From assembly GCF_035920445.1 (NCBI RefSeq), contig NZ_CP109162.1, positions 3,038,001 through 3,102,000 on the forward strand: a stretch of DNA of 64,000 nucleotides. The letters are read 5' to 3'. Numbering within the stretch: the stretch's first letter is position 1; each line of letters starts with the position of its first letter. The notes under the pieces are model-generated. The model did not search any database, had not been told where the DNA came from, and saw only the letters and a list, made by a program, of their open reading frames with translations. The DNA is from Nocardia sp. NBC_01730. GTDB taxonomy: Bacteria > Actinomycetota > Actinomycetes > Mycobacteriales > Mycobacteriaceae. The position numbers and the translations under genes are program-made. Positions 1 to 64,000 of this stretch are shown here, piece after piece.

Positions 1-436
1 CTGTCGCGGCGTGGTCGATGCCGCCTCCGGCGGGGGCACAGGCACATCGATCCACGCACGCCGGGCATGAGCCGGGCGCGGCTCAGTTGGCGCACGTCGC
101 GCTGTCGCTGCGGGATCCGCTCGTGCGGGGCTGCATGTACGGGGTGGCGGTCAGCGCCCTCGCCGCCGCCGCGCGCACGTTGGGGGGGACGCTGACGCGG
201 GTGCTGTCCGAACCCGACCGCGCCAGCCGCGGGCCTGCTCAGTGCCGCGGCATTTCTCGCAGGCGATGGCGGTATGGCGGCCCTGGCCGTGTGGACCGCG
301 CTCGCCAGCGATTCGGGCCAGCACATCGCCAAAGCCATCGGCACCCGCCATCGACAGCGGTATCCGCCCGCACCTGCTGCGGCGTCTGGCTCTGCTCGGG
401 CGTCGCAGTGCCGCCGAACTCGGCGTCACTCTCTGA
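1..436 (+). pseudogene. DUF4192-family protein remnant, frameshifted, cut by left edge
   Basis: Three reading frames used in turn give one continuous DUF4192-like C-terminal half. Frame 3 to about 220 has a segment resembling ALSLRDPLVRGCMYGVAVS. Frame 1 from about 220 to 340 carries GLLSAAAFLAGDGGMAALA. Frame 2 ends with GIRPHLLRRLALLG...ELGVTL and a stop at 434-436. DUF4192 proteins are uncharacterised actinobacterial proteins, common next to plasmid and chromosomal housekeeping genes. Two one-base frame changes separate the pieces, so the gene is either dead or the assembly has two indels here. The start lies outside the window. The family call rests on recognising the motif pattern, not on a search. 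Confidence 0.6.
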
Positions 437-645
437 CCCCTCGATCACCCAACGGTCACCGCGACCGGTGAGGCCGCTTGTCGGTACAGACGTGTCGCGC
501 TGTGGCACCGACTCATCGGCGAGAACCGTGCCCGCGCGGTCACCACTTCACCGCGTGCTGCTCGACGCCGCGACCGCAACCCACCGATCACCCGCACTGC
601 GTGGTGGACATCCCACATCCCTGCCAATAGTGAAGGAGCACAAAC

Positions 646-1197
646 ATGGCCGGAGACACCGTCATCACCGTGATAGGGAATCTGACCGCTGATCCGGAAC
701 TTCGTTTCACCCCGAATGGTGTGGCGGTCACGAATTTCACCGTCGCCTCCACACCCCGCTATCAGGACCGCAACACCAGCGAGTGGAAAGACGGCGAGGC
801 GTTGTTCCTGCGCTGCAACATCTGGCGCGACGCTGCTGAGAACGTCGCCGAGAGCCTGACCCGCGGAGCCCGCGTCATCGTCACCGGTCGGCTCAAGCAG
901 CGCCGCTGGCAGACCCCCGACGGTCAGAACCGCACCGCCACCGAGCTCGAGGTCGACGAACTCGGACCGTCGCTGCGCTACGCCACCGCCAAGCCCAACC
1001 GTGTCAAACGCGGCACCAACGACGACAACGGTTTCGGGCGCACTGCCGGTCGCCCGAATTCCGATGACCGGTCCTCGGAGCTTGTCGGTGCGGCAGCGGG
1101 CACCCGCGGCACGCAAGTCCGGCCGGACGACCCGTGGGCGGTGAACGGCGCGGGCTCCTTCGGCGGTGGATCCGGCAGCACGGAACCACCGTTCTGA
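646..1197 (+). CDS. ssb: single-stranded DNA-binding protein
   Basis: A 183-residue protein with an N-terminal OB fold of about 115 residues: it opens [20 protein letters not shown], followed by [12 protein letters not shown], the [18 protein letters not shown] strip and [13 protein letters not shown]. The tail is Gly/Asp/Ser-rich and ends EPPF, shorter than but analogous to the acidic SSB tip that recruits replication proteins. The start is fixed by AAGGAG ending about 10 bases upstream. Plasmid SSBs coat the transferred strand during conjugation and replication. It sits about 3.4 kb upstream of the relaxase gene, on the same strand, which fits a role in plasmid transfer or establishment. 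It is a divergent paralogue rather than necessarily the chromosomal housekeeping copy. Confidence 0.93.
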
Positions 1198-1314
1198 CAC
1201 TGCGCGTCTTCGTGAACGGCGGTGCCCGGCGCGGATTGTCGCCGCCGGGCACCGCTGTGCCGCCAGCTCGACCCCAGCCTCGTCCACTGCAGCCTCACAT
1301 GATCAGGAGCCGAT

Positions 1315-1887
1315 GTGACTTCATCTCGCACCACGGTAGCGTTGACCCCGTTCGTGATCGAACTCGCCGCGCTCGAAGAGTTGGCCGATACCAATCCCCA
1401 TCGAGCCCGCGCCATCTTCCGGGAAGCGTTGCACGCCATCACCCCCGCCGATTGGGCGTCTCTCGGACTCATCCACCATTCCTTTGCCCCGAAATCGGCG
1501 TTGGCGCGGGTCGTCCCGATCGCCAGCTGCCGCCTCGGTGCACCCGAGGTCGACGACGGCGACCGCACCGATCCCCGCACGAGCCTCTACACGCTGGCCG
1601 ACGCCGCCGAGATCCCGGCAGAAGTCGAACTCGGCCCGTGGGTGCGGTCCCCGGCCCGCGAACTGGCCGATGAGCCGCGCCTGCATGCGATCCCGACCGC
1701 AGCCACCGACGCCATCCGCACCATGCCGGACGCCCTCGCGCGTCGCCGCGCCCGCCATGCACCCCGCCCCGTCGCACCCGTAGTGCTTCGGCATCGTGCC
1801 CGCGACGAACGCAGCGCCGCACGTCGCCGCCGCGCCGAAGCCGAGGCCGACGCCTACTTCGCGGACCGCCCGCTGCTGGCGGCCTGA
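1315..1887 (+). CDS. hypothetical protein with one copy of the helical module shared with the relaxase C-terminus
   Basis: A 190-residue protein of unknown function. It starts with GTG (MTSSRTTVAL), preceded by AGGAG at 1305-1309; the ATG two bases earlier is out of frame and stops at once. Residues about 12-50 (LAALEELADTNPHRARAIFR...) match in pattern the N-terminus of the next gene and the region just before the Cys pairs of the relaxase. The C-terminal third is Arg/Ala-rich and basic, suggesting nucleic-acid binding. It lies 118 bases after ssb on the same strand, in what looks like a pre-relaxase accessory block. No catalytic motif is visible. Confidence 0.7.
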   Translation: MTSSRTTVALTPFVIELAALEELADTNPHRARAIFREALHAITPADWASLGLIHHSFAPKSALARVVPIASCRLGAPEVDDGDRTDPRTSLYTLADAAEIPAEVELGPWVRSPARELADEPRLHAIPTAATDAIRTMPDALARRRARHAPRPVAPVVLRHRARDERSAARRRRAEAEADAYFADRPLLAA

Positions 1888-1938
1888 GGCCCATCTCGCG
1901 CAGGAAGAACAACAGAAGGAGGCAGGTGGGGTGTCCGG

Positions 1939-2183
1939 GGTGTTCGTCTGGTCGGGCGCCCCGCCTGACTGAAGGGCTACCAGGGTGGCGCCCGCCGCGC
2001 TCTGCGGGCCCGCGCCCGTGCGTGCACGAATTTCCCCCTGGCGCGACGACCACCGCGATGGTGCCGGTCGGGTGATGTGCGCGGGAAATTCGCGCCCACC
2101 CGACGTTGGCGCGTTCCCTCCGGCGCGTCGGTCACCACCCTGGTCGATCGCCCTTCAGGCGGGTCACCCGACCAGCCGCCCAC
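1939..2183. repeat. long imperfect inverted repeat in intergenic region
   Basis: The 369-base gap between the genes ending at 1887 and starting at 2257 folds into a nested palindrome centred near 2060. The outer arms share CTGGTCGGG, CCCGCCTGA, AGGGC and CCAGGGTGG in order (about 1949-1990 against the reverse complement of about 2131-2173). The inner arms share GAATTTCCC (about 2028-2036 and 2085-2093). A small central CACC/GGTG pair completes it. This could be a plasmid origin element (oriT or single-strand origin), a large structured 5' leader, or the scar of an inverted duplication. No known element was recognised. Confidence 0.75.
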
Positions 2184-2256
2184 CCCTCGTGTTGCGAAAA
2201 GCGCACGCGATTGCCGGGGTGGGTTTCTTCTTTCCTCGCGAGACAGGACATTCGTC

Positions 2257-3813
2257 ATGCCCAGTGCTTTCCACGATGCTCTGTTCCACCTGCATTGCCT
2301 GCACCTCAACAACCCACGCGCCGCACGCACGCTGTTCCCCGACGTGCTGGCCCTCGCCACACCGGACGAGCGTGCCTTCCTCGACGAGCTCGCCGACACC
2401 TTCACGCGCTACCCGTTCGAGACCGCGCACAAGCGGTTGGACGCGATGTGGAAGACAGCCGACTCCGAACGTCGGGAGCTGATCAACGCCTGCGCCCCCG
2501 ACACCGATCCCGGGCTGCACCACCGCGAGTTGCCGGGGATCTTCGAGGTCTCTCTCGCCGCCGCCGAACTCCCGCCGATGCCGGTGCGCGACCGCTACCG
2601 GCCACTCGTCACCAAGCGTGCCCCCTCGCGGGCCACCGACGCCGCGCGCAACACCCCCGACCAGATCGCCGCGCGCGCCAAGGCACGCCCGACGTCCATA
2701 CCCGGGGATCACCGCAGCCACGTGCTCGCCTACGCACTGGCCACTGACGCCCTCGTCACCGGCTATGTGACCAGTGCCCTGTTCACCGACAGTACGGCCA
2801 TCCCCGATCCGCACGCGCAGCCTGAACCACCGCTGCGTGGCGACGCCACCCCGGTCGACCCGGAAGAGCGGCTGCCGCGTTCCCGCCTCACCCGGGATCA
2901 CGCTGAAGCCACCGAGCTGTGGGCCCGCGCCTACCTCAACTACGTCGCCGACCAGTACGACGACGAGCACCGCGCCGCCTGGGACGCCCAGCGCAACCCC
3001 GACGCCGAGCACGCCGACGACGGCGCGCAGACGCTGGCCGAACGCGCCCGCGACTACCTCGCCACCCACGACGACACCGTGCCGCGCGCTCGACACGCCC
3101 GCCGACGCCGACCCGCAGGTGCGTCGCGGCGGCGCAGCCGGATCACCGAGGCCGAGGCCGAGGCGTTCGCCGCGGCCCGCACCGTACTGCGGGTACATGA
3201 CGACGCGCGACCCGAGATCCCCAACCAGGGCAACGGCCTCGACTACGACGACGCCGCGATGGTCCCGGTCATGGGGTGGCGGTGTGTGTCCTGCTTCATC
3301 GAACGCGCCATGACCGACAAGCGACCCATCCACGCCCGCGACGGACAGCTGGTCTCCGACGACGGGCTCTGCGACTACTGCCGCGCCGACGGACGGCCGG
3401 GGATCGCGCCGCTGCCCGAGAAGTTCACCGTCGAGGACTTCGTGGTCTCGCGCTGTGAATTCCTCGCCGCCACCTACCCCGCGACCGCACACGCCCTGAT
3501 CGCCGAAGTCTGGCATCGGGCGGCACCGCATCCGATCTGCCGCCACATCACGCGCTTCCTCGCCACCCATCTCGGCCTCACCCCCAACCCGGCCAAGCCG
3601 CTCCAGCGCGCCGCCGAGGTCGCCGCTGACGCGGCACCGCGCCCCCGCGCCGCCGCGCGGAGGAGACGGGCGAAGTTGGGCGCCGATCAGCGCCACGGCC
3701 GCTGCGATGGCTGCACCACCTACACCGTCGTCCACGCCGACAACTACTGCCTCACCTGCCGGATCGACCTCGGCCTCACCCCCGCCCGTCCCAGTCAGTC
3801 GCAGGCGGCCTGA
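2257..3813 (+). CDS. plasmid protein with helical module and two pairs of CxxC zinc-ribbon motifs
   Basis: The chosen start MPSAFHDALFH gives 518 residues; an in-frame upstream ATG at 2077 would add 60 residues that look non-coding and lie in the inverted repeat. Residues about 5-80 are alpha-helical (NNPRAARTLFPDV...TPDERAFLDEL). The middle is Arg/Asp/Ala-rich and probably disordered. Cys pairs CVSC (343/346) and CDYC (372/375) bracket a DDGLC turn, and a second putative zinc ribbon has CDGC (483/486) and CLTC (498/501). The helical module, the DDGLC Cys pairs and the following helical tail recur, in the same order, at the C-terminus of the relaxase encoded 0.8 kb downstream. A role as partner or regulator of the relaxase is plausible but inferred; no known family was named. 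Confidence 0.75.
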   Translation: MPSAFHDALFHLHCLHLNNPRAARTLFPDVLALATPDERAFLDELADTFTRYPFETAHKRLDAMWKTADSERRELINACAPDTDPGLHHRELPGIFEVSLAAAELPPMPVRDRYRPLVTKRAPSRATDAARNTPDQIAARAKARPTSIPGDHRSHVLAYALATDALVTGYVTSALFTDSTAIPDPHAQPEPPLRGDATPVDPEERLPRSRLTRDHAEATELWARAYLNYVADQYDDEHRAAWDAQRNPDAEHADDGAQTLAERARDYLATHDDTVPRARHARRRRPAGASRRRSRITEAEAEAFAAARTVLRVHDDARPEIPNQGNGLDYDDAAMVPVMGWRCVSCFIERAMTDKRPIHARDGQLVSDDGLCDYCRADGRPGIAPLPEKFTVEDFVVSRCEFLAATYPATAHALIAEVWHRAAPHPICRHITRFLATHLGLTPNPAKPLQRAAEVAADAAPRPRAAARRRRAKLGADQRHGRCDGCTTYTVVHADNYCLTCRIDLGLTPARPSQSQAA

Positions 3814-3909
3814 CCCCACATCTCGCGTCACCCCCTGATCGCCGGTCCGCCGCGGCTGCCCCGCGCCCACGACGGACCGGTCCACCACCCAACCTCAGGA
3901 GCCCACGCG

Positions 3910-4293
3910 ATGCACCGACCCCCGACCGGCCTACGCCGCCTCACCCGAGCATTGCGCCGCACACTCACACGACACCGACATGCCGTCACAGTGCGGGTGT
4001 TCCTCAACCGCGCCCCGCACTCCATGCTCGACGGCTACACCTCCGCCGCGCCGCTCGTCCTCGCCTACGAGTACACCATCCCCGCCGGACGTGCACCGGC
4101 CGATGCGGTGATCCTCGAGCGCGTCTTCGCCGCGTTCAACGAGCACCCCGAGCACCCCGCCGACCAGGCCCACGCCGACGCGTGGGCCGACAAATGGTTG
4201 CGGTCGCTGTCGGTCGGCGATGTCGTCGCCATCGATGACCGCTACTACGCCTGCCACTCCGTCGGATGGACGCGCATCACCGCGCCCGCCTGA
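3910..4293 (+). CDS. hypothetical plasmid protein
   Basis: A 127-residue protein starting at ATG with CAGGAG about 8 bases upstream. A basic, Arg-rich N-terminus of about 25 residues (MHRPPTGLRRLTRALRRTL) is followed by a compact domain containing LVLAYEYTIPAG, a run of acidic helices around HPADQAHADAWADKW, and a C-terminal beta segment VGDVVAIDDRYYACHSVGW. It resembles the small hypothetical proteins that lie upstream of MobF relaxase genes on actinobacterial plasmids, where they are usually unannotated. There is no membrane segment or catalytic motif. Same strand as its neighbours, 96 bases after the previous gene. Confidence 0.7.
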   Translation: MHRPPTGLRRLTRALRRTLTRHRHAVTVRVFLNRAPHSMLDGYTSAAPLVLAYEYTIPAGRAPADAVILERVFAAFNEHPEHPADQAHADAWADKWLRSLSVGDVVAIDDRYYACHSVGWTRITAPA

Positions 4294-4379
4294 AGTTCCG
4301 CTGCGCCGACGACGTGGTACGGGATGCCCACCACCGGTCCCGTACCACCAACCGCACTGCCACATCCACAGGACACCAT

Positions 4380-4614
4380 GCCTCTCCCACGCCATCTATC
4401 CGCTTGTCCACATCCATCCACCCCTCGCCCCACTCTTACTACCTACTACACTTCTTCCACACCTCACCTTCTCCTCTCTTTTTCTATTTTCTCAAGCACA
4501 CCTCTTGCATCGAGGATAACTTTCCGGTAACGACCAGGGGATTCGCGCTATTTCTATATAAATAGGTAGATCACCGCCCTGGAATCGAGTGCCACATAGG
4601 CGCTTGATGGATAT
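4380..4614 (+). promoter_or_regulatory. AT- and pyrimidine-rich leader of the relaxase gene, candidate promoter/oriT region
   Basis: Base composition changes abruptly here. The stretch 4390-4500 is a C/T-rich run, and 4540-4570 is AT-rich. An inverted repeat CTATTT-N6-AAATAG lies at 4548-4553/4560-4565 and overlaps a TATAAA-like hexamer, 50 bases before the relaxase start at 4615. MobF nic sites typically lie just upstream of the relaxase gene, so this is the best place to look for oriT. No nic motif was recognised, so the assignment is positional only. Confidence 0.35.
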
Positions 4615-7600
4615 ATGACCGCGACCATTCATAAAGTCGTGGCAGGCAATGGCTATCAGTACTACCTGCGTAATGTGGCCGCGCAGGACGCCAGCTCCCG
4701 CGGTCGCTCCAGCCTGGCCGAATACTACTCCGCCCACGGCGAAGCACCCGGGCGCTGGCACGGTGCCGGCTTGCCGGCGCTCGGTATCACCGCTGGGGAC
4801 GAAGTCAGCGAAGAACAGATGAAGTCCCTGTTCGGACTGGGTCGCCATCCCAACGCCGACCTGATCGAAGCCGAGGTCTACGACGAACAGATCCGCCTCG
4901 GTGCCAAACACAAAGATGCGGCACGTGCAGCCGATCACGCCTCGCGTTTAGGCAACCCATTCCGCATTTATGCCGCGGTTTCCGAGTTCCGGAAGCGATG
5001 CGTGGACGCGTTCGAGCTACACAATATTGCGCACGGAGCAGACGCGCACGACGCCATTCCTGATGCGGAGCGGGCACTTATCCGCAGCGCTGTCGCGTTT
5101 GAAATGTTCACCGAACAGTATGCTCGCGCGCCGCTGAGTGAGCGGGAATTGTCCGGGTGGGTGGCGAAGAACTCGCGGCCGAACACCACCGCGGTCGCGG
5201 GTTTCGATATCACTTTCTCACCGGTGAAGTCGGTGTCGGCGCTGTGGGCTCTCGCGCCGCGGGCGGTCGCGGTGAAGATCGAGACCGCGCACCAGCGGGC
5301 GGTATGCGACGCCCTGAGCTGGCTCAAAGGGCACGGGATCTTCACCCGATTGGGTCGCAATGGTGTGCGTCAGGTCGATGTGGAAGGCGTCGTCGCGGCG
5401 TGGTTCACCCACCGCGATTCCCGTGCCGGGGATCCGGACCTGCACACCCATGTACTGATCGCCAACCGGGTGCGCACGCTCGATGGCAAGTGGCGCACGC
5501 TGGATGGCGCCACGATCTACCGGGTCGTGGTCACGGTGTCGGAGATCTACAACACCCGTTTGGAACACCACCTCGAAGATCTCGTCGGCGTCGAGTTCGC
5601 CGAACGCCCCACCCCAGATCCGGCCAAGCGCCCGATCCGTGAAATCGTCGGCGTACCGGCGCGGTTGATCGAAGCATGGTCGCGGCGCGAAGCGGCGATC
5701 AAGGTGCGCTTGGGTGAACTCGCCACGGACTTCCAACACCGGTTCGGGCGCGAACCGATCCCGGGGGAGATGTACGAGTTGGCCCAGCGCGCCACCCTGG
5801 AAACCCGCCCCGCCAAACACCAACTGCGGTCGCTGGCCGAACAACGCCGCACATGGCGGGCCGAGGCGGTGGCGTTGCTCGGCGGCCGGGAAGCATTGTC
5901 GCGGATGGTTGTGGCGGCCTTGAATCCGGTGCGTGCGCCCCGTGTTGCGGTGTCCGCGCAGTGGATTGCGCGCACCGCAGGCCACGTGCTGAAGGTGGTG
6001 TCGGAGCACCGATCGACCTGGCGGCGCAACAATGTGCGCGCCGAGGTAGAGCGGCAGGTGCGCGGTCGCATTCGAGGCCAGGATTGGGGACATGCCACCG
6101 AAGCCGTCCTGACCGAAGCACTCTCCTCGGCGCAGTCGATCGAACCTGGTGACCCTGATATCGCTGACGAGCCCGAATTGCGCACTGTGGGTGAGCTCTT
6201 GCGTCGTCGCGACGGCTCCAGCGTCTACACGTCGTCCGACTCTGCGCTGTACACCTCGGCGCGCACGTTGTCGGTGGAACGGGCGCTGATCGAGCTGTCG
6301 GTGCAGTCCGGCGCACGCCGACTCTCGCCCGACCTGGTGACCGCGGCGGTCCGCTACTACAACACTGCATTTCCGGATCGGCCGCTGAATGCCGGGCAGA
6401 TCAGTGTCATCGAGGGCTTCGCGACCTCGGGTTTGCGGGTTCATACCGCCAACGCTCCGGCCGGTTCGGGGAAGACGACTGCGATGACCGTGCTCACCGA
6501 TGCCTGGCACGCCAGCGGCGGGCAGGTACTCGGCCTGGCGCCTACCGCGTCGGCCGCCGCAGTGCTGGGTGAGTCGATCGGCGCCCGGGTGGAGACTGTC
6601 GACAAGGTCCTCGACGTCGTGGCGCGTCACACGCCGCGCCCTGACAATCCTGCTGTGGAGCGCGGGGTCCCGCCGTCATTGCCGGAGTGGGTGCTGCAGA
6701 TCGACTCCGACACGTTGGTGATCGTGGATGAGCATGTCAAGCTCGGCAACCTCAAACGCCTTCGGCTGCTGCGGTTTCTGGCCGATCGCGGGGCGACGGT
6801 CCGCTGCATCGGTGACGATCACCAGCTGCCCGCGATCGAGGCCGGCGGCGCGGACGCCGACATGAACGCCGCCGCACCCGAACACAGCATGACCCTCACC
6901 CATGTCGTGCGGTTCGCCTCAACAGCCGAGGCGACGGCCAGTTTGCAACTACGCGAAGGCGATCCCGCAGCTCTCGGTTGGTATCTGGACAACTCACGTG
7001 TGCACGTGGGACACCAGGGCGCGACGCACGATGACGCCTACACTGCCTGGGTTACCGACCATCTCGCCGGCCGCGACAGCATCATGCTGGCCCCGACGCA
7101 TGAGGTGGTGACCGCGCTCAACGCCCGTGCCCGCGCCGACCGCATCACCCGCGACGGTGTCGGCGTGGGCGCGGAATGCGTCCTCGCCGACGGCCTCGCG
7201 GCCTCGGTCGGTGACACAATCCGCACCCGCCGCAACAACCCTCGACTGCGTATCGGGGCACGTGATTGGGTACGTAACGGCTACACCTGGACCGTCACCG
7301 CCGTCCACGACGACGGCAGTCTCACCGCCACACACCTACGTTCCGGCGGAAAACAGGGCGAGTGTGTGCGTCTTCCCGCCGAATATGTGGCAACGCATGT
7401 GCGCCTCGGGTACGCGACGACGATCGATTCCGCGCAAGGAATCACCGTCGATACCTGCCATGTCGCGCTCACCGGATCCGAGTCGCGTCAACAGCTTTAC
7501 GTCGCGATGACCCGCGGCGTGCACGCCAACCATGCCTACGTCCCTACCGCGCTCGACGGCAGCGAAGGCTCCTTTTGGAGCGAACCGGCGGTGTTTCCGC

Positions 7601-10600
7601 GCACTGCGGTCGAGGTGGTGGTGCGCATCCTCGGCCGCGACGGCGCACAAAAGTCGGCGCACACGCAGCTGCGTGACGCGCTCGACCCACACCGGCGGAT
7701 CGGTCGCGCGCTCGATATCTACCTCGACGCGATCGGTGTCGCCGCCGAACACGCCCTCGGTCCCGACGGCCTGGATCGTCTCGACGCCGCCGCGGAAGCG
7801 CTACGCCGCAACCTCACCGACAGCCCCGCCTACCCCGTGCTACGTCAGCATTTGGCGGCGATCGCGCTATCGGGGCGTGATCCGATCGCTGCCCTGCACA
7901 CCGCCGCCAGCGCGCGGGAACTTGACACCGCCGATGACGTTGCCGCCGTGCTGGACTGGCGTCTGGACCCTTCTGGCGCGCACTCCACCGGCGTCGGACC
8001 ACTACCGTGGGCGCCCGGCATCCCCCGCGGGCTGCGCGCGGACCTCGACTCCACCCAACTCGCCGCCCGCGCCCAGATCGTCGGCGACCTTGCCGCGCAG
8101 ATCCGCCGCGACGTCCAGTCGTGGTCACCAGTCACGGCACCGCACTGGGCCCGCTCCCTGGTCGGTTCCGATCCCGGGCTGCTCGCCGAGCTCGCGGTCT
8201 GGCGCGCCGCGCTGCACGTCGGCGACCGCGACATTCGGCCGACCGGTCCACCCCGCTACAGCGCACTCGAACGTGACCACCAGCAGCTGCTCGACGCGCG
8301 GGTCACCGACGCGCTCGGCGATACCCGTCTGCCGGTCCACAAATGGGCCGATACCCTCCAGCAACTGGACGCCCGAGTCGTCACCGACCCGTATTGGCCC
8401 GTCCTCGCCGACAAGATCGAGGTCGCCTCCCGCGCCGGAATCGACATCGAAACCCTCCTCACCGACGCCGCCGCACAACAGCCGCTGCCTGATGACATGC
8501 CTGCCGCCGCACTGTGGTCGCGCCTGGAACTGGAACCGTCTGCCCTCGACACCGGCCTCGGCCACCGAAACCTGCGCCCGGACTGGATCACCGATCTGCA
8601 CACCGTGCTGGGCGATGACGCAGCCGACCGCGTCACCAACGACCCGGCATGGCCACGCGTTGTCGCCGCGATCGACCACGCCACTGGCACCGACTGGACA
8701 CCGCAACAACTACTGACCACCGCCCACGAACTCCTCCTCGGCGCCGCCCAACCCGACGACACAACCGGCCTACGCCCCGACCAACTCGCCAACGCCCTGG
8801 CCTGGCGCATCGATGCCCTCCTGCACCACACCCACACCCCGCACTACGCCACCCCGACTGGCACCGAACCGCACCCCGCTACCTCGCCTGAACCCACCAC
8901 CCCGACCCCGGAACCCGGACCCGAACACGACCGCAGCCCACACGTCGAGCCTGGACCGGCACAGGCCCCCGAATTCCAGCGTGAGCACGCGCGCACGGAC
9001 GAGTCCGTGGGCGACCTTCCCGAAGGCATCCGCAGGGTCGCAGAGCTGTTTCGCACTGGCCAGATCACCGCCGCGGTCAGCGCGTTCCGCGACCTCACCG
9101 ACATTGCCACCAATGATCAACGCACGGTCCTCTCGGACATCGCGGCAACGCTCTACCGCTACAGCTTTCCCGTCGCCCGCGCACGCCTGCGGTGGGCCGG
9201 TGAACGCTTCCCCCAGCACCGAGCACTCATCGACGCGTGCACACCGGCCGTCGACCCGCACGTCTACCAACCCGACACCACACCCGCCGAACCCGCCTAC
9301 CGGCGTCACGAAGCCGCCCGCGATCACCACGAACACACCGACCCGGCCGCACGTCGCGATGCTCTCACCGACGCGCAGATCCAGGCCCGCCGGGCCGAGC
9401 AGGGTTACCACGACACCCGCGCCGACATCGACGACCAGCCCTACAATGACCTCGTCCCCGACGGCGTCGTGCATCACTACTACCGCCCTGTGCTGCCCGA
9501 CGCCCGCCCGACCTACCGCCCGCTCGACTACGACCTCGCCGCCCTACCTGACACCCGCGGACTCGGCTGCGTAGCCTGCGGCCTCGAACGGCCCCGCACC
9601 GACGCCACCCCTGTGCCACCGCGGCGCGCCGACGACGGCCTATGCGGCGACTGCCGCGACAACCACGAACCCGCCATCCCCGACCACGAACCCGCCGACC
9701 ACATCACCGCCCGCTGCGACCACATCGCGGCGACCAAACCCGATCCCGCCGCCCGCGCGATGCTCCGCCGCGACTGGCGCGCCACCCGAAACCCCGCGCA
9801 CCGGGCCGCGATCGAAGCATGGATCCGCGACCACCCGCTGCCCGACACCGCGCCGGAATCACGCTCCCACGACTCGACCATCGCCGATCCAGCATTGGAC
9901 AATCCACTGTTCGTTCTCACCGACGCCCAAATCGACGAGCACATCAGTGAACTTCACCAGCGCCTCGCACTCGCTGACACCGACACCTTCCTGTTCAACC
10001 CGCCCCAACACACCACAGACAGCCACCCATACGCCGACAATCTCATTCGCCACCACAAAGCCGCTAAACAGGCGATCCGCGACGCCCGCACCGCCGACCA
10101 ACAACTCCACGCTGCAGTGAAAGCCGTCCACGCGGTCGCGACCGAACTCCACGAAGCGCGCGCCGCCCTCGATGCCACACCCGGCTACCGCCGTTGCCAA
10201 CGCCACGCACTCCAGACCCGCATCAACACCCTCATCGCCGAACAAACCAACCGCAGCCGTGATCACAGCACCGCACGTGCCGCCGCCCGCAAAGCCAACC
10301 GCGACGCCATCCTGCTCGCCGGACCCGCCGACGGCTGGGACCAACTGCTCGACACCAACGCAGAACACACGCCCAGCGCGCACCTCCCCCGCACCGACGC
10401 ATGGACCCAAGTCAGCGAGGAAACCCGGACGCGGATCGCCGATATCCACCAACAACTCGACCAGTACCGCGCCGAACAACACCGCCGCCGCACCCTCGGC
10501 TCGGCCCAGCTCGCGCACGAACAACAACTCCGACCACACAACGAACCGGCTGACAGCACATCCCTCGAGGTCGCTGGCGAGCAGGCCGAGCCATTCGATC

Positions 10601-10629
10601 GGCAGCCAGACGAAGGCCTCGGGCTGTGA
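4615..10629 (+). CDS. MobF-family conjugative relaxase-helicase (TrwC/TraA-like) with C-terminal zinc module
   Basis: A 2004-residue protein that would nick oriT, stay bound to the 5' end and unwind the plasmid strand for conjugation. The N-terminal relaxase has the family opening MTATIHKVVAGNGYQYYL with candidate catalytic Tyr14/16/17, FDITFSPVKSVS, and the metal-binding set THRD...DPDLHTH (His266, His277, His279). A RecD/TraI-like superfamily 1 helicase follows: Walker A APAGSGKT (614-621), Walker B VDEH (704-707), GDDHQLP (733-739) and a late motif SAQG...QLYVAMTR. Pro/Glu-rich linker residues near 1425-1460 lead to a helical module, then Cys pairs CVAC (1652/1655) and CGDC (1677/1680), and a long charged, probably coiled-coil tail. 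The His in Walker B replaces the Ala usual in relatives. It is longer than many TraA proteins. No coupling protein or mating-pair genes lie nearby. Confidence 0.93.
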   Translation: MTATIHKVVAGNGYQYYLRNVAAQDASSRGRSSLAEYYSAHGEAPGRWHGAGLPALGITAGDEVSEEQMKSLFGLGRHPNADLIEAEVYDEQIRLGAKHKDAARAADHASRLGNPFRIYAAVSEFRKRCVDAFELHNIAHGADAHDAIPDAERALIRSAVAFEMFTEQYARAPLSERELSGWVAKNSRPNTTAVAGFDITFSPVKSVSALWALAPRAVAVKIETAHQRAVCDALSWLKGHGIFTRLGRNGVRQVDVEGVVAAWFTHRDSRAGDPDLHTHVLIANRVRTLDGKWRTLDGATIYRVVVTVSEIYNTRLEHHLEDLVGVEFAERPTPDPAKRPIREIVGVPARLIEAWSRREAAIKVRLGELATDFQHRFGREPIPGEMYELAQRATLETRPAKHQLRSLAEQRRTWRAEAVALLGGREALSRMVVAALNPVRAPRVAVSAQWIARTAGHVLKVVSEHRSTWRRNNVRAEVERQVRGRIRGQDWGHATEAVLTEALSSAQSIEPGDPDIADEPELRTVGELLRRRDGSSVYTSSDSALYTSARTLSVERALIELSVQSGARRLSPDLVTAAVRYYNTAFPDRPLNAGQISVIEGFATSGLRVHTANAPAGSGKTTAMTVLTDAWHASGGQVLGLAPTASAAAVLGESIGARVETVDKVLDVVARHTPRPDNPAVERGVPPSLPEWVLQIDSDTLVIVDEHVKLGNLKRLRLLRFLADRGATVRCIGDDHQLPAIEAGGADADMNAAAPEHSMTLTHVVRFASTAEATASLQLREGDPAALGWYLDNSRVHVGHQGATHDDAYTAWVTDHLAGRDSIMLAPTHEVVTALNARARADRITRDGVGVGAECVLADGLAASVGDTIRTRRNNPRLRIGARDWVRNGYTWTVTAVHDDGSLTATHLRSGGKQGECVRLPAEYVATHVRLGYATTIDSAQGITVDTCHVALTGSESRQQLYVAMTRGVHANHAYVPTALDGSEGSFWSEPAVFPRTAVEVVVRILGRDGAQKSAHTQLRDALDPHRRIGRALDIYLDAIGVAAEHALGPDGLDRLDAAAEALRRNLTDSPAYPVLRQHLAAIALSGRDPIAALHTAASARELDTADDVAAVLDWRLDPSGAHSTGVGPLPWAPGIPRGLRADLDSTQLAARAQIVGDLAAQIRRDVQSWSPVTAPHWARSLVGSDPGLLAELAVWRAALHVGDRDIRPTGPPRYSALERDHQQLLDARVTDALGDTRLPVHKWADTLQQLDARVVTDPYWPVLADKIEVASRAGIDIETLLTDAAAQQPLPDDMPAAALWSRLELEPSALDTGLGHRNLRPDWITDLHTVLGDDAADRVTNDPAWPRVVAAIDHATGTDWTPQQLLTTAHELLLGAAQPDDTTGLRPDQLANALAWRIDALLHHTHTPHYATPTGTEPHPATSPEPTTPTPEPGPEHDRSPHVEPGPAQAPEFQREHARTDESVGDLPEGIRRVAELFRTGQITAAVSAFRDLTDIATNDQRTVLSDIAATLYRYSFPVARARLRWAGERFPQHRALIDACTPAVDPHVYQPDTTPAEPAYRRHEAARDHHEHTDPAARRDALTDAQIQARRAEQGYHDTRADIDDQPYNDLVPDGVVHHYYRPVLPDARPTYRPLDYDLAALPDTRGLGCVACGLERPRTDATPVPPRRADDGLCGDCRDNHEPAIPDHEPADHITARCDHIAATKPDPAARAMLRRDWRATRNPAHRAAIEAWIRDHPLPDTAPESRSHDSTIADPALDNPLFVLTDAQIDEHISELHQRLALADTDTFLFNPPQHTTDSHPYADNLIRHHKAAKQAIRDARTADQQLHAAVKAVHAVATELHEARAALDATPGYRRCQRHALQTRINTLIAEQTNRSRDHSTARAAARKANRDAILLAGPADGWDQLLDTNAEHTPSAHLPRTDAWTQVSEETRTRIADIHQQLDQYRAEQHRRRTLGSAQLAHEQQLRPHNEPADSTSLEVAGEQAEPFDRQPDEGLGL

Positions 10630-10704
10630 GGAACGGGCCTCTTCGATCGCGCCACCCCGAATACAGCAGTTCGATGCTCGCCCGCGCGGCTAGCGTTGCC
10701 GGGC

Positions 10705-11240
10705 ATGGACAGGATCGCCATCATCGGCTGCGGCGGCTCCGGTAAAGACCTACCCCACCCGCCAACTCGCCGCACTGCTCGATCTCCCCCTCCCCCACCT
10801 CGACGCCATCTTCTACGACCCCGCTGGAATCCCCTGCCGCAGAAGGAATTCGCCGACCGCCAACACCAACTGGTTGCCACACCTCGATGGCTGATCGAAG
10901 GCGGCCAGCACACTGCCGATCCGGATACAAGCAGCCGACACCGATCTTCCTCGACCTGCCCGCGATCACCTGCCTGCTCGGAGTCCTGCAACGCCGCTGG
11001 CGTTACCGCGGAGGCAACACCGAAGACGGTGTCTACGACCGCATCACCTGGAACTTCATCCGGGATACGTCTGGCGATATCGCCGAACCATGCGTCCCAC
11101 GATCCAACAGCTGCTCGATGAGCGAGGCCCTGACACCACTGTCATCACACTGACCAGCCGGCGGCACTCCGCCGGATTCCTCCCAGCCTCCGGGAAGAAC
11201 ACTTCCGTCCCAACAGGCGCGTTGATTCGGCACACCCATC
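10705..11240 (+). pseudogene. P-loop kinase (topology-modulation/FlaR-like) remnant, multiply frameshifted
   Basis: Reading successive frames recovers an AAA_17/adenylate-kinase-like small ATPase. It starts [14 protein letters not shown] (Walker A) and continues [18 protein letters not shown], then [57 protein letters not shown], and ends in the frame with [21 protein letters not shown]. This is the order seen in the DNA topology-modulation protein family (about 170-190 residues). At least three frame changes (near 10745, 10835 and 10915-10960) make it non-functional. It separates the transfer block from the WXG100 block. Confidence 0.7.
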
Positions 11241-11254
11241 TCCGGCGACCAGCA

Positions 11255-11288
11255 GCCCACCCACCAACTGAACCGTTTGTGGGTGGGC
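11255..11288 (+). terminator. GC-rich hairpin upstream of the WXG100 operon
   Basis: A perfect 10-bp inverted repeat GCCCACCCAC (11255-11264) and GTGGGTGGGC (11279-11288) with a 14-base loop. It lies after the decayed P-loop gene and about 80 bases before the first WXG100 gene, so it probably ends upstream transcription or marks an operator. There is no T-run. Confidence 0.5.
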
Positions 11289-11322
11289 CGGACAGGGAAC
11301 CGGTGTGTTCTTCGGTGCGTCC

Positions 11323-11328
11323 TATAGT
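11323..11328 (+). promoter_or_regulatory. candidate -10 element (TATAGT) for the WXG100-toxin operon
   Basis: TATAGT occurs 40 bases before the first WXG100 start codon in an otherwise GC-rich intergenic stretch, immediately after the hairpin. No convincing -35 hexamer is visible, which is common in actinomycete promoters. Confidence 0.3.
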
Positions 11329-11367
11329 CATGGCGTGTCTGCGGACCGACACTACGAGGGGAGGCGT

Positions 11368-11682
11368 ATGTCCGACGAGCTCGAGGCGGAAGTGGATCAG
11401 CTTCGTGAGGCCGCGCGGTTCATTTCTGACAAAGCCCAGATCATCAGGGATCAGGTGGCGCTGCTGGATACCACGATCGGTAAGGAACTCCTCGCTGACG
11501 GGTGGCAGGGCAAAGCGGCGTCGGCTTATGACGAGTCCTGGGTTGAATGGAAACAGGGTGCCGACGAGATCGTTGCCGCGCTGGACACCTCTGCGGCGAA
11601 CCTGCTCGATGCAGCCAACCGGTATCAGATACGGGACTTCGCCAACCAGGACTCGATCACGCGAGCAGGAGAACAGGTGTAG
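11368..11682 (+). CDS. WXG100 family protein (first of pair)
   Basis: A 104-residue helical-hairpin protein. The start MSDELEAEVDQL is set by GGGGAGG about 6 bases upstream; an in-frame GTG/ATG region further upstream has no ribosome site. The turn motif DGWQGKAASAYDESW supplies the WxG signature at about residue 50. WXG100 proteins dimerise with a partner and are exported by type VII (ESX) secretion, often as the targeting half of a toxin system. It is followed 3 bases later by the second WXG100 gene and then by a toxin-like gene, in one operon. No ESX core components (EccC etc.) are in the window, so a chromosomal system would have to be used. Confidence 0.9.
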   Translation: MSDELEAEVDQLREAARFISDKAQIIRDQVALLDTTIGKELLADGWQGKAASAYDESWVEWKQGADEIVAALDTSAANLLDAANRYQIRDFANQDSITRAGEQV

Positions 11683-11685
11683 GTC

Positions 11686-11982
11686 ATGGCCGACGACTAC
11701 AGCTACCGGGTCGATCTCCAGCAGCTCGACGACGCGATCGCCACCATGGCCACATTTGGTTCCGAGGTCGAGGGATGGTTACGGGAAGTCGACCAGAAGG
11801 TCGCCGAACTTCATCTGTCCTGGTCCAGTCAGGCAGCTGAAGCGCAACGCGCCGCGCACAACCGGTGGATGGCCGGTGCCGGCGAGATGCGGGAAAACCT
11901 CGACGAGTTGCGTGAGGTAGCGCGTCGAGCCCACACGAACTACACCGGGGCAATCCAGACGAACCAAGGAATGTGGCCGTGA
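11686..11982 (+). CDS. WXG100-like protein (second of pair)
   Basis: A 98-residue all-helical protein with the hairpin turn LSWSSQAAEAQRAAHNRW around residue 45; the canonical Gly of WxG is Ser here, as in some partner subunits. Length and spacing match an EsxA/EsxB-type pair. The C-terminus ends GMWP. The gene begins 3 bases after the previous stop, and its own stop overlaps the toxin-gene start by four bases (GTGA), which indicates translational coupling. It probably forms a heterodimer with the preceding protein and helps deliver the toxin. Confidence 0.85.
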   Translation: MADDYSYRVDLQQLDDAIATMATFGSEVEGWLREVDQKVAELHLSWSSQAAEAQRAAHNRWMAGAGEMRENLDELREVARRAHTNYTGAIQTNQGMWP

Positions 11983-13292
11983 GCCCCACCCCGAGTTTCC
12001 CGATCATCGTCTGCCGACAGGAGGACTACCGCTCCGCGGCTGAGGGGGTGGCGTTCATCCGGGACGACGCCACCGACGTGCACGGCGCATTGGTGCGGAC
12101 ACTGTCCGGCTACGGCGGGATGGCTGGCAGCGACAACGCCGGTACTCAGTGTGCGAAATCCTATGACGAAGCTGTGGACGCGGCTTTACAAACCTCGTCG
12201 AAGCTGGTGTCCACCTGCGCGCGCACCAGTGACCTGATCGCTGCCGGGGCCCACAACCACGCCGTCGCCGAAGCCAACGCGAACGGGGTGCAGCCGCCCC
12301 CGGCGCCTGCACCATGGATCGAGCCATGCTTGGCGATCGTGGCTCCCTCGGCTGGTGGGGGTGGCGGTCCGGAGCCGTTCGGCTGGTCGCTGATCAGATC
12401 GGTGTCCGGTCTGGTCTGGCCGAATGGGCATCAAGATCAGCTGAGAGCCGCGAAAGACGTCTGGTACGCCGCAGCCACGGCACTGGACACCGCAACGGTG
12501 CCGTTCCCCAACGCGGTCGGGTTGCTGATGAACCAGCAGTCGCCGGAAATCCCTGCCGCCGTAGCGAGGTGCAGTGAGACCTCGGGCAACTTCGTCGAGT
12601 TGCAGGCCGCGTTCCGGGAGATCGGTGACGCCTGCGGCGAGTACGCCCAGCACCTCGATGACGCTCACCACGAGATCCTCGACGAGCTGAAGAAGATGGC
12701 CATCGAGACCGCGGCATGGGAAACGGGGATGGCTGTCCTGATCCCCCTCACCGGAGGGCTGTCCGAACTCGGCGGGCACGGCGCACTCGCCGCCAGGATC
12801 GGCATCTACGCCGCCCGCATCGGACGCATCATCGACCGGCTCGTCAGCAAGGTCGTCACCCTCGTCAGCCGGATCGGGACTGCGGTCACCAGCAAGCTCA
12901 AACCGATGCTGACAAAGCTCGGTGAATGGCTGGACAAGGCCAAGACCAAGTGGTGGCGATCAGACCCCGCAGGCCCACCCCCCGGAGCGGCACCCAAGCC
13001 ACCGGCGGTCAAACCAACCGTCAACGACCCCAAGTTGCAGAACATTCTCGACGACCTCTACAAGGGTTCGAACAACCCGAACAGAATCGGGGATGGAACC
13101 ACCGCCGACGCGGTCCGCAACGAGCTGAAGACCCTGGAGCCCACGGAAGGTCGATGGCATCTGCAGAAGGCCATGGAGACACAAAGAGGACTCGCGAAAT
13201 GGTTGATGAACAAGGCCAATACCGACCCCGCAGATCGGGCCGTCGCGATTCGAGAACTGCAGAACCTCATGGACGCGCTGGCCGGACGATAG
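11979..13292 (+). CDS. WXG100-associated polymorphic toxin
   Basis: A 437-residue protein. The GTG at 11979 is preferred because AAGGA lies 8 bases upstream; a GTG two codons earlier is too close to that site. Residues 1-260 are helical, Ala-rich and resemble the N-terminal targeting region of ESX-associated effectors. About 260-310 is a hydrophobic/amphipathic helical segment, then a Pro-rich linker (PPPGAAPKPPAV). The last about 85 residues form the toxin module: NPNRIGDGTTADAVRNE, then GRWHLQKAMETQRGLAKWL and a helical end. This signature resembles polymorphic toxin type 28 (Ntox28), a predicted RNase fold; the subtype is my recollection and needs a domain search. The immunity gene follows 15 bases downstream. 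Confidence 0.75.
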   Translation: MSPTPSFPIIVCRQEDYRSAAEGVAFIRDDATDVHGALVRTLSGYGGMAGSDNAGTQCAKSYDEAVDAALQTSSKLVSTCARTSDLIAAGAHNHAVAEANANGVQPPPAPAPWIEPCLAIVAPSAGGGGGPEPFGWSLIRSVSGLVWPNGHQDQLRAAKDVWYAAATALDTATVPFPNAVGLLMNQQSPEIPAAVARCSETSGNFVELQAAFREIGDACGEYAQHLDDAHHEILDELKKMAIETAAWETGMAVLIPLTGGLSELGGHGALAARIGIYAARIGRIIDRLVSKVVTLVSRIGTAVTSKLKPMLTKLGEWLDKAKTKWWRSDPAGPPPGAAPKPPAVKPTVNDPKLQNILDDLYKGSNNPNRIGDGTTADAVRNELKTLEPTEGRWHLQKAMETQRGLAKWLMNKANTDPADRAVAIRELQNLMDALAGR

Positions 13293-13307
13293 AGGACGAG
13301 GCGAAAC

Positions 13308-13784
13308 ATGAATGACCGAAGCGACAAAGAGATCCTGGAGCTGATCGACGCCTGGTCGAGAGGCCTGGTACCCGAACAGGCCGGATTCATTCGAGGCCTC
13401 GCCGACCTCGAGCCCGAGATCCGGCCGCTCATCGCCGAGCACGTTCACGACTACGACGAGATACTGCCGACGTTGCTCATGTCCGACATCGCCCGCTGGG
13501 TGACCCGAGTGGCACGCGACCACGAGGACCCGCCAGCACGGTTGGCGCCGTTGTTCGCGCGCCTGGAAGTCGCCTGGGGTGACGGGCAGAATCCGGTGTC
13601 CGACCTGATCGCGGTGTCGTTCGTGGAGAACATCTTCGACGAATCCGAAGTAGTCAAACTGCTAGGCCCCAAACTTGCCCGCCACTACCGGATCCACACC
13701 GGTCAAGAGAAGGTGCGCAGCGACGAGAAACGGCCCATCCCCAACATTGTCGAGCAAGTGCTGAAGAAGCTGGGCCGGTCATGA
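13308..13784 (+). CDS. probable immunity protein for the adjacent toxin
   Basis: A 158-residue acidic helical protein beginning MNDRSDKEILELIDAW, with the recognisable core LLMSDIARWVTRVA, LFARLEVAWGDG, VSDLIAVSFVENI and LLGPKLARHYR. This core resembles DUF7674-like proteins often placed beside polymorphic toxins. Function as the antidote is inferred from position: it directly follows the toxin in the same operon, is small and acidic, and lacks secretion signals. Its stop overlaps the start of the next gene (ATGA). Confidence 0.65.
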   Translation: MNDRSDKEILELIDAWSRGLVPEQAGFIRGLADLEPEIRPLIAEHVHDYDEILPTLLMSDIARWVTRVARDHEDPPARLAPLFARLEVAWGDGQNPVSDLIAVSFVENIFDESEVVKLLGPKLARHYRIHTGQEKVRSDEKRPIPNIVEQVLKKLGRS

Positions 13785-14215
13785 CCGATCTGCAGAAATG
13801 GGAACTGCAACTCCAGCAGGAGATCGCCCTGATCCGCCGCAGCGGGGATACTTTGGCGAAATCGTCGGCCACCGTAACCGGACGCGGCGAGGTTCGTGGC
13901 GTCTCGATCGAAGTCAACGCCAGCGGCGACATCACCAACCTGCAGATCGCGCCCGCCGCCATGGGTTGGTCCAGTTCAGAGTTGACCAACGCGCTGCTCG
14001 ACTGTCACCGCAAGGCGCGGGCCGATGCCGCCATCAGAATCGAAAGAATCATCGGAACCGCCGACCTCCCCCTCCGCGGCCCGCTACGGGAAATGCTCGG
14101 CGAGAACGAGACTGAACCAGCCGAACCCAAACGACAGATGACCGAAGAAGAAATCCAGGCCGCCGACGACGCCTATTTCGAACGCATCAACCAAGGCTGG
14201 AGAACTGACCTCTGA
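13781..14215 (+). CDS. YbaB/EbfC-like family protein
   Basis: A 144-residue protein. An N-terminal helix (LQKWELQLQQEIALIRR) leads into a YbaB-like sandwich with SSATVTGRGEVRGVSIEVNASGDITNLQI and a C-terminal helix ending in an acidic tail (EEEIQAADDAYFERI). Such proteins are nucleoid-associated in general, but in actinobacteria they frequently accompany WXG100 toxin loci, where they may act as chaperone or accessory factor. It is translationally coupled to the immunity gene by a 4-base overlap, so it belongs to this operon. Confidence 0.75.
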   Translation: MTDLQKWELQLQQEIALIRRSGDTLAKSSATVTGRGEVRGVSIEVNASGDITNLQIAPAAMGWSSSELTNALLDCHRKARADAAIRIERIIGTADLPLRGPLREMLGENETEPAEPKRQMTEEEIQAADDAYFERINQGWRTDL

Positions 14216-14280
14216 CATGACAACCCGCGGCGCACGACCCCCAACTACAGCCCAGTCGCACCCGATCGGCGGCAGCCTGG

Positions 14281-14432
14281 GCGGATCGTCCCCGCTGCGC
14301 GGGCAGCGCCAGTTCGCCCACTGATTGCCGACGTCTGAGGCGGGATCATCCGCCGCGTGCGCGGGGAGCGCGTCGTCAAACCGATCGGCCTGCCGTTCCC
14401 GTTCGGGTAATCCCCGCGTGCGCGGGAAGCAC
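14281..14432 (-). CRISPR. degenerate three-repeat type I-E-like CRISPR mini-array, no cas genes
   Basis: Read on the minus strand, three 29-30-base units occur at 14404-14432, 14342-14371 and 14281-14309. All have the I-E-type hairpin core: CCCGCGCACGCGGGGAT in the first, CCCCGCGCACGCGGCGGAT (one extra base) in the second, CCCGCGCAGCGGGGA (one base lost) in the third. Each starts G(T/C)GCT and ends near CC. The intervals are exactly 32 bases (14372-14403 and 14310-14341), the standard I-E spacer length. No cas gene is present anywhere in the window, so it would depend on a chromosomal system or be a fossil. Confidence 0.7.
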
Positions 14433-14442
14433 GAGGGCTGGA

Positions 14443-14726
14443 GTGATGGACCACAGCGACTTCGGCATCCTGCAGAAGTTCCGCGCCGCCGCCATCAAGC
14501 CTTACCGGCATCCCGGCTGGGACTGCTCGCCAGCGTCCTCGATCCCTGAAAGCCACACATCTGGACGGCGGCACCGCCGCAACGTTGCACGAATTCTGGC
14601 TCTGCGACCGGTGGCTCGCGTCGACATCGTGGGCTCGGAGATCCCTGCCTCCGAGTGCCCCGACTACGCATCACCAAGCGACCGCAACTACCTGCGGTAC
14701 GCGAAGTTCGCCGACCTCGACACCGG
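14443..14726 (+). pseudogene. decayed coding remnant of unknown family
   Basis: Short protein-like stretches appear in different frames: MDHSDFGILQKFRAAA at about 14446-14493, then IVGSEIPASECPDYASPSD and RNYLRYAKFADLDT to 14720. They look like pieces of one gene with frame changes. The fragment ends where the segment duplicated at 62.7-63.4 kb begins. The family is not recognised. Confidence 0.35.
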
Positions 14727-15407
14727 CGCCGGGCACTCGGCAACCCACACCAGCGCGAAACTGTAATCATCCCAATGCCAAACATGCGTGTCACCAGACT
14801 CTTCGAGCCGTGTGATCACGAACTGCTCCGGCTCGTACGGACACCGAAACACCGGCTCACCGACCACCTCCGCCAGCACGGCAGACAACACCGGTGATTG
14901 ATAAATTCGCTCGATTACCGAACCACCCCCGGAAATCTCTGCCCTCGTCACGTTCCGCATCCGCTGCAGCGTGAACCCGGTTTCCGCCACCACCAGATCA
15001 CGGCGCACACCCGCCTGCTCCACCAGGCCGATCGCATCGGCAGCCACCGCGCACCGCACACTCTCAGGCACCATCCACGAGACCACCACGCATCCCCGAC
15101 GCTCGAGGTCGGCGCGCGCCGGACCGACCGCCCGGCGCTAATCGCCGACTCGACTCCAATCCGTACCCAGTATTCGCCTCACCCCCTATCCCACCGCGCT
15201 CTATCGATGCTGACCCCTAAAAGAGGCCCACACACGCCCAGTTGACCGAACAACGAGGATCGAGCCGTTAGATCAGGCTCCTATGAATGTGCTCTCGGCC
15301 GTCCGTGTTTCGGATACCCAGCATGCCAGCTCAATTCCACAACTACAGGCGTGTCTCTCAGTTTCGCTGTTGGCGGCGGCTCCCCGCCAGGAATACGGTG
15401 GCGCTGA
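14722..15407. repeat. diverged duplicate of the 62668-63358 segment
   Basis: About 690 bases align without large gaps to the oxygenase gene and its upstream region near the right end of the window. Both copies contain the same order of blocks, for example CACACCAGCGCGAAACTGTA and, upstream of the gene, GGCCGTCCGTGTTTCGGATA. Substitutions are scattered, so the duplication is not recent. The left limit is a sharp junction in the oxygenase coding sequence. Confidence 0.85.
14730..15089 (-). pseudogene. truncated copy of ArpA/HalD-type Fe(II)/2OG oxygenase
   Basis: A 133-codon minus-strand reading frame covers the N-terminal half of the oxygenase encoded at 62382-63194. Shared segments include VSWMVPESVRCAVAA, AGVRRDLVVAETGF, FRCPYEPEQFVITRLEESGD and WHWDDYSFALVWVAECPAPV, where the homology stops and unrelated residues follow. 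It retains the HxD metal pair (HWD) but lacks the distal His and the whole C-terminal half, so it cannot be active. Confidence 0.8.
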
Positions 15408-15728
15408 TGTTCTGCGCGGCGCCGGACCGAGACAACTGGCCCTCCCACGTCAACACCACCATGTGCTGGGTCACCTACGCCCGCCGAGACTGGGTCGACT
15501 ACCTTGCTATTCGAGCCGCCGAACAGAAAACAAGCCATGACCAGTGATGCAGGAAAAAGCCGTACGATCAGCAGTATCCGCAGCTACTTTGCTCCAAGAG
15601 TCGAACTCGGCACTACGCCGGCCGGGCTGGTTCGGCGGAAAGATGACGCTCCGCCTGTATTTCGAAGCCATGGTGTTCGTCGACGGCTGTGAGCAGCTCG
15701 GGTCCAGCCAGACCCGCACGCAGACTCG
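15408..15728. other. intergenic stretch without a supported gene
   Basis: Follows the duplicated segment. Several short overlapping reading frames exist but none has a ribosome site, codon pattern or family match that supports it. One frame ends with MCWVTYARRDWVDYLAI, possibly a relic. Confidence 0.5.
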
Positions 15729-16247
15729 ATGATTGGCAGGCCAGTGAAGTACGTCAACCTCTCCGCCACCATCGGCGAGATCGACGGCGTGATCAGCCCG
15801 CGGGAGTACCTCGACCGGCTGCCCGAGCTCTGTGCGGCGCTGCCCGAGGGCGCTGCGGCCTACGCTGCAGAACCCGGCCACTACGACTTCAGCAACGCGC
15901 GGTGTGTCCATGATCTGAAGCTGGACCAGCTCTTGTCCGGTGAGGACGATGACGGCGCATGGATGCAGCTCGGATTGCGACACAACTGCTGGAAGCACGA
16001 GGAAGACCTGACCATCCGCTACGCGGGCGTGGTCAGCTTCACGCTGCAGATCGCATCAGATATGCCTCGCGTGACCCGACTTGGTGAGGTCATCCTGGAC
16101 GAGGTGCTGCCGCACCCGGACGGATGCGCCCACGAGATTGCCTGCCACACCGGGTCCATCAGTATCGTATGCCGCGATCTCTCTGCAACATGGGTCGAGG
16201 CCGACTGTCCGGACAAACCGTTAAAGACTGATCTCGAAAGGGGATAG
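15729..16247 (+). CDS. hypothetical protein
   Basis: A 172-residue acidic protein. The start is uncertain: the ATG at 15729 gives MIGRPVKYVNLS, but the GTG at 15744 (MKYVNLSATIGEIDG) is a good alternative because conserved-looking sequence starts there. Contains PREYLDRLPELCAALPEG and GLRHNCWKHEEDLTIRYAG; no known domain was recognised. It forms a two-gene unit with the next gene (4-base gap). Its size, acidity and place among toxin-immunity debris make an immunity-type role possible but unproven. Confidence 0.6.
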   Translation: MIGRPVKYVNLSATIGEIDGVISPREYLDRLPELCAALPEGAAAYAAEPGHYDFSNARCVHDLKLDQLLSGEDDDGAWMQLGLRHNCWKHEEDLTIRYAGVVSFTLQIASDMPRVTRLGEVILDEVLPHPDGCAHEIACHTGSISIVCRDLSATWVEADCPDKPLKTDLERG

Positions 16248-16251
16248 CGCG

Positions 16252-16836
16252 ATGGAGCCCGGCTACGCCCTTGCCGGCTATCGGGTAGCCACGCGCGCTG
16301 ATCGGCAGGACTGGCAGGACGCTAGCCTTCCCAGTACTGGCCTGGTGTCGCTGAGCGACTGCGTGGTCGACCTGACGCCAGTCGACCCCAATGGCTGGGA
16401 CGACTGGTTCGCCAGCCCTCATGAAGCGGAGGCGGCGCGCGACCAGGCCGGCAAGCCGGGCTTACACGTGCTCGCGGTCGGATTCGCCACAGCAGATGTT
16501 CCCGGCCTACTGTCCGATATCGCCGACGGCGGCTGGGACACAGCAGCGGGCAGCCTCCCAGAACGGCTCGCCAACCACGAGAGGTTCCCGCGCATCACCG
16601 CACAGCGGCTGGGCTTCGAACTGGTCGGCTTCGACAGCGGACGCTGGCACACCTGGACCTGTCTGGGAGGCCTCGTCGCCGACGTCCACCGGGCCACCGG
16701 AGTCCAGCCGGGACAGCGGGGACTGATCCCCGACGAGCAGAGCGCGCGCCGGGCCGCTCAATGGCTCAACGACTCAGGCCTCGGCAACCCCAAAGTCTTC
16801 TTCTGGGCGGCCGCGCTCCTCGCGGACGTCGCGTGA
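16252..16836 (+). CDS. hypothetical protein
   Basis: A 194-residue protein starting MEPGYALAGYRVATRADR, with AAAGGGG about 8 bases upstream. Residues 80-125 (LHVLAVGFATADVPGLLSDI...) and 130-160 (GFDSGRWHTWTCLGGLVADV) suggest a compact alpha/beta fold. The end, WLNDSGLGNPKVFFWAAALL, looks helical. It follows the previous gene by 4 bases and is probably co-translated. The family is not recognised. Confidence 0.65.
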   Translation: MEPGYALAGYRVATRADRQDWQDASLPSTGLVSLSDCVVDLTPVDPNGWDDWFASPHEAEAARDQAGKPGLHVLAVGFATADVPGLLSDIADGGWDTAAGSLPERLANHERFPRITAQRLGFELVGFDSGRWHTWTCLGGLVADVHRATGVQPGQRGLIPDEQSARRAAQWLNDSGLGNPKVFFWAAALLADVA

Positions 16837-16942
16837 GAGTCGAACCACCGGCGGCAACTCCATCACCGCTCACGCCTGATCAGGCGGTGAGCCGGCGAGT
16901 AATCCGCCATGCCCAAAACCGACATCAGGGCAGACTCCGACC

Positions 16943-17187
16943 ATGACCGAAGTGAACTCATGCCCCTGGGAACGAAGACACCCCGACTCGGGGTCTACTG
17001 AACACAACGCCCCAGCCGCTACCTGACGATCGACGGCAAGCCCGCCTACCGGATCGCCTACTCTTGCGGCACCTGCGGGCTCATCCTTCGCCGCCAACCC
17101 GGAACAACCGAAAGCACGCCCCCCGAAAAAGGTCTCAGTGGCGTCGTGCGCCAGTGGGTGCCGTGGGAAGCGATCCAGCCCGAATGA
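16943..17187 (+). pseudogene. small zinc-ribbon-like protein gene with a frameshift
   Basis: ATG at 16943 begins MTEVNSCPWERRHPDSGST and runs to a stop at about 17026. The next frame continues YLTIDGKPAYRIAYSCGTCG and ends WVPWEAIQPE with a stop at 17185-17187. Joined, these make a 75-80 residue protein with CGTC and an upstream Cys, like small actinobacterial zinc-ribbon proteins. The frame change lies near 17010-17018. It is either a recent inactivation or a sequencing indel. Confidence 0.5.
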
Positions 17188-17804
17188 GTATCGGCTCCTG
17201 CGGACATGCTGGATGTGTGACTGAGTGGTTATCGGTCGAGGTCGCCGAGGCCGCGGCGACTATCCGCTGCAAGGTTCGTTCGACTGATGCGACATCGTGG
17301 CCAGTGAGTGCCGCCGGCTTTGTCGACCGGCCATGGCCCACCACCGTGCTCCTGGACCGCGTGTCGGATCGCCCGGAAAGTTGCCAGGCCATAGGCCTCG
17401 CTAGGCGAGCGGTCCAAATGCATCGAGTGTCTGGTCTGTCGGCTCCGGCTCAATACTGACCCTCGTGCTCCATGCCACGCGGTGATCAGTTTTCACCCTG
17501 CCGCCGGCAAGGTCGGGGTCACCGCCGCGGTGACGCTGACCGGCCCTGTGCTTGCTGACCGGCCGTTGGTGTCGGAGGCCGGGCATATCGTGTTGTGATG
17601 GCGCTGATTTCGATGCTTCCGCATGCCCCTTGTCGAATGCGAGGTTGGTCATCGACGACGATCGGGCCAGGACTCCGCCTGCGGGAGGACCGTCCTCCGA
17701 TGGCCACAAATGTGTCACGGCGCTTATCTGTCCGGGTGTGAGCCGGGCCGAGCGATCGTGGCGGACGTACCCGGAATAGACCAACGAGAAGGGGGCGGTG
17801 TCCG
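17188..17804. other. intergenic stretch without a supported gene
   Basis: About 600 bases. Reading frames on both strands are short, without ribosome sites or recognisable domains. The final 20 bases hold the ribosome site (AAGGGGG) of the next gene. Nothing else was recognised. Confidence 0.5.
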
Positions 17805-18716
17805 ATGCGGGTCGACGATGCCGATGATCGGCTGCGCAAGGCGATGCTGTTCACCGCTGCCGACGAATACGGCTACAGCTGCCATGATGCTGGTGCTGAC
17901 GACGTTCTTGTATCCGGGCCTGACGGCGAAGCCACCATCTCCCTGACCCACCTGCGGCGGCTCGCGGCGCCCGAGCCACTCGACGAGTGGTTCGGGCTGA
18001 TCAGAGACCACGTGAGCACCGTCATCGCGACCCTGGCCGTGGAGCGGCAATCGCCCGTGGATGTCACCGACTTCCCGCCGATGCGCGCACTGATCAGGAC
18101 CAGGGTGTATCCCGACAGCGGCAACGAGGGCGACCTGGTGTGCCGGGCGATCGCGCCCGGACTGGTCCAACGCCTGCTCATCGACCGGGTCCACACCGTC
18201 GCACCCGTCCAACGCAGCTGGATCCAGCATTGGCCGACCACCGAAGCCGAACTGTTTTGCCTCGCCGAGGACAACGTCCGCGCCGACGGTGGTGTGGACC
18301 TCGACACCATGCCATTGGACGGCGTTCCTATGGCAGAGGGGCTGCCGATCACCAGATTGATCGGGCCTGAGTACCTCACCGCGCACATTCGGTGGCTGGA
18401 CGCCTATCCGGTCGTCGGGCCGGCCGGTGCGCTCGTCGTCGTTCCGTCCAAGAGGGTGATGTTCTGCTATCCGATCACCGACCTCGACGTGCTGCGTGCG
18501 GCCGCGGTCCTGGCGCGGCTCGGCCACATTGCCCACACCGACGAGCCGTGGCCGGTCAGCCCGTGGCTGTACCGATGGCATAACGGCTCCCTCGACCTGG
18601 CTGCCCGCACCATTCCCACCGACGACGGGTTGGGCATCCTCCCGAGCGAAGCCTTCGAAGACCTCATCAACACCCTCGACACACCACCCGGTCCCGGGCC
18701 AGGAAACGACGCCTGA
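17805..18716 (+). CDS. DUF1444-like hypothetical protein
   Basis: A 303-residue soluble protein starting MRVDDADDRLRKAMLF with AAGGGGG upstream. The pattern of long helix-strand repeats, VYPDSGNEGDLVCRAIAPGL, the central WPTTEAELFCLAEDNVR and the LIGPEYLTAHIRWLD segment recall the DUF1444 (YtpQ) family. The match is by eye, and the biochemical role of that family is unknown. It stands alone on the plus strand, 85 bases before a phosphotransferase gene. Confidence 0.6.
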   Translation: MRVDDADDRLRKAMLFTAADEYGYSCHDAGADDVLVSGPDGEATISLTHLRRLAAPEPLDEWFGLIRDHVSTVIATLAVERQSPVDVTDFPPMRALIRTRVYPDSGNEGDLVCRAIAPGLVQRLLIDRVHTVAPVQRSWIQHWPTTEAELFCLAEDNVRADGGVDLDTMPLDGVPMAEGLPITRLIGPEYLTAHIRWLDAYPVVGPAGALVVVPSKRVMFCYPITDLDVLRAAAVLARLGHIAHTDEPWPVSPWLYRWHNGSLDLAARTIPTDDGLGILPSEAFEDLINTLDTPPGPGPGNDA

Positions 18717-18801
18717 CAACTCACCTCAGGAGTAGCCGCGCCTCACCACGCATCTCGAAAACGATTGGAGATACGCGGCGCTGAAGTAGCACGATGGTGC
18801 G

Positions 18802-19740
18802 GTGGTCGGGCCAGAGGAAACCGCGAATCGGATCGTATGGAACGATCTGCCGCAATCGGTGCGCGACGCGATCGAGCGCCGCCTGGGCAGTCGGGTCCAC
18901 TCAGCGCTCAGCCAGTCGGGTGGGTTCAGCCACGGAATGGCGGCGCGGTTGGAATTGCGCGACGGCGGAAAGGTTTTCGCGAAGGCCATCAACAGCGACG
19001 ACTCCCTCGCCGGGATGTACCGCACCGAGTCCGAGACTGCGGCTCGGCTGCCACCCACTGTCCCGACACCGTCGGTGCAATGCACCATCGACACCCAGGG
19101 ATGGCTGATCACAATCTTCGAGGACGTCGACGGACGGCACCCTCGACTCGATCAACCGGCCGAGCTGACTGCCGTCCTCGCCACCGTTGAGCAGTTGGCT
19201 CAGACGTTGACTCCCAGCCCTGTGCCCGATGTGCCCACGATCGCCGACAGCTACGGACCGAAGCTGAACTGCTGGCGGCGGTACGCCGAGCACGCTCCGC
19301 CCGCCGGTCTCGATACCTGGTCGCTGCGCAATCTGGACCGGCTGGCCGAGCTGGAATCGACCTGGCCGCGACTCGCCGCCGGGGAAACGCTGCTGCACAC
19401 CGATCTTCGCCCGGACAACATGCTGCTAAGCGCCGACGGCACAGTGTCCGTGCTCGACTGGGCGTGGTCGTGTCGCGGCGCGGCCTGGATCGAACTCGTC
19501 TCGTTGGCACCATCGATCGCCGCCAGCGGGACAGACCCCGACCCGATCCTTGCCCGACATCCCGTGACCCGCAGCGCCGATCCGGTGGCCATCGATGCGT
19601 TCGTCTGTGCGCTGGTCGGCTATTGGGAGCGCAACAGCCGCCTCCCTGCACCTCCACGCTCGCCGAAACTTCGCTACCACCAAGCACAGTCGGCGCGAGT
19701 GTCGCGACGATGGCTGAATCGACGACTGGAGTGGCCGTAG
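18802..19740 (+). CDS. aminoglycoside phosphotransferase-family protein
   Basis: A 312-residue kinase-fold enzyme, GTG start. It shows a degenerate glycine-rich loop (SQSGGFSHGMAARLELRDG), the Lys of KVFAKAI, the catalytic loop HTDLRPDNMLLS (Brenner motif HxDxxxxN) and the metal Asp in VLDWAW. These are the marks of the APH/choline kinase superfamily, which transfers phosphate from ATP to small-molecule hydroxyls. The DWAWxxRGAAWIEL context is common in actinomycete phosphotransferases with unknown substrates, so antibiotic resistance should not be assumed. No ribosome site is obvious and the start could be a few codons off. Confidence 0.85.
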   Translation: MVGPEETANRIVWNDLPQSVRDAIERRLGSRVHSALSQSGGFSHGMAARLELRDGGKVFAKAINSDDSLAGMYRTESETAARLPPTVPTPSVQCTIDTQGWLITIFEDVDGRHPRLDQPAELTAVLATVEQLAQTLTPSPVPDVPTIADSYGPKLNCWRRYAEHAPPAGLDTWSLRNLDRLAELESTWPRLAAGETLLHTDLRPDNMLLSADGTVSVLDWAWSCRGAAWIELVSLAPSIAASGTDPDPILARHPVTRSADPVAIDAFVCALVGYWERNSRLPAPPRSPKLRYHQAQSARVSRRWLNRRLEWP

Positions 19741-19860
19741 AAGCCGCGTACCCGTGGAGGACTTGCCATCATGGAATCCGATATCGACGGGACCCTCCAC
19801 CAACAGCTCAGCATCGCTGCTCGCATGGCCGGGAGGTTCATCGTCACCTGAGATCGCGGC

Positions 19861-20487
19861 TTAGTTGTCGATGACGATGTCGACGACGGCATGTGCGAGT
19901 TCGCGTATTCCGCTATCGAGCACGCCGGACTCATAGGCAGCCCAGTCGGCGAGTTTCGGGTCGTCGCGTTCGGCGCCGCGGCTGATCATCCGGGTACGAA
20001 TCTGCGGTGTTGGAGTGTTCAGCCAGACCGTGGTCAATGGCACCGCGGTGGTCAGGCCGGAACGGGTGCGCAGGTGCTCCGCGAGCGGCATCCGTTGGGG
20101 CGCTGCCTGACGTATCGCTTCGAGGAACGGGGCATCGAGCACGACCGGGTGCCGGGCCGCGACGATCATTCCTGTGCGAATGAGGCTGTCATAGATATGT
20201 GGTCCGACCACGGCTTTATAGGTATCGCTGTCACGGTCGTAGGGGTCTCCGGTCAGTTCCCTCATCACCGCCTGCTCCAAACCGGGGGCCAAACCGTCTT
20301 TGTCCAACACAGTCGCGCCGACCAGACCGGCTACATAGGTTGCGGCCGTAGACTTTCCTGAGGCCGGGAACCCGCACAGTACTAAAGCACCCGTGAGCTC
20401 GGCGGCACACTTGTTCAACGCGATCTTCACTGCCTCGGGCAATACTGCGGTCCGCTGTCGATCCAATTCGGATGGCACGGCTATCAC
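19861..20487 (-). CDS. P-loop AAA_33-type kinase/ATPase
   Basis: A 208-residue soluble protein with Walker A GFPASGKST near residue 39, followed by VLDKDGLAPGLE (a typical lid/acceptor Asp region), VVLDAPFLEAIRQA (Walker B-like) and an Arg-rich lid TPQIRTRMISRG. This architecture is the zeta-toxin/gluconate-kinase-like AAA_33 family of small-molecule or polynucleotide kinases. The substrate is unknown. It lies on the minus strand, 52 bases downstream of the isochorismatase-like gene, probably as an operon. No antitoxin partner of the epsilon type was seen. Confidence 0.8.
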   Translation of the reverse strand: MIAVPSELDRQRTAVLPEAVKIALNKCAAELTGALVLCGFPASGKSTAATYVAGLVGATVLDKDGLAPGLEQAVMRELTGDPYDRDSDTYKAVVGPHIYDSLIRTGMIVAARHPVVLDAPFLEAIRQAAPQRMPLAEHLRTRSGLTTAVPLTTVWLNTPTPQIRTRMISRGAERDDPKLADWAAYESGVLDSGIRELAHAVVDIVIDN

Positions 20488-20539
20488 TCCACCACAGCGA
20501 TCATCCAGGTGGGCGGAAATCGCTGGCCCTTCCCGATTC

Positions 20540-21145
20540 TCACGCTGCGAGTATGCCGATCACCGACAACGCTTGGACGCTGTCTATGAGTTGCCCCGCT
20601 CCCAGGAGACGCGACATATGCATCAACGCCGAGTCGTGAACCTGCTGCGGCGGGTGTCGGCTGGCGCTAGAGGCACAGGCATCAGTGATCACCCAGGGTG
20701 TCAGCCCGGCCTCGAATAGGTCGAGTGCCGTCTTCAAAATACAAGCGTCGGTGGCGATTCCACACAGGTGGACATCAGTAACACCCAAGGTGGCAATCAA
20801 GTCCGCAGCCTCGGCAGTGAAAGCCGTGTAGGTGGTCTTGTCGAGCAGATGAGTTCGTGGGCCATGAGAGCGGGGCTCGAGTTCAGCGACGATGTCAGTG
20901 TCCGGGGCGTCCATCAACCCGCTCCACCCGACGAGTCGCTCGAACGGGGAGCCGCGGTAATTGAAATAGCGTGTGAACACCACCGGCGCATCGGTCTGCG
21001 ACCACCGATCAACCAGCCGGGCAACGACAGGGACAACATGCGCTGAAGACGGAGTGATGAAGCCATTCTGGACATCCACCACCATCAACATCGGCAGCCG
21101 CCCCGACCCGGCAGCCGCACACTGATCGGTCGTCAGTGAACCCAC
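20540..21145 (-). CDS. isochorismatase-family cysteine hydrolase
   Basis: A 201-residue Rossmann-like hydrolase. The catalytic triad is visible: Asp in LMVVDVQNGF, Lys in HLLDKTTYTAF and Cys in HLCGIATDACILKTALD. The family includes nicotinamidases, ureidoacrylate hydrolases and pyrazinamidase-like enzymes that cleave amide or vinyl-ether bonds; the substrate cannot be read from sequence. Length is typical. First gene of a minus-strand pair with the P-loop kinase. Confidence 0.88.
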   Translation of the reverse strand: MGSLTTDQCAAAGSGRLPMLMVVDVQNGFITPSSAHVVPVVARLVDRWSQTDAPVVFTRYFNYRGSPFERLVGWSGLMDAPDTDIVAELEPRSHGPRTHLLDKTTYTAFTAEAADLIATLGVTDVHLCGIATDACILKTALDLFEAGLTPWVITDACASSASRHPPQQVHDSALMHMSRLLGAGQLIDSVQALSVIGILAA

Positions 21146-21359
21146 CTCTCCCCCGAGTCACCCGATATGTCAACGAGAACAAGCGTATCCGCCGCCCGCG
21201 CCAGTCGGCGGAAATGCTTCGTCAAGGTGTCGGTGGTGAGTGTGGTCGACACGTACAGCCGCGTGCGCGCCGACGAAGCAGTGCTCGTCGGTCGGTACCT
21301 CGGCGGCGTCGAATCTCGACTAACGCGCCATTCCCAGTCGGGCTAAACGTGAGTCTCGG
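21146..21359. other. intergenic gap
   Basis: Lies between two minus-strand genes. It should hold the promoter of the isochorismatase-like gene; no clear hexamers, repeats or gene were seen. Confidence 0.4.
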
Positions 21360-21725
21360 TTAGGGGAGATCGAACTGGCCGTCGATGACACCTTTGGCGA
21401 AGGCGTCCACTTCGTCGGGGGTGTAGTTCAGGTCGGTGTCAGGTCCGATGAAGGTTGCTGCGCCATCGGCGTGGATTGTGACCGTCAGGGCGTTGCCCAC
21501 CTTGAAGGAGGTCATGCTCACAGCGCGGTTGCAGACTTCAGGCCACAGGCCAGCAGGTATTTCGATCTGGGGCTGGGTCTCACTGGTGTTGGCGGGGTTC
21601 CGGCGAAACTTGGTGTCGCGAACGAGGACCTTGTCGCCGTCGATTTTGACCTCGACGCACGCGCCACCGTTGTTGCCGCTGAAGGTACTGGTCTTCCACT
21701 CGTCCAGGCGGGTATTGGTGGTCAT
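21360..21725 (-). CDS. DUF397-domain protein
   Basis: A 121-residue protein with the DUF397 signature near the N-terminus: WKTSTFSGNNGGACVEV, then VLVRDTKFR. DUF397 proteins are small partners of XRE regulators in actinomycetes and control development or stress switches (the BldB/WhiJ type). The C-terminal half (ALTVTIHADGAATFIG...YTPDEVDAFAKGV) is the part that normally carries the rest of the domain (FxxFL-like end). It is coupled to the upstream XRE gene by an ATGA overlap at 21722-21725. Confidence 0.85.
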   Translation of the reverse strand: MTTNTRLDEWKTSTFSGNNGGACVEVKIDGDKVLVRDTKFRRNPANTSETQPQIEIPAGLWPEVCNRAVSMTSFKVGNALTVTIHADGAATFIGPDTDLNYTPDEVDAFAKGVIDGQFDLP

Positions 21726-22591
21726 TTTCGCTCCATGTTCTTGATCTTCGCGATGCGACTCTGAATTGCGTTGGCGGTGTCGTCCGTCGAGAGCGCCTTG
21801 CTGATGAGTCGGTCCGCGGTCAGTGTGTACAAGTCTACGTCGCTGCGTTCTTGCAGATAGAGAGCGCCGGTGTGGTACTCGACGTAGGCGATCCCGCGGG
21901 CTTCGGTGAAGTTCAGCAGGATGAACGAGCCGGGCAGCCCTTCATGGTTGCCAGTCGCTGTTGGGATGATGTGCAGGTCGACGTTAGGCAAGCTCATCAG
22001 CTCGAGCAGGTGTTCCAGCTGCTCGATCATCACCGTTGGGCTGCCGATCATCCGGTCCAGAACCGATTCTTCTACGACGGCGCTCGTCTGGACGGGCTTG
22101 TCGGTGCTGATGATCCGTTGGCGATCGATCCTGGCTCGGGCGGTTTGGGCGATGTCTCTTGCTGGGATATGGAGACTATCCTCCAGGACTGCGGTGGCGT
22201 AGGCGAGTGTTTGCAACTGACCCGGCAGAAAGCTGTTGGTGTACTCGAACAGCCGCTTGGCCAGCTTTTCGAGACCGACATACAGCTTGAACCAGTCTGG
22301 CCACACGTCGTCGTTTCGGGTGGATAGGACACCGTGGTCAGCGCGGACCGCGAGCGATACCACCCATTCGACGTCCTCGGCCGGGGCTTTGTAGAGCCGC
22401 ATCAACTGTGCGACATGGTCGGCGCCTTGAGCGGTCTCGCCGCTCTCCATATAGCTCAACTTGCCCGACGTGAAGCCGATGTGCTTTGCCGCCGCTTGTT
22501 GCGTGACCCTCGCCGTGGTTCTCGCTGTCTTGAGGGCGCTCCCGACGAGGAACCGCAAGGCCGAGGCGTCTGGAAGCTCGTCGTCGTGCAT
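21722..22591 (-). CDS. XRE-family transcriptional regulator with DUF5753 domain
   Basis: A 289-residue regulator. The helix-turn-helix occupies about residues 15-70 (LKTARTTARVTQQAAAKHIGFTSGKLSYMESGE). The rest is the DUF5753 sensor-like domain, with FLPGQLQTLAYATAVL, VEESVLDRMIGSPTVMIEQLEHLLEL and LPNVDLHIIPTATGNHEGLPGSF. It pairs with the overlapping DUF397 gene, the standard WhiJ-like arrangement in which the small protein antagonises the DNA-binding partner. It is divergent from the plus-strand gene at 22747, and palindromes in the intergenic gap may be its operator. Confidence 0.92.
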   Translation of the reverse strand: MHDDELPDASALRFLVGSALKTARTTARVTQQAAAKHIGFTSGKLSYMESGETAQGADHVAQLMRLYKAPAEDVEWVVSLAVRADHGVLSTRNDDVWPDWFKLYVGLEKLAKRLFEYTNSFLPGQLQTLAYATAVLEDSLHIPARDIAQTARARIDRQRIISTDKPVQTSAVVEESVLDRMIGSPTVMIEQLEHLLELMSLPNVDLHIIPTATGNHEGLPGSFILLNFTEARGIAYVEYHTGALYLQERSDVDLYTLTADRLISKALSTDDTANAIQSRIAKIKNMERK

Positions 22592-22663
22592 CTGTCCCTA
22601 TCCTTACGCCGCCGATGCCTTCGCCCAAACTACAGCATCGCATTCCTGCCGAAGTCTAGCGCC

Positions 22664-22685
22664 AAACTTGAATTTAAGTTTAAAT
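22664..22685. promoter_or_regulatory. AT-rich overlapping palindromes, candidate XRE operator
   Basis: Two overlapping inverted repeats stand out from the GC-rich surroundings: AAACTT-N6-AAGTTT (22664-22681) and ATTTAA-GT-TTAAAT (22672-22685). They lie in the divergent gap between the XRE gene (start 22591) and the plus-strand gene at 22747, the expected place for autoregulation. Confidence 0.5.
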
Positions 22686-22746
22686 CCACATATGAGATCA
22701 ACCCTAAGTCGATCTTTTGAGGTGACCAGTCCGGAGGCAGGTTCTG

Positions 22747-23178
22747 ATGGCGGTGCAGGTAGTTGGCGGGTCGCTGATGACCAGTGATCACACAGGGCAT
22801 CAAGCGAGAAGCGTGGGCGCCGGCGGTTGGGTGGTGTCGTTCATGCCGGGCCGGACGCTGACGATCGAGCAGGCAACAGCAGCGATGCAGGCCGCCGAAG
22901 TGGTCGCGGCCTTCGCGCGGCAGCTGGCTGACGAGTTGACAGCGATTCGGGCATACGCCGTACCACTGGGCCTGACGGCGCTCGAGTTAGTAGGCATGGC
23001 GGCAGGCACATGCGCCCGGGACGAAATCGTCGATATCCGAGAATGCGCAGGTCGCCTGGGACTCGCAGCGCTGGAGTTGACTGGCATGACTGCGAGTCCC
23101 TACCCGTCGCCTCCCCCTGAGCGGGCTCGACGAGTGCTGCCGCGTGTCTGGCTGATGTCGCGAGGTGAGACACGGTGA
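22747..23178 (+). CDS. hypothetical protein
   Basis: A 143-residue protein. GGAGG about 9 bases upstream supports the ATG at 22747; an in-frame ATG at 22777 is the alternative. Two internal repeats with the pattern (P/R)LGL(T/A)ALEL(V/T)GM(A/T)A occur near residues 75-90 and 107-120. Unknown family. Its stop overlaps the GTG of the next gene (GTGA), so it heads a small three-gene operon of the kind seen beside XRE/DUF397 pairs in Nocardia-like genomes. Confidence 0.65.
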   Translation: MAVQVVGGSLMTSDHTGHQARSVGAGGWVVSFMPGRTLTIEQATAAMQAAEVVAAFARQLADELTAIRAYAVPLGLTALELVGMAAGTCARDEIVDIRECAGRLGLAALELTGMTASPYPSPPPERARRVLPRVWLMSRGETR

Positions 23179-23336
23179 AGCATCGTCAGGCGTTGCCGCT
23201 TGGGTCGCGAATCGCTGGCTTCAGCGCGGGTGCGAAGCAGGGGCGCCGCGAATTTGCCGAGCAGGCGTGGCAGCCGATCCCACGGGTCCTGATGGCCGGA
23301 CTCGCGGATAGCCGTCACGCGAAAGGCGGTCGGTGA
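23175..23336 (+). CDS. small basic hypothetical protein
   Basis: A 53-residue, strongly basic peptide: GTG start overlapping the previous stop, reading MKHRQALPLGSRIAGFSAG and ending ADSRHAKGGR. Its stop overlaps the ATG of the next gene (TGATG). The double coupling is the main support for it being translated. No domain was recognised. Confidence 0.5.
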   Translation: MKHRQALPLGSRIAGFSAGAKQGRREFAEQAWQPIPRVLMAGLADSRHAKGGR

Positions 23337-23691
23337 TGTTCGAGATGTGTCACGGGCCGCGTGAGGTGGCGTATAGGTACAGCGTTCTCGGGTTCCCCGT
23401 CGAGCTGACGTCTGGTCGGGCGTCGTTTGTGACCACGCCGAATCTGGGGGCGATAGCGATGGCCCCGGAGTTGGGGCGGAGGGCGCGGATGGCGGTCGGT
23501 GAGGACCTGACAGTGCCGATCATTACGCACTCGAGAGCTGGCCCAGAGTGGGTGTTCTTGGTCGGGCCGAGCCGGGGCCGAGGACTGGGTGAGCGTTCTC
23601 GCACCGTGTTGGCGAAGCAGGGTGTTCGGGTCCTGGATACCGGCAGCAGGGTGTGGCTTCCGATGTCGGACTCTCCGACGGGTTGGCACTG
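23336..23691 (+). pseudogene. hypothetical gene truncated by IS3-family insertion
   Basis: An open frame from ATG at 23336 (MFEMCHGPREVAYRYSVLGF) gives about 118 residues before it runs into the IS at 23692: FVTTPNLGAIAMAPELGRR, PEWVFLVGPSRGRGLGER and SRVWLPMSDSPTGWHCEV. The VFLVGPSR and LPMSDSxTGWHW-like segments are familiar from small conserved proteins that lie downstream of XRE/DUF397 pairs in Nocardia; the function is unknown. The native C-terminus is lost, or close to complete; after the IS the sequence is an unrelated transposase remnant. Confidence 0.6.
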
Positions 23692-23760
23692 TGAGGTTCA
23701 CCCCTGGAAGTGGACACCGAGTTAGCAGGATCGATGGTTCTGCTGGTAAGGATGTCCGTT

Positions 23761-24084
23761 ATGCCTCCTCGCAAGCGTCGGTCGTTCACGGCCGAGTACA
23801 AGGTCGAGGCTGCTCATCGGGTGATCGATTCCGGTCGCTCGATCGCCGTGGTCGCTCGTGAACTCGGTATTCACGAGACCGTGCTCAGTACCTGGGTCAA
23901 AGACGAGCGGCGCCGGATCGCCGCGGCCGAGGTCGGCGGTGAGAAACCTCTGGACGCGGCCGAGCGAGCCGAGTTGCTGCGTTTACGCAGGCAAGTCGGC
24001 GAGCTGGAGAAGGACAATGCGTTCTTGGCAAAAGCTTCGGCGTACTTCGCCGCGATGCAGACCAACCGGCCCGGTTCGATCTGA
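23761..24084 (+). CDS. IS3-family transposase OrfA (copy 1)
   Basis: A 107-residue helix-turn-helix protein. The start MPPRKRRSFTAEYK is preferred, with AAGGA 9 bases upstream, over an ATG nine bases earlier. The HTH SIAVVARELGIHETVLSTWV is followed by a leucine-zipper-like RLRRQVGELEKDNAFLAKAS, the usual OrfA layout for end recognition and dimerisation. Confidence 0.92.
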   Translation: MPPRKRRSFTAEYKVEAAHRVIDSGRSIAVVARELGIHETVLSTWVKDERRRIAAAEVGGEKPLDAAERAELLRLRRQVGELEKDNAFLAKASAYFAAMQTNRPGSI

Positions 24085-24166
24085 TGGTGAAGTACGCCGG
24101 CCCCGATGACATCGCCGAGACCGCGGGCACCAGCGCCCCGAGGGGCAACGATTCTCGATCCGTCGT

Positions 24167-25006
24167 ATGGCGCGCCTGCTGGGAGTGTCGGCGTCGGGTT
24201 ACTACGCGTATGTGAAACGTTGCACGGCAACGGTTTCGACGCCACGTCAGCGGCGTCGTGCCGATCTGACGGTGAAGATCCTCGACGTCCACGCCGAGTC
24301 CGACGGTACCTACGGCTCTCCGCGGATCACTGCCGAGCTACGCGCACGTGGCGAGGTGGTCAGTGCCAAGACCGTCGCGGCGATCATGGCCCGGATCGGG
24401 ATCGAGGGCATCAGCCCACGCACGTTCAAGGCCCGCACCACGATCACCGATCCTGCCGCGTCGTTCCCGCCGGACCTGGTACGCCGCAACTTCGATCAAG
24501 GCCGCCCCGACGCGGTCTGGACGACCGATTTCACATATCTGACCTGCGGACAGGGCGACATGTACTTGTGCGCCATCCGTGACGGACATACCCGCCGCGT
24601 GCTCGCCCACGTCGTGGCCGATCACATCGGCGCCGACGTGGTGTGCCGAGCCATCGACCAGGCCGTAGCAGTGCGTGGGCATCCGGTGGAAGGGACCGTG
24701 CTGCATTCCGATCGTGGGGGCGAGTTCACCGCGGCGATGACAGTCAACGCCTGCCACCGCCACCAGCTGAAACGGTCGATGGGCGATACCGGAATATGTT
24801 GGGACAACAGTCCCGCCGAATCGCTCTGGTCGACCTACAAACACGAGTCGTACTACCGCCACGTCTACGCCACCAAGACCGAACTCGTTGCTGCGGTTGA
24901 CAATTGGATCAACAAGTACAACCATGATCGACGGCACTCCGCCCTCGGGATGCTCAGCCCCCTACGCTACGAGCAATTCCTGACAGACGCAGCAAAAGCT
25001 GCTTGA
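24167..25006 (+). CDS. IS3-family transposase OrfB, DDE integrase (copy 1)
   Basis: A 279-residue catalytic subunit: HTH_21-like start MARLLGVSASGYYAYVKR, then the rve fold with the DDE triad in WTTDFTYL (D), LHSDRGGEF (D) and NSPAESLWSTYKHE (E), ending HDRRHSALGMLSPLRYEQF. The expected extra N-terminal about 25 residues can be read from an ATG at 24084 (overlapping the orfA stop) but in another frame. A -1 shift near 24120-24135 would join them. All three copies share this, so it is a property of the element rather than local decay. Confidence 0.92.
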   Translation: MARLLGVSASGYYAYVKRCTATVSTPRQRRRADLTVKILDVHAESDGTYGSPRITAELRARGEVVSAKTVAAIMARIGIEGISPRTFKARTTITDPAASFPPDLVRRNFDQGRPDAVWTTDFTYLTCGQGDMYLCAIRDGHTRRVLAHVVADHIGADVVCRAIDQAVAVRGHPVEGTVLHSDRGGEFTAAMTVNACHRHQLKRSMGDTGICWDNSPAESLWSTYKHESYYRHVYATKTELVAAVDNWINKYNHDRRHSALGMLSPLRYEQFLTDAAKAA

Positions 25007-25036
25007 ACCCCTGTCCACTATTTGGGGTGAACCTCA

Positions 25037-25258
25037 GGGAGCGGCATTGGCTGCACGTCGAACCACTACCCGGCTACGCCTACGACCCTCAACCCCATGG
25101 AAATGGTCTGGGGCAACATCAAATCCAGCGAACTGGCCAACCTGTGCCCCGACACCATCGACGAAGCCCACACCGCCGCCGAGACCGGACTCGAACGCGT
25201 CGGCACCAGCTACGAGCTGTGCTTCAACTTCCTCGACCACACTGGACTCTCCTTATGA
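25037..25258 (+). pseudogene. IS630-family transposase C-terminal remnant
   Basis: WLHVEPLPGYAYD followed, after a one-base frame change near 25085, by LNPMEMVWGNIKSSELANL and ending SYELCFNFLDHTGLSL. The PDLNPxExVWGxxK block is the signature of the last catalytic residue region of IS630/Tc1-like transposases. The N-terminal part is absent; the IS3 copy sits at its left boundary. Confidence 0.8.
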
Positions 25259-25405
25259 CCACAACTCACCCAATAACCGAAAGATCTTAATAAACCGAAA
25301 CCCCCAGTAGCCGCTGGAGATTTCACACCAGACAACACGAAGGCTGTCCATGACTGGCACCTCCGGGGGGAACCCTGCCCAAACCATGATTCAACCGACA
25401 CCACC

Positions 25406-26510
25406 ATGTCGTCCGCGTGCTCGCACGAGCCTCCCAACAGAGACGTCGAAGGTGATCGATCCGCTCCTGTAGTGGAAACCGGTGACGAGCAGTTGGCGAC
25501 CGCGCGACGCATTGTTCGCGACGCTGGAACCCTTGCTCGCTGCCCGACGTTCCATGCGGTTGTGGAACCCGACAACAGTGCCGCCGCGGTTCGCTGACCG
25601 CGCGCAATCCTTGACCGCAAGCTGCCCGATCAGCCTGCGGCAGTGCCGATATATCTCCACGGTCGGACCCGGCTGCTGGTATTGGACTTCGATGCCAAAC
25701 ACGGCCACAGCCCCGCCGCCGTCGACCGCGACGTCGAGCACTGCTTGACCCTGCTGCACGCCTGCGGCGCCCGCACAGTTGCTGATCGCTCCACCAGCGG
25801 CGGCCGCCACCCTCTGGCAGACCCTGCGCGAAATCCGGGAACTCCCCGGCGCCCCGGTCCTGCGTATACGAGCCGCCACCGGCCACCTCGCCGACCGCTA
25901 CGCCCTCACCACCCCCACCATCAACGACTCCCCCATCACCACCAGCCGCGCGCGGACCGCGCGCACCCGCATCGAACCCGTCCATCCCGCCTGGCGCGTC
26001 ATCGGCCTGCAATGCCGACGCCTCTACGAAACCATCATCGACGAAACAACCAACCCCGCCGACGCATTCACCGCCGTAGGACTGGGCCGCACCGCGGGCT
26101 ACACCGCCCTGGCCATACTCACCACCACCGGACTCATCCACCACACCCGCAACACCGTGCGCGCGGGAACCACGACACTGGACCACATCGCGCGCGCCCA
26201 CGACCTACCAACCCGACAACAAGAGACCATCGCGCGCCACCGACACGAACGAGCACGCTGGGCAGACTGGCTCATCGCGCACAACCGCCTACCATCGCGC
26301 GCACCCATATCGATCGTCTGCCCGCCACCGCGCGCGACACAGGTCAGCACACAATCCGCCGGTCATCGACACCACACCGAACGAGGCCGATATCAGCGCA
26401 TCGACACAAATGCGCGCGCCAGGTACGCGACACCGCATACGATCCGCCCGGCACCCAGACCAACGTGCGCTCAACCTCGACCACATCACGCGCACCCCAA
26501 TCCGGTCCGG
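25406..26510 (+). pseudogene. plasmid replication protein (primase-polymerase-like) remnant
   Basis: The N-terminal part (frame from 25406) reads ARRIVRDAGTLARCPTFHAV, then a TGA at 25597-25599 inside AAVR*PRAILDRKL, and continues AVPIYLHGRTRLLVLDFDAK and VADRSTSGGRHPL. The Asp-containing LVLDFDAK and the TSGGRH motif are typical of the archaeo-eukaryotic primase fold in actinobacterial plasmid Rep proteins. After about 25805 the sequence jumps frame, with an apparent internal deletion, into a helical C-terminal part (LWQTLREIRELPG, PAWRVIGLQCRRLYETIIDE, AGYTALAILTTTGLIHHTR). Nonsense, deletion and frameshift make it non-functional, so another replicon must maintain this DNA. Confidence 0.6.
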
Positions 26511-26524
26511 ACTGTCGGCATGTT

Positions 26525-26879
26525 CTACCACCCGGTATTGGCCACCCTGCCCTCGGCGACCGCCGGGCCGACGTATTTGCGGATCGTCTTACGGTCGATC
26601 CCCAGCGACGCGGCCATCTCGCGCTGCCCGCGACCGGCCTGCCAGTGGGTGTAGAGCTCGACAAGATCGAACATCGAGAAACTCCTCCTCGCCATCTCAC
26701 CGCCCCTTCTCGCCCGGAACAACCCGTCGAGAAGAAGCGAACCTATGTGCGAGGCCCGCCCCCGGCAGACACACCGCCAAGGTGGAGGAATTACGTGACA
26801 GCCGGTGGAAGAATTACGTGACGGTCGGGTGGAGGAAAACCATGACGGAAACCGCCCTCACCTGAGGGAATTACATGAC
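26525..26879 (-). mobile_element. IS21-family left-end fragment with istA start
   Basis: The minus-strand frame ending at 26525 begins MARRSFSMFDLVELYTHWQA (start near 26695) and continues QREMAASLGIDRKTIRKYV, the HTH start of IS21 IstA, cut after about 55 residues. Upstream of it lie repeated units matching GGAATTACGTGAC: 26788-26800, a variant AGAATTACGTGAC at about 26809-26821, and GGAATTACATGAC at about 26867-26879. Such multiple terminal repeats are typical of IS21 ends. The rest of the element is missing. Confidence 0.75.
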
Positions 26880-27173
26880 CGCTGACAATCGGCACCCGAT
26901 CGAGGATCAGCCCGTCTGCGGTGACTGTGTGCCGCAGCTGTCGCGGTGCGGTCACTGCCGCGAGTTCGCCATCGCGCTGACCGACACCGCGGACGAACGG
27001 CGACTGTGCGCGCGGTGTGTGGCCGGATGGCTGCCATGCGTGTCCTGCACGGGCGTGACAGACCCGCGGGTACGCACCGACACCGACGAGGCGGTGTGCC
27101 TGCGGTGCGCGGCGGTGTTCTTCGACATCTGCTTCCAGTGCAGCCGCTACAGTGCCGCCACCCGCTATGTCTC
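26875..27173 (+). pseudogene. cysteine-rich zinc-ribbon protein gene interrupted by the Tn3-family transposon
   Basis: ATG at 26875 gives a protein with six CxxC pairs: CGDC, CGHC, CARC, CVSC, CLRC and CFQC, enough for three zinc ribbons, and no catalytic motif. The transposon enters at 27173/27174. Removing it and one copy of the GTCTC duplication joins the frame to 32471 onward and gives a natural end GGHRALPARYQLQVQH* about 17 codons later (stop near 32521). Only the C-terminal tail is therefore replaced (by GVEEHV), so the protein may still fold. Start placement is uncertain because it touches the IS21 end. Confidence 0.65.
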
Positions 27174-27211
27174 GGGGGTCGAGGAACATGTTTGAGAAAT
27201 CCGGCGTTTAG
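27174..27211 (+). repeat. Tn3-family terminal inverted repeat, left
   Basis: Begins GGGGGTCGAGGAACATG and continues TTTGAGAAATCCGGCGTTTA. It differs from the right repeat at only two or three positions in 38. Confidence 0.95.
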
Positions 27212-27213
27212 CG

Positions 27214-27248
27214 GTTACCGCATATAGCCGCCTACTATGTGCGGTAAC
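27214..27248. promoter_or_regulatory. tyrosine-recombinase core site of the transposon (IRS/res-like)
   Basis: Arms GTTACCGCATATAG (27214-27227) and CTATGTGCGGTAAC (27235-27248) are inverted with one mismatch in 14 and separated by a 7-bp spacer, the geometry of XerCD/TnpI core sites. A related half-site ACTATGTGCGATA occurs at about 27300 and could be an accessory element. The site lies between the left inverted repeat and the recombinase gene, as in Tn4430-type cointegrate resolution systems. Confidence 0.8.
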
Positions 27249-27330
27249 TACGGAGTCCTCCTGGCGCTATATGTCCGATGCGCGGGGGCGACCCGGGAAA
27301 CTATGTGCGATAGCGGTGGAGGTCGGTGGG

Positions 27331-28269
27331 ATGGGTCGGATCCGGAGGCTTCCGAGGTCGGCGGGTGGTGTGCGACTGGCGGATGCGGTGCGGATCTATT
27401 TGGCGACGATCACGGTGCCCAACACCCGCCTGACGTACGCGGCGGCGCTGGATCGGTTGGTCGCGGATTTCGGGGCGGATACGGATGTGGCACTGTTGGA
27501 TGCGGAGCCCGATCGGGTCAGTGGCTGGTTCACGTTCGTGTGGGGTGGCAAGTCGGCGAAGACGTTCAACATCCGGTTGACCGCGCTGGTATCGGCGTGC
27601 GGGTATTGGCGGGAGCAGGACTGGCTGGCCGGTGACCCGCTGGTGCGGCTGCGAGCGCGGCCCGCGCCGCCGGACACCAGTAAGGCGTTGAGCCGGGACC
27701 GGGTCACGGAGATTTTGGGATCGGATGCGCCGCTGCGGGAGCGGGTGTTGTGGCACATGCTCTACGAGTCCTCGGCTCGCGCCGAGGAGGTGCTGATGCT
27801 GGATGTGCCCGATCTCGATACGGTGAATCGGTGCGCGGTGGTGATGCGCAAGGGCGGGGCACGTGAGGTCATCGCGTGGCAGACCGGCACCGCCCGGTTG
27901 TTGCCTCGGATGCTGGCCGGCCGCAAACTCGGTCCGTTGTTTCTCACCGACCGCAAGGCTCGCCCAGCGGCGGCGACCAACGATGTGGACCCGGTGACCG
28001 GGCGGGCGCGGTTGTCCTACCGGCGCGCGGCGGAGCTGTTCGAGGCTCACACAGAGCGTTTCGATGACGGCCCGTACACGCTGCACCAGCTGCGGCATTC
28101 CCGGTTGACTCACGCGGCCGAGGAAGGTGCGTCGACGCCGGTGCTGATGAAATTGTCGGGGCATACCTCGGTGCGCAGCCTCGCGAAATACGCGAGGGTG
28201 TCCGACGAAGGGCTACGGCGCTATCAGGCAGACAGCGATCCGGCCGCGCGTCGCAGGTCGGGTCGCTGA
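27331..28269 (+). CDS. tyrosine recombinase (TnpI-like cointegrate resolvase of the transposon)
   Basis: A 312-residue enzyme, start MGRIRRLPRSAGGVRLADAV chosen for GGAGG about 9 bases upstream; an in-frame ATG at 27271 would add 20 residues overlapping the recombination region. An N-terminal SAM-like core-binding domain (TYAAALDRLVADF) is followed by the catalytic domain: Arg in LYESSARAEEVLMLD, HQLRHSRLTH (HxxR), LSGHTS and the nucleophile Tyr in SLAKYARVSDE. It probably resolves cointegrates at the palindromic site just upstream, in place of the serine resolvase (TnpR) most Tn3 elements carry. Divergent from tnpA. Confidence 0.92.
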   Translation: MGRIRRLPRSAGGVRLADAVRIYLATITVPNTRLTYAAALDRLVADFGADTDVALLDAEPDRVSGWFTFVWGGKSAKTFNIRLTALVSACGYWREQDWLAGDPLVRLRARPAPPDTSKALSRDRVTEILGSDAPLRERVLWHMLYESSARAEEVLMLDVPDLDTVNRCAVVMRKGGAREVIAWQTGTARLLPRMLAGRKLGPLFLTDRKARPAAATNDVDPVTGRARLSYRRAAELFEAHTERFDDGPYTLHQLRHSRLTHAAEEGASTPVLMKLSGHTSVRSLAKYARVSDEGLRRYQADSDPAARRRSGR

Positions 28270-28392
28270 TCCTGTCCGGGTTTCGTTCTGACCTGGCCGA
28301 TGAGCAGGTCGGCGGCGGGTGTTCGCGGCGGCCCGTCGTTGGGGTGAGGTCATCGTCTCGCAGAGGGCGAACCTGTTACGGCAATCAAACGT

Positions 28393-28824
28393 TCAGAGGG
28401 AACCGCATGTTTTGCTGGGTTCGGCCCGGTCGAACACGTCCACAGTCGTCCCGGGATGGGTGTCGTCGAGCCTCACCCGAGCATCGAACCCTCCTGATAG
28501 CAGGATCTCGTGGATCGCAGTGGCCATGATGCGGCGGACTTGGTCGCGGTAGCCGTGGCGCGAGGAGGATGAGAACAGTTCATCCAGTCGTTCCTGCACA
28601 GGCCGGTGATCCTCGGATGGCGAGAGCAAACTCTCCATCGACTGCTTCGCTTCGTCTTGAAGGTCTCCGGAGACAACCCACGCCACCGAGACGTGAGGTG
28701 TGTCGTCGAACTCCGCGCCGAGCACAATTCCTCCTGCGTCGCACTCCGGTTCGCGATCCAGGAACGGCAGGCCAACTTTCCGCAGTTCCTGGGCGACCAG
28801 CTTTGCCAGTTCAGAGCTTTCCAT
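28393..28824 (-). CDS. hypothetical cargo protein of the transposon, immunity-like
   Basis: A 143-residue acidic protein starting MESSELAKLVAQELRKVGLP, with HVSVAWVVSGDLQDEAKQSM and YRDQVRRIMATAIHEILLSG. There is no known catalytic motif, signal or membrane segment. Small size and acidity, and the adjacent Imm1-like gene on the same strand, suggest an immunity or accessory function. No toxin gene is present in the transposon. Confidence 0.55.
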   Translation of the reverse strand: MESSELAKLVAQELRKVGLPFLDREPECDAGGIVLGAEFDDTPHVSVAWVVSGDLQDEAKQSMESLLSPSEDHRPVQERLDELFSSSSRHGYRDQVRRIMATAIHEILLSGGFDARVRLDDTHPGTTVDVFDRAEPSKTCGSL

Positions 28825-28906
28825 CAGGCAATGGTGGACACACCCCAGTACACGTCACCTTCTCAGGACTGGATGGTGGTTTCGTAACGCCTCGGCTGCC
28901 CAAACA

Positions 28907-29305
28907 TTATCGCCGGGTCCAGCACACCAGGGCCGGGCGATGGCCGGTGGCCACATAGTCCGCCACCGCACGGCGTGCGGTCTCCACACTCACCCTGGCC
29001 ACCGTGCCGGGCACGGTGATCCTCGGCGCATCCACCGACCACATGACGGTGATCGGCGGCCCCGGCTCCAACTCGACGCCGATGGTGTCGTCGGCCATCC
29101 AGGTGAGCGCGGCCCGATTGACGTCGATGTCGATGTCGACCCGCAGGCCTGCGCCTTCGGGCTCCTCCGGCTCAATCCAGACAGTCTGCCCTGACATGCC
29201 GTGGGGCAGGATCTCCGAGATGGTGTCGTCGAACTGCTCCACCGCATGTCGCGAATCCTCGAGCGGCTCACGATGAGCAAGGTGATCGACCAGTACGTAT
29301 TGCAT
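28907..29305 (-). CDS. Imm1-family-like immunity protein
   Basis: A 132-residue acidic protein, MQYVLVDHLAHREPLEDSR..., with the Imm1-type ending ETARRAVADYVATGHRPALVCW, preceded by LTWMADDTIGVELEPG. Imm1 proteins neutralise toxins of polymorphic and ESX/CDI-type systems in actinobacteria. It lies about 50 bases downstream of tnpA on the same strand and upstream of the other cargo gene. As an orphan immunity gene on a transposon it could protect the host against a competitor's toxin. Confidence 0.7.
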   Translation of the reverse strand: MQYVLVDHLAHREPLEDSRHAVEQFDDTISEILPHGMSGQTVWIEPEEPEGAGLRVDIDIDVNRAALTWMADDTIGVELEPGPPITVMWSVDAPRITVPGTVARVSVETARRAVADYVATGHRPALVCWTRR

Positions 29306-29353
29306 CAGCGGGTCAGCCTACCTGTCCCCTCAAATGATGAGTAGGCGCCGATT

Positions 29354-32300
29354 TCAGTCCTCTTCCCGGGCGTCCGGATCGCGCAGCGGACGGTGCGTTC
29401 CGCCGAGGTCGGGCAGGTGGAAGGCGTAGTGCCCGTCCAGGCCGATGTGGCCGCGGATGAACGCCGACAACCGGGCGGCGTCCTCCTCGCGCACTGGATA
29501 GTCTTGTGCGCGAAGCTGTTCCAGGGCGCGGTCGCTGTAGACGGTGTTCCAGAGCACGAGACAGTTGAGCACCAGGCCCAGCGCGGAGAGCTGGTCTTCC
29601 ATGCCCTCGTAATAGGAGCGCACCATTTCCCCCTTCTTACCGTGGTAGATCCGCCGTGCCAGATCGTGGCGTCCTTCGACGAGGTTGGCCTGGGCTTTGC
29701 CTTCGCGTCGGTAGGGTTCGTCGTCGGCCAGGCGAAGGATGTGCAGGGTCTTGAAGATCCGCCCATAGTGGGCGATGGCCTCTCCGAGTGGGGTCGGGCG
29801 CCCGTCGCGGGAGATCATGCGGGTGACGTCGTGGCCGCTGACCTCGCCGGAGTGGATCGACACCGCGACCCGGCACATGTCTTCCCAGTGGGTGGTGATC
29901 TTGTCGACGTCGATGCGGCCCCGGGCTGCCTGCTCCAGTGGCCCGTAGTCGGCACGAATGTCGAACCGCCACAGCCGCTGATCGGGCAGGTTCGCCAACT
30001 GCGGCCGATATTGGTAGCCGGTCAAATGCAGGAGACCGAAGACTATGTCGCTGTACGATCCGGTATCGGTAATGACCGAATCGGGTATCCGCCCGCCGTG
30101 CTGGCTCTGTAACACGTCGACGATGTGCAGCGAGTCACGTGGCGTCCCGGACACGACCTTCGCGGCCAGGCCAGCGGCCTGGTCGTTGAGCATGTTCAAC
30201 CAGGTGATGCCTCGCCGGCGTCCGAAGAATCGCGGGCTCGGTCGTGCGTGGATCGTGCGGATCGGGGTGACGAACCGGATGCCGTCAACCGACGCCAACA
30301 ACCCGCCGCCCCAGGTCCGCGCCAACGGCACCCGCGCTTGGGCCTCGATCAGCGCGATGTTGGCGGTGCTCATCGTCTCCAACCGCACATAGTGCTGGTC
30401 GACGTGATGGAGCCGGTCCCGGGTCAGGGCGGGAACACCGGGGCTGGTCACCGGTTTGAAACCTACGTTCATGGCATGCCCGCAGAGCACCGCGGCCACC
30501 GATAATCCGAGGTCGGCGACGCGGGCGTCGTTGCCGGAGGCGTGGACGAACGCTTCGGTGAACCCTGGCACCCACGACATCACTTCCAGGACCATCTCCG
30601 GCAGGTCGACCTCCGGCATCATCCGCTCGACCCGGCGCCGCAGATCGGTCAGCGACGGCGGGTCCGGCACCGCCTCGAGCGCGGCCAGATGCAGCTTGCC
30701 GTCCTCGTCGACACTGGCCGGGCCGTCGCCGCCCAGCCGGGCAGCGACCTGCTGGTAGGCAGTGTCCACAGCGGCGGCGTGATCGCCCAGCAGCGCCGCC
30801 GGGTCCGAGGGCAGGTTCAGCGCGTTCATACCCACCTCGCGTGTCCGCTCCCACGCTTCACCCGACAACAACTGGGCGCGCGGGTCGCGCCACCGCGACG
30901 AGTGAGGCGCGAAGATATTGCGCTGCTTGAGATGCCGGTGGAACTGCTCTAGCAGGCACAACGTGTAGGCAGCGCGGTCCACCGTCTCTGGTGGGCGGCC
31001 CTCCCGATAGACGAGGCGTTTCCACGCCCCGCCGATCAGGTCGTGATCGACTTTGCGGGCATCGAGCCAGGTCGCGGGCAGTTTCGTTTTTGTGGTCATC
31101 AACTCACCGAGGGTCTTCGTCGCCGCCAGCACCGCCGCGCCCTCAGCGGTCGCGCCGAACTCGACCACCCTCATCATCGGCGGCAGGAACGTCCGCACCG
31201 TCGCCATCCGCCCGGCCAGCTCCTCGAGTCGCTGCCCATCCAACTCTGCGTCGTCGACCGGCACCAGCTCGTCGATCGCGGCCACCGCCCTGCGCAACTC
31301 GCTCTTGGTGACGGCATTCTCGATGTGGTCCCAGATCATCTCCAGACTCAGCTCCGGCCCCACCTCGGTCATCTCCAGCAGCACCTTCACCGCGGCGGCG
31401 AGCTTGCCCGCATGCCGCGACACCCGCGGGTATCGGCGCAGCTTCTCATCCCTGGATTCGCGTTCGGCCTTGGAATACAGGTCGGTGACCATCAGCAGAT
31501 CGAACAACTCCAGGACGTCGTCGGTGGCGCGGGCGATCAGCACCTTCACCGTCGCCACCAAAACCGCCAGCCGATACTCGGGCGGCTCCAACCGGCGCAA
31601 CTGCGCCGCCTTGCTCGACAACCCATAGGTCGCCAACCCGACCAGCCGACGCGGCGGCACCCCCGACACGTCCAGATCGACACCGATCCCGAGCAGGTCC
31701 GACAACCGACCCACCGCAGTGACCATGCCCTTGGAGGTCGGCCGGAACACGCCCTTGCGCAGCCGCTCCAGCTCGCTGACCCGCACCTTGCCATCGACAG
31801 GCGAGCTCAGCAGTGCACGCAGAGCCGTCTTCGCCGTCGCCGGCAACCGTTGCGTGAGCTGAGCCGACAACCGCCGATCAGCCGTCTTACGGCCCTCTCC
31901 GACAAGACGTTCCAACGTCGTGATTCCCGGCAGCAGCGCTTGGCGTTCCCGCAACCACGCCACCGCACCGTCGGAGATCGCTTTCGGTCCGTCGCCGGTC
32001 ATCCACGACTGGTCCACGATCCACGCCGACAATTCCGCCTCGACCTCGGCGAACGCCACCAAGCTGTACTCCCGCTGGATCTCCCACGCGTGTTCGAGCT
32101 TGGTCTTCTCCCGATCCGCATAGCTCTTCACGCACGCCGGATCGGCGATATCGAGCTGTTCTGCAACGTAGGCGACGACCTCCGCTGGCACGTCGAGGGG
32201 ATCGGCCAGGAACATCCCCAAGTGACGGACCGTGATCATCTGGAGCGCGAACCCCAGGCGGTTGTAGTCACGGCGGCGGGCCGCGATCAGCCGCCGGTCC

Positions 32301-32377
32301 TCATCATCGAGATAGAAGAATCTCTCCAGCTCAACCCGCGAATACGACCCGAACCGGCCGTAACCCTCATCCGTCAC
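29354..32377 (-). CDS. tnpA: Tn3-family transposase TnpA
   Basis: A 1007-residue transposase of normal family length. The N-terminal DUF4158 region reads FFYLDDEDRRLIAARRRDYNRLGFALQM. The C-terminal DDE region has HIVDVLQSQHGGRIPDSVITDTGSYSDIVFGLLHL and the conserved VLNCLVLWNTVYSDRALEQLR segment. It binds the 38-bp ends and carries out replicative transposition, forming cointegrates that the recombinase then resolves. No frameshift or stop is seen, so it is probably active. It reads leftward from just inside the right inverted repeat. Confidence 0.97.
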   Translation of the reverse strand: MTDEGYGRFGSYSRVELERFFYLDDEDRRLIAARRRDYNRLGFALQMITVRHLGMFLADPLDVPAEVVAYVAEQLDIADPACVKSYADREKTKLEHAWEIQREYSLVAFAEVEAELSAWIVDQSWMTGDGPKAISDGAVAWLRERQALLPGITTLERLVGEGRKTADRRLSAQLTQRLPATAKTALRALLSSPVDGKVRVSELERLRKGVFRPTSKGMVTAVGRLSDLLGIGVDLDVSGVPPRRLVGLATYGLSSKAAQLRRLEPPEYRLAVLVATVKVLIARATDDVLELFDLLMVTDLYSKAERESRDEKLRRYPRVSRHAGKLAAAVKVLLEMTEVGPELSLEMIWDHIENAVTKSELRRAVAAIDELVPVDDAELDGQRLEELAGRMATVRTFLPPMMRVVEFGATAEGAAVLAATKTLGELMTTKTKLPATWLDARKVDHDLIGGAWKRLVYREGRPPETVDRAAYTLCLLEQFHRHLKQRNIFAPHSSRWRDPRAQLLSGEAWERTREVGMNALNLPSDPAALLGDHAAAVDTAYQQVAARLGGDGPASVDEDGKLHLAALEAVPDPPSLTDLRRRVERMMPEVDLPEMVLEVMSWVPGFTEAFVHASGNDARVADLGLSVAAVLCGHAMNVGFKPVTSPGVPALTRDRLHHVDQHYVRLETMSTANIALIEAQARVPLARTWGGGLLASVDGIRFVTPIRTIHARPSPRFFGRRRGITWLNMLNDQAAGLAAKVVSGTPRDSLHIVDVLQSQHGGRIPDSVITDTGSYSDIVFGLLHLTGYQYRPQLANLPDQRLWRFDIRADYGPLEQAARGRIDVDKITTHWEDMCRVAVSIHSGEVSGHDVTRMISRDGRPTPLGEAIAHYGRIFKTLHILRLADDEPYRREGKAQANLVEGRHDLARRIYHGKKGEMVRSYYEGMEDQLSALGLVLNCLVLWNTVYSDRALEQLRAQDYPVREEDAARLSAFIRGHIGLDGHYAFHLPDLGGTHRPLRDPDAREED

Positions 32378-32427
32378 CGCGACATGAAATCACCTACCAG
32401 CCAACCCCGTTCGCCGAATCAAGATCC

Positions 32428-32465
32428 TTAAGCGCCGGATTTCTCAAAGATGTTCCTCGACCCCC
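32428..32465 (-). repeat. Tn3-family terminal inverted repeat, right
   Basis: Inverted copy of the left end: reading inward on the minus strand, GGGGGTCGAGGAACATC then TTTGAGAAATCCGGCGCTTA. It lies 50 bases upstream of the tnpA start. Confidence 0.95.
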
Positions 32466-32533
32466 GTCTCCGGCGGTCACCGCGCCCTACCAGCCCGATA
32501 TCAGCTACAGGTGCAACATTGACCGCAAATTGA

Positions 32534-32842
32534 ATGCGCCTTCCGCACCATGAAAACCCCCTCGACCTACGGCCTGTCTACCACCGACTCGACGACCGCA
32601 TCACCGCCCACGTCCTGCTCTGCTGGCTGGCTCTGCTGCTCATCCGTGTCGCCGAACGCCGCACCGGATCAACCTGGCGTGCCATCAACCGTGAACTGTC
32701 CCGCCTGCACCAGCTCACCCTCACCGGCCCCGTCGGCCGCCTGCACCAGACCACCCGCCTCACCGACGACCAAGCCGCCATCTTCAAAATTTGCGGCGTC
32801 GCACCGCCCCCAAAGATGAGCGGCCTCCACACCACCGAATAA
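32534..32842 (+). pseudogene. IS1634-family transposase C-terminal remnant
   Basis: The frame reads LDLRPVYHRLDDRITAHVLL, CWLALLLIRVAERRTGSTW and RAINRELSRLHQLTL, and ends KMSGLHTTE*. The LRPVYHxxxxRIxAHVxxCxLAL block is the conserved end of IS1634-like transposases. Only about 100 residues are left, with no N-terminal catalytic part. A strong hairpin follows. Confidence 0.8.
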
Positions 32843-32864
32843 CCGCTGACCAGTCACAACACCC

Positions 32865-32892
32865 GTCGGGGCCGTGGGCACACGGCCCCGAC
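32865..32892 (+). terminator. perfect GC-rich hairpin after the IS1634 remnant
   Basis: GTCGGGGCCGTG (32865-32876), loop GGCA, CACGGCCCCGAC (32881-32892): a 12-bp perfect stem 23 bases after the transposase stop. No T-run follows, as is usual in high-GC actinomycetes. Confidence 0.7.
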
Positions 32893-32934
32893 AATCACAC
32901 ACACCCATCACCACAGGTCAAACCGCATTTCCGA

Positions 32935-33060
32935 TGCCACCGCCTGTCCACCAACTGCGAAACTCGGGGGTCGAGGAGTGCGAGTTGCATTCTGCTCCAG
33001 AATGATTCGATCAGTGGGGGCGGTTCAGTATGACGCAGGGTGGCGATCATGCCTTGCCGC
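32935..33060 (-). pseudogene. IS3-type OrfB remnant (fragment)
   Basis: The minus-strand frame contains LIESFWSRMQLALLDPR, resembling the block around the final Glu of IS3 OrfB (N-A-x-x-E-S-F-W). About 40 residues; the rest is not recognisable. Confidence 0.4.
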
Positions 33061-33335
33061 CCCAACCAACGAGTCGCCCGGAGTTGTGGGCGGCGGTGAG
33101 CTGGTGCAGCCGGGCGGGTGGTCGCGCGCAACTGATGGTCCACTCGATGCCACGCGCACAAAAGGGCTGGTAGTCCACCCGAACCAGTCAGGCCGCCGAG
33201 GGGTTTGCAGTTCGTTGTCGCCGAACCGGAGCAGTCCAGGCCCCTTCGGTGAGCGGATGCCGACTCCGGACAGGAGCTCGATCTGCACACCCCCATTGTT
33301 GCTCATCTCGGACCCCGCTCCACTCCTCCAACTCG

Positions 33336-33420
33336 CGGGTCCGGGTCCGGGTCCGGGTCCGGGTCCGGGTCCGGGTCCGGGTCCGGGTCCGGGTCCGGGT
33401 CCGGGTCCGGGTCCGGGTCC
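33336..33420. repeat. hexanucleotide tandem repeat (GGGTCC), about 14 copies
   Basis: An uninterrupted run of GGGTCC units. Translated, it gives Gly-Pro, Arg-Val or Arg-Thr dipeptide repeats depending on frame. The flanks are not repetitive. Confidence 0.98.
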
Positions 33421-33550
33421 GAACAGCTTCCCCTGACCCGCGAGGCGAACGAACGAACGCCCGCTCGGGCTGTGGCGCATCGACCTGGAGCCGGCGGTAC
33501 CGACCTTCCGGATCGTCCGTACGATCGGGCGGTGGAGGTGGGCGAGCGCG

Positions 33551-33793
33551 ATGACCTTCGAGGAACGCCTGGAACCGGCCGTCGCGGCGGTAGACAGCAT
33601 CCGCGGCCCCACCGGCAACCACCTCGGCGTCCGAGTACAGGCGCTCATCGCCTGCGCCAACCTGGGCTCGTCATTGCCGCCGCCAAACCGGGCGCAGTCC
33701 GCCAAATGTCACACATGCGGCGCGGCACCGGATGTTGATTGGCACGCCGGTTGTTGCGGTTGGTCAGGGTGCGGGTTCGAGGACGGTGAGTAG
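33551..33793 (+). CDS. small Cys-rich hypothetical protein
   Basis: An 80-residue frame beginning MTFEERLEPAVAAVDSIRGP, with CHTCGAAPDVDWHAGCCGW and GCGFEDGE at the end: a possible zinc-binding C-terminus. GGAGG lies about 12 bases upstream. Its last 30 bases overlap the convergent ArsR-type gene, so it may be a real small gene or a relic; the evidence is modest. Confidence 0.4.
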   Translation: MTFEERLEPAVAAVDSIRGPTGNHLGVRVQALIACANLGSSLPPPNRAQSAKCHTCGAAPDVDWHAGCCGWSGCGFEDGE

Positions 33794-34744
33794 TCGTGTG
33801 CCGCGGTCGGTGAGCCGGTAAACGACGATGCGACCCACGCGGGCCCTTGTCACCATGTCGGCGTCGCGGAGCACGGAGAGGTGGGAGCTGACAGTACCGA
33901 GTGAGACGTCCAAGATTACAGCGAGCTGGCTGCTCGTGGCTGGCCGCACGAGTTCACGGAGGACGCGGGCGCGACCCGCACCGAGCAGCACCGACAGGGG
34001 GTCTTCGGATACAGAGGTCGCTGTGGGGGCCGCCGCTCCGAACGCGGAGTAAATGAGACCGTAACGTGGTGGCGCTTTGCAGACCCACCACCCACCGCTG
34101 GTCGTGCGAGGCACGAACACCAAGCCGTCGTCGCCGATCCATCGGTCCGGCCCTGGCCGGCGATTGAGGACGATCGCATCGTCGCCGAACCATACCGGTC
34201 CATCTTGCATTGTCTCGACCGCATGCCGCAACCCATGGTCAGCGAGTAGGCTGGTGCGGTAGGCGATGTCACGTTCGAGCACCGCGCGCCGACGTCGCCA
34301 GTCAGTCGCAACGAACCGCTTCCACCCGGCCCGCAGCACCTCCGCGACACGCTCTCCGAGTCGATCACTGGACAACCACTGTGTATCTGGCGGCTGCTGG
34401 CATGCAGCGACTGCCTCGACCGCGACCGCCCGAAGGTACTCATCGGAGTGCGCTGCCACCTGGGCCAGCTCGTCGGCCAACCGCGTCCGTACACCGGCTT
34501 GCGGCGGCGTCACAACACCGGGCAACCGGTTCGTCGTTGCCAGCAACGGCAGTAGTCCCGCAGCCACCTCGTCCTGACTCAGCCACTCACGATAGGCCGC
34601 GTAGTGCTGGGTACACCATTGCGCCAGAGCGGGATTGGCAGTCCTACGCTGTAGCACGATCAGACTGCCGATCGTTTCCGCAAGCGGCGAAATGACAAAG
34701 CGACAGCGCGACAGCGCACCCGGACTCAACCGGAGAACAACCAT
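33764..34744 (-). CDS. ArsR-family regulator with N-terminal DUF5937-like domain
   Basis: A 326-residue protein. Residues 1-240 form the sensor-like region (LSPGALSRCRFVISPLAET, WLSSDRLGERVAEVL, GPDRWIGDDGLVFVPR). The last 80 are an ArsR/SmtB winged helix: LLGAGRARVLRELVRPATSSQLAVILDVSLGTVSSHLSVLRDADMV in order, then GRIVVYRLTDRG. No Cys metal sites are evident in the recognition helix region, so a small-molecule or protein signal is more likely than metal. It is flanked by IS debris, with no obvious target gene beside it. Confidence 0.88.
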   Translation of the reverse strand: MVVLRLSPGALSRCRFVISPLAETIGSLIVLQRRTANPALAQWCTQHYAAYREWLSQDEVAAGLLPLLATTNRLPGVVTPPQAGVRTRLADELAQVAAHSDEYLRAVAVEAVAACQQPPDTQWLSSDRLGERVAEVLRAGWKRFVATDWRRRRAVLERDIAYRTSLLADHGLRHAVETMQDGPVWFGDDAIVLNRRPGPDRWIGDDGLVFVPRTTSGGWWVCKAPPRYGLIYSAFGAAAPTATSVSEDPLSVLLGAGRARVLRELVRPATSSQLAVILDVSLGTVSSHLSVLRDADMVTRARVGRIVVYRLTDRGTRLLTVLEPAP

Positions 34745-35455
34745 CGCCCCGCCTCACCAACCATCCACAGTGGTATCAATCTGTCGAGCAGTGAATTCCT
34801 CTGGTCGATCACCCACCCCCACAAAGAACCGGCACGTGAGTCACGGCACCTCAACAGGAGGATCGGTGTACGCCGGTTCGACGGATTGTGTCGGGATCTG
34901 GGTGTCACGACCAACATGCTCGGCCTCCGACTGCAACCTGTCGTCTGCTCAAGGGGTGCTGAGGTGATGTTCAAATGGCTCAACATGCACAGAACCACCT
35001 CAACGCACCCGCACGGCAAGACGCCCAACCCGTTCCAGTCCGCCGATATCGGGCGCGCCGCCGGAGACGATGATGGCGGAGTGGATGACAGTGCGCACGC
35101 TGCTCGCGAGGTCCCTGATCGAGACTTCGGGCCCATGGAGTAGAACGCGGTGTGCGACACGGGTGACACACGCGGGTGGGTGGGGTAGCGACCGCTGGAT
35201 CCCCTCCATCACAAAGTATTTGGTGTGGGTACACACACCGGATCGCCCGATCCTTACTTTCCCACAATGGCGGCTGGGATCGCACCGGCAGCAGGCGCTC
35301 ACACGAGCCATCTGCTCTTGGGGACCGTAGTACTGGAAAGCTCGCCGATGTAGTCCGAGATGATCTGCCACAAACGGACCCTCTCACTCCCCCGACAAGA
35401 GCAGAATAAAGAGATACCTATGTGTACCTACATCGATACCTACAATTTGCTTCAA
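34745..35455. other. intergenic stretch without a supported gene
   Basis: About 700 bases between the regulator and an integrase relic. Minus-strand frames such as the one containing VLLHGPEVSIRDLASSVRTV have some protein-like character but no ribosome site or family. Near 35418-35450 the sequence GATACCTA...GTACCTAC...GATACCTAC repeats a short motif, possibly recombinase half-sites. Confidence 0.4.
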
Positions 35456-35469
35456 GCCCGGGGCTGTCT

Positions 35470-35925
35470 GATCTTCGGCTCTGGCTCACTTCCGGTTTGC
35501 GACGCTGAGTGACAATGAGATCGCTGCGGTCGAAGCCATTGGTCCGCAGGCGCTGCGCCGCAACCGGGCCGTGGGCGTCCCGCGCCGAACCGCGGTGCAC
35601 TGGCCGGGAGCTGACCCGGCTGATCGAACCGCTGGTTGCGATGGTGGCCGGGTTGCGGCACGGCGGCGACGTCCGGTTCCGGCAGGCCGCGGCGATCGTA
35701 TTGCAGCATTGCGCCGACACCCGCCGCGGCTGGTGGGCTGGACTTGGTGGGAGTGGGCCGGGATCTGCGGCTCCAGCGCCCAAGAGCTCGCCGCCGCGCA
35801 GCCCTTGCCGATCGACACGACGGTGCGACCGTTCGTCGTGGCCCTGGCCTACCAGCTCGGCCGATTCAGGCTCGAGGGACTGACCATCGCGGCGTTCCAG
35901 ACGCTGCGCGCTCTGGCCGGTACTC
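35470..35925 (+). pseudogene. site-specific integrase N-terminal remnant, frameshifted
   Basis: Pieces in three frames follow the order of a plasmid integrase N-terminus: LSDNEIAAVEAIGPQALRRN, then LTRLIEPLVAMVAGLRHGGD and RQAAAIVLQHCADTRR, then VGWTWWEWAGICGSSAQELA and PLPIDTTVRPFVVALAYQLG. The C-terminal catalytic domain is missing because an IS256-type element abuts at about 35925. The family assignment is by eye. Confidence 0.5.
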
Positions 35926-36676
35926 GATCATCCTCACAGTCGCAGCAGACGATCATCACATCAGCGACCCCGCGATTCCGCAGTTCGCCGAGGACACCGG
36001 CCCAATGCTTGGCGCCTTCGCCGCCGGTGCCGACCCACAGGCCCAGGACCTCCCGCTCACCAGCCAGGGTGACACCGACCGCCACGTAGATCGGCCGATT
36101 CACCACCCGGCCATCCCGGATCTTCACGAAAATAGCATCGATCAGCACGACCGGATACACACGCTCCAACGGACGCGACTGCCATTCATTCATCTCCTCG
36201 ACCACCTTATCGGTGATCTTCGAAATCAACTCACGCGAGACCTCCACATCATAGATTTCCGACAGATGTTTCTGAATTTCCCCGGTCGTCAACCCTTTCG
36301 CATAGAGCGAGATGATCGACTCGTCGAAACCCTCCACCCGCCGGGAATGCTTCGGAACCATCTTCGGCTCGAATTCAGAATTCCGATCCCGCGGCACATC
36401 GATACGCACGGACCCGACATCGGTATGCACCGTCTTCTGCGATCGCCCGTTGCGGTGATTCCCGTCCCCACGGACCGGTTGATCACCCTTGGAATATCCG
36501 AGGTGCTCATCCATTTCAGCGTTCAACGCAGTCTCCAGAACGGTTTTCGTGATCTGGGACAGCAAACCACCCGGACCAGCCAGCGACACCCCCTCTTGCC
36601 GAGCCTTGTCCACCAACTCCTGAGCGATCCGGACATCCAGACCGTCCGCCGCCGACCGCTCCCCGGCCGCCGGCAT
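35926..36676 (-). pseudogene. IS256-family transposase, C-terminally truncated
   Basis: About 250 residues from MPAAGERSAADGLD (start with AGGAG close upstream). The text is classic IS256: ETALNAEMDEHLGYSKGD, GNHRNGRSQKTV, FDESIISLYAKGLTTGEIQ, and the first catalytic Asp in YPVVLIDAIFVKIRDG, followed by GVTLAGEREVLGLWVG and EGAKHWAGVLGELRNRG. It ends at VADVMIVCCD, about 150 residues short of family length, where integrase sequence begins. Confidence 0.9.
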
Positions 36677-36912
36677 CGACTCCTCCGACACGATGATCCC
36701 TTCCGCTGAGACAGGCCGCCTCAGCATCTCCGATCACCCTCCCGCCCACAAGATCTCAGATAGTCCCCGCAGCCCTGACGGAGGGTCGAGAACTGGCGCG
36801 GTAACCTGGACGGTGGTAGGCGGCGGAGCCACTGTGACCAGGTAGTTTCCTACCTAGTCGTTCTTCTCCGCTGCCGTGACCAACCCGGTTCCGTTTCCAG
36901 TTCCCGCCCGTC

Positions 36913-36946
36913 AATCCGTGCATGCGGTTCTCCCGCACACGGCTTA
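36913..36946 (-). ncRNA. group II intron domain V-like hairpin (remnant)
   Basis: On the minus strand the 34 bases begin AAGCCGTGTGCGG, loop GAGA, then ACCGCATGCACGG. The AGC triad, two-part stem and GNRA-type loop are the layout of group II intron domain V. No intron-encoded reverse transcriptase is present, so this would be a 3' fragment. It could also be chance; a covariance-model search would decide. Confidence 0.4.
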
Positions 36947-36997
36947 CCGACGCCGTTCACCGCCGGCATTCGGCACCACCCGCCAGGCCCGAAAAGG

Positions 36998-38043
36998 CCT
37001 GGGCGCGACCACGATTCCATCCAGGCGACTCAGCCCAAGCTTGTTGCCGGACGCATAGGCAATCACCCAGCGCCCGAACGCCCGGGGGATGGGAGCGAAT
37101 CGTATTGGATTTTCACGCCGATTGGTGAGGTTGATCGTTCGTCGCTGGCGTTACTCGCCCGGTATGGGACGTCGACGCAGCAGACCTATGCCTACAGCCT
37201 GGTCGATCATCTGAATTGGCTGCACGTAAACAATCGCAGCCCTGCGTCGGTGACTTTGGCTGATCTGCACCGCTACATGAACGGGCTTACTGGCCAGGTG
37301 GACGGCGTCTACGGCGCGGTCTGGCGTGATCCGCAGAAGGGCCAACTTGGAGCGGCGGCGAGCAATGTCGCCACGGTGGTGAAAGCCTACTATTTGTCGC
37401 TGCAGACGTCGGTGTGTCTTCGCCCCGAATTGATCGAGGGACTCACCTGCGGCCGCAGCTTTGGCCCCCGCGGTCGTGCCAAGCGGATGCACGAGTCGAA
37501 TCCGCCTGCCCCAAAGAAGAATTCGCCGCGTCCACGGTTCGTCTCGGACGAAATTGTGCAAGCGTTGTTCGAGCCGGGGGTGTTGACCACTGCTCGTGAC
37601 GTCATGATCGTCACATGGTTGCACGACGGCGGGCTGCGCGTGGGTGGTCTGTGCGGTCTGCGTTTCTGCGATCTGCATCTGACGCGCCATCACGCTTGTG
37701 GCCAGCGCGCCGATCCTCACGTGCACATCGTCGGACGCAATGACAATCCCAACCGGGCGCGGGCGAAAGCCTATGCCTCGGCCCGCACGAGCAGGGAGGG
37801 CTACACGCTCGATGGTGTTATCCGTGCGGTCAGCGACGACATGGTCAGCACCCTCTACACTTACCTGCTTGACGAATTCCATCCGATCCAGGCCCTGGTC
37901 GACCATGAGCAAGTGATCGTTCACCTCGGAGGGCGCACTCCGGGTGCGGCATTGGGCACGGGCGCGGTCCGTAAGATACTGGCACGGTCCCGCCGCCGCG
38001 CGGAGCTTTCAGTGCGTTTGACGCCACATGCATTGCGCCACAA
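36998..38043 (+). pseudogene. tyrosine-type integrase, truncated by IS3 copy 2
   Basis: One open frame (beginning before 37088) reads YWIFTPIGEVDRSSLALLAR, TQQTYAYSLVDHLNWLHV (SAM-like core-binding domain), ARDVMIVTWLHDGGLRVGGL (Arg region) and LTPHALRH, where the IS breaks it before the second Arg and the Tyr. The segment resembles plasmid-borne integrases with long N-termini. The start codon is not certain. Without the nucleophile it cannot be active. Confidence 0.8.
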
Positions 38044-38073
38044 TGAGGTTCACCCCAAATAGTGGACAGGGGT

Positions 38074-38913
38074 TCAAGCAGCTTTTGCTGCGTCTGTCAG
38101 GAATTGCTCGTAGCGTAGGGGGCTGAGCATCCCGAGGGCGGAGTGCCGTCGATCATGGTTGTACTTGTTGATCCAATTGTCAACCGCAGCAACGAGTTCG
38201 GTCTTGGTGGCGTAGACGTGGCGGTAGTACGACTCGTGTTTGTAGGTCGACCAGAGCGATTCGGCGGGACTGTTGTCCCAACATATTCCGGTATCGCCCA
38301 TCGACCGTTTCAGCTGGTGGCGGTGGCAGGCGTTGACTGTCATCGCCGCGGTGAACTCGCCCCCACGATCGGAATGCAGCACGGTCCCTTCCACCGGATG
38401 CCCACGCACTGCTACGGCCTGGTCGATGGCTCGGCACACCACGTCGGCGCCGATGTGATCGGCCACGACGTGGGCGAGCACGCGGCGGGTATGTCCGTCA
38501 CGGATGGCGCACAAGTACATGTCGCCCTGTCCGCAGGTCAGATATGTGAAATCGGTCGTCCAGACCGCGTCGGGGCGGCCTTGATCGAAGTTGCGGCGTA
38601 CCAGGTCCGGCGGGAACGACGCGGCAGGATCGGTGATCGTGGTGCGGGCCTTGAACGTGCGTGGGCTGATGCCCTCGATCCCGATCCGGGCCATGATCGC
38701 CGCGACGGTCTTGGCACTGACCACCTCGCCACGTGCGCGTAGCTCGGCAGTGATCCGCGGAGAGCCGTAGGTACCGTCGGACTCGGCGTGGACGTCGAGG
38801 ATCTTCACCGTCAGATCGGCACGACGCCGCTGACGTGGCGTCGAAACCGTTGCCGTGCAACGTTTCACATACGCGTAGTAACCCGACGCCGACACTCCCA
38901 GCAGGCGCGCCAT
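38074..38913 (-). CDS. IS3-family transposase OrfB (copy 2)
   Basis: Same 279-residue DDE transposase as in copy 1, with all three catalytic positions (WTTDFTYL, HSDRGGEF, SPAESLW). Confidence 0.92.
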   Translation of the reverse strand: MARLLGVSASGYYAYVKRCTATVSTPRQRRRADLTVKILDVHAESDGTYGSPRITAELRARGEVVSAKTVAAIMARIGIEGISPRTFKARTTITDPAASFPPDLVRRNFDQGRPDAVWTTDFTYLTCGQGDMYLCAIRDGHTRRVLAHVVADHIGADVVCRAIDQAVAVRGHPVEGTVLHSDRGGEFTAAMTVNACHRHQLKRSMGDTGICWDNSPAESLWSTYKHESYYRHVYATKTELVAAVDNWINKYNHDRRHSALGMLSPLRYEQFLTDAAKAA

Positions 38914-38995
38914 ACGACGGATCGAGAATCGTTGCCCCTCGGGGCGCTGGTGCCCGCGGTCTCGGCGATGTCATCGGGGCCGGCGTACTTCACCA

Positions 38996-39319
38996 TCAGA
39001 TCGAACCGGGCCGGTTGGTCTGCATCGCGGCGAAGTACGCCGAAGCTTTTGCCAAGAACGCATTGTCCTTCTCCAGCTCGCCGACTTGCCTGCGTAAACG
39101 CAGCAACTCGGCTCGCTCGGCCGCGTCCAGAGGTTTCTCACCGCCGACCTCGGCCGCGGCGATCCGGCGCCGCTCGTCTTTGACCCAGGTACTGAGCACG
39201 GTCTCGTGAATACCGAGTTCACGAGCGACCACGGCGATCGAGCGACCGGAATCGATCACCCGATGAGCAGCCTCGACCTTGTACTCGGCCGTGAACGACC
39301 GACGCTTGCGAGGAGGCAT
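38996..39319 (-). CDS. IS3-family transposase OrfA (copy 2)
   Basis: Same 107-residue HTH protein as in copy 1 (MPPRKRRSFTAEYK...), including the ribosome site. Confidence 0.92.
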   Translation of the reverse strand: MPPRKRRSFTAEYKVEAAHRVIDSGRSIAVVARELGIHETVLSTWVKDERRRIAAAEVGGEKPLDAAERAELLRLRRQVGELEKDNAFLAKASAYFAAMQTNRPGSI

Positions 39320-39403
39320 AACGGACATCCTTACCAGCAGAACCATCGATCCTGCTAACTCGGTGTCCACTTCCAGGGGTGAACCTCATACTGAGGTTCA
39401 CCC

Positions 39404-41166
39404 AAGGTCGGGTAGTTAGTGTTTTCGCTTGTCATGCAAGGGTTTCGGGTGACCAGGCGGTGGCGCTGTAGAGGCCTGGGCCGAGTTTGTGGATGAGGCC
39501 GTCGTCGGCCCACCGGGTCAACTGTCTGTACATGGTGTTGAGGGTGATGTCGCCGAAGTGGGCGGCGATGTCACGGGCTCGCCACAAGCGGGTGGGGTGG
39601 GTGTCGAGCAGGGTCAGGATTCGGTGGCGTCGGCGCTGGTCGGGGGCGGTGCGGCTGTCGTGGCGGGAGTGGTTGGGAGCGGGAGTTGTTCGGTGTCGGG
39701 CACTACGATGGCGAGGTCGAGATTGGTGACGGTGCGGCTGGTGTCGGGGCGTCCGTCGTCGAGGCGCTCGTTGTAGCGCGACATCGGTGATTTGACCTTG
39801 CGGGTGCTGACCCGTTGCCGGCGTGGTGGTAGCAGGTGCCCCAAGATCCGGACGCCGATCCGCCCGAGAAGGCCGCTTCCGGTCCCGGTGGGGACGACCC
39901 CGTCCGCGGTGATGACCTGGTCACGGGCGGTGTGGAAAGCGATGGCGAAGCTGCAACGGTCCGGGTCGGTACCTGGACGGGATTCGGCGGCGTCGACCAT
40001 CACGATGCGCAGCGCTTGGTACAGGCCCAGCAGGGCCCACATTTCCTGTTCGACACCGACGGGGTCGCCCGAACGCAGAACTCGTCCGGCCATGATCGTG
40101 TGGCGCAGCGCGTAGTAGGCGGATTCATGTTCCCACCGCTGATGGTAGAGGGCCACTAGCGTCGCTCCCGGGTAGCGGCGGGCGTCGGTCAGGGTCGTGA
40201 CGAGGCGGTAGCCGGCGGTGAACACGATGCCGTCGATGCAGGTCACGGTGATCTGGGCGTCGATGATCCGCACCGGGATCCCGGCGATGACCGCCAGACG
40301 AGCCATCGCCCAGGCGGGTCAGGACCGGGATGCGCCGGTTGCTGCGCGACCGACCCAATACTTGGGCACCGGTCGCGCAGACTTCGACAAGGAAGTCGTT
40401 GCTGTCGAAGCCCCTGTCCCACAACACCAGCATGTCCGGGCGCAGTAGATGCAGCAGCTTGCAGGCGTAGCCGGTCTCGCCCAGCTCGGTGGGTCCGAAC
40501 ACTGCCCCGATCACCGCGCGGGTTCCGGTCTCCACCAGCGTCATCAATTCCAGCATCGGGTAGGCGTAATGGGCGGTGGCACGCAGCCAGGCCCGGTTCT
40601 CCAGCGGTGGCGGGCACTTTCTGGGAGGTGCAGCCATCGAAGGACACCATCCGATACCGCCCGAACCGAACCCCCGGAGTCGACGGCTGCGCCAACGGCC
40701 CGGCCAGCACATCGAACAACATCCGCATCGGCGCGACCCCCACCCGACGGCGCAAGTCCCGCAACGCTTTCGCGGTCGGGGCGGGCACTGGTATCCCGGT
40801 CAGCGAGGCCGTGAGTTTGCCCCAGACCGTCCGATAACCCACCTCGGGGAACAAGCACATCGCCAGGAGGAAATAGACCCCGACCCGAGACGGGAGATCA
40901 CGCAACCGGCGCTGCACCGACCGGGTTTCCTCGAGGACCGCGTCGACAAGCTCGAAGGGCACCACCACGGTCAACTCGCCCAGATGACCGGCAGCGAACC
41001 GGCCCGCGGCCACGGTCACCGACCGGGTGATCGCCGCCAACGCGGGAGGCAGGGGAGAATGAAACGGCAACGGAGCTCCTCGGCAACAGGCTGTCTTGGT
41101 CGACTACCTGAACCAACGAGCTCCGTTGCCCTATGCCCGAAATCCTCAAACCGCTTGCGCCACCAG
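39404..41166 (-). mobile_element. IS4-family element, decayed, right end truncated
   Basis: The left end contains GTAGTTAGTGTTTTCGCTTG (39410-39429), which matches the outer end of the related fragment at 60416 (GTAGTTAGTGTTTTCGCTGG). The right side ends at CGCTTGCGCCACCAGCG (about 41166), short of that terminal sequence, where an IS5 relic begins. Confidence 0.75.
39614..41070 (-). pseudogene. IS4-family transposase with two frameshifts
   Basis: Three frames in order give one transposase. First, MPFHSPLPPALAAITRSVTV to RMVSFDGCTSQKVPATAG (first Asp), about 41070-40600. Then RAWLRATAHYAYPMLELMTL with LVLWDRGFDSNDFLVEV (second Asp), to about 40305. Then LAVIAGIPVRIIDAQITV with YHQRWEHESAYYALRHTIM, the Y-x2-R-x3-E signature with the final Glu, to 39614. 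The frame changes fall near 40610 and 40310. A same-family N-terminal part without these changes is at 60536. Confidence 0.85.
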
Positions 41167-41404
41167 CGGGAAGATCGCGGTCAAGGGCCTGAAGGCGCCG
41201 GTGCAGGCGAGCGGACGCTGGCACGTGGAGCAAACGAACCCCTCGCACAACGCCTTCAACAAGCTGCAGCGTTGCTACGAACTCCGCAAACGTGTCATCA
41301 ACGCCTTCTTCGATCTCGCCGATGCCGTCATCACCGTCCGCGCCCTCATCCGCCGCGCCTGGACCACCCACCGCTGGGACACTCGGCCAGCACACCGCCG
41401 GTGA
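41167..41404 (+). pseudogene. IS5-family transposase C-terminal remnant
   Basis: The frame reads GKIAVKGLKAPVQASGRWHV and HNAFNKLQRCYELRKRVINA, and ends AVITVRALIRRAWTTHRWDT. The RWxVExTxxxHNxFxxLxRxYE block is the end of IS5-type transposases. The N-terminus is missing at the junction with the IS4 element. Confidence 0.75.
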
Positions 41405-41737
41405 CACCACCTACCTGCGCGACCTCTTAGCTGTCGAAAACGTTGCCCCAGTGAACATCCGCCGGTACTGCTCGTTGGCGGGTGAGGTCGTGTGGGCTGT
41501 CGGCTTGGCCGATAATCATGTGACGCTTCTCTCCGCGGTCCTCCTCTTCCATCACCAAGAGTTGCGATGCATCACCGGCTCGACGCTCAACTGCTCTGCC
41601 GATCGTGCACCAGAAGCGGGGCGGTCCCACCTCCCCTCATTGGAGGTGGGACCACCGGATCCGCTGCACCCCGCTGCGAACAGCGTCGCGCCGAAACGGT
41701 GCAGGCCATGTGTCAGTCGTCGTCTGCGGAAACCTAA
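41405..41737. other. intergenic stretch containing a strong hairpin
   Basis: No supported gene. It contains the perfect hairpin listed at 41623-41653. The next IS5 element starts at 41738. Confidence 0.5.
41623..41653. repeat. perfect 12-bp hairpin, related to one at 57366-57400
   Basis: GGTCCCACCTCC, 7-base loop, GGAGGTGGGACC. It is followed by ACCGGATCCGCTGCAC. A variant with the same loop core (TCAT), the same GGTGGGAC arm and the same trailing ATCCGCTGCAC sits upstream of the ketosynthase gene. Confidence 0.85.
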
Positions 41738-42603
41738 GAGCGTGTCTTACGTGGATGTAATTCGTTGTGCTGCATAGTGTGATGCGTGGTTGATGGGCTT
41801 GCTCTGCGGTTGGTGCCGGATGCGTTGTGGGACATCGTGGAGCCGTTGATACCGTGGTTCGAGCCGAGGCCGCAGGGTGGCGGGACCGCGCCGGTCGACG
41901 AGCGTGCGGTGTTCACCGCGATCGTGTTCGTGTTGACCAGTGGCTGCGCGTGGCGGCATCTGCCGCCGTCGTTCAGGGTGAGTGTTCCCACCGTCCATCG
42001 CCGCTTCATGATGTGGGCCGACGCCGGGGTGTTCGACCGGCTCCATCGTGAGGTGCTCGACCGGCTCGGTGCGGTCGGTGAGCTGGACTGGAGTTCGGCG
42101 ATCCTGGACGCGGCAAGCGTGCGGGCGAAAAGGGGGGCTCGCTGACCGGGCCCAGCCCGGTCGACCGCGGCAAGAACGGGTCGAAGATCCACGTGATCTC
42201 CGATGCGAACGGAATCCCTTTGACTACAGGCATTTCCGCAGCCAACACCCACGACTCGGTGATGCTGCAACCGATGGTAGAGCAGATCCCCGCAGTACGA
42301 TCCCGCCGAGGCCCACGCCGCCGCAAACCCGGCAAACTGCGCGCGGACAAGGGATAGGACTACAACGTCCACCGCCGATGGCTACGCGAGCGCCGCATCA
42401 TCCCCCGCATCGCCCGCCGCGGCATCGAAGACCCGAAACGGCTCGGCCGTCACCGTTGGAAAATCGAACGGACGATCGCGTGGCTGACCGGCTACCGACG
42501 CCTCACCCTCCGCTACGAACGCCACGGCCACCTGTTCGCCACCTTCCTCCAACTCGCCGCCGCCATCACCTGCTACAAGAAACTCTCCACGTAAGACACG
42601 CTC
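41738..42603 (+). mobile_element. IS5-family insertion sequence, complete ends
   Basis: 866 bp with perfect 18-bp inverted repeats GAGCGTGTCTTACGTGGA (41738-41755) and its complement at 42586-42603. The flanks CTAA and TAGT do not show a clear longer duplication. The transposase gene has a frameshift and a stop. Confidence 0.92.
41786..42594 (+). pseudogene. IS5-family transposase, -1 frameshift and internal stop
   Basis: The first frame (GTG start) reads LVPDALWDIVEPLIPWFEPR, AVFTAIVFVLTSGCAWRHLP and LDAASVRAKRG. At an A4G6 run (42128-42137) a -1 shift continues GSLTGPSPVDRGKNGSKIHV, ISAANTHDSVMLQPM and RKPGKLRADKG, where the expected Tyr codon is TAG (42355-42357), then DYNVHRRWLRERRIIPRIAR and WKIERTIAWLTGYRRL to the stop at 42592-42594. 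The frameshift may be programmed, as in many IS5 relatives; the amber codon makes this copy defective. Confidence 0.88.
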
Positions 42604-43822
42604 TAGTGCTGCGTTCCTCAAAGATCATGTATCTTGTTGCTGGTCTTGGTGGTTCGGGTGTAGTCGAGGTGGGTTCTGCCGAAGGTGTTGATTGCGCGTC
42701 CGGCGCGGGATGTGTTGGAGGAGCGAAAGATTCGTAAGATTGCAGCGGCTCGGCATGCGCCTGGAGATTGGATCCGGCGGGCGCGGATGATCACAGCCAG
42801 TTGGGATGGGAAGTCCACCGTGCAGATCGCCGGTGAGCTCGGCTGTCATCCACAGACGGTGCGAGAACGGTTGCATCGGTTCAACACTCATGGCCTGGAC
42901 GGGCTTGGCGATCGTCGAGGAGCAGGACGTAGACCTCGGTTGACCGAAGCAGAGCGCAGCCGCATCGTGGCCTTGGTCGCCACGACACCGCCGGGGCGTT
43001 TGACACGGCATCGCGATGGCGAACTGCGCGCCGAGAAGGACGCGGCCGGGTCGTGCTGGACACTGGACGCGTTGACCGAAGCGCTGCGCGGCGAAGGCAT
43101 CGTCGTCGGTCGCAGTCAGGTCCGCAGAATCCTTGTGGCAGAGGGGGTTCGCTGGCGTCGGCCGCGGTCGTGGACGGCGAGCAAGGACCCGTACTTCGTC
43201 CCAAAAGGACCCACATCGTCGGTCTCTACACGCAGCCACCCGAAGGTGCCACGGTAGTCTGCGCCGACGAACTGGGCCCGGTCTCGCCCCGCACCTTCGC
43301 ACCCGCACCGGGGTGGGCGGTCGACGGGCACCGGATCAAGGCGCCCCTGGAATACTCGCGAGGCCCCGACAGAGTCTGGGTATACGGATCGATCCGCATC
43401 CGCGATGGCCATGCCGTCACGCTCACCGCCTCCTCCCGCAACAGCGTCAACTACCAGCGTTTCCTCGAACTGGTCGAACAGGCCAACCCGGTCGGCGATA
43501 TCTACGTGATCACCGACAACCTGTCCAGCCACAACAGCAAATCCACCCGCGAATGGCTCGAGGACCATCCACGGATCAAACACGCGTTCATCCCCGTCGG
43601 AGCGTGCTGGCTCAACCTGCAAGAGCCGTGGTGGCGGATCTTCCGCCGCGAAGCCCTCGCCGGCCAGACCTTCGCCGACCACACAGAAATCGACCGAGCC
43701 ACCCGCCAGGCCACAGCCGCCCTCAACGCTCGCGCACGACCATGGGTCTGGGGCAGACCCCCGCCGAAACCCCGGGCTCTACGCCGCCGGTTTGTTTACC
43801 ACCTTTGAGGAACGCAGCACTA
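42604..43822 (+). mobile_element. IS630-family insertion sequence, complete
   Basis: 1219 bp including TA dinucleotides at both ends. Inverted repeats TAGTGCTGCGTTCCTCAAAG (42604-42623) and its complement at 43803-43822. TA target sites are characteristic of IS630/Tc1-mariner. It is inserted directly next to the right end of the IS5 element. Confidence 0.93.
42685..43808 (+). CDS. IS630-family transposase, two frames joined by probable programmed -1 frameshift
   Basis: The first frame (GTG 42685 to 43257) encodes the HTH part: RKIAAARHAPGDWIRRARMI, VQIAGELGCHPQTVRERLHR and VRWRRPRSWTASKDPYFVPK. At 43200-43206 the heptamer C CCA AAA fits the X-XXY-YYZ slippery pattern in the zero frame. The -1 frame continues KRTHIVGLYTQPPEGATVVC, ADELGP (Asp/Glu of DDE), YVITDNLSSHNSKSTREWL and IPVGACWLNLQEPWWRIFRR (final Glu) to 43808. 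The fusion is about 374 residues, normal for the family. No lesion is seen, so the element may be active. Confidence 0.9.
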
Positions 43823-44113
43823 AGGCAGGCGACCCTTTCCGCAGCTGCTGAACATCGGCGCCGGAAGCCTCGAGGTGCACACGAATAACCTGGACCCACA
43901 TCGTGATACCGTCGGCGCCGTCAAGGTCGCTTTAGCCGGTCCTGCTTGTGCGAGCACCGTGTAGTGCTCCGCAATCAGCCCCTGGTCCAGCGTGATCAGC
44001 GCTGCCAGACGGAACTGGCCGTCTGGCCCGGCCAGGAGTTGGGCCTGATTGCAGCCAGCCACAGGTACACCGACGTCGAAACCTCGACGGCGCCGAGCCC
44101 GGCGGGATCGCGC
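43823..44113 (-). pseudogene. unidentified coding remnant between IS630 and the DUF8020-like gene
   Basis: The minus-strand frame 44062-43820 includes VAGCNQAQLLAGPDGQFRLA and TLDQGLIAEHYTVLAQAG, which look like real protein but have no clear start, and the end runs into the IS630 end. Possibly the C-terminus of a gene cut by the IS. Family unknown. Confidence 0.3.
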
Positions 44114-44830
44114 CTACTTGGCAGGGGTTGCTGGCATCGGCGAGTTGATGGTGGTGAAGTACTGCGCTGCGGCCATGATCGCCACTGGCGCGGTGACCAA
44201 TAGCTGACCGGCGAGGGTGCCGATCGCGCCTACCGCGATGATGCCGCCAAGGCAGCCGATGGCGGCGGCCGGGACAACTGGGCCGAACAGGCCGACGATG
44301 GTGGCCGAGGCTACGGTAGCGCCGGCGACTCCACCGAGCACACAGCCGACCGCTCCGCCGCCGAGTCCGCCGACCAGGGTGCCGATGGTGGCGCCCATTC
44401 CGATGGTGGTGGTCATGCGGCTCCATGCGGCCTGCTCACGATCGTATGGGGTTCTCCGTGGCGCCTGGTCCTCGAAGGGTAAGGCGACCGGTTGGTAGGC
44501 CGCATGGGTGAGGTCGAACTGCGGGGTTAGGGTGGCTGTGCGGTCGTGGATGTCGGCGGCTATCGGGAAGACGAAATCGTCGACGCGGAAGGCGAGTTCG
44601 GTGCCTGCGAGTGCGGTTCCGTTGGCTGCCTTGATCTTGAAGATGCCGTCTTCGATCGCGAGTGAGCCGGCGTCGGTGGTGATGGTCGTTGCGCTTTCGC
44701 CGACCCTGGCCTTGTAGTTGACGGCCGTCGTTGTCTCGGGGGCGGCGGCGCCGACGCCGGTGCTGGCAACGAGCGCGGCGATCAGTCCGGCTGCGATCAG
44801 CGACCCGCGGTTGGCAGTGGATTCCCTCAT
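44114..44830 (-). CDS. secreted/envelope protein with glycine-zipper C-terminus
   Basis: A 238-residue protein with an N-terminal signal peptide (SLIAAGLIAALVASTGVGAAA, cleavage near AAA-PE). A beta-rich soluble domain (ITTDAGSLAIEDGIFKIKAA) follows, then a C-terminal hydrophobic region of Gly-zipper type (GMGATIGTLVGGLGGGAVG, AAAIGCLGGIIAVGAIGTLA). The layout matches secreted Nocardia/Mycobacteriales proteins that I recall as DUF8020-like. Glycine zippers insert in or oligomerise on membranes. It lies 51 bases downstream of the siderophore operon on the same strand; a link to siderophore handling is not shown. Confidence 0.75.
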   Translation of the reverse strand: MRESTANRGSLIAAGLIAALVASTGVGAAAPETTTAVNYKARVGESATTITTDAGSLAIEDGIFKIKAANGTALAGTELAFRVDDFVFPIAADIHDRTATLTPQFDLTHAAYQPVALPFEDQAPRRTPYDREQAAWSRMTTTIGMGATIGTLVGGLGGGAVGCVLGGVAGATVASATIVGLFGPVVPAAAIGCLGGIIAVGAIGTLAGQLLVTAPVAIMAAAQYFTTINSPMPATPAK

Positions 44831-44881
44831 CGGTGTTCCTCCATATTTCGGTTGGTGGGACGGACAATTTGGTGGCAGGGC

Positions 44882-45649
44882 TCAGCTGCGCAGCACGGCG
44901 AGGTTGTTTCGCAGTGCCGCGGCTGCCATGTCGGCCGCGTCGCCGTGCACGAAAGCCCGAACCCCGGCCTCGTGCCAGTGGGCGTACCGCTCCGTGGTGC
45001 GGACGATCGCCCCGAACGGCACGTCGTGGTTGGAGCAAGCGTTGTGCAGCCGGTCGACCGCCGAGAGCACCAGCGGGTGCCGCAATTGCCAAGGCACGCC
45101 GTAGGATTGGGACAGATCTCCGGGGCCGGGCAGCACCAGGTCGATATTGCCGCCGGTCAGGATGTCGTCGATCGCTTCGACACCGTCGGCGTCCTCGAGC
45201 AACGGGACCATCATGATTTCGGCGTTGGCTGCAGCCAGATGCTGGACCGGATCGGCCGATCCGAATCGCGTGGTCCGCCCGCTTCCTAGCGACCGCATTC
45301 CAATGGGGGTGTAGTAGGCGGCTTTGATGGCGGTGTCGATGTCGGCGCGGCTGCACACATGTGGTACGACGATGCCGAGCGCGCCGGCGTCCAGGGCCCG
45401 CAGGATTGCGCCCGGATCGTTTGATGGGACTCGCACCAATGGTGTGAGGGCGGTCGTCTCCGCGGCGCGGATCAAGTTCTCCAGCTGCTGTGGGTCGAGC
45501 TGGGTGTGCTCGGTGTCGAGGACAACGAAGTCGTAACCGCCGTAACCGATCATTTCGACGAGCGCGGGGGCGGGGATCGAGCAGAACAACCCGTGTACCG
45601 GCTCACCGGCCGTGATCTTTCGCTTGACAGCGTTCACACGCATCGTCAT
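44882..45649 (-). CDS. HpcH/HpaI-fold citrate synthase-like enzyme (SbnG-like), siderophore pathway
   Basis: A 255-residue TIM-barrel protein. The start MTMRVNAVKRK is set by GGAGG 4-8 bases upstream on the minus strand. Family marks: HGLFCSIPAPALVEMIGYGG, FVVLDTEHTQLD, LVRVPSNDPGAILRALDAG, IVVPHV, MMVPLLED (metal Glu) and IDLVLPGPGDLSQSYG (metal Asp). In staphyloferrin B clusters SbnG, a member of this aldolase fold, condenses oxaloacetate and acetyl-CoA to citrate for the siderophore. The downstream position of an SbnH-like/NIS operon supports the same role here, giving citrate independent of the TCA cycle. It overlaps the decarboxylase gene by 4 bases (ATGA). Last gene of the operon. Confidence 0.85.
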   Translation of the reverse strand: MTMRVNAVKRKITAGEPVHGLFCSIPAPALVEMIGYGGYDFVVLDTEHTQLDPQQLENLIRAAETTALTPLVRVPSNDPGAILRALDAGALGIVVPHVCSRADIDTAIKAAYYTPIGMRSLGSGRTTRFGSADPVQHLAAANAEIMMVPLLEDADGVEAIDDILTGGNIDLVLPGPGDLSQSYGVPWQLRHPLVLSAVDRLHNACSNHDVPFGAIVRTTERYAHWHEAGVRAFVHGDAADMAAAALRNNLAVLRS

Positions 45650-46872
45650 TCGACCTCCGCGTGCAGTGCGTCGTCGACGATATGGACGCTGGGCGGCGGA
45701 TGCATCAAGAAGTTGTGATGGGAGATGTTCCATGCGTAGGCGCCGGCGAGCCCGAAGGCCACGCGGTCTCCCACGCGCAGGCCGACGGCTGGAACATTCC
45801 TGGCTAAAGTGTCTTTCGGTGTGCACAGCTGCCCGCAGATGGTGACCATTCGACCTGCAGCGGTCGGCCGCGGCCATGGGTTGTCCCACCCATCCACGGC
45901 CACGACTGCACAAGGTTGGTCGTGGCCTTTGGCGGCGGGGGTACGCAGATGGTGTGTTCCGCCTCGGACCACGGCGAATCCCGCACCGTGACTGGGCTTC
46001 ACGTCCAATACGTCGGTGACGTACCAGCCGCAGTACGCGGTCATCGCTCGTCCGGGTTCGATGCTCAATTGCAGCCCGGGCCAGGCGTCGGCGATAGCCG
46101 CGAGACCCGAGCCATAGGTGGTCCAATCGAAGCAGTCACCAGGCATTCGATAGTCGACGTTCATTCCGCCGCCCACATTCACCTCGGTGAGTTGAACACC
46201 GTGGCGCTGCGCAATGTCAGTCGACCACCGCACCACCGATTCCGCAACCTCGACCAGATCGGTGGCTTCGAGCCCGCTGGCCAGATGCGCGTGAACACCC
46301 TCCCAGCGCAAACTTGGGAATTTGTTGCCGGCCAGAGCGGCGGCGGCGATCTCGGCCTGACTCGGATCCAGGCCGAATTGAGACGGTCGGCCGCCCATTG
46401 ACAGGGCACTACCGGACAGTGCTTTGCTGCCGACGGGTACGTTCACCCGAAGCAGCACGCTAACTAGCAGCCCTGGCCGGTCGGCGGCCAGTTGTGCAAG
46501 CATCCGCAGTTCACCGACACTCTCCACGTGAATCCGATGCACGCCGAGGTCGAGCGCTGCCCTCAGTTCAGCACGTGTCTTGCCTGGACCGCCGAAAGCC
46601 AGCGGCAGTCCCGGAACCACTTCGGCGACGTGGGACAACTCGCCACCGGAGGAGACTTCGAAGCCGTCGACAATCGTGGACAGTGCCGCAAGGATTTTTG
46701 ATTCGGGGTTGGCCTTGGCCGCGTAATACAGTGTGACCCGTTCGGGTAACACAGACCGTATGAATGCGGCGTGGTCGCGTAGTCCGGCGAGGTCGTAGAT
46801 GTAGGCGGGAAGTTCGGCGGAGGCCAGGGTGTCGATCTTCGTGCGCACCGCGTCGCTGAGCGGAATCATCAC
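45646..46872 (-). CDS. type III PLP-dependent decarboxylase (SbnH-like)
   Basis: A 408-residue alanine-racemase-fold decarboxylase. PLP Lys53 lies in LYYAAKANPE. FEVSSGGELSHV, VNVGGGMNVDY (phosphate-binding Gly loop), LSIEPGRAMTAYCGWYV and ICGQLCTPKDTLARNV (active-site Cys) follow, then GAYAWNISHHNFLMHP, the hallmark end of SbnH-type enzymes. SbnH decarboxylates citryl-2,3-diaminopropionate in staphyloferrin B assembly. Its overlap with both neighbours ties it to the operon. The exact substrate here (citryl-Dap or another citryl-amino acid) cannot be read from sequence. Confidence 0.9.
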   Translation of the reverse strand: MMIPLSDAVRTKIDTLASAELPAYIYDLAGLRDHAAFIRSVLPERVTLYYAAKANPESKILAALSTIVDGFEVSSGGELSHVAEVVPGLPLAFGGPGKTRAELRAALDLGVHRIHVESVGELRMLAQLAADRPGLLVSVLLRVNVPVGSKALSGSALSMGGRPSQFGLDPSQAEIAAAALAGNKFPSLRWEGVHAHLASGLEATDLVEVAESVVRWSTDIAQRHGVQLTEVNVGGGMNVDYRMPGDCFDWTTYGSGLAAIADAWPGLQLSIEPGRAMTAYCGWYVTDVLDVKPSHGAGFAVVRGGTHHLRTPAAKGHDQPCAVVAVDGWDNPWPRPTAAGRMVTICGQLCTPKDTLARNVPAVGLRVGDRVAFGLAGAYAWNISHHNFLMHPPPSVHIVDDALHAEVE

Positions 46873-48665
46873 CGACCCCCTACGGTTTCGGTAGTGTTCG
46901 TCTGCGCTGGAACTTGGTCGGCGCTCACGAACGGGGACGGGATCTGGACGTAGCCGGCGTCACGGTCAGCTTTGCGTTCCCAGCGGGTCAGCAGATTGGC
47001 CTTGGCGGGCAGCGGAACTCCCGCAAGAAGCGCAGAAAGGCTTGGAGGGCAACTATTTTCATCTGCGTATCGACGCAGTGTCGTGTAAACCCGGTGCCAG
47101 AGATCCCGTTCCAGGTCGGGTCGCAGATCAGCCAGTACGGCCAGGGTTTCCGCAACGTTGTTGACCAGCAAGCAGTACACGACGCGACTCCAGCCCTGCT
47201 GGGCGTCGTAGCTCATCCGGTCGGCCACCTCGGGCAACAGCCCTGCCAGCGCTGCGGCATGCCGCTCGGGCAGCAGCTTCGTGCCTTCCAGATCACGGAA
47301 CAACACCTGCACGGGCAGGCCGCTGGTGTCGACACCGATCACGACGTTCTGCAAGTGTGGTTCCAGCACGACTCCGTGGTCGAAGTATGCGGCTAGCACT
47401 GGTGGGACGGCCAGGTCGAGATAGGCTGTCCACCATCGCAATACGTCGTCACTGTTGTGTCCGCGGATTAATTGCGAGATGTGCGCTGAGCTGGTCGGGT
47501 ACTCGTCGGCGACCGCGGCGGTGAGCAGGGCGGTGACGCCGGGCCGCAGCCGCCGGGCGAGACCTTCCCGGACGATGACACCGAAACCTTCCAGTAGTGC
47601 GCGGTCTGCGGTCCCGTCGGCCCCTGGGAGGGCCAGGCTGCGATAGGCGGGTTCGCGCAGTATCACCGCAGCTGGGAACCGCTGCGCGAGGTCGTCGAAG
47701 ACCGGGTGCAGGATGCGGGTCAAGGCCACTGCGCCGGACAGTTCGTAGGTGGCGTTCTTACGCAGGCAGTTGGTGATGCGGACGTTGAGGCTGAACTTCA
47801 GGAATGTCTCGCCGTCGTAGAGTGTGCGCACCGAGGCGGTGGCGGCGAAGGCTCGGTCCCCGGTGCCCAGATCCACGATGTCACCGCGCTCGAGCGCGGT
47901 GTACAACGCAGTGTTGTCTCGTAATAGCTCGTACTGCCACGGATGTACGGGCAACAACCGGAAGCCTGCGGGCAGATCGGCGTGCAGGTTATCGATTGCT
48001 GTCAGCGCTGCGGTGTCGGCGGATTCTTCCGCGATCAGGTGCGATCGTACGGCCAGCAGACGGAGCCCGAACACGGCACCGAACTCAGGGGCGTACCGTG
48101 TCCAGGACTCCTGCTCACCGCTGCGCGACTTCGGCGTGGGGTGGAAGCGGTGGCCGAACAGCAGCGACTGCTCCGATGTCAGGTAATCGATGTCTGTGGG
48201 CCCCTCGCGGTGGTAGTTCACAGCCGCGGTGACGGTTTCGTGGCTGTTGGCGACCTGGTCGAGGAACTCGTCGTTGGCGACACCGGTGCGCAGGGACAAT
48301 TCGTCGCGGATGTGCGATGCCAGTTCTCGCCAGCTCACCGTGGCCCAGCCGCCGGCCCGCAGTTCACGCACCGGACCGCGGAATCGATGTGCACCGAACA
48401 ACGAGGTTCGCCGTAGTTGCGCGCGGAGCAGTACGCCTCGCCGCGGTAGCCGCAGGATTATGTGGTCGTCGGTCACTGTGGCCTGATGCTCCGGCCCGGA
48501 CACCTCACGGAGTAGACAGTTGAGCAGGGTGTGAGCCACAACGTCATCGGGAACGGGTAGGCGGTCGGCAGTTTGTGGGTGCAGGCCGGGTGATTCGGCC
48601 GCAGTTGGCTGGACTGTCGCCGCGTCCAGTGATTCGGTTGGCTCGGCGGTGTTGAGTGAAGACAT
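46869..48665 (-). CDS. IucA/IucC-family NIS siderophore synthetase
   Basis: A 598-residue synthetase. The start MSSLNTAEPTESLD is chosen for GGAG 6 bases upstream; an ATG at 48677 would overlap the MFS stop. IucA/IucC marks include LLFGHRFHPTPKSRSG, LLPVHPWQYE, TASVRTLYDGETFLKFSLNV (nucleotide-binding), RITNCLRKNATYEL, LREPAYRSL, VVLEPHLQNVVIGVD and LFRDLEGTKLLPERH; the C-terminal FhuF-like domain has VYCLLVNNVAETLAVL. Such enzymes adenylate a carboxyl of citrate or a citryl intermediate and condense it with an amine. The KLLPE-type ending suggests a late-acting SbnF/SbnE-like member, but the subtype needs a tree. It overlaps the decarboxylase gene. Confidence 0.93.
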   Translation of the reverse strand: MSSLNTAEPTESLDAATVQPTAAESPGLHPQTADRLPVPDDVVAHTLLNCLLREVSGPEHQATVTDDHIILRLPRRGVLLRAQLRRTSLFGAHRFRGPVRELRAGGWATVSWRELASHIRDELSLRTGVANDEFLDQVANSHETVTAAVNYHREGPTDIDYLTSEQSLLFGHRFHPTPKSRSGEQESWTRYAPEFGAVFGLRLLAVRSHLIAEESADTAALTAIDNLHADLPAGFRLLPVHPWQYELLRDNTALYTALERGDIVDLGTGDRAFAATASVRTLYDGETFLKFSLNVRITNCLRKNATYELSGAVALTRILHPVFDDLAQRFPAAVILREPAYRSLALPGADGTADRALLEGFGVIVREGLARRLRPGVTALLTAAVADEYPTSSAHISQLIRGHNSDDVLRWWTAYLDLAVPPVLAAYFDHGVVLEPHLQNVVIGVDTSGLPVQVLFRDLEGTKLLPERHAAALAGLLPEVADRMSYDAQQGWSRVVYCLLVNNVAETLAVLADLRPDLERDLWHRVYTTLRRYADENSCPPSLSALLAGVPLPAKANLLTRWERKADRDAGYVQIPSPFVSADQVPAQTNTTETVGGR

Positions 48666-48676
48666 GGGGTACTCCA

Positions 48677-49867
48677 TCAGTCGTGTGAGACGTGCGAGCG
48701 GAACATGGTGGCCAGTGCGACGGTCATGCCGGCCGCGGCTGCCAGGCCACCCGCAGCAGTAGGTGCGGCAGGGCCGAACCGGACAGCAGCGGCGGTGGCC
48801 GTAACCCCGGCGGCCACGGCGCCGGCCTTGGCGAAGAACTCCAACGAGCCGAACATGCCGCCGGGTGCGCGCCCCGCGGCGCACTGTGCAGCAAGAGCGT
48901 TACGGCCCAGCAGGCACAGGGTGAGGCCCACACCCAGCATGAGCCGGGCCAGGATGAACCCGGCCAGTGATCCGATCACCATGTGCGCGATAGAACCGAC
49001 GGCCAGACAGGCGAATCCGACTGCAACCGGCCGGGTCACCCCGCCGCGCAGCCGTCGCTGTACCGGTATGACCGTGATCAGATAGATCAAGTGCGGCAGC
49101 GCGAACAACACCCCGGCGACAACCGGTGGCAGCCCCGGCAGTCGGGTGCCGATCAACATCACCAGATACGGAAACGAGACCACGGTCGCGAACACCACCG
49201 TGAATTCCAGCGCGAACAGCCCACGCAGCGACATGTGAGTGGTTGTGCCAGTCGATGTTTCGGAATCAGTGAGCTGCTTGTATGGCTCCGGCTCCGGCAG
49301 CTTCGCGAGCAGCAACGCGGCGCCGAGTGGCAACAGCGCGAGCACCAGGTACTGTCGGTGCGGCGAAAGCCATGGCGAGAGTAGCCCGATCACAATCGGC
49401 GCGAACACCAGTGCGGCGCGGGCGCTGGCCTGCAGGATGGTCAACGCCCGCGTCAGCGCCGGAGCTTGCAGCGCCGCACCGAGATAACCGTTCGACGCGG
49501 CGAACGTGCCGCCCAGCACCCCCTGCAGGACCAGTGCCGCAGTGAATACCGGCAGCGAATCCGCCCAGCCCGCCAAGATAAACGCCAACGTCAGGCCGAG
49601 CTGGGCACGCAACAACAATTTCTTGCGTCCGAACCGGTCGGCCAGCCTGCCCCACAGCGGCGCCCCCAGCCCACCGAACACGGTCGGTACGACATACAGC
49701 AGACCCGCCCATCGGGCATTGGGATCACCCAACTCTGGGAGCATGGCGGTCAGATACGGCGGCAGTCCCAGGGCGGCGAACGAGGCCACGAAGTAACAGC
49801 CCGCCACCAGATAAACTTGCTGGTCGCCGGCGATTTTCACTGGACGGCGCTGGTCGATAGTCGTCAT
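48677..49867 (-). CDS. MFS transporter, probable siderophore exporter (SbnD-like)
   Basis: A 396-residue membrane protein with about 12 hydrophobic segments. The inter-helix loop GRLADRFGRKKLLLRAQLGL carries the MFS motif A. The two halves are separated by a charged loop near 200-220 (KLPEPEPYKQLTDSETSTG). Position between two NIS synthetases and coupling by ATGA overlaps at both ends point to export of the finished siderophore, as for SbnD. The alternative of an unrelated drug exporter is unlikely in this context. Confidence 0.88.
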   Translation of the reverse strand: MTTIDQRRPVKIAGDQQVYLVAGCYFVASFAALGLPPYLTAMLPELGDPNARWAGLLYVVPTVFGGLGAPLWGRLADRFGRKKLLLRAQLGLTLAFILAGWADSLPVFTAALVLQGVLGGTFAASNGYLGAALQAPALTRALTILQASARAALVFAPIVIGLLSPWLSPHRQYLVLALLPLGAALLLAKLPEPEPYKQLTDSETSTGTTTHMSLRGLFALEFTVVFATVVSFPYLVMLIGTRLPGLPPVVAGVLFALPHLIYLITVIPVQRRLRGGVTRPVAVGFACLAVGSIAHMVIGSLAGFILARLMLGVGLTLCLLGRNALAAQCAAGRAPGGMFGSLEFFAKAGAVAAGVTATAAAVRFGPAAPTAAGGLAAAAGMTVALATMFRSHVSHD

Positions 49868-51657
49868 TGGTAACTCCCAAGATGCCGAAGGTAGTTGGGC
49901 CCGCTGGTGTAGTGCTTGTTGATATCGGCCGCGCCGGATCGCTGTTTGCTGAGCAGCGTCCCCGCGCTCACCATCGCCTTCACCGGCAGCGTCGGTGCGT
50001 CGAGTAGAGCGGCGCGCAGCCGAGCCCCAGCCACAAGGTCGATACGTGAGATGGCTTCCTCGAGCCGGTCACGCACCTGCCCCAACAACTGGGACAGCGG
50101 CGCATACCCGAGACGAGCAAGTTCGAATGCGTACCAGCCGGCGCACAGGTGCATGGTGATCGTGATGAACAGGTCGGTGAGCGGCTGGTCGTCGGTGACG
50201 TTGATGCGGGGGTCGATGAATGTTGCCGGTTCGGCGCCGATCCGTGCCTGCAGGCGGGCTGTATTGACCCGCGGTGTGTCGTTGTCCTTGAACAGCAGCC
50301 GCAGCCGGGTCATCGCGCCAGCGGCCGACGGGACGATGTCGAGTACCAGCGAGATGTTCTGCTGGTGCGCCTCGAGCGCGATACCGTATCCGAAAAGGGT
50401 GATCTGCCAATCGAAGAGCAGTCTGATCCAGGCATCGAAGAGCGCGACCGGGTCGCCGCTGTAGAACCGGTCGGCGAGATGGTCCAGGACTCGGCGTCCA
50501 TCGGGGGCCTCGCTGAGCAGCGCGGCCATCGGTACCACCACCGCTCCGTCGAGCGCCGCTGGGTAGCGGCGGCACAGTACCGCCAGCAGTTCATGCCCGG
50601 CGTGTGCGTAGGTACTCTCGTCGGCGAGCAGGATCATGGTCTGGAACCGCTCCTCGCGGGTGATCACTGCGATCAGCAACTGTTGGCAGAGTGCACCATC
50701 AGCGAGAGTGCGCGGGCGAATAGTGCGCAGGTTGCGCTGCCCCAGGGTCGCGGTCGCAAGCGGCAGCTTCAGGTGTTGGGCAGGGTCGCCGGCGCTGGCC
50801 ACTGTCCGCATGGACAGTGTCGGCACCACTTCGAGATAGGGCCGGTCCAACAACACGCACTCGTCGCTCAAACCCGATTCGCGCAGCGCCAAATCGAGCG
50901 TAGCGCCCACGGTCAGTGGGTGTACCGGTAGCAATACATGGCTGTCGGCCAGCCGTCGCAAGCCGACGCGGCCGGGGGTTGGCCAATACTCTGGGAATTC
51001 GGATCTGCCGGCGATGATCAGTGCGGTTCGCGGCACTGCCAGCCAGCGAAGCCGGAATCGGGGATGGAATTCCGGTGCATAGCAACGTAATTGGTTGGCA
51101 CTCAACCCCGATCGGGCGCGTCCGGCCGGGTGCACCGGGTGATCGAGGCGGGCAGCCAGGGTGTCGAAGGCGAGGCCGGCACCACCGGTCCAGTCGTCTA
51201 GTTGTCGACCGTAGTGCGCGATCAGCCGCGCCGAGACCCAGCTCCCGGTCTTCCGATGCAGCCGCATCGTCGCCAGGGCTTGGCCACATTCCTCAGCGAA
51301 GGCGGCGAATCCGGTGTGATCGGTGTGATCGGCGAAAGCGGTCAGCGCAGTGAGGACGTCCGCGATGGTCCGCAGCTGTCGACCGTCGGATTCACGCAGG
51401 ACCAGCGGCTCGCGGACGGAGTCGGCGCACAGGAACCCGTCCGGCTGCACCGGCAGCAGTAGGGCATCGGGGCCGAAAGCGGTCGTCCCGGCCAGCCGCA
51501 CCCAGTCCCCGTCTTCGCGCGTCAGCCGGGTGGCGTGTGTGCGCAGACCGACGACATCCTCGCGCAGCAGGGTTGCGAGCACCCGCGACACCAGCTCTGT
51601 TTCATCCGTGTCGGGATACCCGGTTGGTTCCGGGTGACGGGCGGAGGTCACGGTCAC
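49864..51657 (-). CDS. IucA/IucC-family NIS siderophore synthetase (second)
   Basis: A 597-residue paralogue. GTG at 51657 overlaps the ATP-grasp stop (GTGA) and gives MTVTSARHPEPTGY. Motifs: LRCYAPEFHPRFRLRWLAVP, HVLLPVHPLTVGATL, VPTLSMRTVASAGDPAQHLK, LPLATATLGQRNLRTI, LFGYGIALEAHQQNISLVLD, LFKDNDTPRVN and, in the C-terminal domain, LPVKAMVSAGTLLSKQ. It differs from the other synthetase in the nucleotide-binding strip (KLPLATATLGQR), so it probably handles a different carboxylate or amine. Its stop overlaps the MFS start. Confidence 0.93.
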   Translation of the reverse strand: MTVTSARHPEPTGYPDTDETELVSRVLATLLREDVVGLRTHATRLTREDGDWVRLAGTTAFGPDALLLPVQPDGFLCADSVREPLVLRESDGRQLRTIADVLTALTAFADHTDHTGFAAFAEECGQALATMRLHRKTGSWVSARLIAHYGRQLDDWTGGAGLAFDTLAARLDHPVHPAGRARSGLSANQLRCYAPEFHPRFRLRWLAVPRTALIIAGRSEFPEYWPTPGRVGLRRLADSHVLLPVHPLTVGATLDLALRESGLSDECVLLDRPYLEVVPTLSMRTVASAGDPAQHLKLPLATATLGQRNLRTIRPRTLADGALCQQLLIAVITREERFQTMILLADESTYAHAGHELLAVLCRRYPAALDGAVVVPMAALLSEAPDGRRVLDHLADRFYSGDPVALFDAWIRLLFDWQITLFGYGIALEAHQQNISLVLDIVPSAAGAMTRLRLLFKDNDTPRVNTARLQARIGAEPATFIDPRINVTDDQPLTDLFITITMHLCAGWYAFELARLGYAPLSQLLGQVRDRLEEAISRIDLVAGARLRAALLDAPTLPVKAMVSAGTLLSKQRSGAADINKHYTSGPNYLRHLGSYQ

Positions 51658-52844
51658 GACGCCACTTCCCACCGCTGGCCGGCCAGGAACTGTTCCGCCG
51701 CCTGGTCGACCGCCGCCGAGCAGTTGCCCACGGCCCGCAGCACTCCCACGTAGTCCCGGTTGGTGTGGGCAAGCTCGTGCGGCGTGCCGATCTCGCGCAG
51801 CGGCCGGTAGGACAGCGCGACACCGTCCACGACAAGATCGGCCGCCGCCGGCGCGGAGATCAGTGTCCCCGAGGCGGGCGCGCAGACATGATCGATTCGG
51901 GCGGCTCTGTCGGTGCGGAACCCGAGATCGTCCGGGAGCGGTTCGCCCAAATGTGTGCGCAGAATACGTTCGAACAGTGGTATTTCGAGCGCATCCTGCA
52001 ACAGGAGATCACACTGATCCCCGATGCTGCGGTAGTTGACCTCGATCAGTCGGGCCCGTCCGTTGGTCACGACGAATTCGGTGTGGCAGGAGCCGAATCC
52101 GATACCGAGCGCGTCGAGCTGGGCCATCACCTGGTCGGTTACCGGCTGCGGGTGCGCTGCGGTGAAGGTGTGCCGCAGTTCGATGAAATGTGGGGCCGCA
52201 GACAGCCGTGTGAGAAACCCACCGAGCACCTGCCGCCGTTGCGCGTCGCCGAGGGTTTCCAGGGTGCACAGGTCACCGTCGAGGTACTCCTCCACAACCA
52301 GGGCAGTGTTCGGGCGACGATGGCGAATTTCTTTGCAGCACCGTAAGAGATCGGTCATTCGACCGACCTGCACAACGTCCTCGCTGGCCACTCCTTCCCG
52401 TGGCTTGACCACACACGGGAACGGCACATCCAGGGCGGTGAGCGCGTCGGGATTGCGGTCTTGCAGCAGTTCGGCATGCCACACCACGTCCAGCCCGCAC
52501 GCAGTGAGCCGCCGCCGCATCTCGGCCTTGTTCTTCACCCGCCATGCGGTGCGCCAGTCCTTGCCGGGCAGACCGAAATAGGCTGCCGCCAGTGCCGCTT
52601 GCGCTTGCAGGTGGTCACTGTTGGTGAAGATCACATCAGGTGCTGGCAGAGCGGCGATGGTCGCCACGACCGCGTCAGAGCTGCGCAGGTCGCAGCGCAC
52701 GACGGTGATGTCGGGATGCCGGGTCCGATGCGGATCCGGCTGATCGGTGAGAATCGTGACCTCCATGCCCAGCGTCGCAGCGGCGGGGAGGAAACCTTCG
52801 GAGACGGAGTCGGTGGGATTGAGCGCAAGCAGATACAGCAGCAC
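51654..52844 (-). CDS. ATP-grasp ligase in siderophore operon
   Basis: A 396-residue enzyme. GTG at 52844 with GAGGA 7 bases upstream gives MLLYLLALNPTDSVSEG; the upstream in-frame sequence has no better start. ATP-grasp marks: WRVKNKAEMRRRL, FPCVVKPREGVASEDVVQV (ATP Lys), ALVVEEYLDGDLCTLETLGD, and LIEVNYRSIGDQCDLLLQDA (metal Glu/Asn). ATP-grasp enzymes form amide bonds via acyl phosphates. Staphyloferrin B clusters do not need one, so this enzyme may add an amino acid, make a dipeptide building block, or replace one NIS synthetase. It is coupled to the next gene by a GTGA overlap. Confidence 0.88.
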   Translation of the reverse strand: MLLYLLALNPTDSVSEGFLPAAATLGMEVTILTDQPDPHRTRHPDITVVRCDLRSSDAVVATIAALPAPDVIFTNSDHLQAQAALAAAYFGLPGKDWRTAWRVKNKAEMRRRLTACGLDVVWHAELLQDRNPDALTALDVPFPCVVKPREGVASEDVVQVGRMTDLLRCCKEIRHRRPNTALVVEEYLDGDLCTLETLGDAQRRQVLGGFLTRLSAAPHFIELRHTFTAAHPQPVTDQVMAQLDALGIGFGSCHTEFVVTNGRARLIEVNYRSIGDQCDLLLQDALEIPLFERILRTHLGEPLPDDLGFRTDRAARIDHVCAPASGTLISAPAAADLVVDGVALSYRPLREIGTPHELAHTNRDYVGVLRAVGNCSAAVDQAAEQFLAGQRWEVAS

Positions 52845-52939
52845 GGGCAGTTCCTCACGGTGAACTCGTAGAGCGATGTGCGACAAGGACAGTGGGCTGC
52901 TTCGGGCGGAATCCCCTGGTCGTCGCGCCCGCGGCCCGG

Positions 52940-53953
52940 TCAATTGGCGGGCAACTGGACGTCTGTCACGTGTGCGATGTCGGCGAGCATGCGTTGGGCG
53001 GCCTGCACACCGATACCCGACATCCACGTCTCGTCCGGCACGTCGAACACCTTGCCGTTTTTCACCGCGTGCAGATCGCGCCATATCGGGCCGGCTGTGA
53101 TGGTGTTCTTGTCCGTCTTGCCCGGATCGTCGATGGTCGCGACGAAGATCAGATCGGCATCGACCTGGTCGATCTGTTCCGGACCAACTTCTTTCATGGT
53201 CTTTTTCGGATCGGTGTACACTTGCGAGGCGGGGCGCGGCAGGCCGATGTCGTCGAGTACCACGCCGCTGAAGGAATTGTTCATGTACAGCCGCGTCGCT
53301 CCCGCGAGGAAGCGGACCACCGATGCGGTGGGCGGGGCACCGTTGTTCGCGGCCGTGATCGCAGCGCCCAGCGCCCGGGCGCGGTCCTCGTAATTCTTCA
53401 ACGCGTCGGCGGCCTGCCGATCCAGGCCGAGCGCCTTGGCATGCACAGCCAAGTTGGCCTTCCACGGACCACCGGTGGTTTCGGTGAAGACCGTCGGGGC
53501 GATGCCGGACAGCTTGTCGTAGATTTTCTCATGACGAACCTTCGACGACAGAATCAGATCGGGCTTCAGCGACGCGATGCGTTCGAGGTTCGGCTCCAGC
53601 AGTGGCCCGACGTCGATGACGCCGTCGAGCTTGCCGATGTAGTCGGGGAATCCGCCATGGGTTTTGGTGTGTGGCACGACCGCGCCGACCGGCTTGATCC
53701 CGAGCAGGGTGACCGAGTCGAGTTCAGCAGTATCGAGCACCACGATCCGCGTGGGCGCTTGTGGGATGGTCACCTGCCCCATCGCGGTGTCCAGCGTGCG
53801 CGGAAAGCTACCAACCGCTGCGGTCGGTGCAGTGGAATCGTTTGTGGCGGGCGTGTTTCCACACGCTGCGAGACCGGTCAGGCCGATGACAGCCGCGCAC
53901 AGCACGGCGCCGAAGCGGCGATATCTGGGCATGCGGAATTGTCGGTTGGACAT
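52940..53953 (-). CDS. FecB/FhuD-type siderophore-binding lipoprotein
   Basis: A 337-residue substrate-binding protein. Start MSNRQFRMPRYRR; a lipoprotein signal ends at LAAC with Cys31 as the lipidation site. The fold markers are TRIVVLDTAELDSVTLLGIK, PNLERIASLKPDLILSSKVR (typical linker helix) and ARALGAAITAANN. It captures ferric siderophore outside the membrane and hands it to the FecCD permease. It is separated from the ATPase gene by 100 bases and from the ATP-grasp gene by 95 bases, the only real gaps in the operon. Confidence 0.92.
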   Translation of the reverse strand: MSNRQFRMPRYRRFGAVLCAAVIGLTGLAACGNTPATNDSTAPTAAVGSFPRTLDTAMGQVTIPQAPTRIVVLDTAELDSVTLLGIKPVGAVVPHTKTHGGFPDYIGKLDGVIDVGPLLEPNLERIASLKPDLILSSKVRHEKIYDKLSGIAPTVFTETTGGPWKANLAVHAKALGLDRQAADALKNYEDRARALGAAITAANNGAPPTASVVRFLAGATRLYMNNSFSGVVLDDIGLPRPASQVYTDPKKTMKEVGPEQIDQVDADLIFVATIDDPGKTDKNTITAGPIWRDLHAVKNGKVFDVPDETWMSGIGVQAAQRMLADIAHVTDVQLPAN

Positions 53954-54038
53954 GGGGGATCCTCCTCTGTGGTGGTGATGCGTCGCCTGGTTCGCCGGGC
54001 GACGATGTGGTGTGGCCGATCGAGCCTCGAGCGCGAAC

Positions 54039-54054
54039 GGCGGAGTGCTCCGCC
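54039..54054. terminator. short perfect palindrome after the ABC-ATPase gene
   Basis: GGCGGAG-TG-CTCCGCC lies in the transporter gap immediately after the stop codon of the ATPase gene. It may attenuate transcription into the binding-protein and biosynthetic genes. The stem is only 7 bp and no T-run follows. Confidence 0.4.
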
Positions 54055-54863
54055 TAGGAGCCGCCGCTATGTCGGGCGGTCCGGCCGAAGGGAACGACCA
54101 GCGGTGTCGCGGTCTCGGGATCGGGGATGACGCGGCATTCGACGTCGAAGACCGTGCGCACCAGCCCGGCGTCGAGTACCTCGGCGGGCGGGCCGGCTGC
54201 GGCCAGCCGCCCTTGGTGCAGCACGACCAGATGGTCGGCGTAGCGGGCGGCCTGTCCCAGATCGTGCAGCACCATAACGATGGTGCGACCGGCCTCCTGG
54301 TGCAGATCTGCGACCAGGTCGAGCACGTCGAGCTGGTGGCGCAGGTCAAGGAACGTGGTCGGCTCGTCCAACAGCAGCAGATCGGTGTCTTGTGCCAGCA
54401 CCAGCGCGATCCATGCGCGCTGACGTTGACCACCGGAGAGCCTGTCGACCGGCTGGTCGCGCAGGGCGGCAGTGCCGGTGCGGCGCAATGCTGTTTCCAC
54501 AGCCATCTGATCCACGGCCGACCATGGGCGCAGCAATCGCTGGTGCGGATAGCGACCCAGCCGCACCAGCGCCTCGACGGTGATCTCATCGGGTGTGATC
54601 GGCTGCTGCGTGAGCAGCCCGAGCCGCACTGCTAGTGCGCGAGCCGACATCCGGTGCAGGTCGGCGCCATTCAGGGTGACCGTTCCTGCGCTTGGACGCA
54701 GCAGACGCGAAAGTCCGCGCAACAGAGTGGATTTTCCGCAGGCATTCGGTCCGACGATGGCGGTTATCGCTCCGCCGGGCAGCACCAGGTCCAGATTGTC
54801 GATCACGGCATGGTCACCATAGTGTAGGGCCAGATCACGAGTGGCCAGCACGTTGTCGCTCAC
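54054..54863 (-). CDS. ferric siderophore ABC transporter ATPase (FecE-like)
   Basis: A 269-residue ABC ATPase: Walker A GPNACGKST, Q-loop LLTQQPITPDEITVEALV, signature LSGGQRQRAW, Walker B LLLLDEPTTFLD and H-loop VLHDLGQAARYADH. The GRYPHQRLLRPWS insertion typical of FecE/FepC-type siderophore ATPases is present. It powers import of the ferric siderophore together with the two permeases upstream. It overlaps the preceding permease gene by 4 bases. Confidence 0.95.
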   Translation of the reverse strand: MSDNVLATRDLALHYGDHAVIDNLDLVLPGGAITAIVGPNACGKSTLLRGLSRLLRPSAGTVTLNGADLHRMSARALAVRLGLLTQQPITPDEITVEALVRLGRYPHQRLLRPWSAVDQMAVETALRRTGTAALRDQPVDRLSGGQRQRAWIALVLAQDTDLLLLDEPTTFLDLRHQLDVLDLVADLHQEAGRTIVMVLHDLGQAARYADHLVVLHQGRLAAAGPPAEVLDAGLVRTVFDVECRVIPDPETATPLVVPFGRTARHSGGS

Positions 54864-56083
54864 AGGTTCCTCCGATGGGCTGGGCCGCTCTCACGCAGCA
54901 TCAGAATCAGCAACCATGGCGCGCCGACCGTGGCGGTCACGGCACCGACCGGCAGGCCGCCGCCCAACAGGTGCCGGGCGAGCAGGTCGCAACCGCAGAG
55001 CAGAGTCGCGCCAGCGAGTCCAGTCACGGTCAGACTGGCGGGTGTGGGCGGCCCGGTCAGCAGCCGCACCAGCTGAGGCACCGCCAGCGCGACGAACGCG
55101 ATCGGCCCGCTCACCGCGGCAGCCAACGCCGCCAGCGCGACTGCCGTAACCAGCAGCCGAACCCGGGCCGTGGACACCGAGACACCAAGTGCGGCGGCCG
55201 AATCGTCGCCGAGATCGAGCACGGCCAGCGCTCGGTACTGAACGACCAGCGCCATCAACACCAGTGCCAAGACCACCATGGCCACCCGCACCTCGGACCA
55301 TGTGCGGCCGTACAGAGACCCCGCGGTCCACTGCATCGCCGATCCGGCAAGCTCTTTCGGAAACCGCACGACGATGAGGTTCACCGCGGCAGCCAGCCCA
55401 GCCTGCACGGCCAGACCTACCAGCACCAGCCGGGTGACCGGCAGGCGAGCCCGCCATCCGGCGGCGCCGAGCAGCACCGCCGACACCAGCCCGCCGCCGA
55501 GTGCGCCGTAGGGAATCATCAACTGCCCCGCACCGGCAGCGAGCACAACCACCGCGCCCAACGACGCCCCGCCGGTCACCCCGACCACATCCGGGGATGC
55601 CAACGGATTGCGGAACAGCCGTTGCAATACCGAACCGGACACGGCCAAACCACCGCCGGCCAGCAACCCGGCCATCAGACGCGGAGCGCGAAACTGCTGC
55701 ACGACATAGACATCGCCCGCATCACCGAAACCGAGCAATCCGCGCACCGCCACAGCCGCAGACATGCCAACCTCACCAGTGATGAGCGTAAGGAACACCA
55801 ACAGCAGCAGAACCCCCGCACAGACGACACCCAGCACGACATTCCGCCGCCACCCGCGGTGAGGACCGACAGCCGAATCCGCCACCCGAACATCACCGGA
55901 TACAGTGTTGGACAACCGTTCACGGCCCCACGATCCAGAAGCCACCTGCGGGTGCGCTGTACTGGCGTGCCCGTCGCGCGAGTCGGCGCCGACAGTGTTG
56001 GCTGACTTGTTGTGTACCGCCCGCGGTTCCAGGCTTTCAGCATATGGCGGCCGAGCTGGTACACGGCGTAGCAGCGATTTCAT
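54860..56083 (-). CDS. FecCD-family siderophore permease (second)
   Basis: A 407-residue permease. ATG at 56083 with GGAG upstream overlaps the stop of the first permease gene (ATGA). The first 80 residues are a long polar extension (NKSANTVGADSRDGHASTAH...), unusual for the family. Then come about 10 membrane helices with FRAPRLMAGLLAGGGLAVSG, FRNPLASPDVVGVTGGASLG, LGVSVSTARVRLL and VSGPIAFVALAVPQLVRLLT, all classic FecCD/BtuC motifs. It forms the heterodimeric channel with the next permease. Confidence 0.93.
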   Translation of the reverse strand: MKSLLRRVPARPPYAESLEPRAVHNKSANTVGADSRDGHASTAHPQVASGSWGRERLSNTVSGDVRVADSAVGPHRGWRRNVVLGVVCAGVLLLLVFLTLITGEVGMSAAVAVRGLLGFGDAGDVYVVQQFRAPRLMAGLLAGGGLAVSGSVLQRLFRNPLASPDVVGVTGGASLGAVVVLAAGAGQLMIPYGALGGGLVSAVLLGAAGWRARLPVTRLVLVGLAVQAGLAAAVNLIVVRFPKELAGSAMQWTAGSLYGRTWSEVRVAMVVLALVLMALVVQYRALAVLDLGDDSAAALGVSVSTARVRLLVTAVALAALAAAVSGPIAFVALAVPQLVRLLTGPPTPASLTVTGLAGATLLCGCDLLARHLLGGGLPVGAVTATVGAPWLLILMLRESGPAHRRNL

Positions 56084-57096
56084 TGGTGCTCCTTGCGGTT
56101 GGCGAGCATGGCCAGCAGCGGTGCACCCAGGAATGCGGTGACAATGCCGACCTGAACCTCGGACGGCGGGGCGATCAGCCGTCCAACGATGTCGGCGGAC
56201 AACAACAGCAGCGGGCCAGCGATCAAGCACCCATGGATTACCACCCGGTGATCCCGTCCAAGCACCAGACGCACCAAGTGTGGTGCGGCAAGGCCGATGA
56301 ACGCGATCGGCCCCGCGACCGAGACCGCGGAACCGGCCAGCAGTATCACTGCCACCATCCCGGCGAACCGGACTCGCCCAACCGGCAGGCCGAGCGACGC
56401 GGCAGCCTCGTCACCGAGGGCGAGCGTATTCATTGCAGGGCCCACAGCCCCTGCGATCACCGCGCCCGCGACCAGTGTCGGCAGCATCGGAACCAAGGTT
56501 CCCAAATCACGTCCGGCAATCGAACCGACCAGCCAGAACCGCGCCTCGTCCAGGGTGCGCTCGCTGAACAGCAGAACCGTGGAGCTCCACGAGACAAGCA
56601 CCAGATGCAGCACTGTGCCACTGAGTACCAGTCGAACCGGATCCAGGTCGCCGGCGCGACGACCGACAGCGAGAGCGAAGGCGGCGGCCCCAGCCGCACC
56701 GGCGAACGCGAACCCCAGGTATTGCACCGGCTGAGTCAGACCCAAGGCGTAGATGGCAACGACAACCACCAGCCCCGCACCGGCATTGATACCCAAGGTG
56801 GTCGGCGCTGCCAGCGGGTTGCGAGTGATTCCCTGAGCCACCGCACCGGCGAGCCCCAACGCCGCGCCGATGACCAGTCCGACGACTGTCCGAGGCAGCC
56901 GCAGGCCCGTCACAACGATGGCGTCACGGCCCCCACCTACACCGAAGAGGGCCTCGATGACCGCAGAAAGGGGCACCGAGCGAGTGCCCAGCGCGAGACT
57001 GCATGCAACGCACAGCATCAATGCAGAAAGCCCGACGCCCAGAATGGGGATTCGGCGCCATCTCAGGGCAGTTCTGCGCTCGTCTGTAAAGGCCAC
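56080..57096 (-). CDS. FecCD-family siderophore permease (first), operon leader
   Basis: A 338-residue permease with GLRLPRTVVGLVIGAALGLA, TRNPLAAPTTLGINAGAGLV, LGLPVGRVRFAG, VAGPIAFIGLAAPHLVRLVL and the end DIVGRLIAPPSEVQVGIVTA. Normal FecC length. It is the first gene after the iron-box promoter, with the operator 10 to 28 bases upstream of the ATG, so the whole ten-gene unit should be derepressed under iron limitation. Confidence 0.94.
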   Translation of the reverse strand: MAFTDERRTALRWRRIPILGVGLSALMLCVACSLALGTRSVPLSAVIEALFGVGGGRDAIVVTGLRLPRTVVGLVIGAALGLAGAVAQGITRNPLAAPTTLGINAGAGLVVVVAIYALGLTQPVQYLGFAFAGAAGAAAFALAVGRRAGDLDPVRLVLSGTVLHLVLVSWSSTVLLFSERTLDEARFWLVGSIAGRDLGTLVPMLPTLVAGAVIAGAVGPAMNTLALGDEAAASLGLPVGRVRFAGMVAVILLAGSAVSVAGPIAFIGLAAPHLVRLVLGRDHRVVIHGCLIAGPLLLLSADIVGRLIAPPSEVQVGIVTAFLGAPLLAMLANRKEHQ

Positions 57097-57104
57097 ATTC
57101 CGAG

Positions 57105-57133
57105 TTTACGTTAGCCAAACCTAATCTTGTCAA
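57105..57133 (-). promoter_or_regulatory. iron-box promoter (IdeR/DmdR-type) of the siderophore operon
   Basis: On the minus strand TTGACA (57133-57128) is followed after 17 bases by CGTAAA (57110-57105). Between and overlapping them lies TTAGGTTTGGCTAACGTAA (57124-57106), which differs from the classical 19-bp IdeR/DmdR box TTAGGTTAGGCTAACCTAA at two positions. Binding of the Fe(II)-loaded repressor here would block the promoter. Confidence 0.9.
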
Positions 57134-57556
57134 CATGAAATTAATGGTTGCGTTTTTTGTCGTAAGATTTGCGGGCGAAACGGCTACCGTGCAGAATCAG
57201 CCAGCTACGCTAGCTGGACGGTCACCTATCCCATTGTGAGGAATTGATTGTTTCGTGGTCTACTTGCGGTGTGCTGCCTATTCGGGGGTATGCTGTCAGT
57301 GTTGGTAGTGTCAGCTGCCCAGTAACTGGTGCGTCGGTCGGTTGCTACCATTCTTCATTGAGTGCGGCGGCCCCACCCGCCTCATCGGCGGTGGGACGCC
57401 GTATCCGCTGCACTTTATCGCGGCCACCGCCAGGACGCCCAAAAAATATACAAGCCTTGGGGGATATTGACACGGGCTGCTGCGGCGAGCCCTGCACTGT
57501 GTGGCTCGCTTGAGTGGTGGCTCGCCGGCGCGCTTTGCGAAATTGGAAGGATGATA
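57134..57556. other. intergenic region between siderophore operon and ketosynthase gene
   Basis: About 420 bases, lower GC near 57140-57170. It contains the imperfect hairpin at 57366-57400 that resembles the one at 41623-41653. No second iron box was seen toward the ketosynthase gene. Confidence 0.5.
57366..57400. repeat. imperfect hairpin related to 41623-41653
   Basis: GGCGGCCCCACCCGCC, loop TCATC, GGCGGTGGGACGCC with one bulged base, followed by GTATCCGCTGCAC as in the other copy. Confidence 0.65.
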
Positions 57557-58801
57557 GTGGGTAAGTTTATGGAACCGGACGGGGATCACATTGTGGTCGC
57601 GGGTATGGGCGTCGAAGCCCCGGGAGGCGTTGACAATACAGCGTCGCTCTGGCGTGCGCTGACCGAGAAACGTGAACTGATCGGCGTGTTCCCGCGCGAT
57701 CGAGGGTGGCCGCTCGACCGGGTCGGTGTATCGGCGGATGGCCGTTTCGCGGTTCCAGATGCGGGCGGTTTCCTGCGAAAGGCGACGATGTCCGACCCTG
57801 AATACCTCGGGGTTACGTGGGCGCAGGCTCGTGCGGCACAGAGGGTGTCCTGGCAGGCATTGGAGAACGCGCAGATCAATCCGGATAGTGTGGCCGGTGA
57901 GGCAGGCGGCTGCTTTATGGGAACTTCGTATCGGACATCGGCCACGACCATTGCAGAGGTTCCGGGATGGATCTCAAACAATCTGAGACTGTGTGGCCCT
58001 TCCGTGAGCGTGGATACAGCATGTGCGTCGGGTTTGAGTGCGTTGCATCTGGCGGCGGCCGCCATCAGAAATGGCGAGTGTGAATGGGCATTGGCGGGCG
58101 CCGTGTCTGTTATGGGTGAGCCGTCGGCATTCTTCGAATCTGCGAAAGTCGACGAGCTGGCCACAGACGGCCACTGCCGGTCCTTCGCCGACAATGCGTC
58201 CGGGACGGTGTGGGCCGAAGGCGCCGCGGCGGTTGTCCTGGAACGTGAATCCCGTGCCCGCCGACTGGGGCATCCGGTCTATGGCAGGCTCTTGGCGTCC
58301 CAGATCAACCACAACAGCAGCTATCGGCAACATATCGTGCCCAGCGCGGCGCAGGAACAACTGATCCGCCGGACCATCGCGCACGCAGGTATCGCTGCCG
58401 AGAAGGTCAGATTGATTGAAGGCCATGGCGGGGGCACACGAGCTGGAGACAGCGTCGAAGTGACTGCGTTGCAGAATACATACGGATTGACCGACCCGGC
58501 ACGGGGCGGCTCGTTGCTGGGTTCGGTGAAATCCAACCTTGGGCATGCCCAAGGCGCGGCGAGCATGCTAGGACTGATCAAACTGCTGCTGTGTGGCGTT
58601 AACGGCCAGATCGCGCCCAGCCTTTTCGCCGATACGCCGACCACCGAAGTGGACTGGGAAGCCAGCAGCCTCCGCCTCGCATCGAAGCTCGAGCCGTGGC
58701 CACTGAACGACGGCTTCCGGTATGGGGCCGTCTCGTCGTTCGGAATGACCGGAACGAATGCCCACGCAATCCTGGCCATGCCTGGAACGGACCCGTCCTG
58801 A
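57557..58801 (+). CDS. free-standing polyketide beta-ketoacyl synthase
   Basis: A 414-residue thiolase-fold ketosynthase. GTG at 57557 has GGAAGG 6 bases upstream; ATGs at 57551 and 57569 are alternatives. Domain text: IVVAGMGVEAPGGVDNTASL, catalytic Cys156 in SVDTACASGLSALHLA, His290 in EGHGGGTRAGDSVE (the usual EAHGTGTxLGD is altered to EGHGGGT), second His in KSNLGHAQGAASMLGLIK and TNAHAILAMPG at the end. All three catalytic residues are kept. It is divergent from the siderophore operon. Either a trans-acting KS or the first domain of a modular PKS whose remainder has been lost, as the following sequence suggests. Confidence 0.88.
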   Translation: MGKFMEPDGDHIVVAGMGVEAPGGVDNTASLWRALTEKRELIGVFPRDRGWPLDRVGVSADGRFAVPDAGGFLRKATMSDPEYLGVTWAQARAAQRVSWQALENAQINPDSVAGEAGGCFMGTSYRTSATTIAEVPGWISNNLRLCGPSVSVDTACASGLSALHLAAAAIRNGECEWALAGAVSVMGEPSAFFESAKVDELATDGHCRSFADNASGTVWAEGAAAVVLERESRARRLGHPVYGRLLASQINHNSSYRQHIVPSAAQEQLIRRTIAHAGIAAEKVRLIEGHGGGTRAGDSVEVTALQNTYGLTDPARGGSLLGSVKSNLGHAQGAASMLGLIKLLLCGVNGQIAPSLFADTPTTEVDWEASSLRLASKLEPWPLNDGFRYGAVSSFGMTGTNAHAILAMPGTDPS

Positions 58802-59070
58802 CGGTTCGCAAACCGGGCCGCACATCGTCGTCGTGGGCTCAGCCTGGCCGCGTCGTGCCGCATTTTGTGCCGCCAGCCAGACCATCAGGCTTCACGCTAG
58901 CCGACCGTGTTGTCGCACCAGCACCTTCACAGGTATGGAAGCGGCTCAGCTGCGGTTTCCTGAGCCAAGCAATCAAGGATGTTTTACTTGGCGGTGGCCG
59001 CCCTGCGCCCCACCCGGCGGACCACTCCCGCTGGATGGAGCCGCTAGCCTTCCTGTGCCACGCGGCCCTG
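58802..59070 (+). pseudogene. PKS post-KS linker remnant cut by IS3 copy 3
   Basis: After the ketosynthase stop, a shifted frame reads TGPHIVVVGSAWP followed by degraded helical text (FTLADRVVAPAPSQV in another frame), similar to the KS-AT linker of type I polyketide synthases. It ends at the IS3 boundary at 59071. This suggests that the ketosynthase gene was once part of a longer PKS gene. Confidence 0.4.
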
Positions 59071-59100
59071 TGAGGTTCACCCCAAATAGTGGACAGGGGT

Positions 59101-59940
59101 TCAAGCAGCTTTTGCTGCGTCTGTCAGGAATTGCTCGTAGCGTAGGGGGCTGAGCATCCCGAGGGCGGAGTGCCGTCGATCATGGTTGTACTTGTTGATC
59201 CAATTGTCAACCGCAGCAACGAGTTCGGTCTTGGTGGCGTAGACGTGGCGGTAGTACGACTCGTGTTTGTAGGTCGACCAGAGCGATTCGGCGGGACTGT
59301 TGTCCCAACATATTCCGGTATCGCCCATCGACCGTTTCAGCTGGTGGCGGTGGCAGGCGTTGACTGTCATCGCCGCGGTGAACTCGCCCCCACGATCGGA
59401 ATGCAGCACGGTCCCTTCCACCGGATGCCCACGCACTGCTACGGCCTGGTCGATGGCTCGGCACACCACGTCGGCGCCGATGTGATCGGCCACGACGTGG
59501 GCGAGCACGCGGCGGGTATGTCCGTCACGGATGGCGCACAAGTACATGTCGCCCTGTCCGCAGGTCAGATATGTGAAATCGGTCGTCCAGACCGCGTCGG
59601 GGCGGCCTTGATCGAAGTTGCGGCGTACCAGGTCCGGCGGGAACGACGCGGCAGGATCGGTGATCGTGGTGCGGGCCTTGAACGTGCGTGGGCTGATGCC
59701 CTCGATCCCGATCCGGGCCATGATCGCCGCGACGGTCTTGGCACTGACCACCTCGCCACGTGCGCGTAGCTCGGCAGTGATCCGCGGAGAGCCGTAGGTA
59801 CCGTCGGACTCGGCGTGGACGTCGAGGATCTTCACCGTCAGATCGGCACGACGCCGCTGACGTGGCGTCGAAACCGTTGCCGTGCAACGTTTCACATACG
59901 CGTAGTAACCCGACGCCGACACTCCCAGCAGGCGCGCCAT
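59101..59940 (-). CDS. IS3-family transposase OrfB (copy 3)
   Basis: Same 279-residue DDE transposase as the other two copies, all catalytic residues present. Confidence 0.92.
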   Translation of the reverse strand: MARLLGVSASGYYAYVKRCTATVSTPRQRRRADLTVKILDVHAESDGTYGSPRITAELRARGEVVSAKTVAAIMARIGIEGISPRTFKARTTITDPAASFPPDLVRRNFDQGRPDAVWTTDFTYLTCGQGDMYLCAIRDGHTRRVLAHVVADHIGADVVCRAIDQAVAVRGHPVEGTVLHSDRGGEFTAAMTVNACHRHQLKRSMGDTGICWDNSPAESLWSTYKHESYYRHVYATKTELVAAVDNWINKYNHDRRHSALGMLSPLRYEQFLTDAAKAA

Positions 59941-60022
59941 ACGACGGATCGAGAATCGTTGCCCCTCGGGGCGCTGGTGCCCGCGGTCTCGGCGATGTCA
60001 TCGGGGCCGGCGTACTTCACCA

Positions 60023-60346
60023 TCAGATCGAACCGGGCCGGTTGGTCTGCATCGCGGCGAAGTACGCCGAAGCTTTTGCCAAGAACGCATTGTCCTTCTC
60101 CAGCTCGCCGACTTGCCTGCGTAAACGCAGCAACTCGGCTCGCTCGGCCGCGTCCAGAGGTTTCTCACCGCCGACCTCGGCCGCGGCGATCCGGCGCCGC
60201 TCGTCTTTGACCCAGGTACTGAGCACGGTCTCGTGAATACCGAGTTCACGAGCGACCACGGCGATCGAGCGACCGGAATCGATCACCCGATGAGCAGCCT
60301 CGACCTTGTACTCGGCCGTGAACGACCGACGCTTGCGAGGAGGCAT
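60023..60346 (-). CDS. IS3-family transposase OrfA (copy 3)
   Basis: Same 107-residue HTH protein as the other two copies. Confidence 0.92.
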   Translation of the reverse strand: MPPRKRRSFTAEYKVEAAHRVIDSGRSIAVVARELGIHETVLSTWVKDERRRIAAAEVGGEKPLDAAERAELLRLRRQVGELEKDNAFLAKASAYFAAMQTNRPGSI

Positions 60347-60415
60347 AACGGACATCCTTACCAGCAGAACCATCGATCCTGCTAACTCGGTGTCCACTTC
60401 CAGGGGTGAACCTCC

Positions 60416-60952
60416 AAGGCCGTGTAGTTAGTGTTTTCGCTGGTGGCGCAAGCGGTTTGAGGATTTCGGGCATAGGGCAACGGAGCTCGTTGGTTCAGGT
60501 AGTCGACCAAGACAGCCTGTTGCCGAGGAGCTCCGTTGCCGTTTCATTCTCCCCTGCCTCCCGCGTTGGCGGCGATCACCCGGTCGGTGACCGTGGCCGC
60601 GGGCCGGTTCGCTGCCGGTCATCTGGGCGAGTTGACCGTGGTGGTGCCCTTCGAGCTTGTCGACGCGGTCCTCGAGGAGACCCGGTCGGTGCAGCGCCGG
60701 TTGCGTGATCTCCCGTCTCGGGTCGGGGTCTATTTCCTCCTGGCGATGTGCTTGTTCCCCGAGGTGGGTTATCGGACGGTCTGGGACAAACTCACGGCCT
60801 CGCTGACCGGGATACCAGTGCCCGCCCCGACCGCGAAAGCGTTGCGGGACTTGCGCCGTCGGGTGGGGGTCGCGCCGATGCGGATGTTGTTCGATGTGCT
60901 GGCCGGGCCGTTGGCGCAGCCGTCGACTCCGGGGGTTCGGTTCGGGCGGTAT
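60416..60952 (+). mobile_element. IS4-family element, 5' fragment
   Basis: The outer end GTAGTTAGTGTTTTCGCTGG and the leader up to the transposase gene match the inverted right side of the element at 39404-41166. It stops abruptly at 60952 inside the transposase gene, where relaxase-related sequence starts. Confidence 0.8.
60536..60952 (+). pseudogene. IS4-family transposase, N-terminal fragment
   Basis: About 139 codons, MPFHSPLPPALAAITRSVTV to PSTPGVRFGRY, nearly identical to the N-terminal part of the 39.6-41.1 kb copy (for example VWDKLTASLTG against VWGKLTASLTG). Lacks all DDE residues. Confidence 0.85.
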
Positions 60953-61203
60953 TACTCCACTGCCTGGGCCCGCCAGCTGGTGTGTTGTTCGGCCAGTGAC
61001 CGCAGTGAGTGTTTGACGGGGCGGGTTTCCAGCGTGGCGCGCTGCGCCAACTCGTACATCTCTGTGGAGATCGGTTCGCGGCCCAACCGCTGTTGGAACT
61101 CCGCCGCCAGCTGGCCCACGCGCGCCTTGATCGCGGTTTCGCGCCGCGACCACGCCTCGATCACCGGCGCTGGGATGCCGACGATTTCGCGGATCGGGCA
61201 GGC
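60953..61203 (-). pseudogene. MobF relaxase gene fragment
   Basis: A minus-strand frame of about 80 codons reads PIREIVGIPAPVIEAWSRRE, then RLGREPISTEMYELAQRATL and ETRPVKHSLRSLAEQHTSWR, closely matching the relaxase encoded at 4615 around residues 340-415. It is a diverged piece, not an exact copy, so it derives from a second related plasmid or an old duplication. Both ends are recombination junctions (IS4 on one side, a transferase gene on the other). Confidence 0.88.
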
Positions 61204-61586
61204 CGTCGAGGTCTGCGGCCCGAGCGTTCACCGATTGTCGTCGCATCGCAGACGAATCCCGCGACACACGCATCTGCGCCCACCTCGACCCGGTCGCACA
61301 CGTAGGCGCCGTGCACAACCCGGGTGCGGTCGCCGATCACACATCCATATCCGATCCGCGCCCGGTCCTCCACGACGCAATCGTCCCCGAGAACAGTGCC
61401 TTCATGGACGACGACCTGGTTGAACACTAGACAGCGATCCCCGATGACAACCGGCTCGCCAACGGAGGGCTGCCCCCGCTGTGCATCGCGGATCCGGGAC
61501 TCCTTCGGATAACCCAGAACGCAGTGCTCCCCCACCGCCACCGCGGCACCGAATCGGACCGGTGCGTACAACCGATCCAACCTCAA
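61204..61586 (-). pseudogene. hexapeptide-repeat acyltransferase, 3' truncated
   Basis: The frame (probable TTG start at 61586 overlapping the upstream stop, or GTG 15 bases before) reads YAPVRFGAAVAVGEHCVLGY, then left-handed beta-helix repeats VVIGDRCLVFNQVVVHEGTV, CVVEDRARIGYGCVIGDRTR and VGADACVAGFVCDATTIGER. These are O- or N-acyltransferases acting on sugars or amino sugars. After about 61215 it runs into the relaxase fragment, so the C-terminal coils and helix are lost. Confidence 0.75.
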
Positions 61587-62395
61587 TGGATCACAGCGCA
61601 CTGCTCGGCCAGCCAATCGACCGTCGTCCCGATCGCTTCGTCCTCCCGCTCCCGGGAATCGAACCCGTGATCAGACCCGACGACCGTGTGCAGGGTCGTG
61701 GCCTGCCGGGTTCGCGCCGTTTCCGCGGCGATCTCGTAGGACACGGCACTGTCGCGATCGCCGTGCACAATCAACGCGGGAATCACGCTTGCCAGGAACT
61801 CCCCGCGCGGCGAGTACCGCGCGAACTCCCCGAACAACACACGACCGAGCCGGAAATCCCCATCCACGAGCAAGAACCCCTTGTCCTGCAGGCCGTTCTG
61901 CTGCTCAGGACCGAAGTTTTCCACCCCCCACGCCAGCTGAGGCTCCAGAAACGTGTGCCTCAGGTCCAGCACCGGATTCCACAGCACCAACCGGTGCAAG
62001 CCAGCCGCCAGCCACGGTAGTGACAGTGCCGTCGAGACAGCCCCGAAGCTGGCTGCGACAATCGATAACGCTTGCCGAGGGAATTGTTCGCGTGCGTAGT
62101 TGACTGCGGCTTGCAGATCCAGGCACTCCCCCGCGATGGTCACACCTTCCTGGGTGCCGCCGCTGGCTCCGTGCCCGCGGAAGGAGAACCGCAGCACGTT
62201 GAAGCCCGCCGACGTCAGTCGCTGCGCGAGCCGTACGAACATCTGACCGCCCTCGTCCAAGTCCACCGTGATGCCGTGGACCAACAACACCGACCCGAGG
62301 GCCGGGGTGACGGCAGTCCGATCCACCACAGCCTCCAACCGGACGCCGTCCACGGACGTCAACTCGATGCGCTGCACTTCCTCAGTTCCCCTCAC
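61583..62395 (-). CDS. alpha/beta hydrolase
   Basis: A roughly 270-residue hydrolase; starts at GTG 62395 or 62377 overlap the end of the oxygenase gene. It shows SVLLVHGITVDLDEGGQMFV (oxyanion region), NVLRFSFRGHGASGG, the nucleophile elbow VAASFGAVSTAL (GxSxG with the first Gly as Ala), acid Asp in ALIVHGDRDSAVSYE and His in VVGSDHGFDSRE. The substrate may be an ester or thioester. The triad arrangement is that of acyl-hydrolases/aminopeptidases of the Hydrolase_4 type. Coupled on both sides to the oxygenase and the transferase. Confidence 0.85.
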   Translation of the reverse strand: MRGTEEVQRIELTSVDGVRLEAVVDRTAVTPALGSVLLVHGITVDLDEGGQMFVRLAQRLTSAGFNVLRFSFRGHGASGGTQEGVTIAGECLDLQAAVNYAREQFPRQALSIVAASFGAVSTALSLPWLAAGLHRLVLWNPVLDLRHTFLEPQLAWGVENFGPEQQNGLQDKGFLLVDGDFRLGRVLFGEFARYSPRGEFLASVIPALIVHGDRDSAVSYEIAAETARTRQATTLHTVVGSDHGFDSREREDEAIGTTVDWLAEQCAVIH

Positions 62396-63194
62396 TCGTA
62401 ATGCCCCGTGCCCATAGGGCATCCATGGTCTCGTGTGACATCGGCCGGGACAATTCGTCCGCCGAAGCGAACGCCATATTCACAATCGTGCGGCGGCCAC
62501 AGCGAATCGGAGCCACCCGGTGCAGCGTCGTGTTCGTCCGCATCACATACACATCCCCCGCCCCAACCTCCAGCCGACAGCCTCGACGAGACCGCACGAT
62601 CTGCGCTACATCCGGCTGCCGCTTATCCCACACCGTGTCAGGCACGAACTCCACAAACCCTCCATCAACCGGCGCCGGGCACTCAGCAACCCACACCAGC
62701 GCGAAACTGTAATCATCCCAATGCCAACCGTGCGTGTCACCAGACTCTTCGAGCCGTGTGATCACAAACTGCTCCGGCTCATACGGACACCGAAACACCG
62801 GCTCACCGACCACATCCGCCAACACCGCAAGCAACACCGGTGATCGATAAATTCGCTCGACCACCGAACCACCCACGGAAATCTCTGCCCTCGTCACGTT
62901 CCGCATCCGCCACGGCGTGAACCCGGTTTCCGCCACCACCAGATCACGGCGCACACCCGCCTGCTCCACCAAGTCAAGCGCCTCGGCAGCCACCGCACAC
63001 CGCACGCTCTCAGGCACCATCCACGACACCACCGCGCATCCCCGACGCTCGAGGTCGGCGCGCGCCTGACCTACCGCCCGGCCCCAATCGCCGACTCGAC
63101 CCCAATCCGCACCCGGTATTCGCCTCACCCGTATCCCACCACGCTCTATCGATGCTGACCCACAAAACGCCACACGCGCCCGATTGACCGACAC
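62382..63194 (-). CDS. ArpA/HalD-type Fe(II)/2-oxoglutarate-dependent oxygenase
   Basis: A 270-residue protein; GTG at 63194, or an inner GTG at 63127 giving MRRIPGADWGRVGDWGRAVG. Core text: FRCPYEPEQFVITRLEESGD, THGWHWDDYSFALVWVAE, GGFVEFVPDTVWDKRQPDVA and TTLHRVAPI. The HWD supplies the HxD metal pair and THLHRV-like His the third ligand; relatives that chlorinate free amino acids (BesD/HalB type) have Gly in place of that Asp, so this one should hydroxylate, probably an amino acid. The family recall (ArpA/HalD) is by pattern. A truncated duplicate lies at 14730-15089. First gene of a leftward unit with the hydrolase and transferase. Confidence 0.8.
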   Translation of the reverse strand: MSVNRARVAFCGSASIERGGIRVRRIPGADWGRVGDWGRAVGQARADLERRGCAVVSWMVPESVRCAVAAEALDLVEQAGVRRDLVVAETGFTPWRMRNVTRAEISVGGSVVERIYRSPVLLAVLADVVGEPVFRCPYEPEQFVITRLEESGDTHGWHWDDYSFALVWVAECPAPVDGGFVEFVPDTVWDKRQPDVAQIVRSRRGCRLEVGAGDVYVMRTNTTLHRVAPIRCGRRTIVNMAFASADELSRPMSHETMDALWARGITSEGN

Positions 63195-63358
63195 AACGAC
63201 GATCGAGCCGATAGATCAGGCTCCGATGAATGCACCCTCGGCCGTCCGTGTTTCGGATATCCAGCATGCCAGCTCAACTACAAAACGCAGGCACCACAGG
63301 CGTCGTCTGCCCGCCTATTGCCGGCGTCCGCCCGCCCACAGGGATACGGGTGGCGCTG
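62668..63358. repeat. diverged duplicate of the 14722-15407 segment
   Basis: Covers the 5' half of the oxygenase gene and about 160 bases upstream. Shared blocks include GATCGAGCC(G/A)TTAGATCAGG-type upstream sequence and GGCCGTCCGTGTTTCGGATA with one or two changes. Confidence 0.85.
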
Positions 63359-63615
63359 CACGTTGATGAGACTGGTCGCTACGTTCGGTGGAATGTTCGT
63401 CGCACCAGCGGTCAGAGGTAGAGCGACTCGTGGATCCCGGGGGTTGCGTCTCTACCCTCCTTGTAGGCTTAACACATCGACATGCGACCCGGGCCTCTGG
63501 TCGAAGGCGCCGGAATCAGGGCCCGCGCGGTCAGCATCCGTCGATAGCGCTGGTCAGCAGCCACCGCCTCGCTGCTGTATGTGCACGATTACGTCAGCGG
63601 GCGTCTGGCTTTCGG
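63359..63615. other. intergenic stretch without a supported gene
   Basis: Between the duplicated segment and the C-terminus of the rightmost gene. Plus-strand frames here are antisense or without ribosome sites. Nothing recognised. Confidence 0.5.
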
Positions 63616-64000
63616 TCAGTTGTCGCTGCCGTCGCCTGGATAGTGGGGCATGGTCCATTCTCCGTGCGCGGGCGCGGGGAACGACGCGGCGTCCATGGTG
63701 AACGTCACGGCGATGTGGCCGGGTCCGGGGTACAGCCGGGGCTCTGCGCCGTAGTGGTGGTAGCCCGGTCCGGTGATCTCCTGGCTGACCGCCCCACTAC
63801 GCCCGTTGTCGGTGTTTTTCCAGTTGGCGGTGATGGTTACCCGGCAGTCACCGACGCCCCACAGAGTGGCCTGGAAATTGAACAGGGCGGCCCCATTCGC
63901 TAGTCCACCGTGACCGATGCTGGGGTCGATCCGTCCGATGCAGAGTCCGGATCGGACCGTGGTGTAGATGGTGTCCCAAGTTCCCTGGGTAGGTGCGGCT
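63616..64000 (-). CDS. secreted-type hypothetical protein, start beyond right edge
   Basis: An open minus-strand frame enters from the right edge (127 residues seen, no start). It reads TQGTWDTIYTTVRSGLCIGR, ALFNFQATLWGVGDCRVTIT and NTDNGRSGAVSQEITGPGYH, and ends EWTMPHYPGDGSDN* with the stop at 63616-63618. Two Cys and many beta-strand-like aromatic stretches suggest an exported beta-sandwich protein with a disulfide. Family not recognised. Confidence 0.65.
   Translation of the reverse strand, partial: AAPTQGTWDTIYTTVRSGLCIGRIDPSIGHGGLANGAALFNFQATLWGVGDCRVTITANWKNTDNGRSGAVSQEITGPGYHHYGAEPRLYPGPGHIAVTFTMDAASFPAPAHGEWTMPHYPGDGSDN

Follow-up and report, generated by a model that had tools for sequence, protein, structure and literature searches.

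Does a Nocardia operon that joins an SbnG-like citrate synthase gene to two siderophore synthetases and an ATP-grasp ligase encode a reduced staphyloferrin B pathway, or a different one? A preliminary description of this locus favored staphyloferrin B-like logic. We compared the gene content, gene order and protein families of the operon with those of several siderophore clusters and arrived at another reading, to which we give a probability of about 0.86: a siderophore operon of the vibrioferrin (pvs) type that includes its own source of citrate. As judged from sequence, its predicted product is vibrioferrin or a close analogue. The window, as used below, is the whole 64,000-nucleotide stretch analysed, bases 3038001–3102000 of one 8,676,891-base contig.

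Gene content and order

The operon comprises ten minus-strand genes (57096–44882) in the order FecC, FecD, FecE, FecB, ATP-grasp, NIS-1, MFS, NIS-2, PLP decarboxylase and SbnG-like HpcH/HpaI (Table 1), and all ten reading frames are open. A domain search confirmed the families expected from the preliminary description, including the MFS protein, the FecBCDE importer, the ATP-grasp enzyme and two IucA/IucC synthetases (both with IucA_IucC/FhuF domains in Pfam), and supports a putative operon for a citrate-based carboxylate siderophore, exporter and importer included. The statement that almost all genes are joined by 4-base overlaps was too strong, as such overlaps occur at six of nine junctions; the remaining junctions measure 100 bases (FecE–FecB), 95 bases (FecB–ATP-grasp) and 11 bases (MFS–NIS-2, with the start chosen in our analysis).

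Table 1. Features of the operon and its upstream region (positions in the window)
Feature	Position	Strand	Evidence
DtxR/IdeR-type iron box TTAGGTTTGGCTAACGTAA	57106..57124	-	9 bases before FecC start codon
FecC-type permease	56080..57096	-	Pfam FecCD 4.4e-83
FecD-type permease	54860..56083	-	Pfam FecCD 1.3e-73; 4-base overlap with preceding gene
FecE-type ATPase	54054..54863	-	ABC_tran 2.8e-29; FepC-like and FecE profiles ~300 bits, under their cut-offs
FecB-type binding lipoprotein	52940..53953	-	Peripla_BP_2 2e-29; top NCBIfam profile Fe(3+)-dicitrate binding protein, under cut-off
ATP-grasp ligase, PvsA place, 396 aa	51654..52844	-	ATP-grasp_4 2.5e-10
NIS-1, PvsB-type synthetase, 597 aa	49864..51657	-	IucA_IucC 1.1e-32; PvsB clade; KDND motif
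MFS exporter, PvsC place	48677..49867	-	MFS_1 4.8e-24
NIS-2, PvsD/AcsD-type synthetase, 598 aa	46869..48665	-	IucA_IucC 8.1e-50; PvsD+AcsD clade; EPH motif
PLP decarboxylase, PvsE/AcsE type	45646..46872	-	Orn_Arg_deC_N 8.6e-29; tree split from SbnH rows
SbnG-like HpcH/HpaI citrate synthase, added to pvs set	44882..45649	-	HpcH_HpaI 2.4e-24; 4tv5 E=7.6e-57

Vibrioferrin first came to light in marine vibrios. In the Nocardia operon, the ATP-grasp, NIS, MFS, NIS and PLP decarboxylase genes follow one another as in pvsABCDE. Passages of two papers link pvsABCDE to vibrioferrin (PMC5812596, PMC5577590), and the relevant passage of a third reports identical pvs gene order in Azotobacter (PMC4465626). 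These five genes are arranged alike in Vibrio fortis, Piscirickettsia salmonis and Pantoea soli (whose ATP-grasp gene is annotated PvsA), and tblastn recovered the arrangement in V. harveyi and in V. chagasii as well. A scan of the Vibrionales gave eight loci; the Vibrio comparison set consisted of V. fortis, V. harveyi, V. crassostreae and V. chagasii, in place of V. parahaemolyticus. The ATP-grasp enzyme occupies the PvsA place.

The products of the five pvs genes share only 32–43% identity with their Vibrio counterparts, so substrates may have shifted. With Vibrio and Pantoea taken together, the values are 34–38% for the ATP-grasp enzyme, 32–37% for NIS-1, 32–36% for NIS-2 and 41–46% for the decarboxylase; the same four proteins are less similar to those of Piscirickettsia (32, 29, 30 and 39%, respectively). 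The ATP-grasp enzyme is 35% identical to that of V. fortis, 38% to Pantoea soli PvsA and 47% to its counterpart on Cupriavidus necator pHG1, and the MFS protein is 36% identical to that encoded in the same place in V. fortis.

A candidate iron box precedes the operon, with two mismatches to the 19-base DtxR/IdeR consensus. None was found in 100 shuffles, and a control of 938,193 Markov-generated bases gave 0 matches. Boxes with up to four mismatches lie upstream of the operon in all eight loci of the genus and in 14 of the 15 loci scanned, with none in L060. In six of the eight genus loci, the window included, the box precedes the estimated start of FecC by ∼30 bases; in L032 and L035, which lack FecC at the front, it is about 255–275 bases before FecB.

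Phylogeny of the synthetases, decarboxylase and citrate synthase

The NIS tree contained 52 rows: the window and its relatives, pvs clusters, two clusters with adjoining sbnA (Pseudonocardia and Agrobacterium), two achromobactin-like clusters, rhizobactin and aerobactin. A third synthetase of the host entered this tree as a 407-aa piece of 659 aa. The trees took three of ten Vibrionales loci, and L059–L061 were left out. NIS-1 falls within an 18-row PvsB clade (100/99) that is sister to the SbnC/AcsA types, and NIS-2 within a 19-row clade of PvsD and AcsD types (100/99), with SbnE outside it; the tree does not resolve PvsD from AcsD (fork 85/68). The actinobacterial NIS-1 and NIS-2 sequences each form clades of their own. 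In the decarboxylase tree, a 99/97 branch lies between the operon's enzyme, on one side, and both SbnH rows plus the other decarboxylase of the host, on the other; the operon's enzyme shares its side with the achromobactin-like decarboxylase.

Constrained trees agree with these placements. Forcing the actinobacterial NIS-1 sequences together with SbnC was rejected (p-AU 3.6e-92), as were, less strongly, NIS-2 with SbnE (p-AU 0.0106) and the decarboxylase with SbnH (p-AU 0.0075), in tests whose groups were named after the tree had been seen and whose trees have several long end branches and rows of differing composition, so that no single fork should be given much weight. In the NIS alignment, a KDND motif occurs in 18 of 18 PvsB-type rows and in none of the other 34, and an EPH triplet before a conserved QN in 19 of 19 PvsD/AcsD rows and in none of the other 33. 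The core NIS motifs that we inspected are intact in both window synthetases. An SbnC model scored Agrobacterium SbnC at 250 bits, V. fortis PvsB at 119 and NIS-1 at 82; an SbnF model gave 374 bits for Agrobacterium SbnF, 79 for V. fortis PvsD, 76 for the Sodalis AcsD-type enzyme and 65 for NIS-2. A grouping of the synthetases with SbnC or SbnE is disfavored. With both synthetases and the decarboxylase grouping with vibrioferrin (and achromobactin-like) enzymes, and with genes in pvsABCDE order, we abandon the staphyloferrin B-like logic first proposed. The label SbnH-like holds at the family level only, while SbnG-like stands firmly.

The top solved structures for the SbnG-like protein are 4tv5 (7.6e-57), which we take to be Staphylococcus aureus SbnG (the entry is named aldolase), and 4tv6 (2e-56); the next is at 1.4e-28. 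The alignment to 4tv5 spans residues 6–240 free of gaps. The protein is 48% identical to that encoded in the same place in C. necator. A tree of 14 SbnG-like rows is weakly resolved outside a Nocardia–Rhodococcus group (100/99) and therefore does not tell the origin of the gene. An SbnG-like gene comes after the pvs block on C. necator pHG1 and in the Rhodococcus loci L008 and L061, and precedes it in Pantoea soli; others occur in the sbnA-bearing and achromobactin-like clusters. HpcH/HpaI loci of Priestia and Acinetobacter soli, without an annotated synthetase, were left out of the comparison. Since SbnG-like genes are found in sbn, achromobactin-like and some pvs clusters, they are not diagnostic of staphyloferrin B, and are an add-on to several citrate-based siderophore operons rather than a marker of one. 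In the Nocardia operon, the gene probably supplies the operon's own citrate. We found no description of a vibrioferrin-type operon with an SbnG-like gene in the open-access literature searched.

Genomic setting and distribution

The preliminary description placed the operon on a mobile replicon, but the assembly puts it inside the 8.68-Mb contig. It lies between two identical 1344-base copies of an IS3-family element (38044–39387 and 59071–60414), of which the genome has five full identical copies, all within 136 kb. An integrated mobile region is plausible, since genes for a TrwC relaxase, a Tn3 transposase and an integrase are also found in the window. A composite transposon was considered as well; the case for it is weak, consisting of a 3-base CAA match at the outer ends, where the second copy's final base is in doubt.

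NIS-1 matches at E ≤ 1e-40 occur in eight of 150 genomes of the genus, that of the window included. At 1e-30, they occur in three of 301 family-level genomes (own included) and in three of 396 phylum-level genomes (own plus two of one other genus). Five of the seven genus relatives keep the ten genes in order at 61–81% identity; in L038, NIS-2 matches in two pieces. L032 retains FecB to the SbnG-like gene in order, with FecCDE reversed, apart and only 41–54% alike, and the contig of L035 ends after the MFS gene, with no FecCDE match in the stretch before FecB. In L059, from the same class, a 9.5-Mb contig carries the nine genes from FecC to the decarboxylase in the same order, and the SbnG-like gene is unmatched. 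We compared ∼3–4 kb of flank on each side in eight loci (L035 not included). Flanking ORFs are common within L033 and L034 and within L036, L037 and L038, and not between these two groups; the window has a single flank gene in common with L033 and L034, which encodes a secreted protein and comes directly after the operon. The differing flanks indicate that the operon sits in at least two chromosomal neighborhoods, and probably more.

Predicted pathway and comparison with known systems

Gene content, gene order, family placement and the iron box are observed; the pathway steps are all predicted from protein family. The SbnG-like enzyme would condense oxaloacetate and acetyl-CoA to citrate, and NIS-2, of PvsD/AcsD type, would join citrate and serine as an ester, as AcsD presumably does. 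The PLP decarboxylase would then convert the serine part to ethanolamine, the ATP-grasp enzyme (PvsA) would add an amino acid to the free amine, alanine in the case of vibrioferrin, and NIS-1, of PvsB type and sister to SbnC/AcsA, would cap the product with α-ketoglutarate, which cyclises. The MFS protein would export the product and FecBCDE re-import its iron complex. A DtxR/IdeR-type repressor acting at the iron box upstream of FecC would release the operon at low iron. We assign the steps in this way because NIS-2 is AcsD-like, NIS-1 resembles the SbnC/AcsA types, with α-ketoglutarate the substrate given for SbnC in PMC3179956, and SbnH acts, according to the same paper, after the first citrate condensation. 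A passage of PMC5577590 assigns the steps otherwise, with PvsE acting on free serine and PvsA forming the ester, and calls this scheme untested.

The third synthetase and diaminopropionate synthesis, noted as absent in the preliminary description, are indeed not among the ten genes, which include neither SbnA nor SbnB. However, they are not 'missing', as a vibrioferrin pathway runs without SbnA, SbnB or a third synthetase and would be expected to lack them. The three synthetases of staphyloferrin B (SbnC/E/F) have two counterparts in the operon, in other clades, and gene order, trees and clade tests lead us to reject a staphyloferrin B pathway with genes missing. A staphyloferrin B- or achromobactin-like product would require the host to supply the SbnF-like step from its third synthetase, at 1752 kb, and diaminopropionate from an SbnA/SbnB-like pair at 4926–4930 kb. 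Both loci exist, and the third synthetase (at 1752282) groups with the IucC/SbnF/AcsC types (98/93), but it does so on a very long branch (2.11), 1.3 Mb from the operon and beside a decarboxylase of its own. The two SbnB-family and 12 SbnA-family matches in the host genome all fall below curated cut-offs, and the only neighboring pair, 1.5 kb apart (4926771–4930162), is set in a TauD/OCD/PLP decarboxylase/PALP/MATE exporter cluster. Such TauD/decarboxylase/MATE sets are known from aminopolycarboxylate (EDDS-like) metallophore clusters. For Nocardia, PMC10920908 lists a cluster for an aminopolycarboxylic acid metallophore that includes a MATE gene. Each locus thus stands beside other genes of its own, and completion of the pathway in trans by either appears unlikely from these neighborhoods; with NIS-1 and the operon decarboxylase also grouping apart from SbnC and SbnH, we consider a product of this kind highly improbable.

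A refinement of the vibrioferrin-type reading deserves more weight, namely that the pathway logic is kept and the product differs, with the ATP-grasp enzyme adding a different amino acid in place of alanine or NIS-1 a different keto acid in place of α-ketoglutarate. The separate actinobacterial NIS-1 and NIS-2 clades, and an ATP-grasp enzyme only 34–35% identical to the three Vibrio proteins compared, are consistent with such a vibrioferrin analogue; retention of all five steps, the intact NIS motifs and the lack of an unusual-amino-acid gene among the ten speak against it, and we regard the analogue as a real possibility, if not the favored outcome. Insertion sequences on both sides and the sporadic distribution (eight of 150 genus genomes) might instead mark a decayed, non-functional acquisition. 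Ten open frames, the same intact motifs, a retained iron box and the conserved ten-gene order in most relatives argue otherwise, and we judge decay to be highly improbable. A broader, distinctly speculative proposal is that capture of an SbnG-like citrate synthase has freed a vibrioferrin-type pathway of a Gram-positive host from dependence on the citric acid cycle. The ATP-grasp enzyme of this pathway would attach a residue other than alanine, its product would be an undescribed citrate–ethanolamine siderophore, and the pathway may have moved between species on IS-bounded segments. What looked like staphyloferrin B without key enzymes becomes a prediction of a vibrioferrin-type α-hydroxycarboxylate siderophore in Nocardia and related actinobacteria.

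Among the systems compared, Vibrio pvsABCDE with FecBCDE has the five biosynthesis and export genes in the same order and an adjoining importer, and its NIS and decarboxylase rows lie in or beside the same clades; the Nocardia operon differs in its added SbnG-like gene and its DtxR/IdeR-type box. In V. fortis, the importer genes follow two TonB receptor genes on the opposite strand, whereas the Nocardia importer is in front and co-directional, and its ten genes include no TonB receptor, as expected of an actinobacterium. The sbn system shares the SbnG-like gene, the PLP decarboxylase family, an MFS gene between synthetases and the NIS family; the Nocardia operon lacks SbnA, SbnB and SbnF, has an ATP-grasp enzyme instead, and draws its synthetases and decarboxylase from other clades. 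The sbnA-carrying Pseudonocardia and Agrobacterium plasmid clusters have three synthetases and no annotated ATP-grasp gene. Achromobactin (acs) clusters also have an SbnG-like gene, an AcsD-type synthetase nearest to the PvsD type and a decarboxylase on the PvsE side of the tree. The Sodalis and Thalassospira loci, which we take to be of this type, carry three NIS genes, a diaminobutyrate transaminase and no annotated ATP-grasp gene; the third NIS and the transaminase are absent from the ten Nocardia genes.

The C. necator H16 pHG1 and Rhodococcus plasmid clusters have the six genes from ATP-grasp to SbnG-like in the same order as Nocardia. The Cupriavidus cluster has a TonB receptor and the Rhodococcus importer is downstream and partly reversed, which sets them apart from the operon in the window. 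Loci of Streptomyces chartreusis, Embleya and Nonomuraea encode ATP-grasp, two NIS and decarboxylase proteins that are 62–67%, 53–58% and 40–51% identical to ours, respectively, with no SbnG-like match and no MFS gene between the synthetases. A passage of PMC9394381 calls the Streptomyces avermitilis avs cluster (SAV7320–7323) 'vibrioferrin-like', and from its gene list we infer that avs is the same as these loci. The vibrioferrin-type operon is therefore of a known kind, and the addition of an SbnG-like citrate synthase makes the Nocardia operon a variant of it.

Mobile-element setting of the operon

The siderophore operon is bracketed by two directly oriented copies of an IS3-family element, 21 kb apart, and the host genome holds five full copies of this element, all inside 136 kb. 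The inverted repeats that also lie on either side of the operon are perhaps parts of another IS. Elsewhere in the window, the joint presence of a TrwC-type relaxase, a Tn3 transposase, and a phage-type integrase suggests an integrated conjugative element.

Features in and beyond the window (window positions unless a locus is named; L030 and L031, other host loci; L004, Cupriavidus locus)
Feature	Position	Strand	Remark
TrwC-type relaxase, 2004 aa	4615-10629	+	
Protein with APH-type phosphotransferase domain	18802-19740	+	
IS3-family element, 1344 bases	23692-25036, 38044-39387, 59071-60414		three identical copies
Phage-type integrase	27271-28269		
Tn3 transposase	29354-32377		
Inverted repeat pair, 515 bases	40654-41168, 60438-60952		99.6% identical; one each side of operon
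Secreted-looking protein, 238 aa	44114-44830	-	immediately downstream of SbnG-like gene
Ketosynthase-like ORF, 479 aa	57362-58801	+	divergent from operon, between it and IS3 copy
Second NIS locus	L030:6460-9599 (G000:C1:1751460-1754599)		one IucA/IucC synthetase, PLP decarboxylase
TauD/OCD/PLP decarboxylase/PALP/MATE cluster	L031:7528-13912		
Pvs-type cluster with citrate-synthase-like gene	L004:11971-20024		C. necator H16 pHG1

Flanking genes

The secreted-looking protein gave no match in a Pfam search; a counterpart, 72–73% identical, follows the operon in two of the six relatives whose flanks were compared (L033 and L034, both same-genus loci). The ketosynthase-like ORF at the other end is possibly a PKS fragment.

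Related loci in the host and in Cupriavidus

For the second NIS locus of the host, the best curated profile was FslA (rhizoferrin), with a score far under the cut-off. The L031 cluster is possibly an EDDS-like metallophore locus. Outside the host, a Pvs-type cluster is carried by pHG1, a conjugative megaplasmid of the well-studied strain Cupriavidus necator H16; this cluster is a convenient system for identifying the product.
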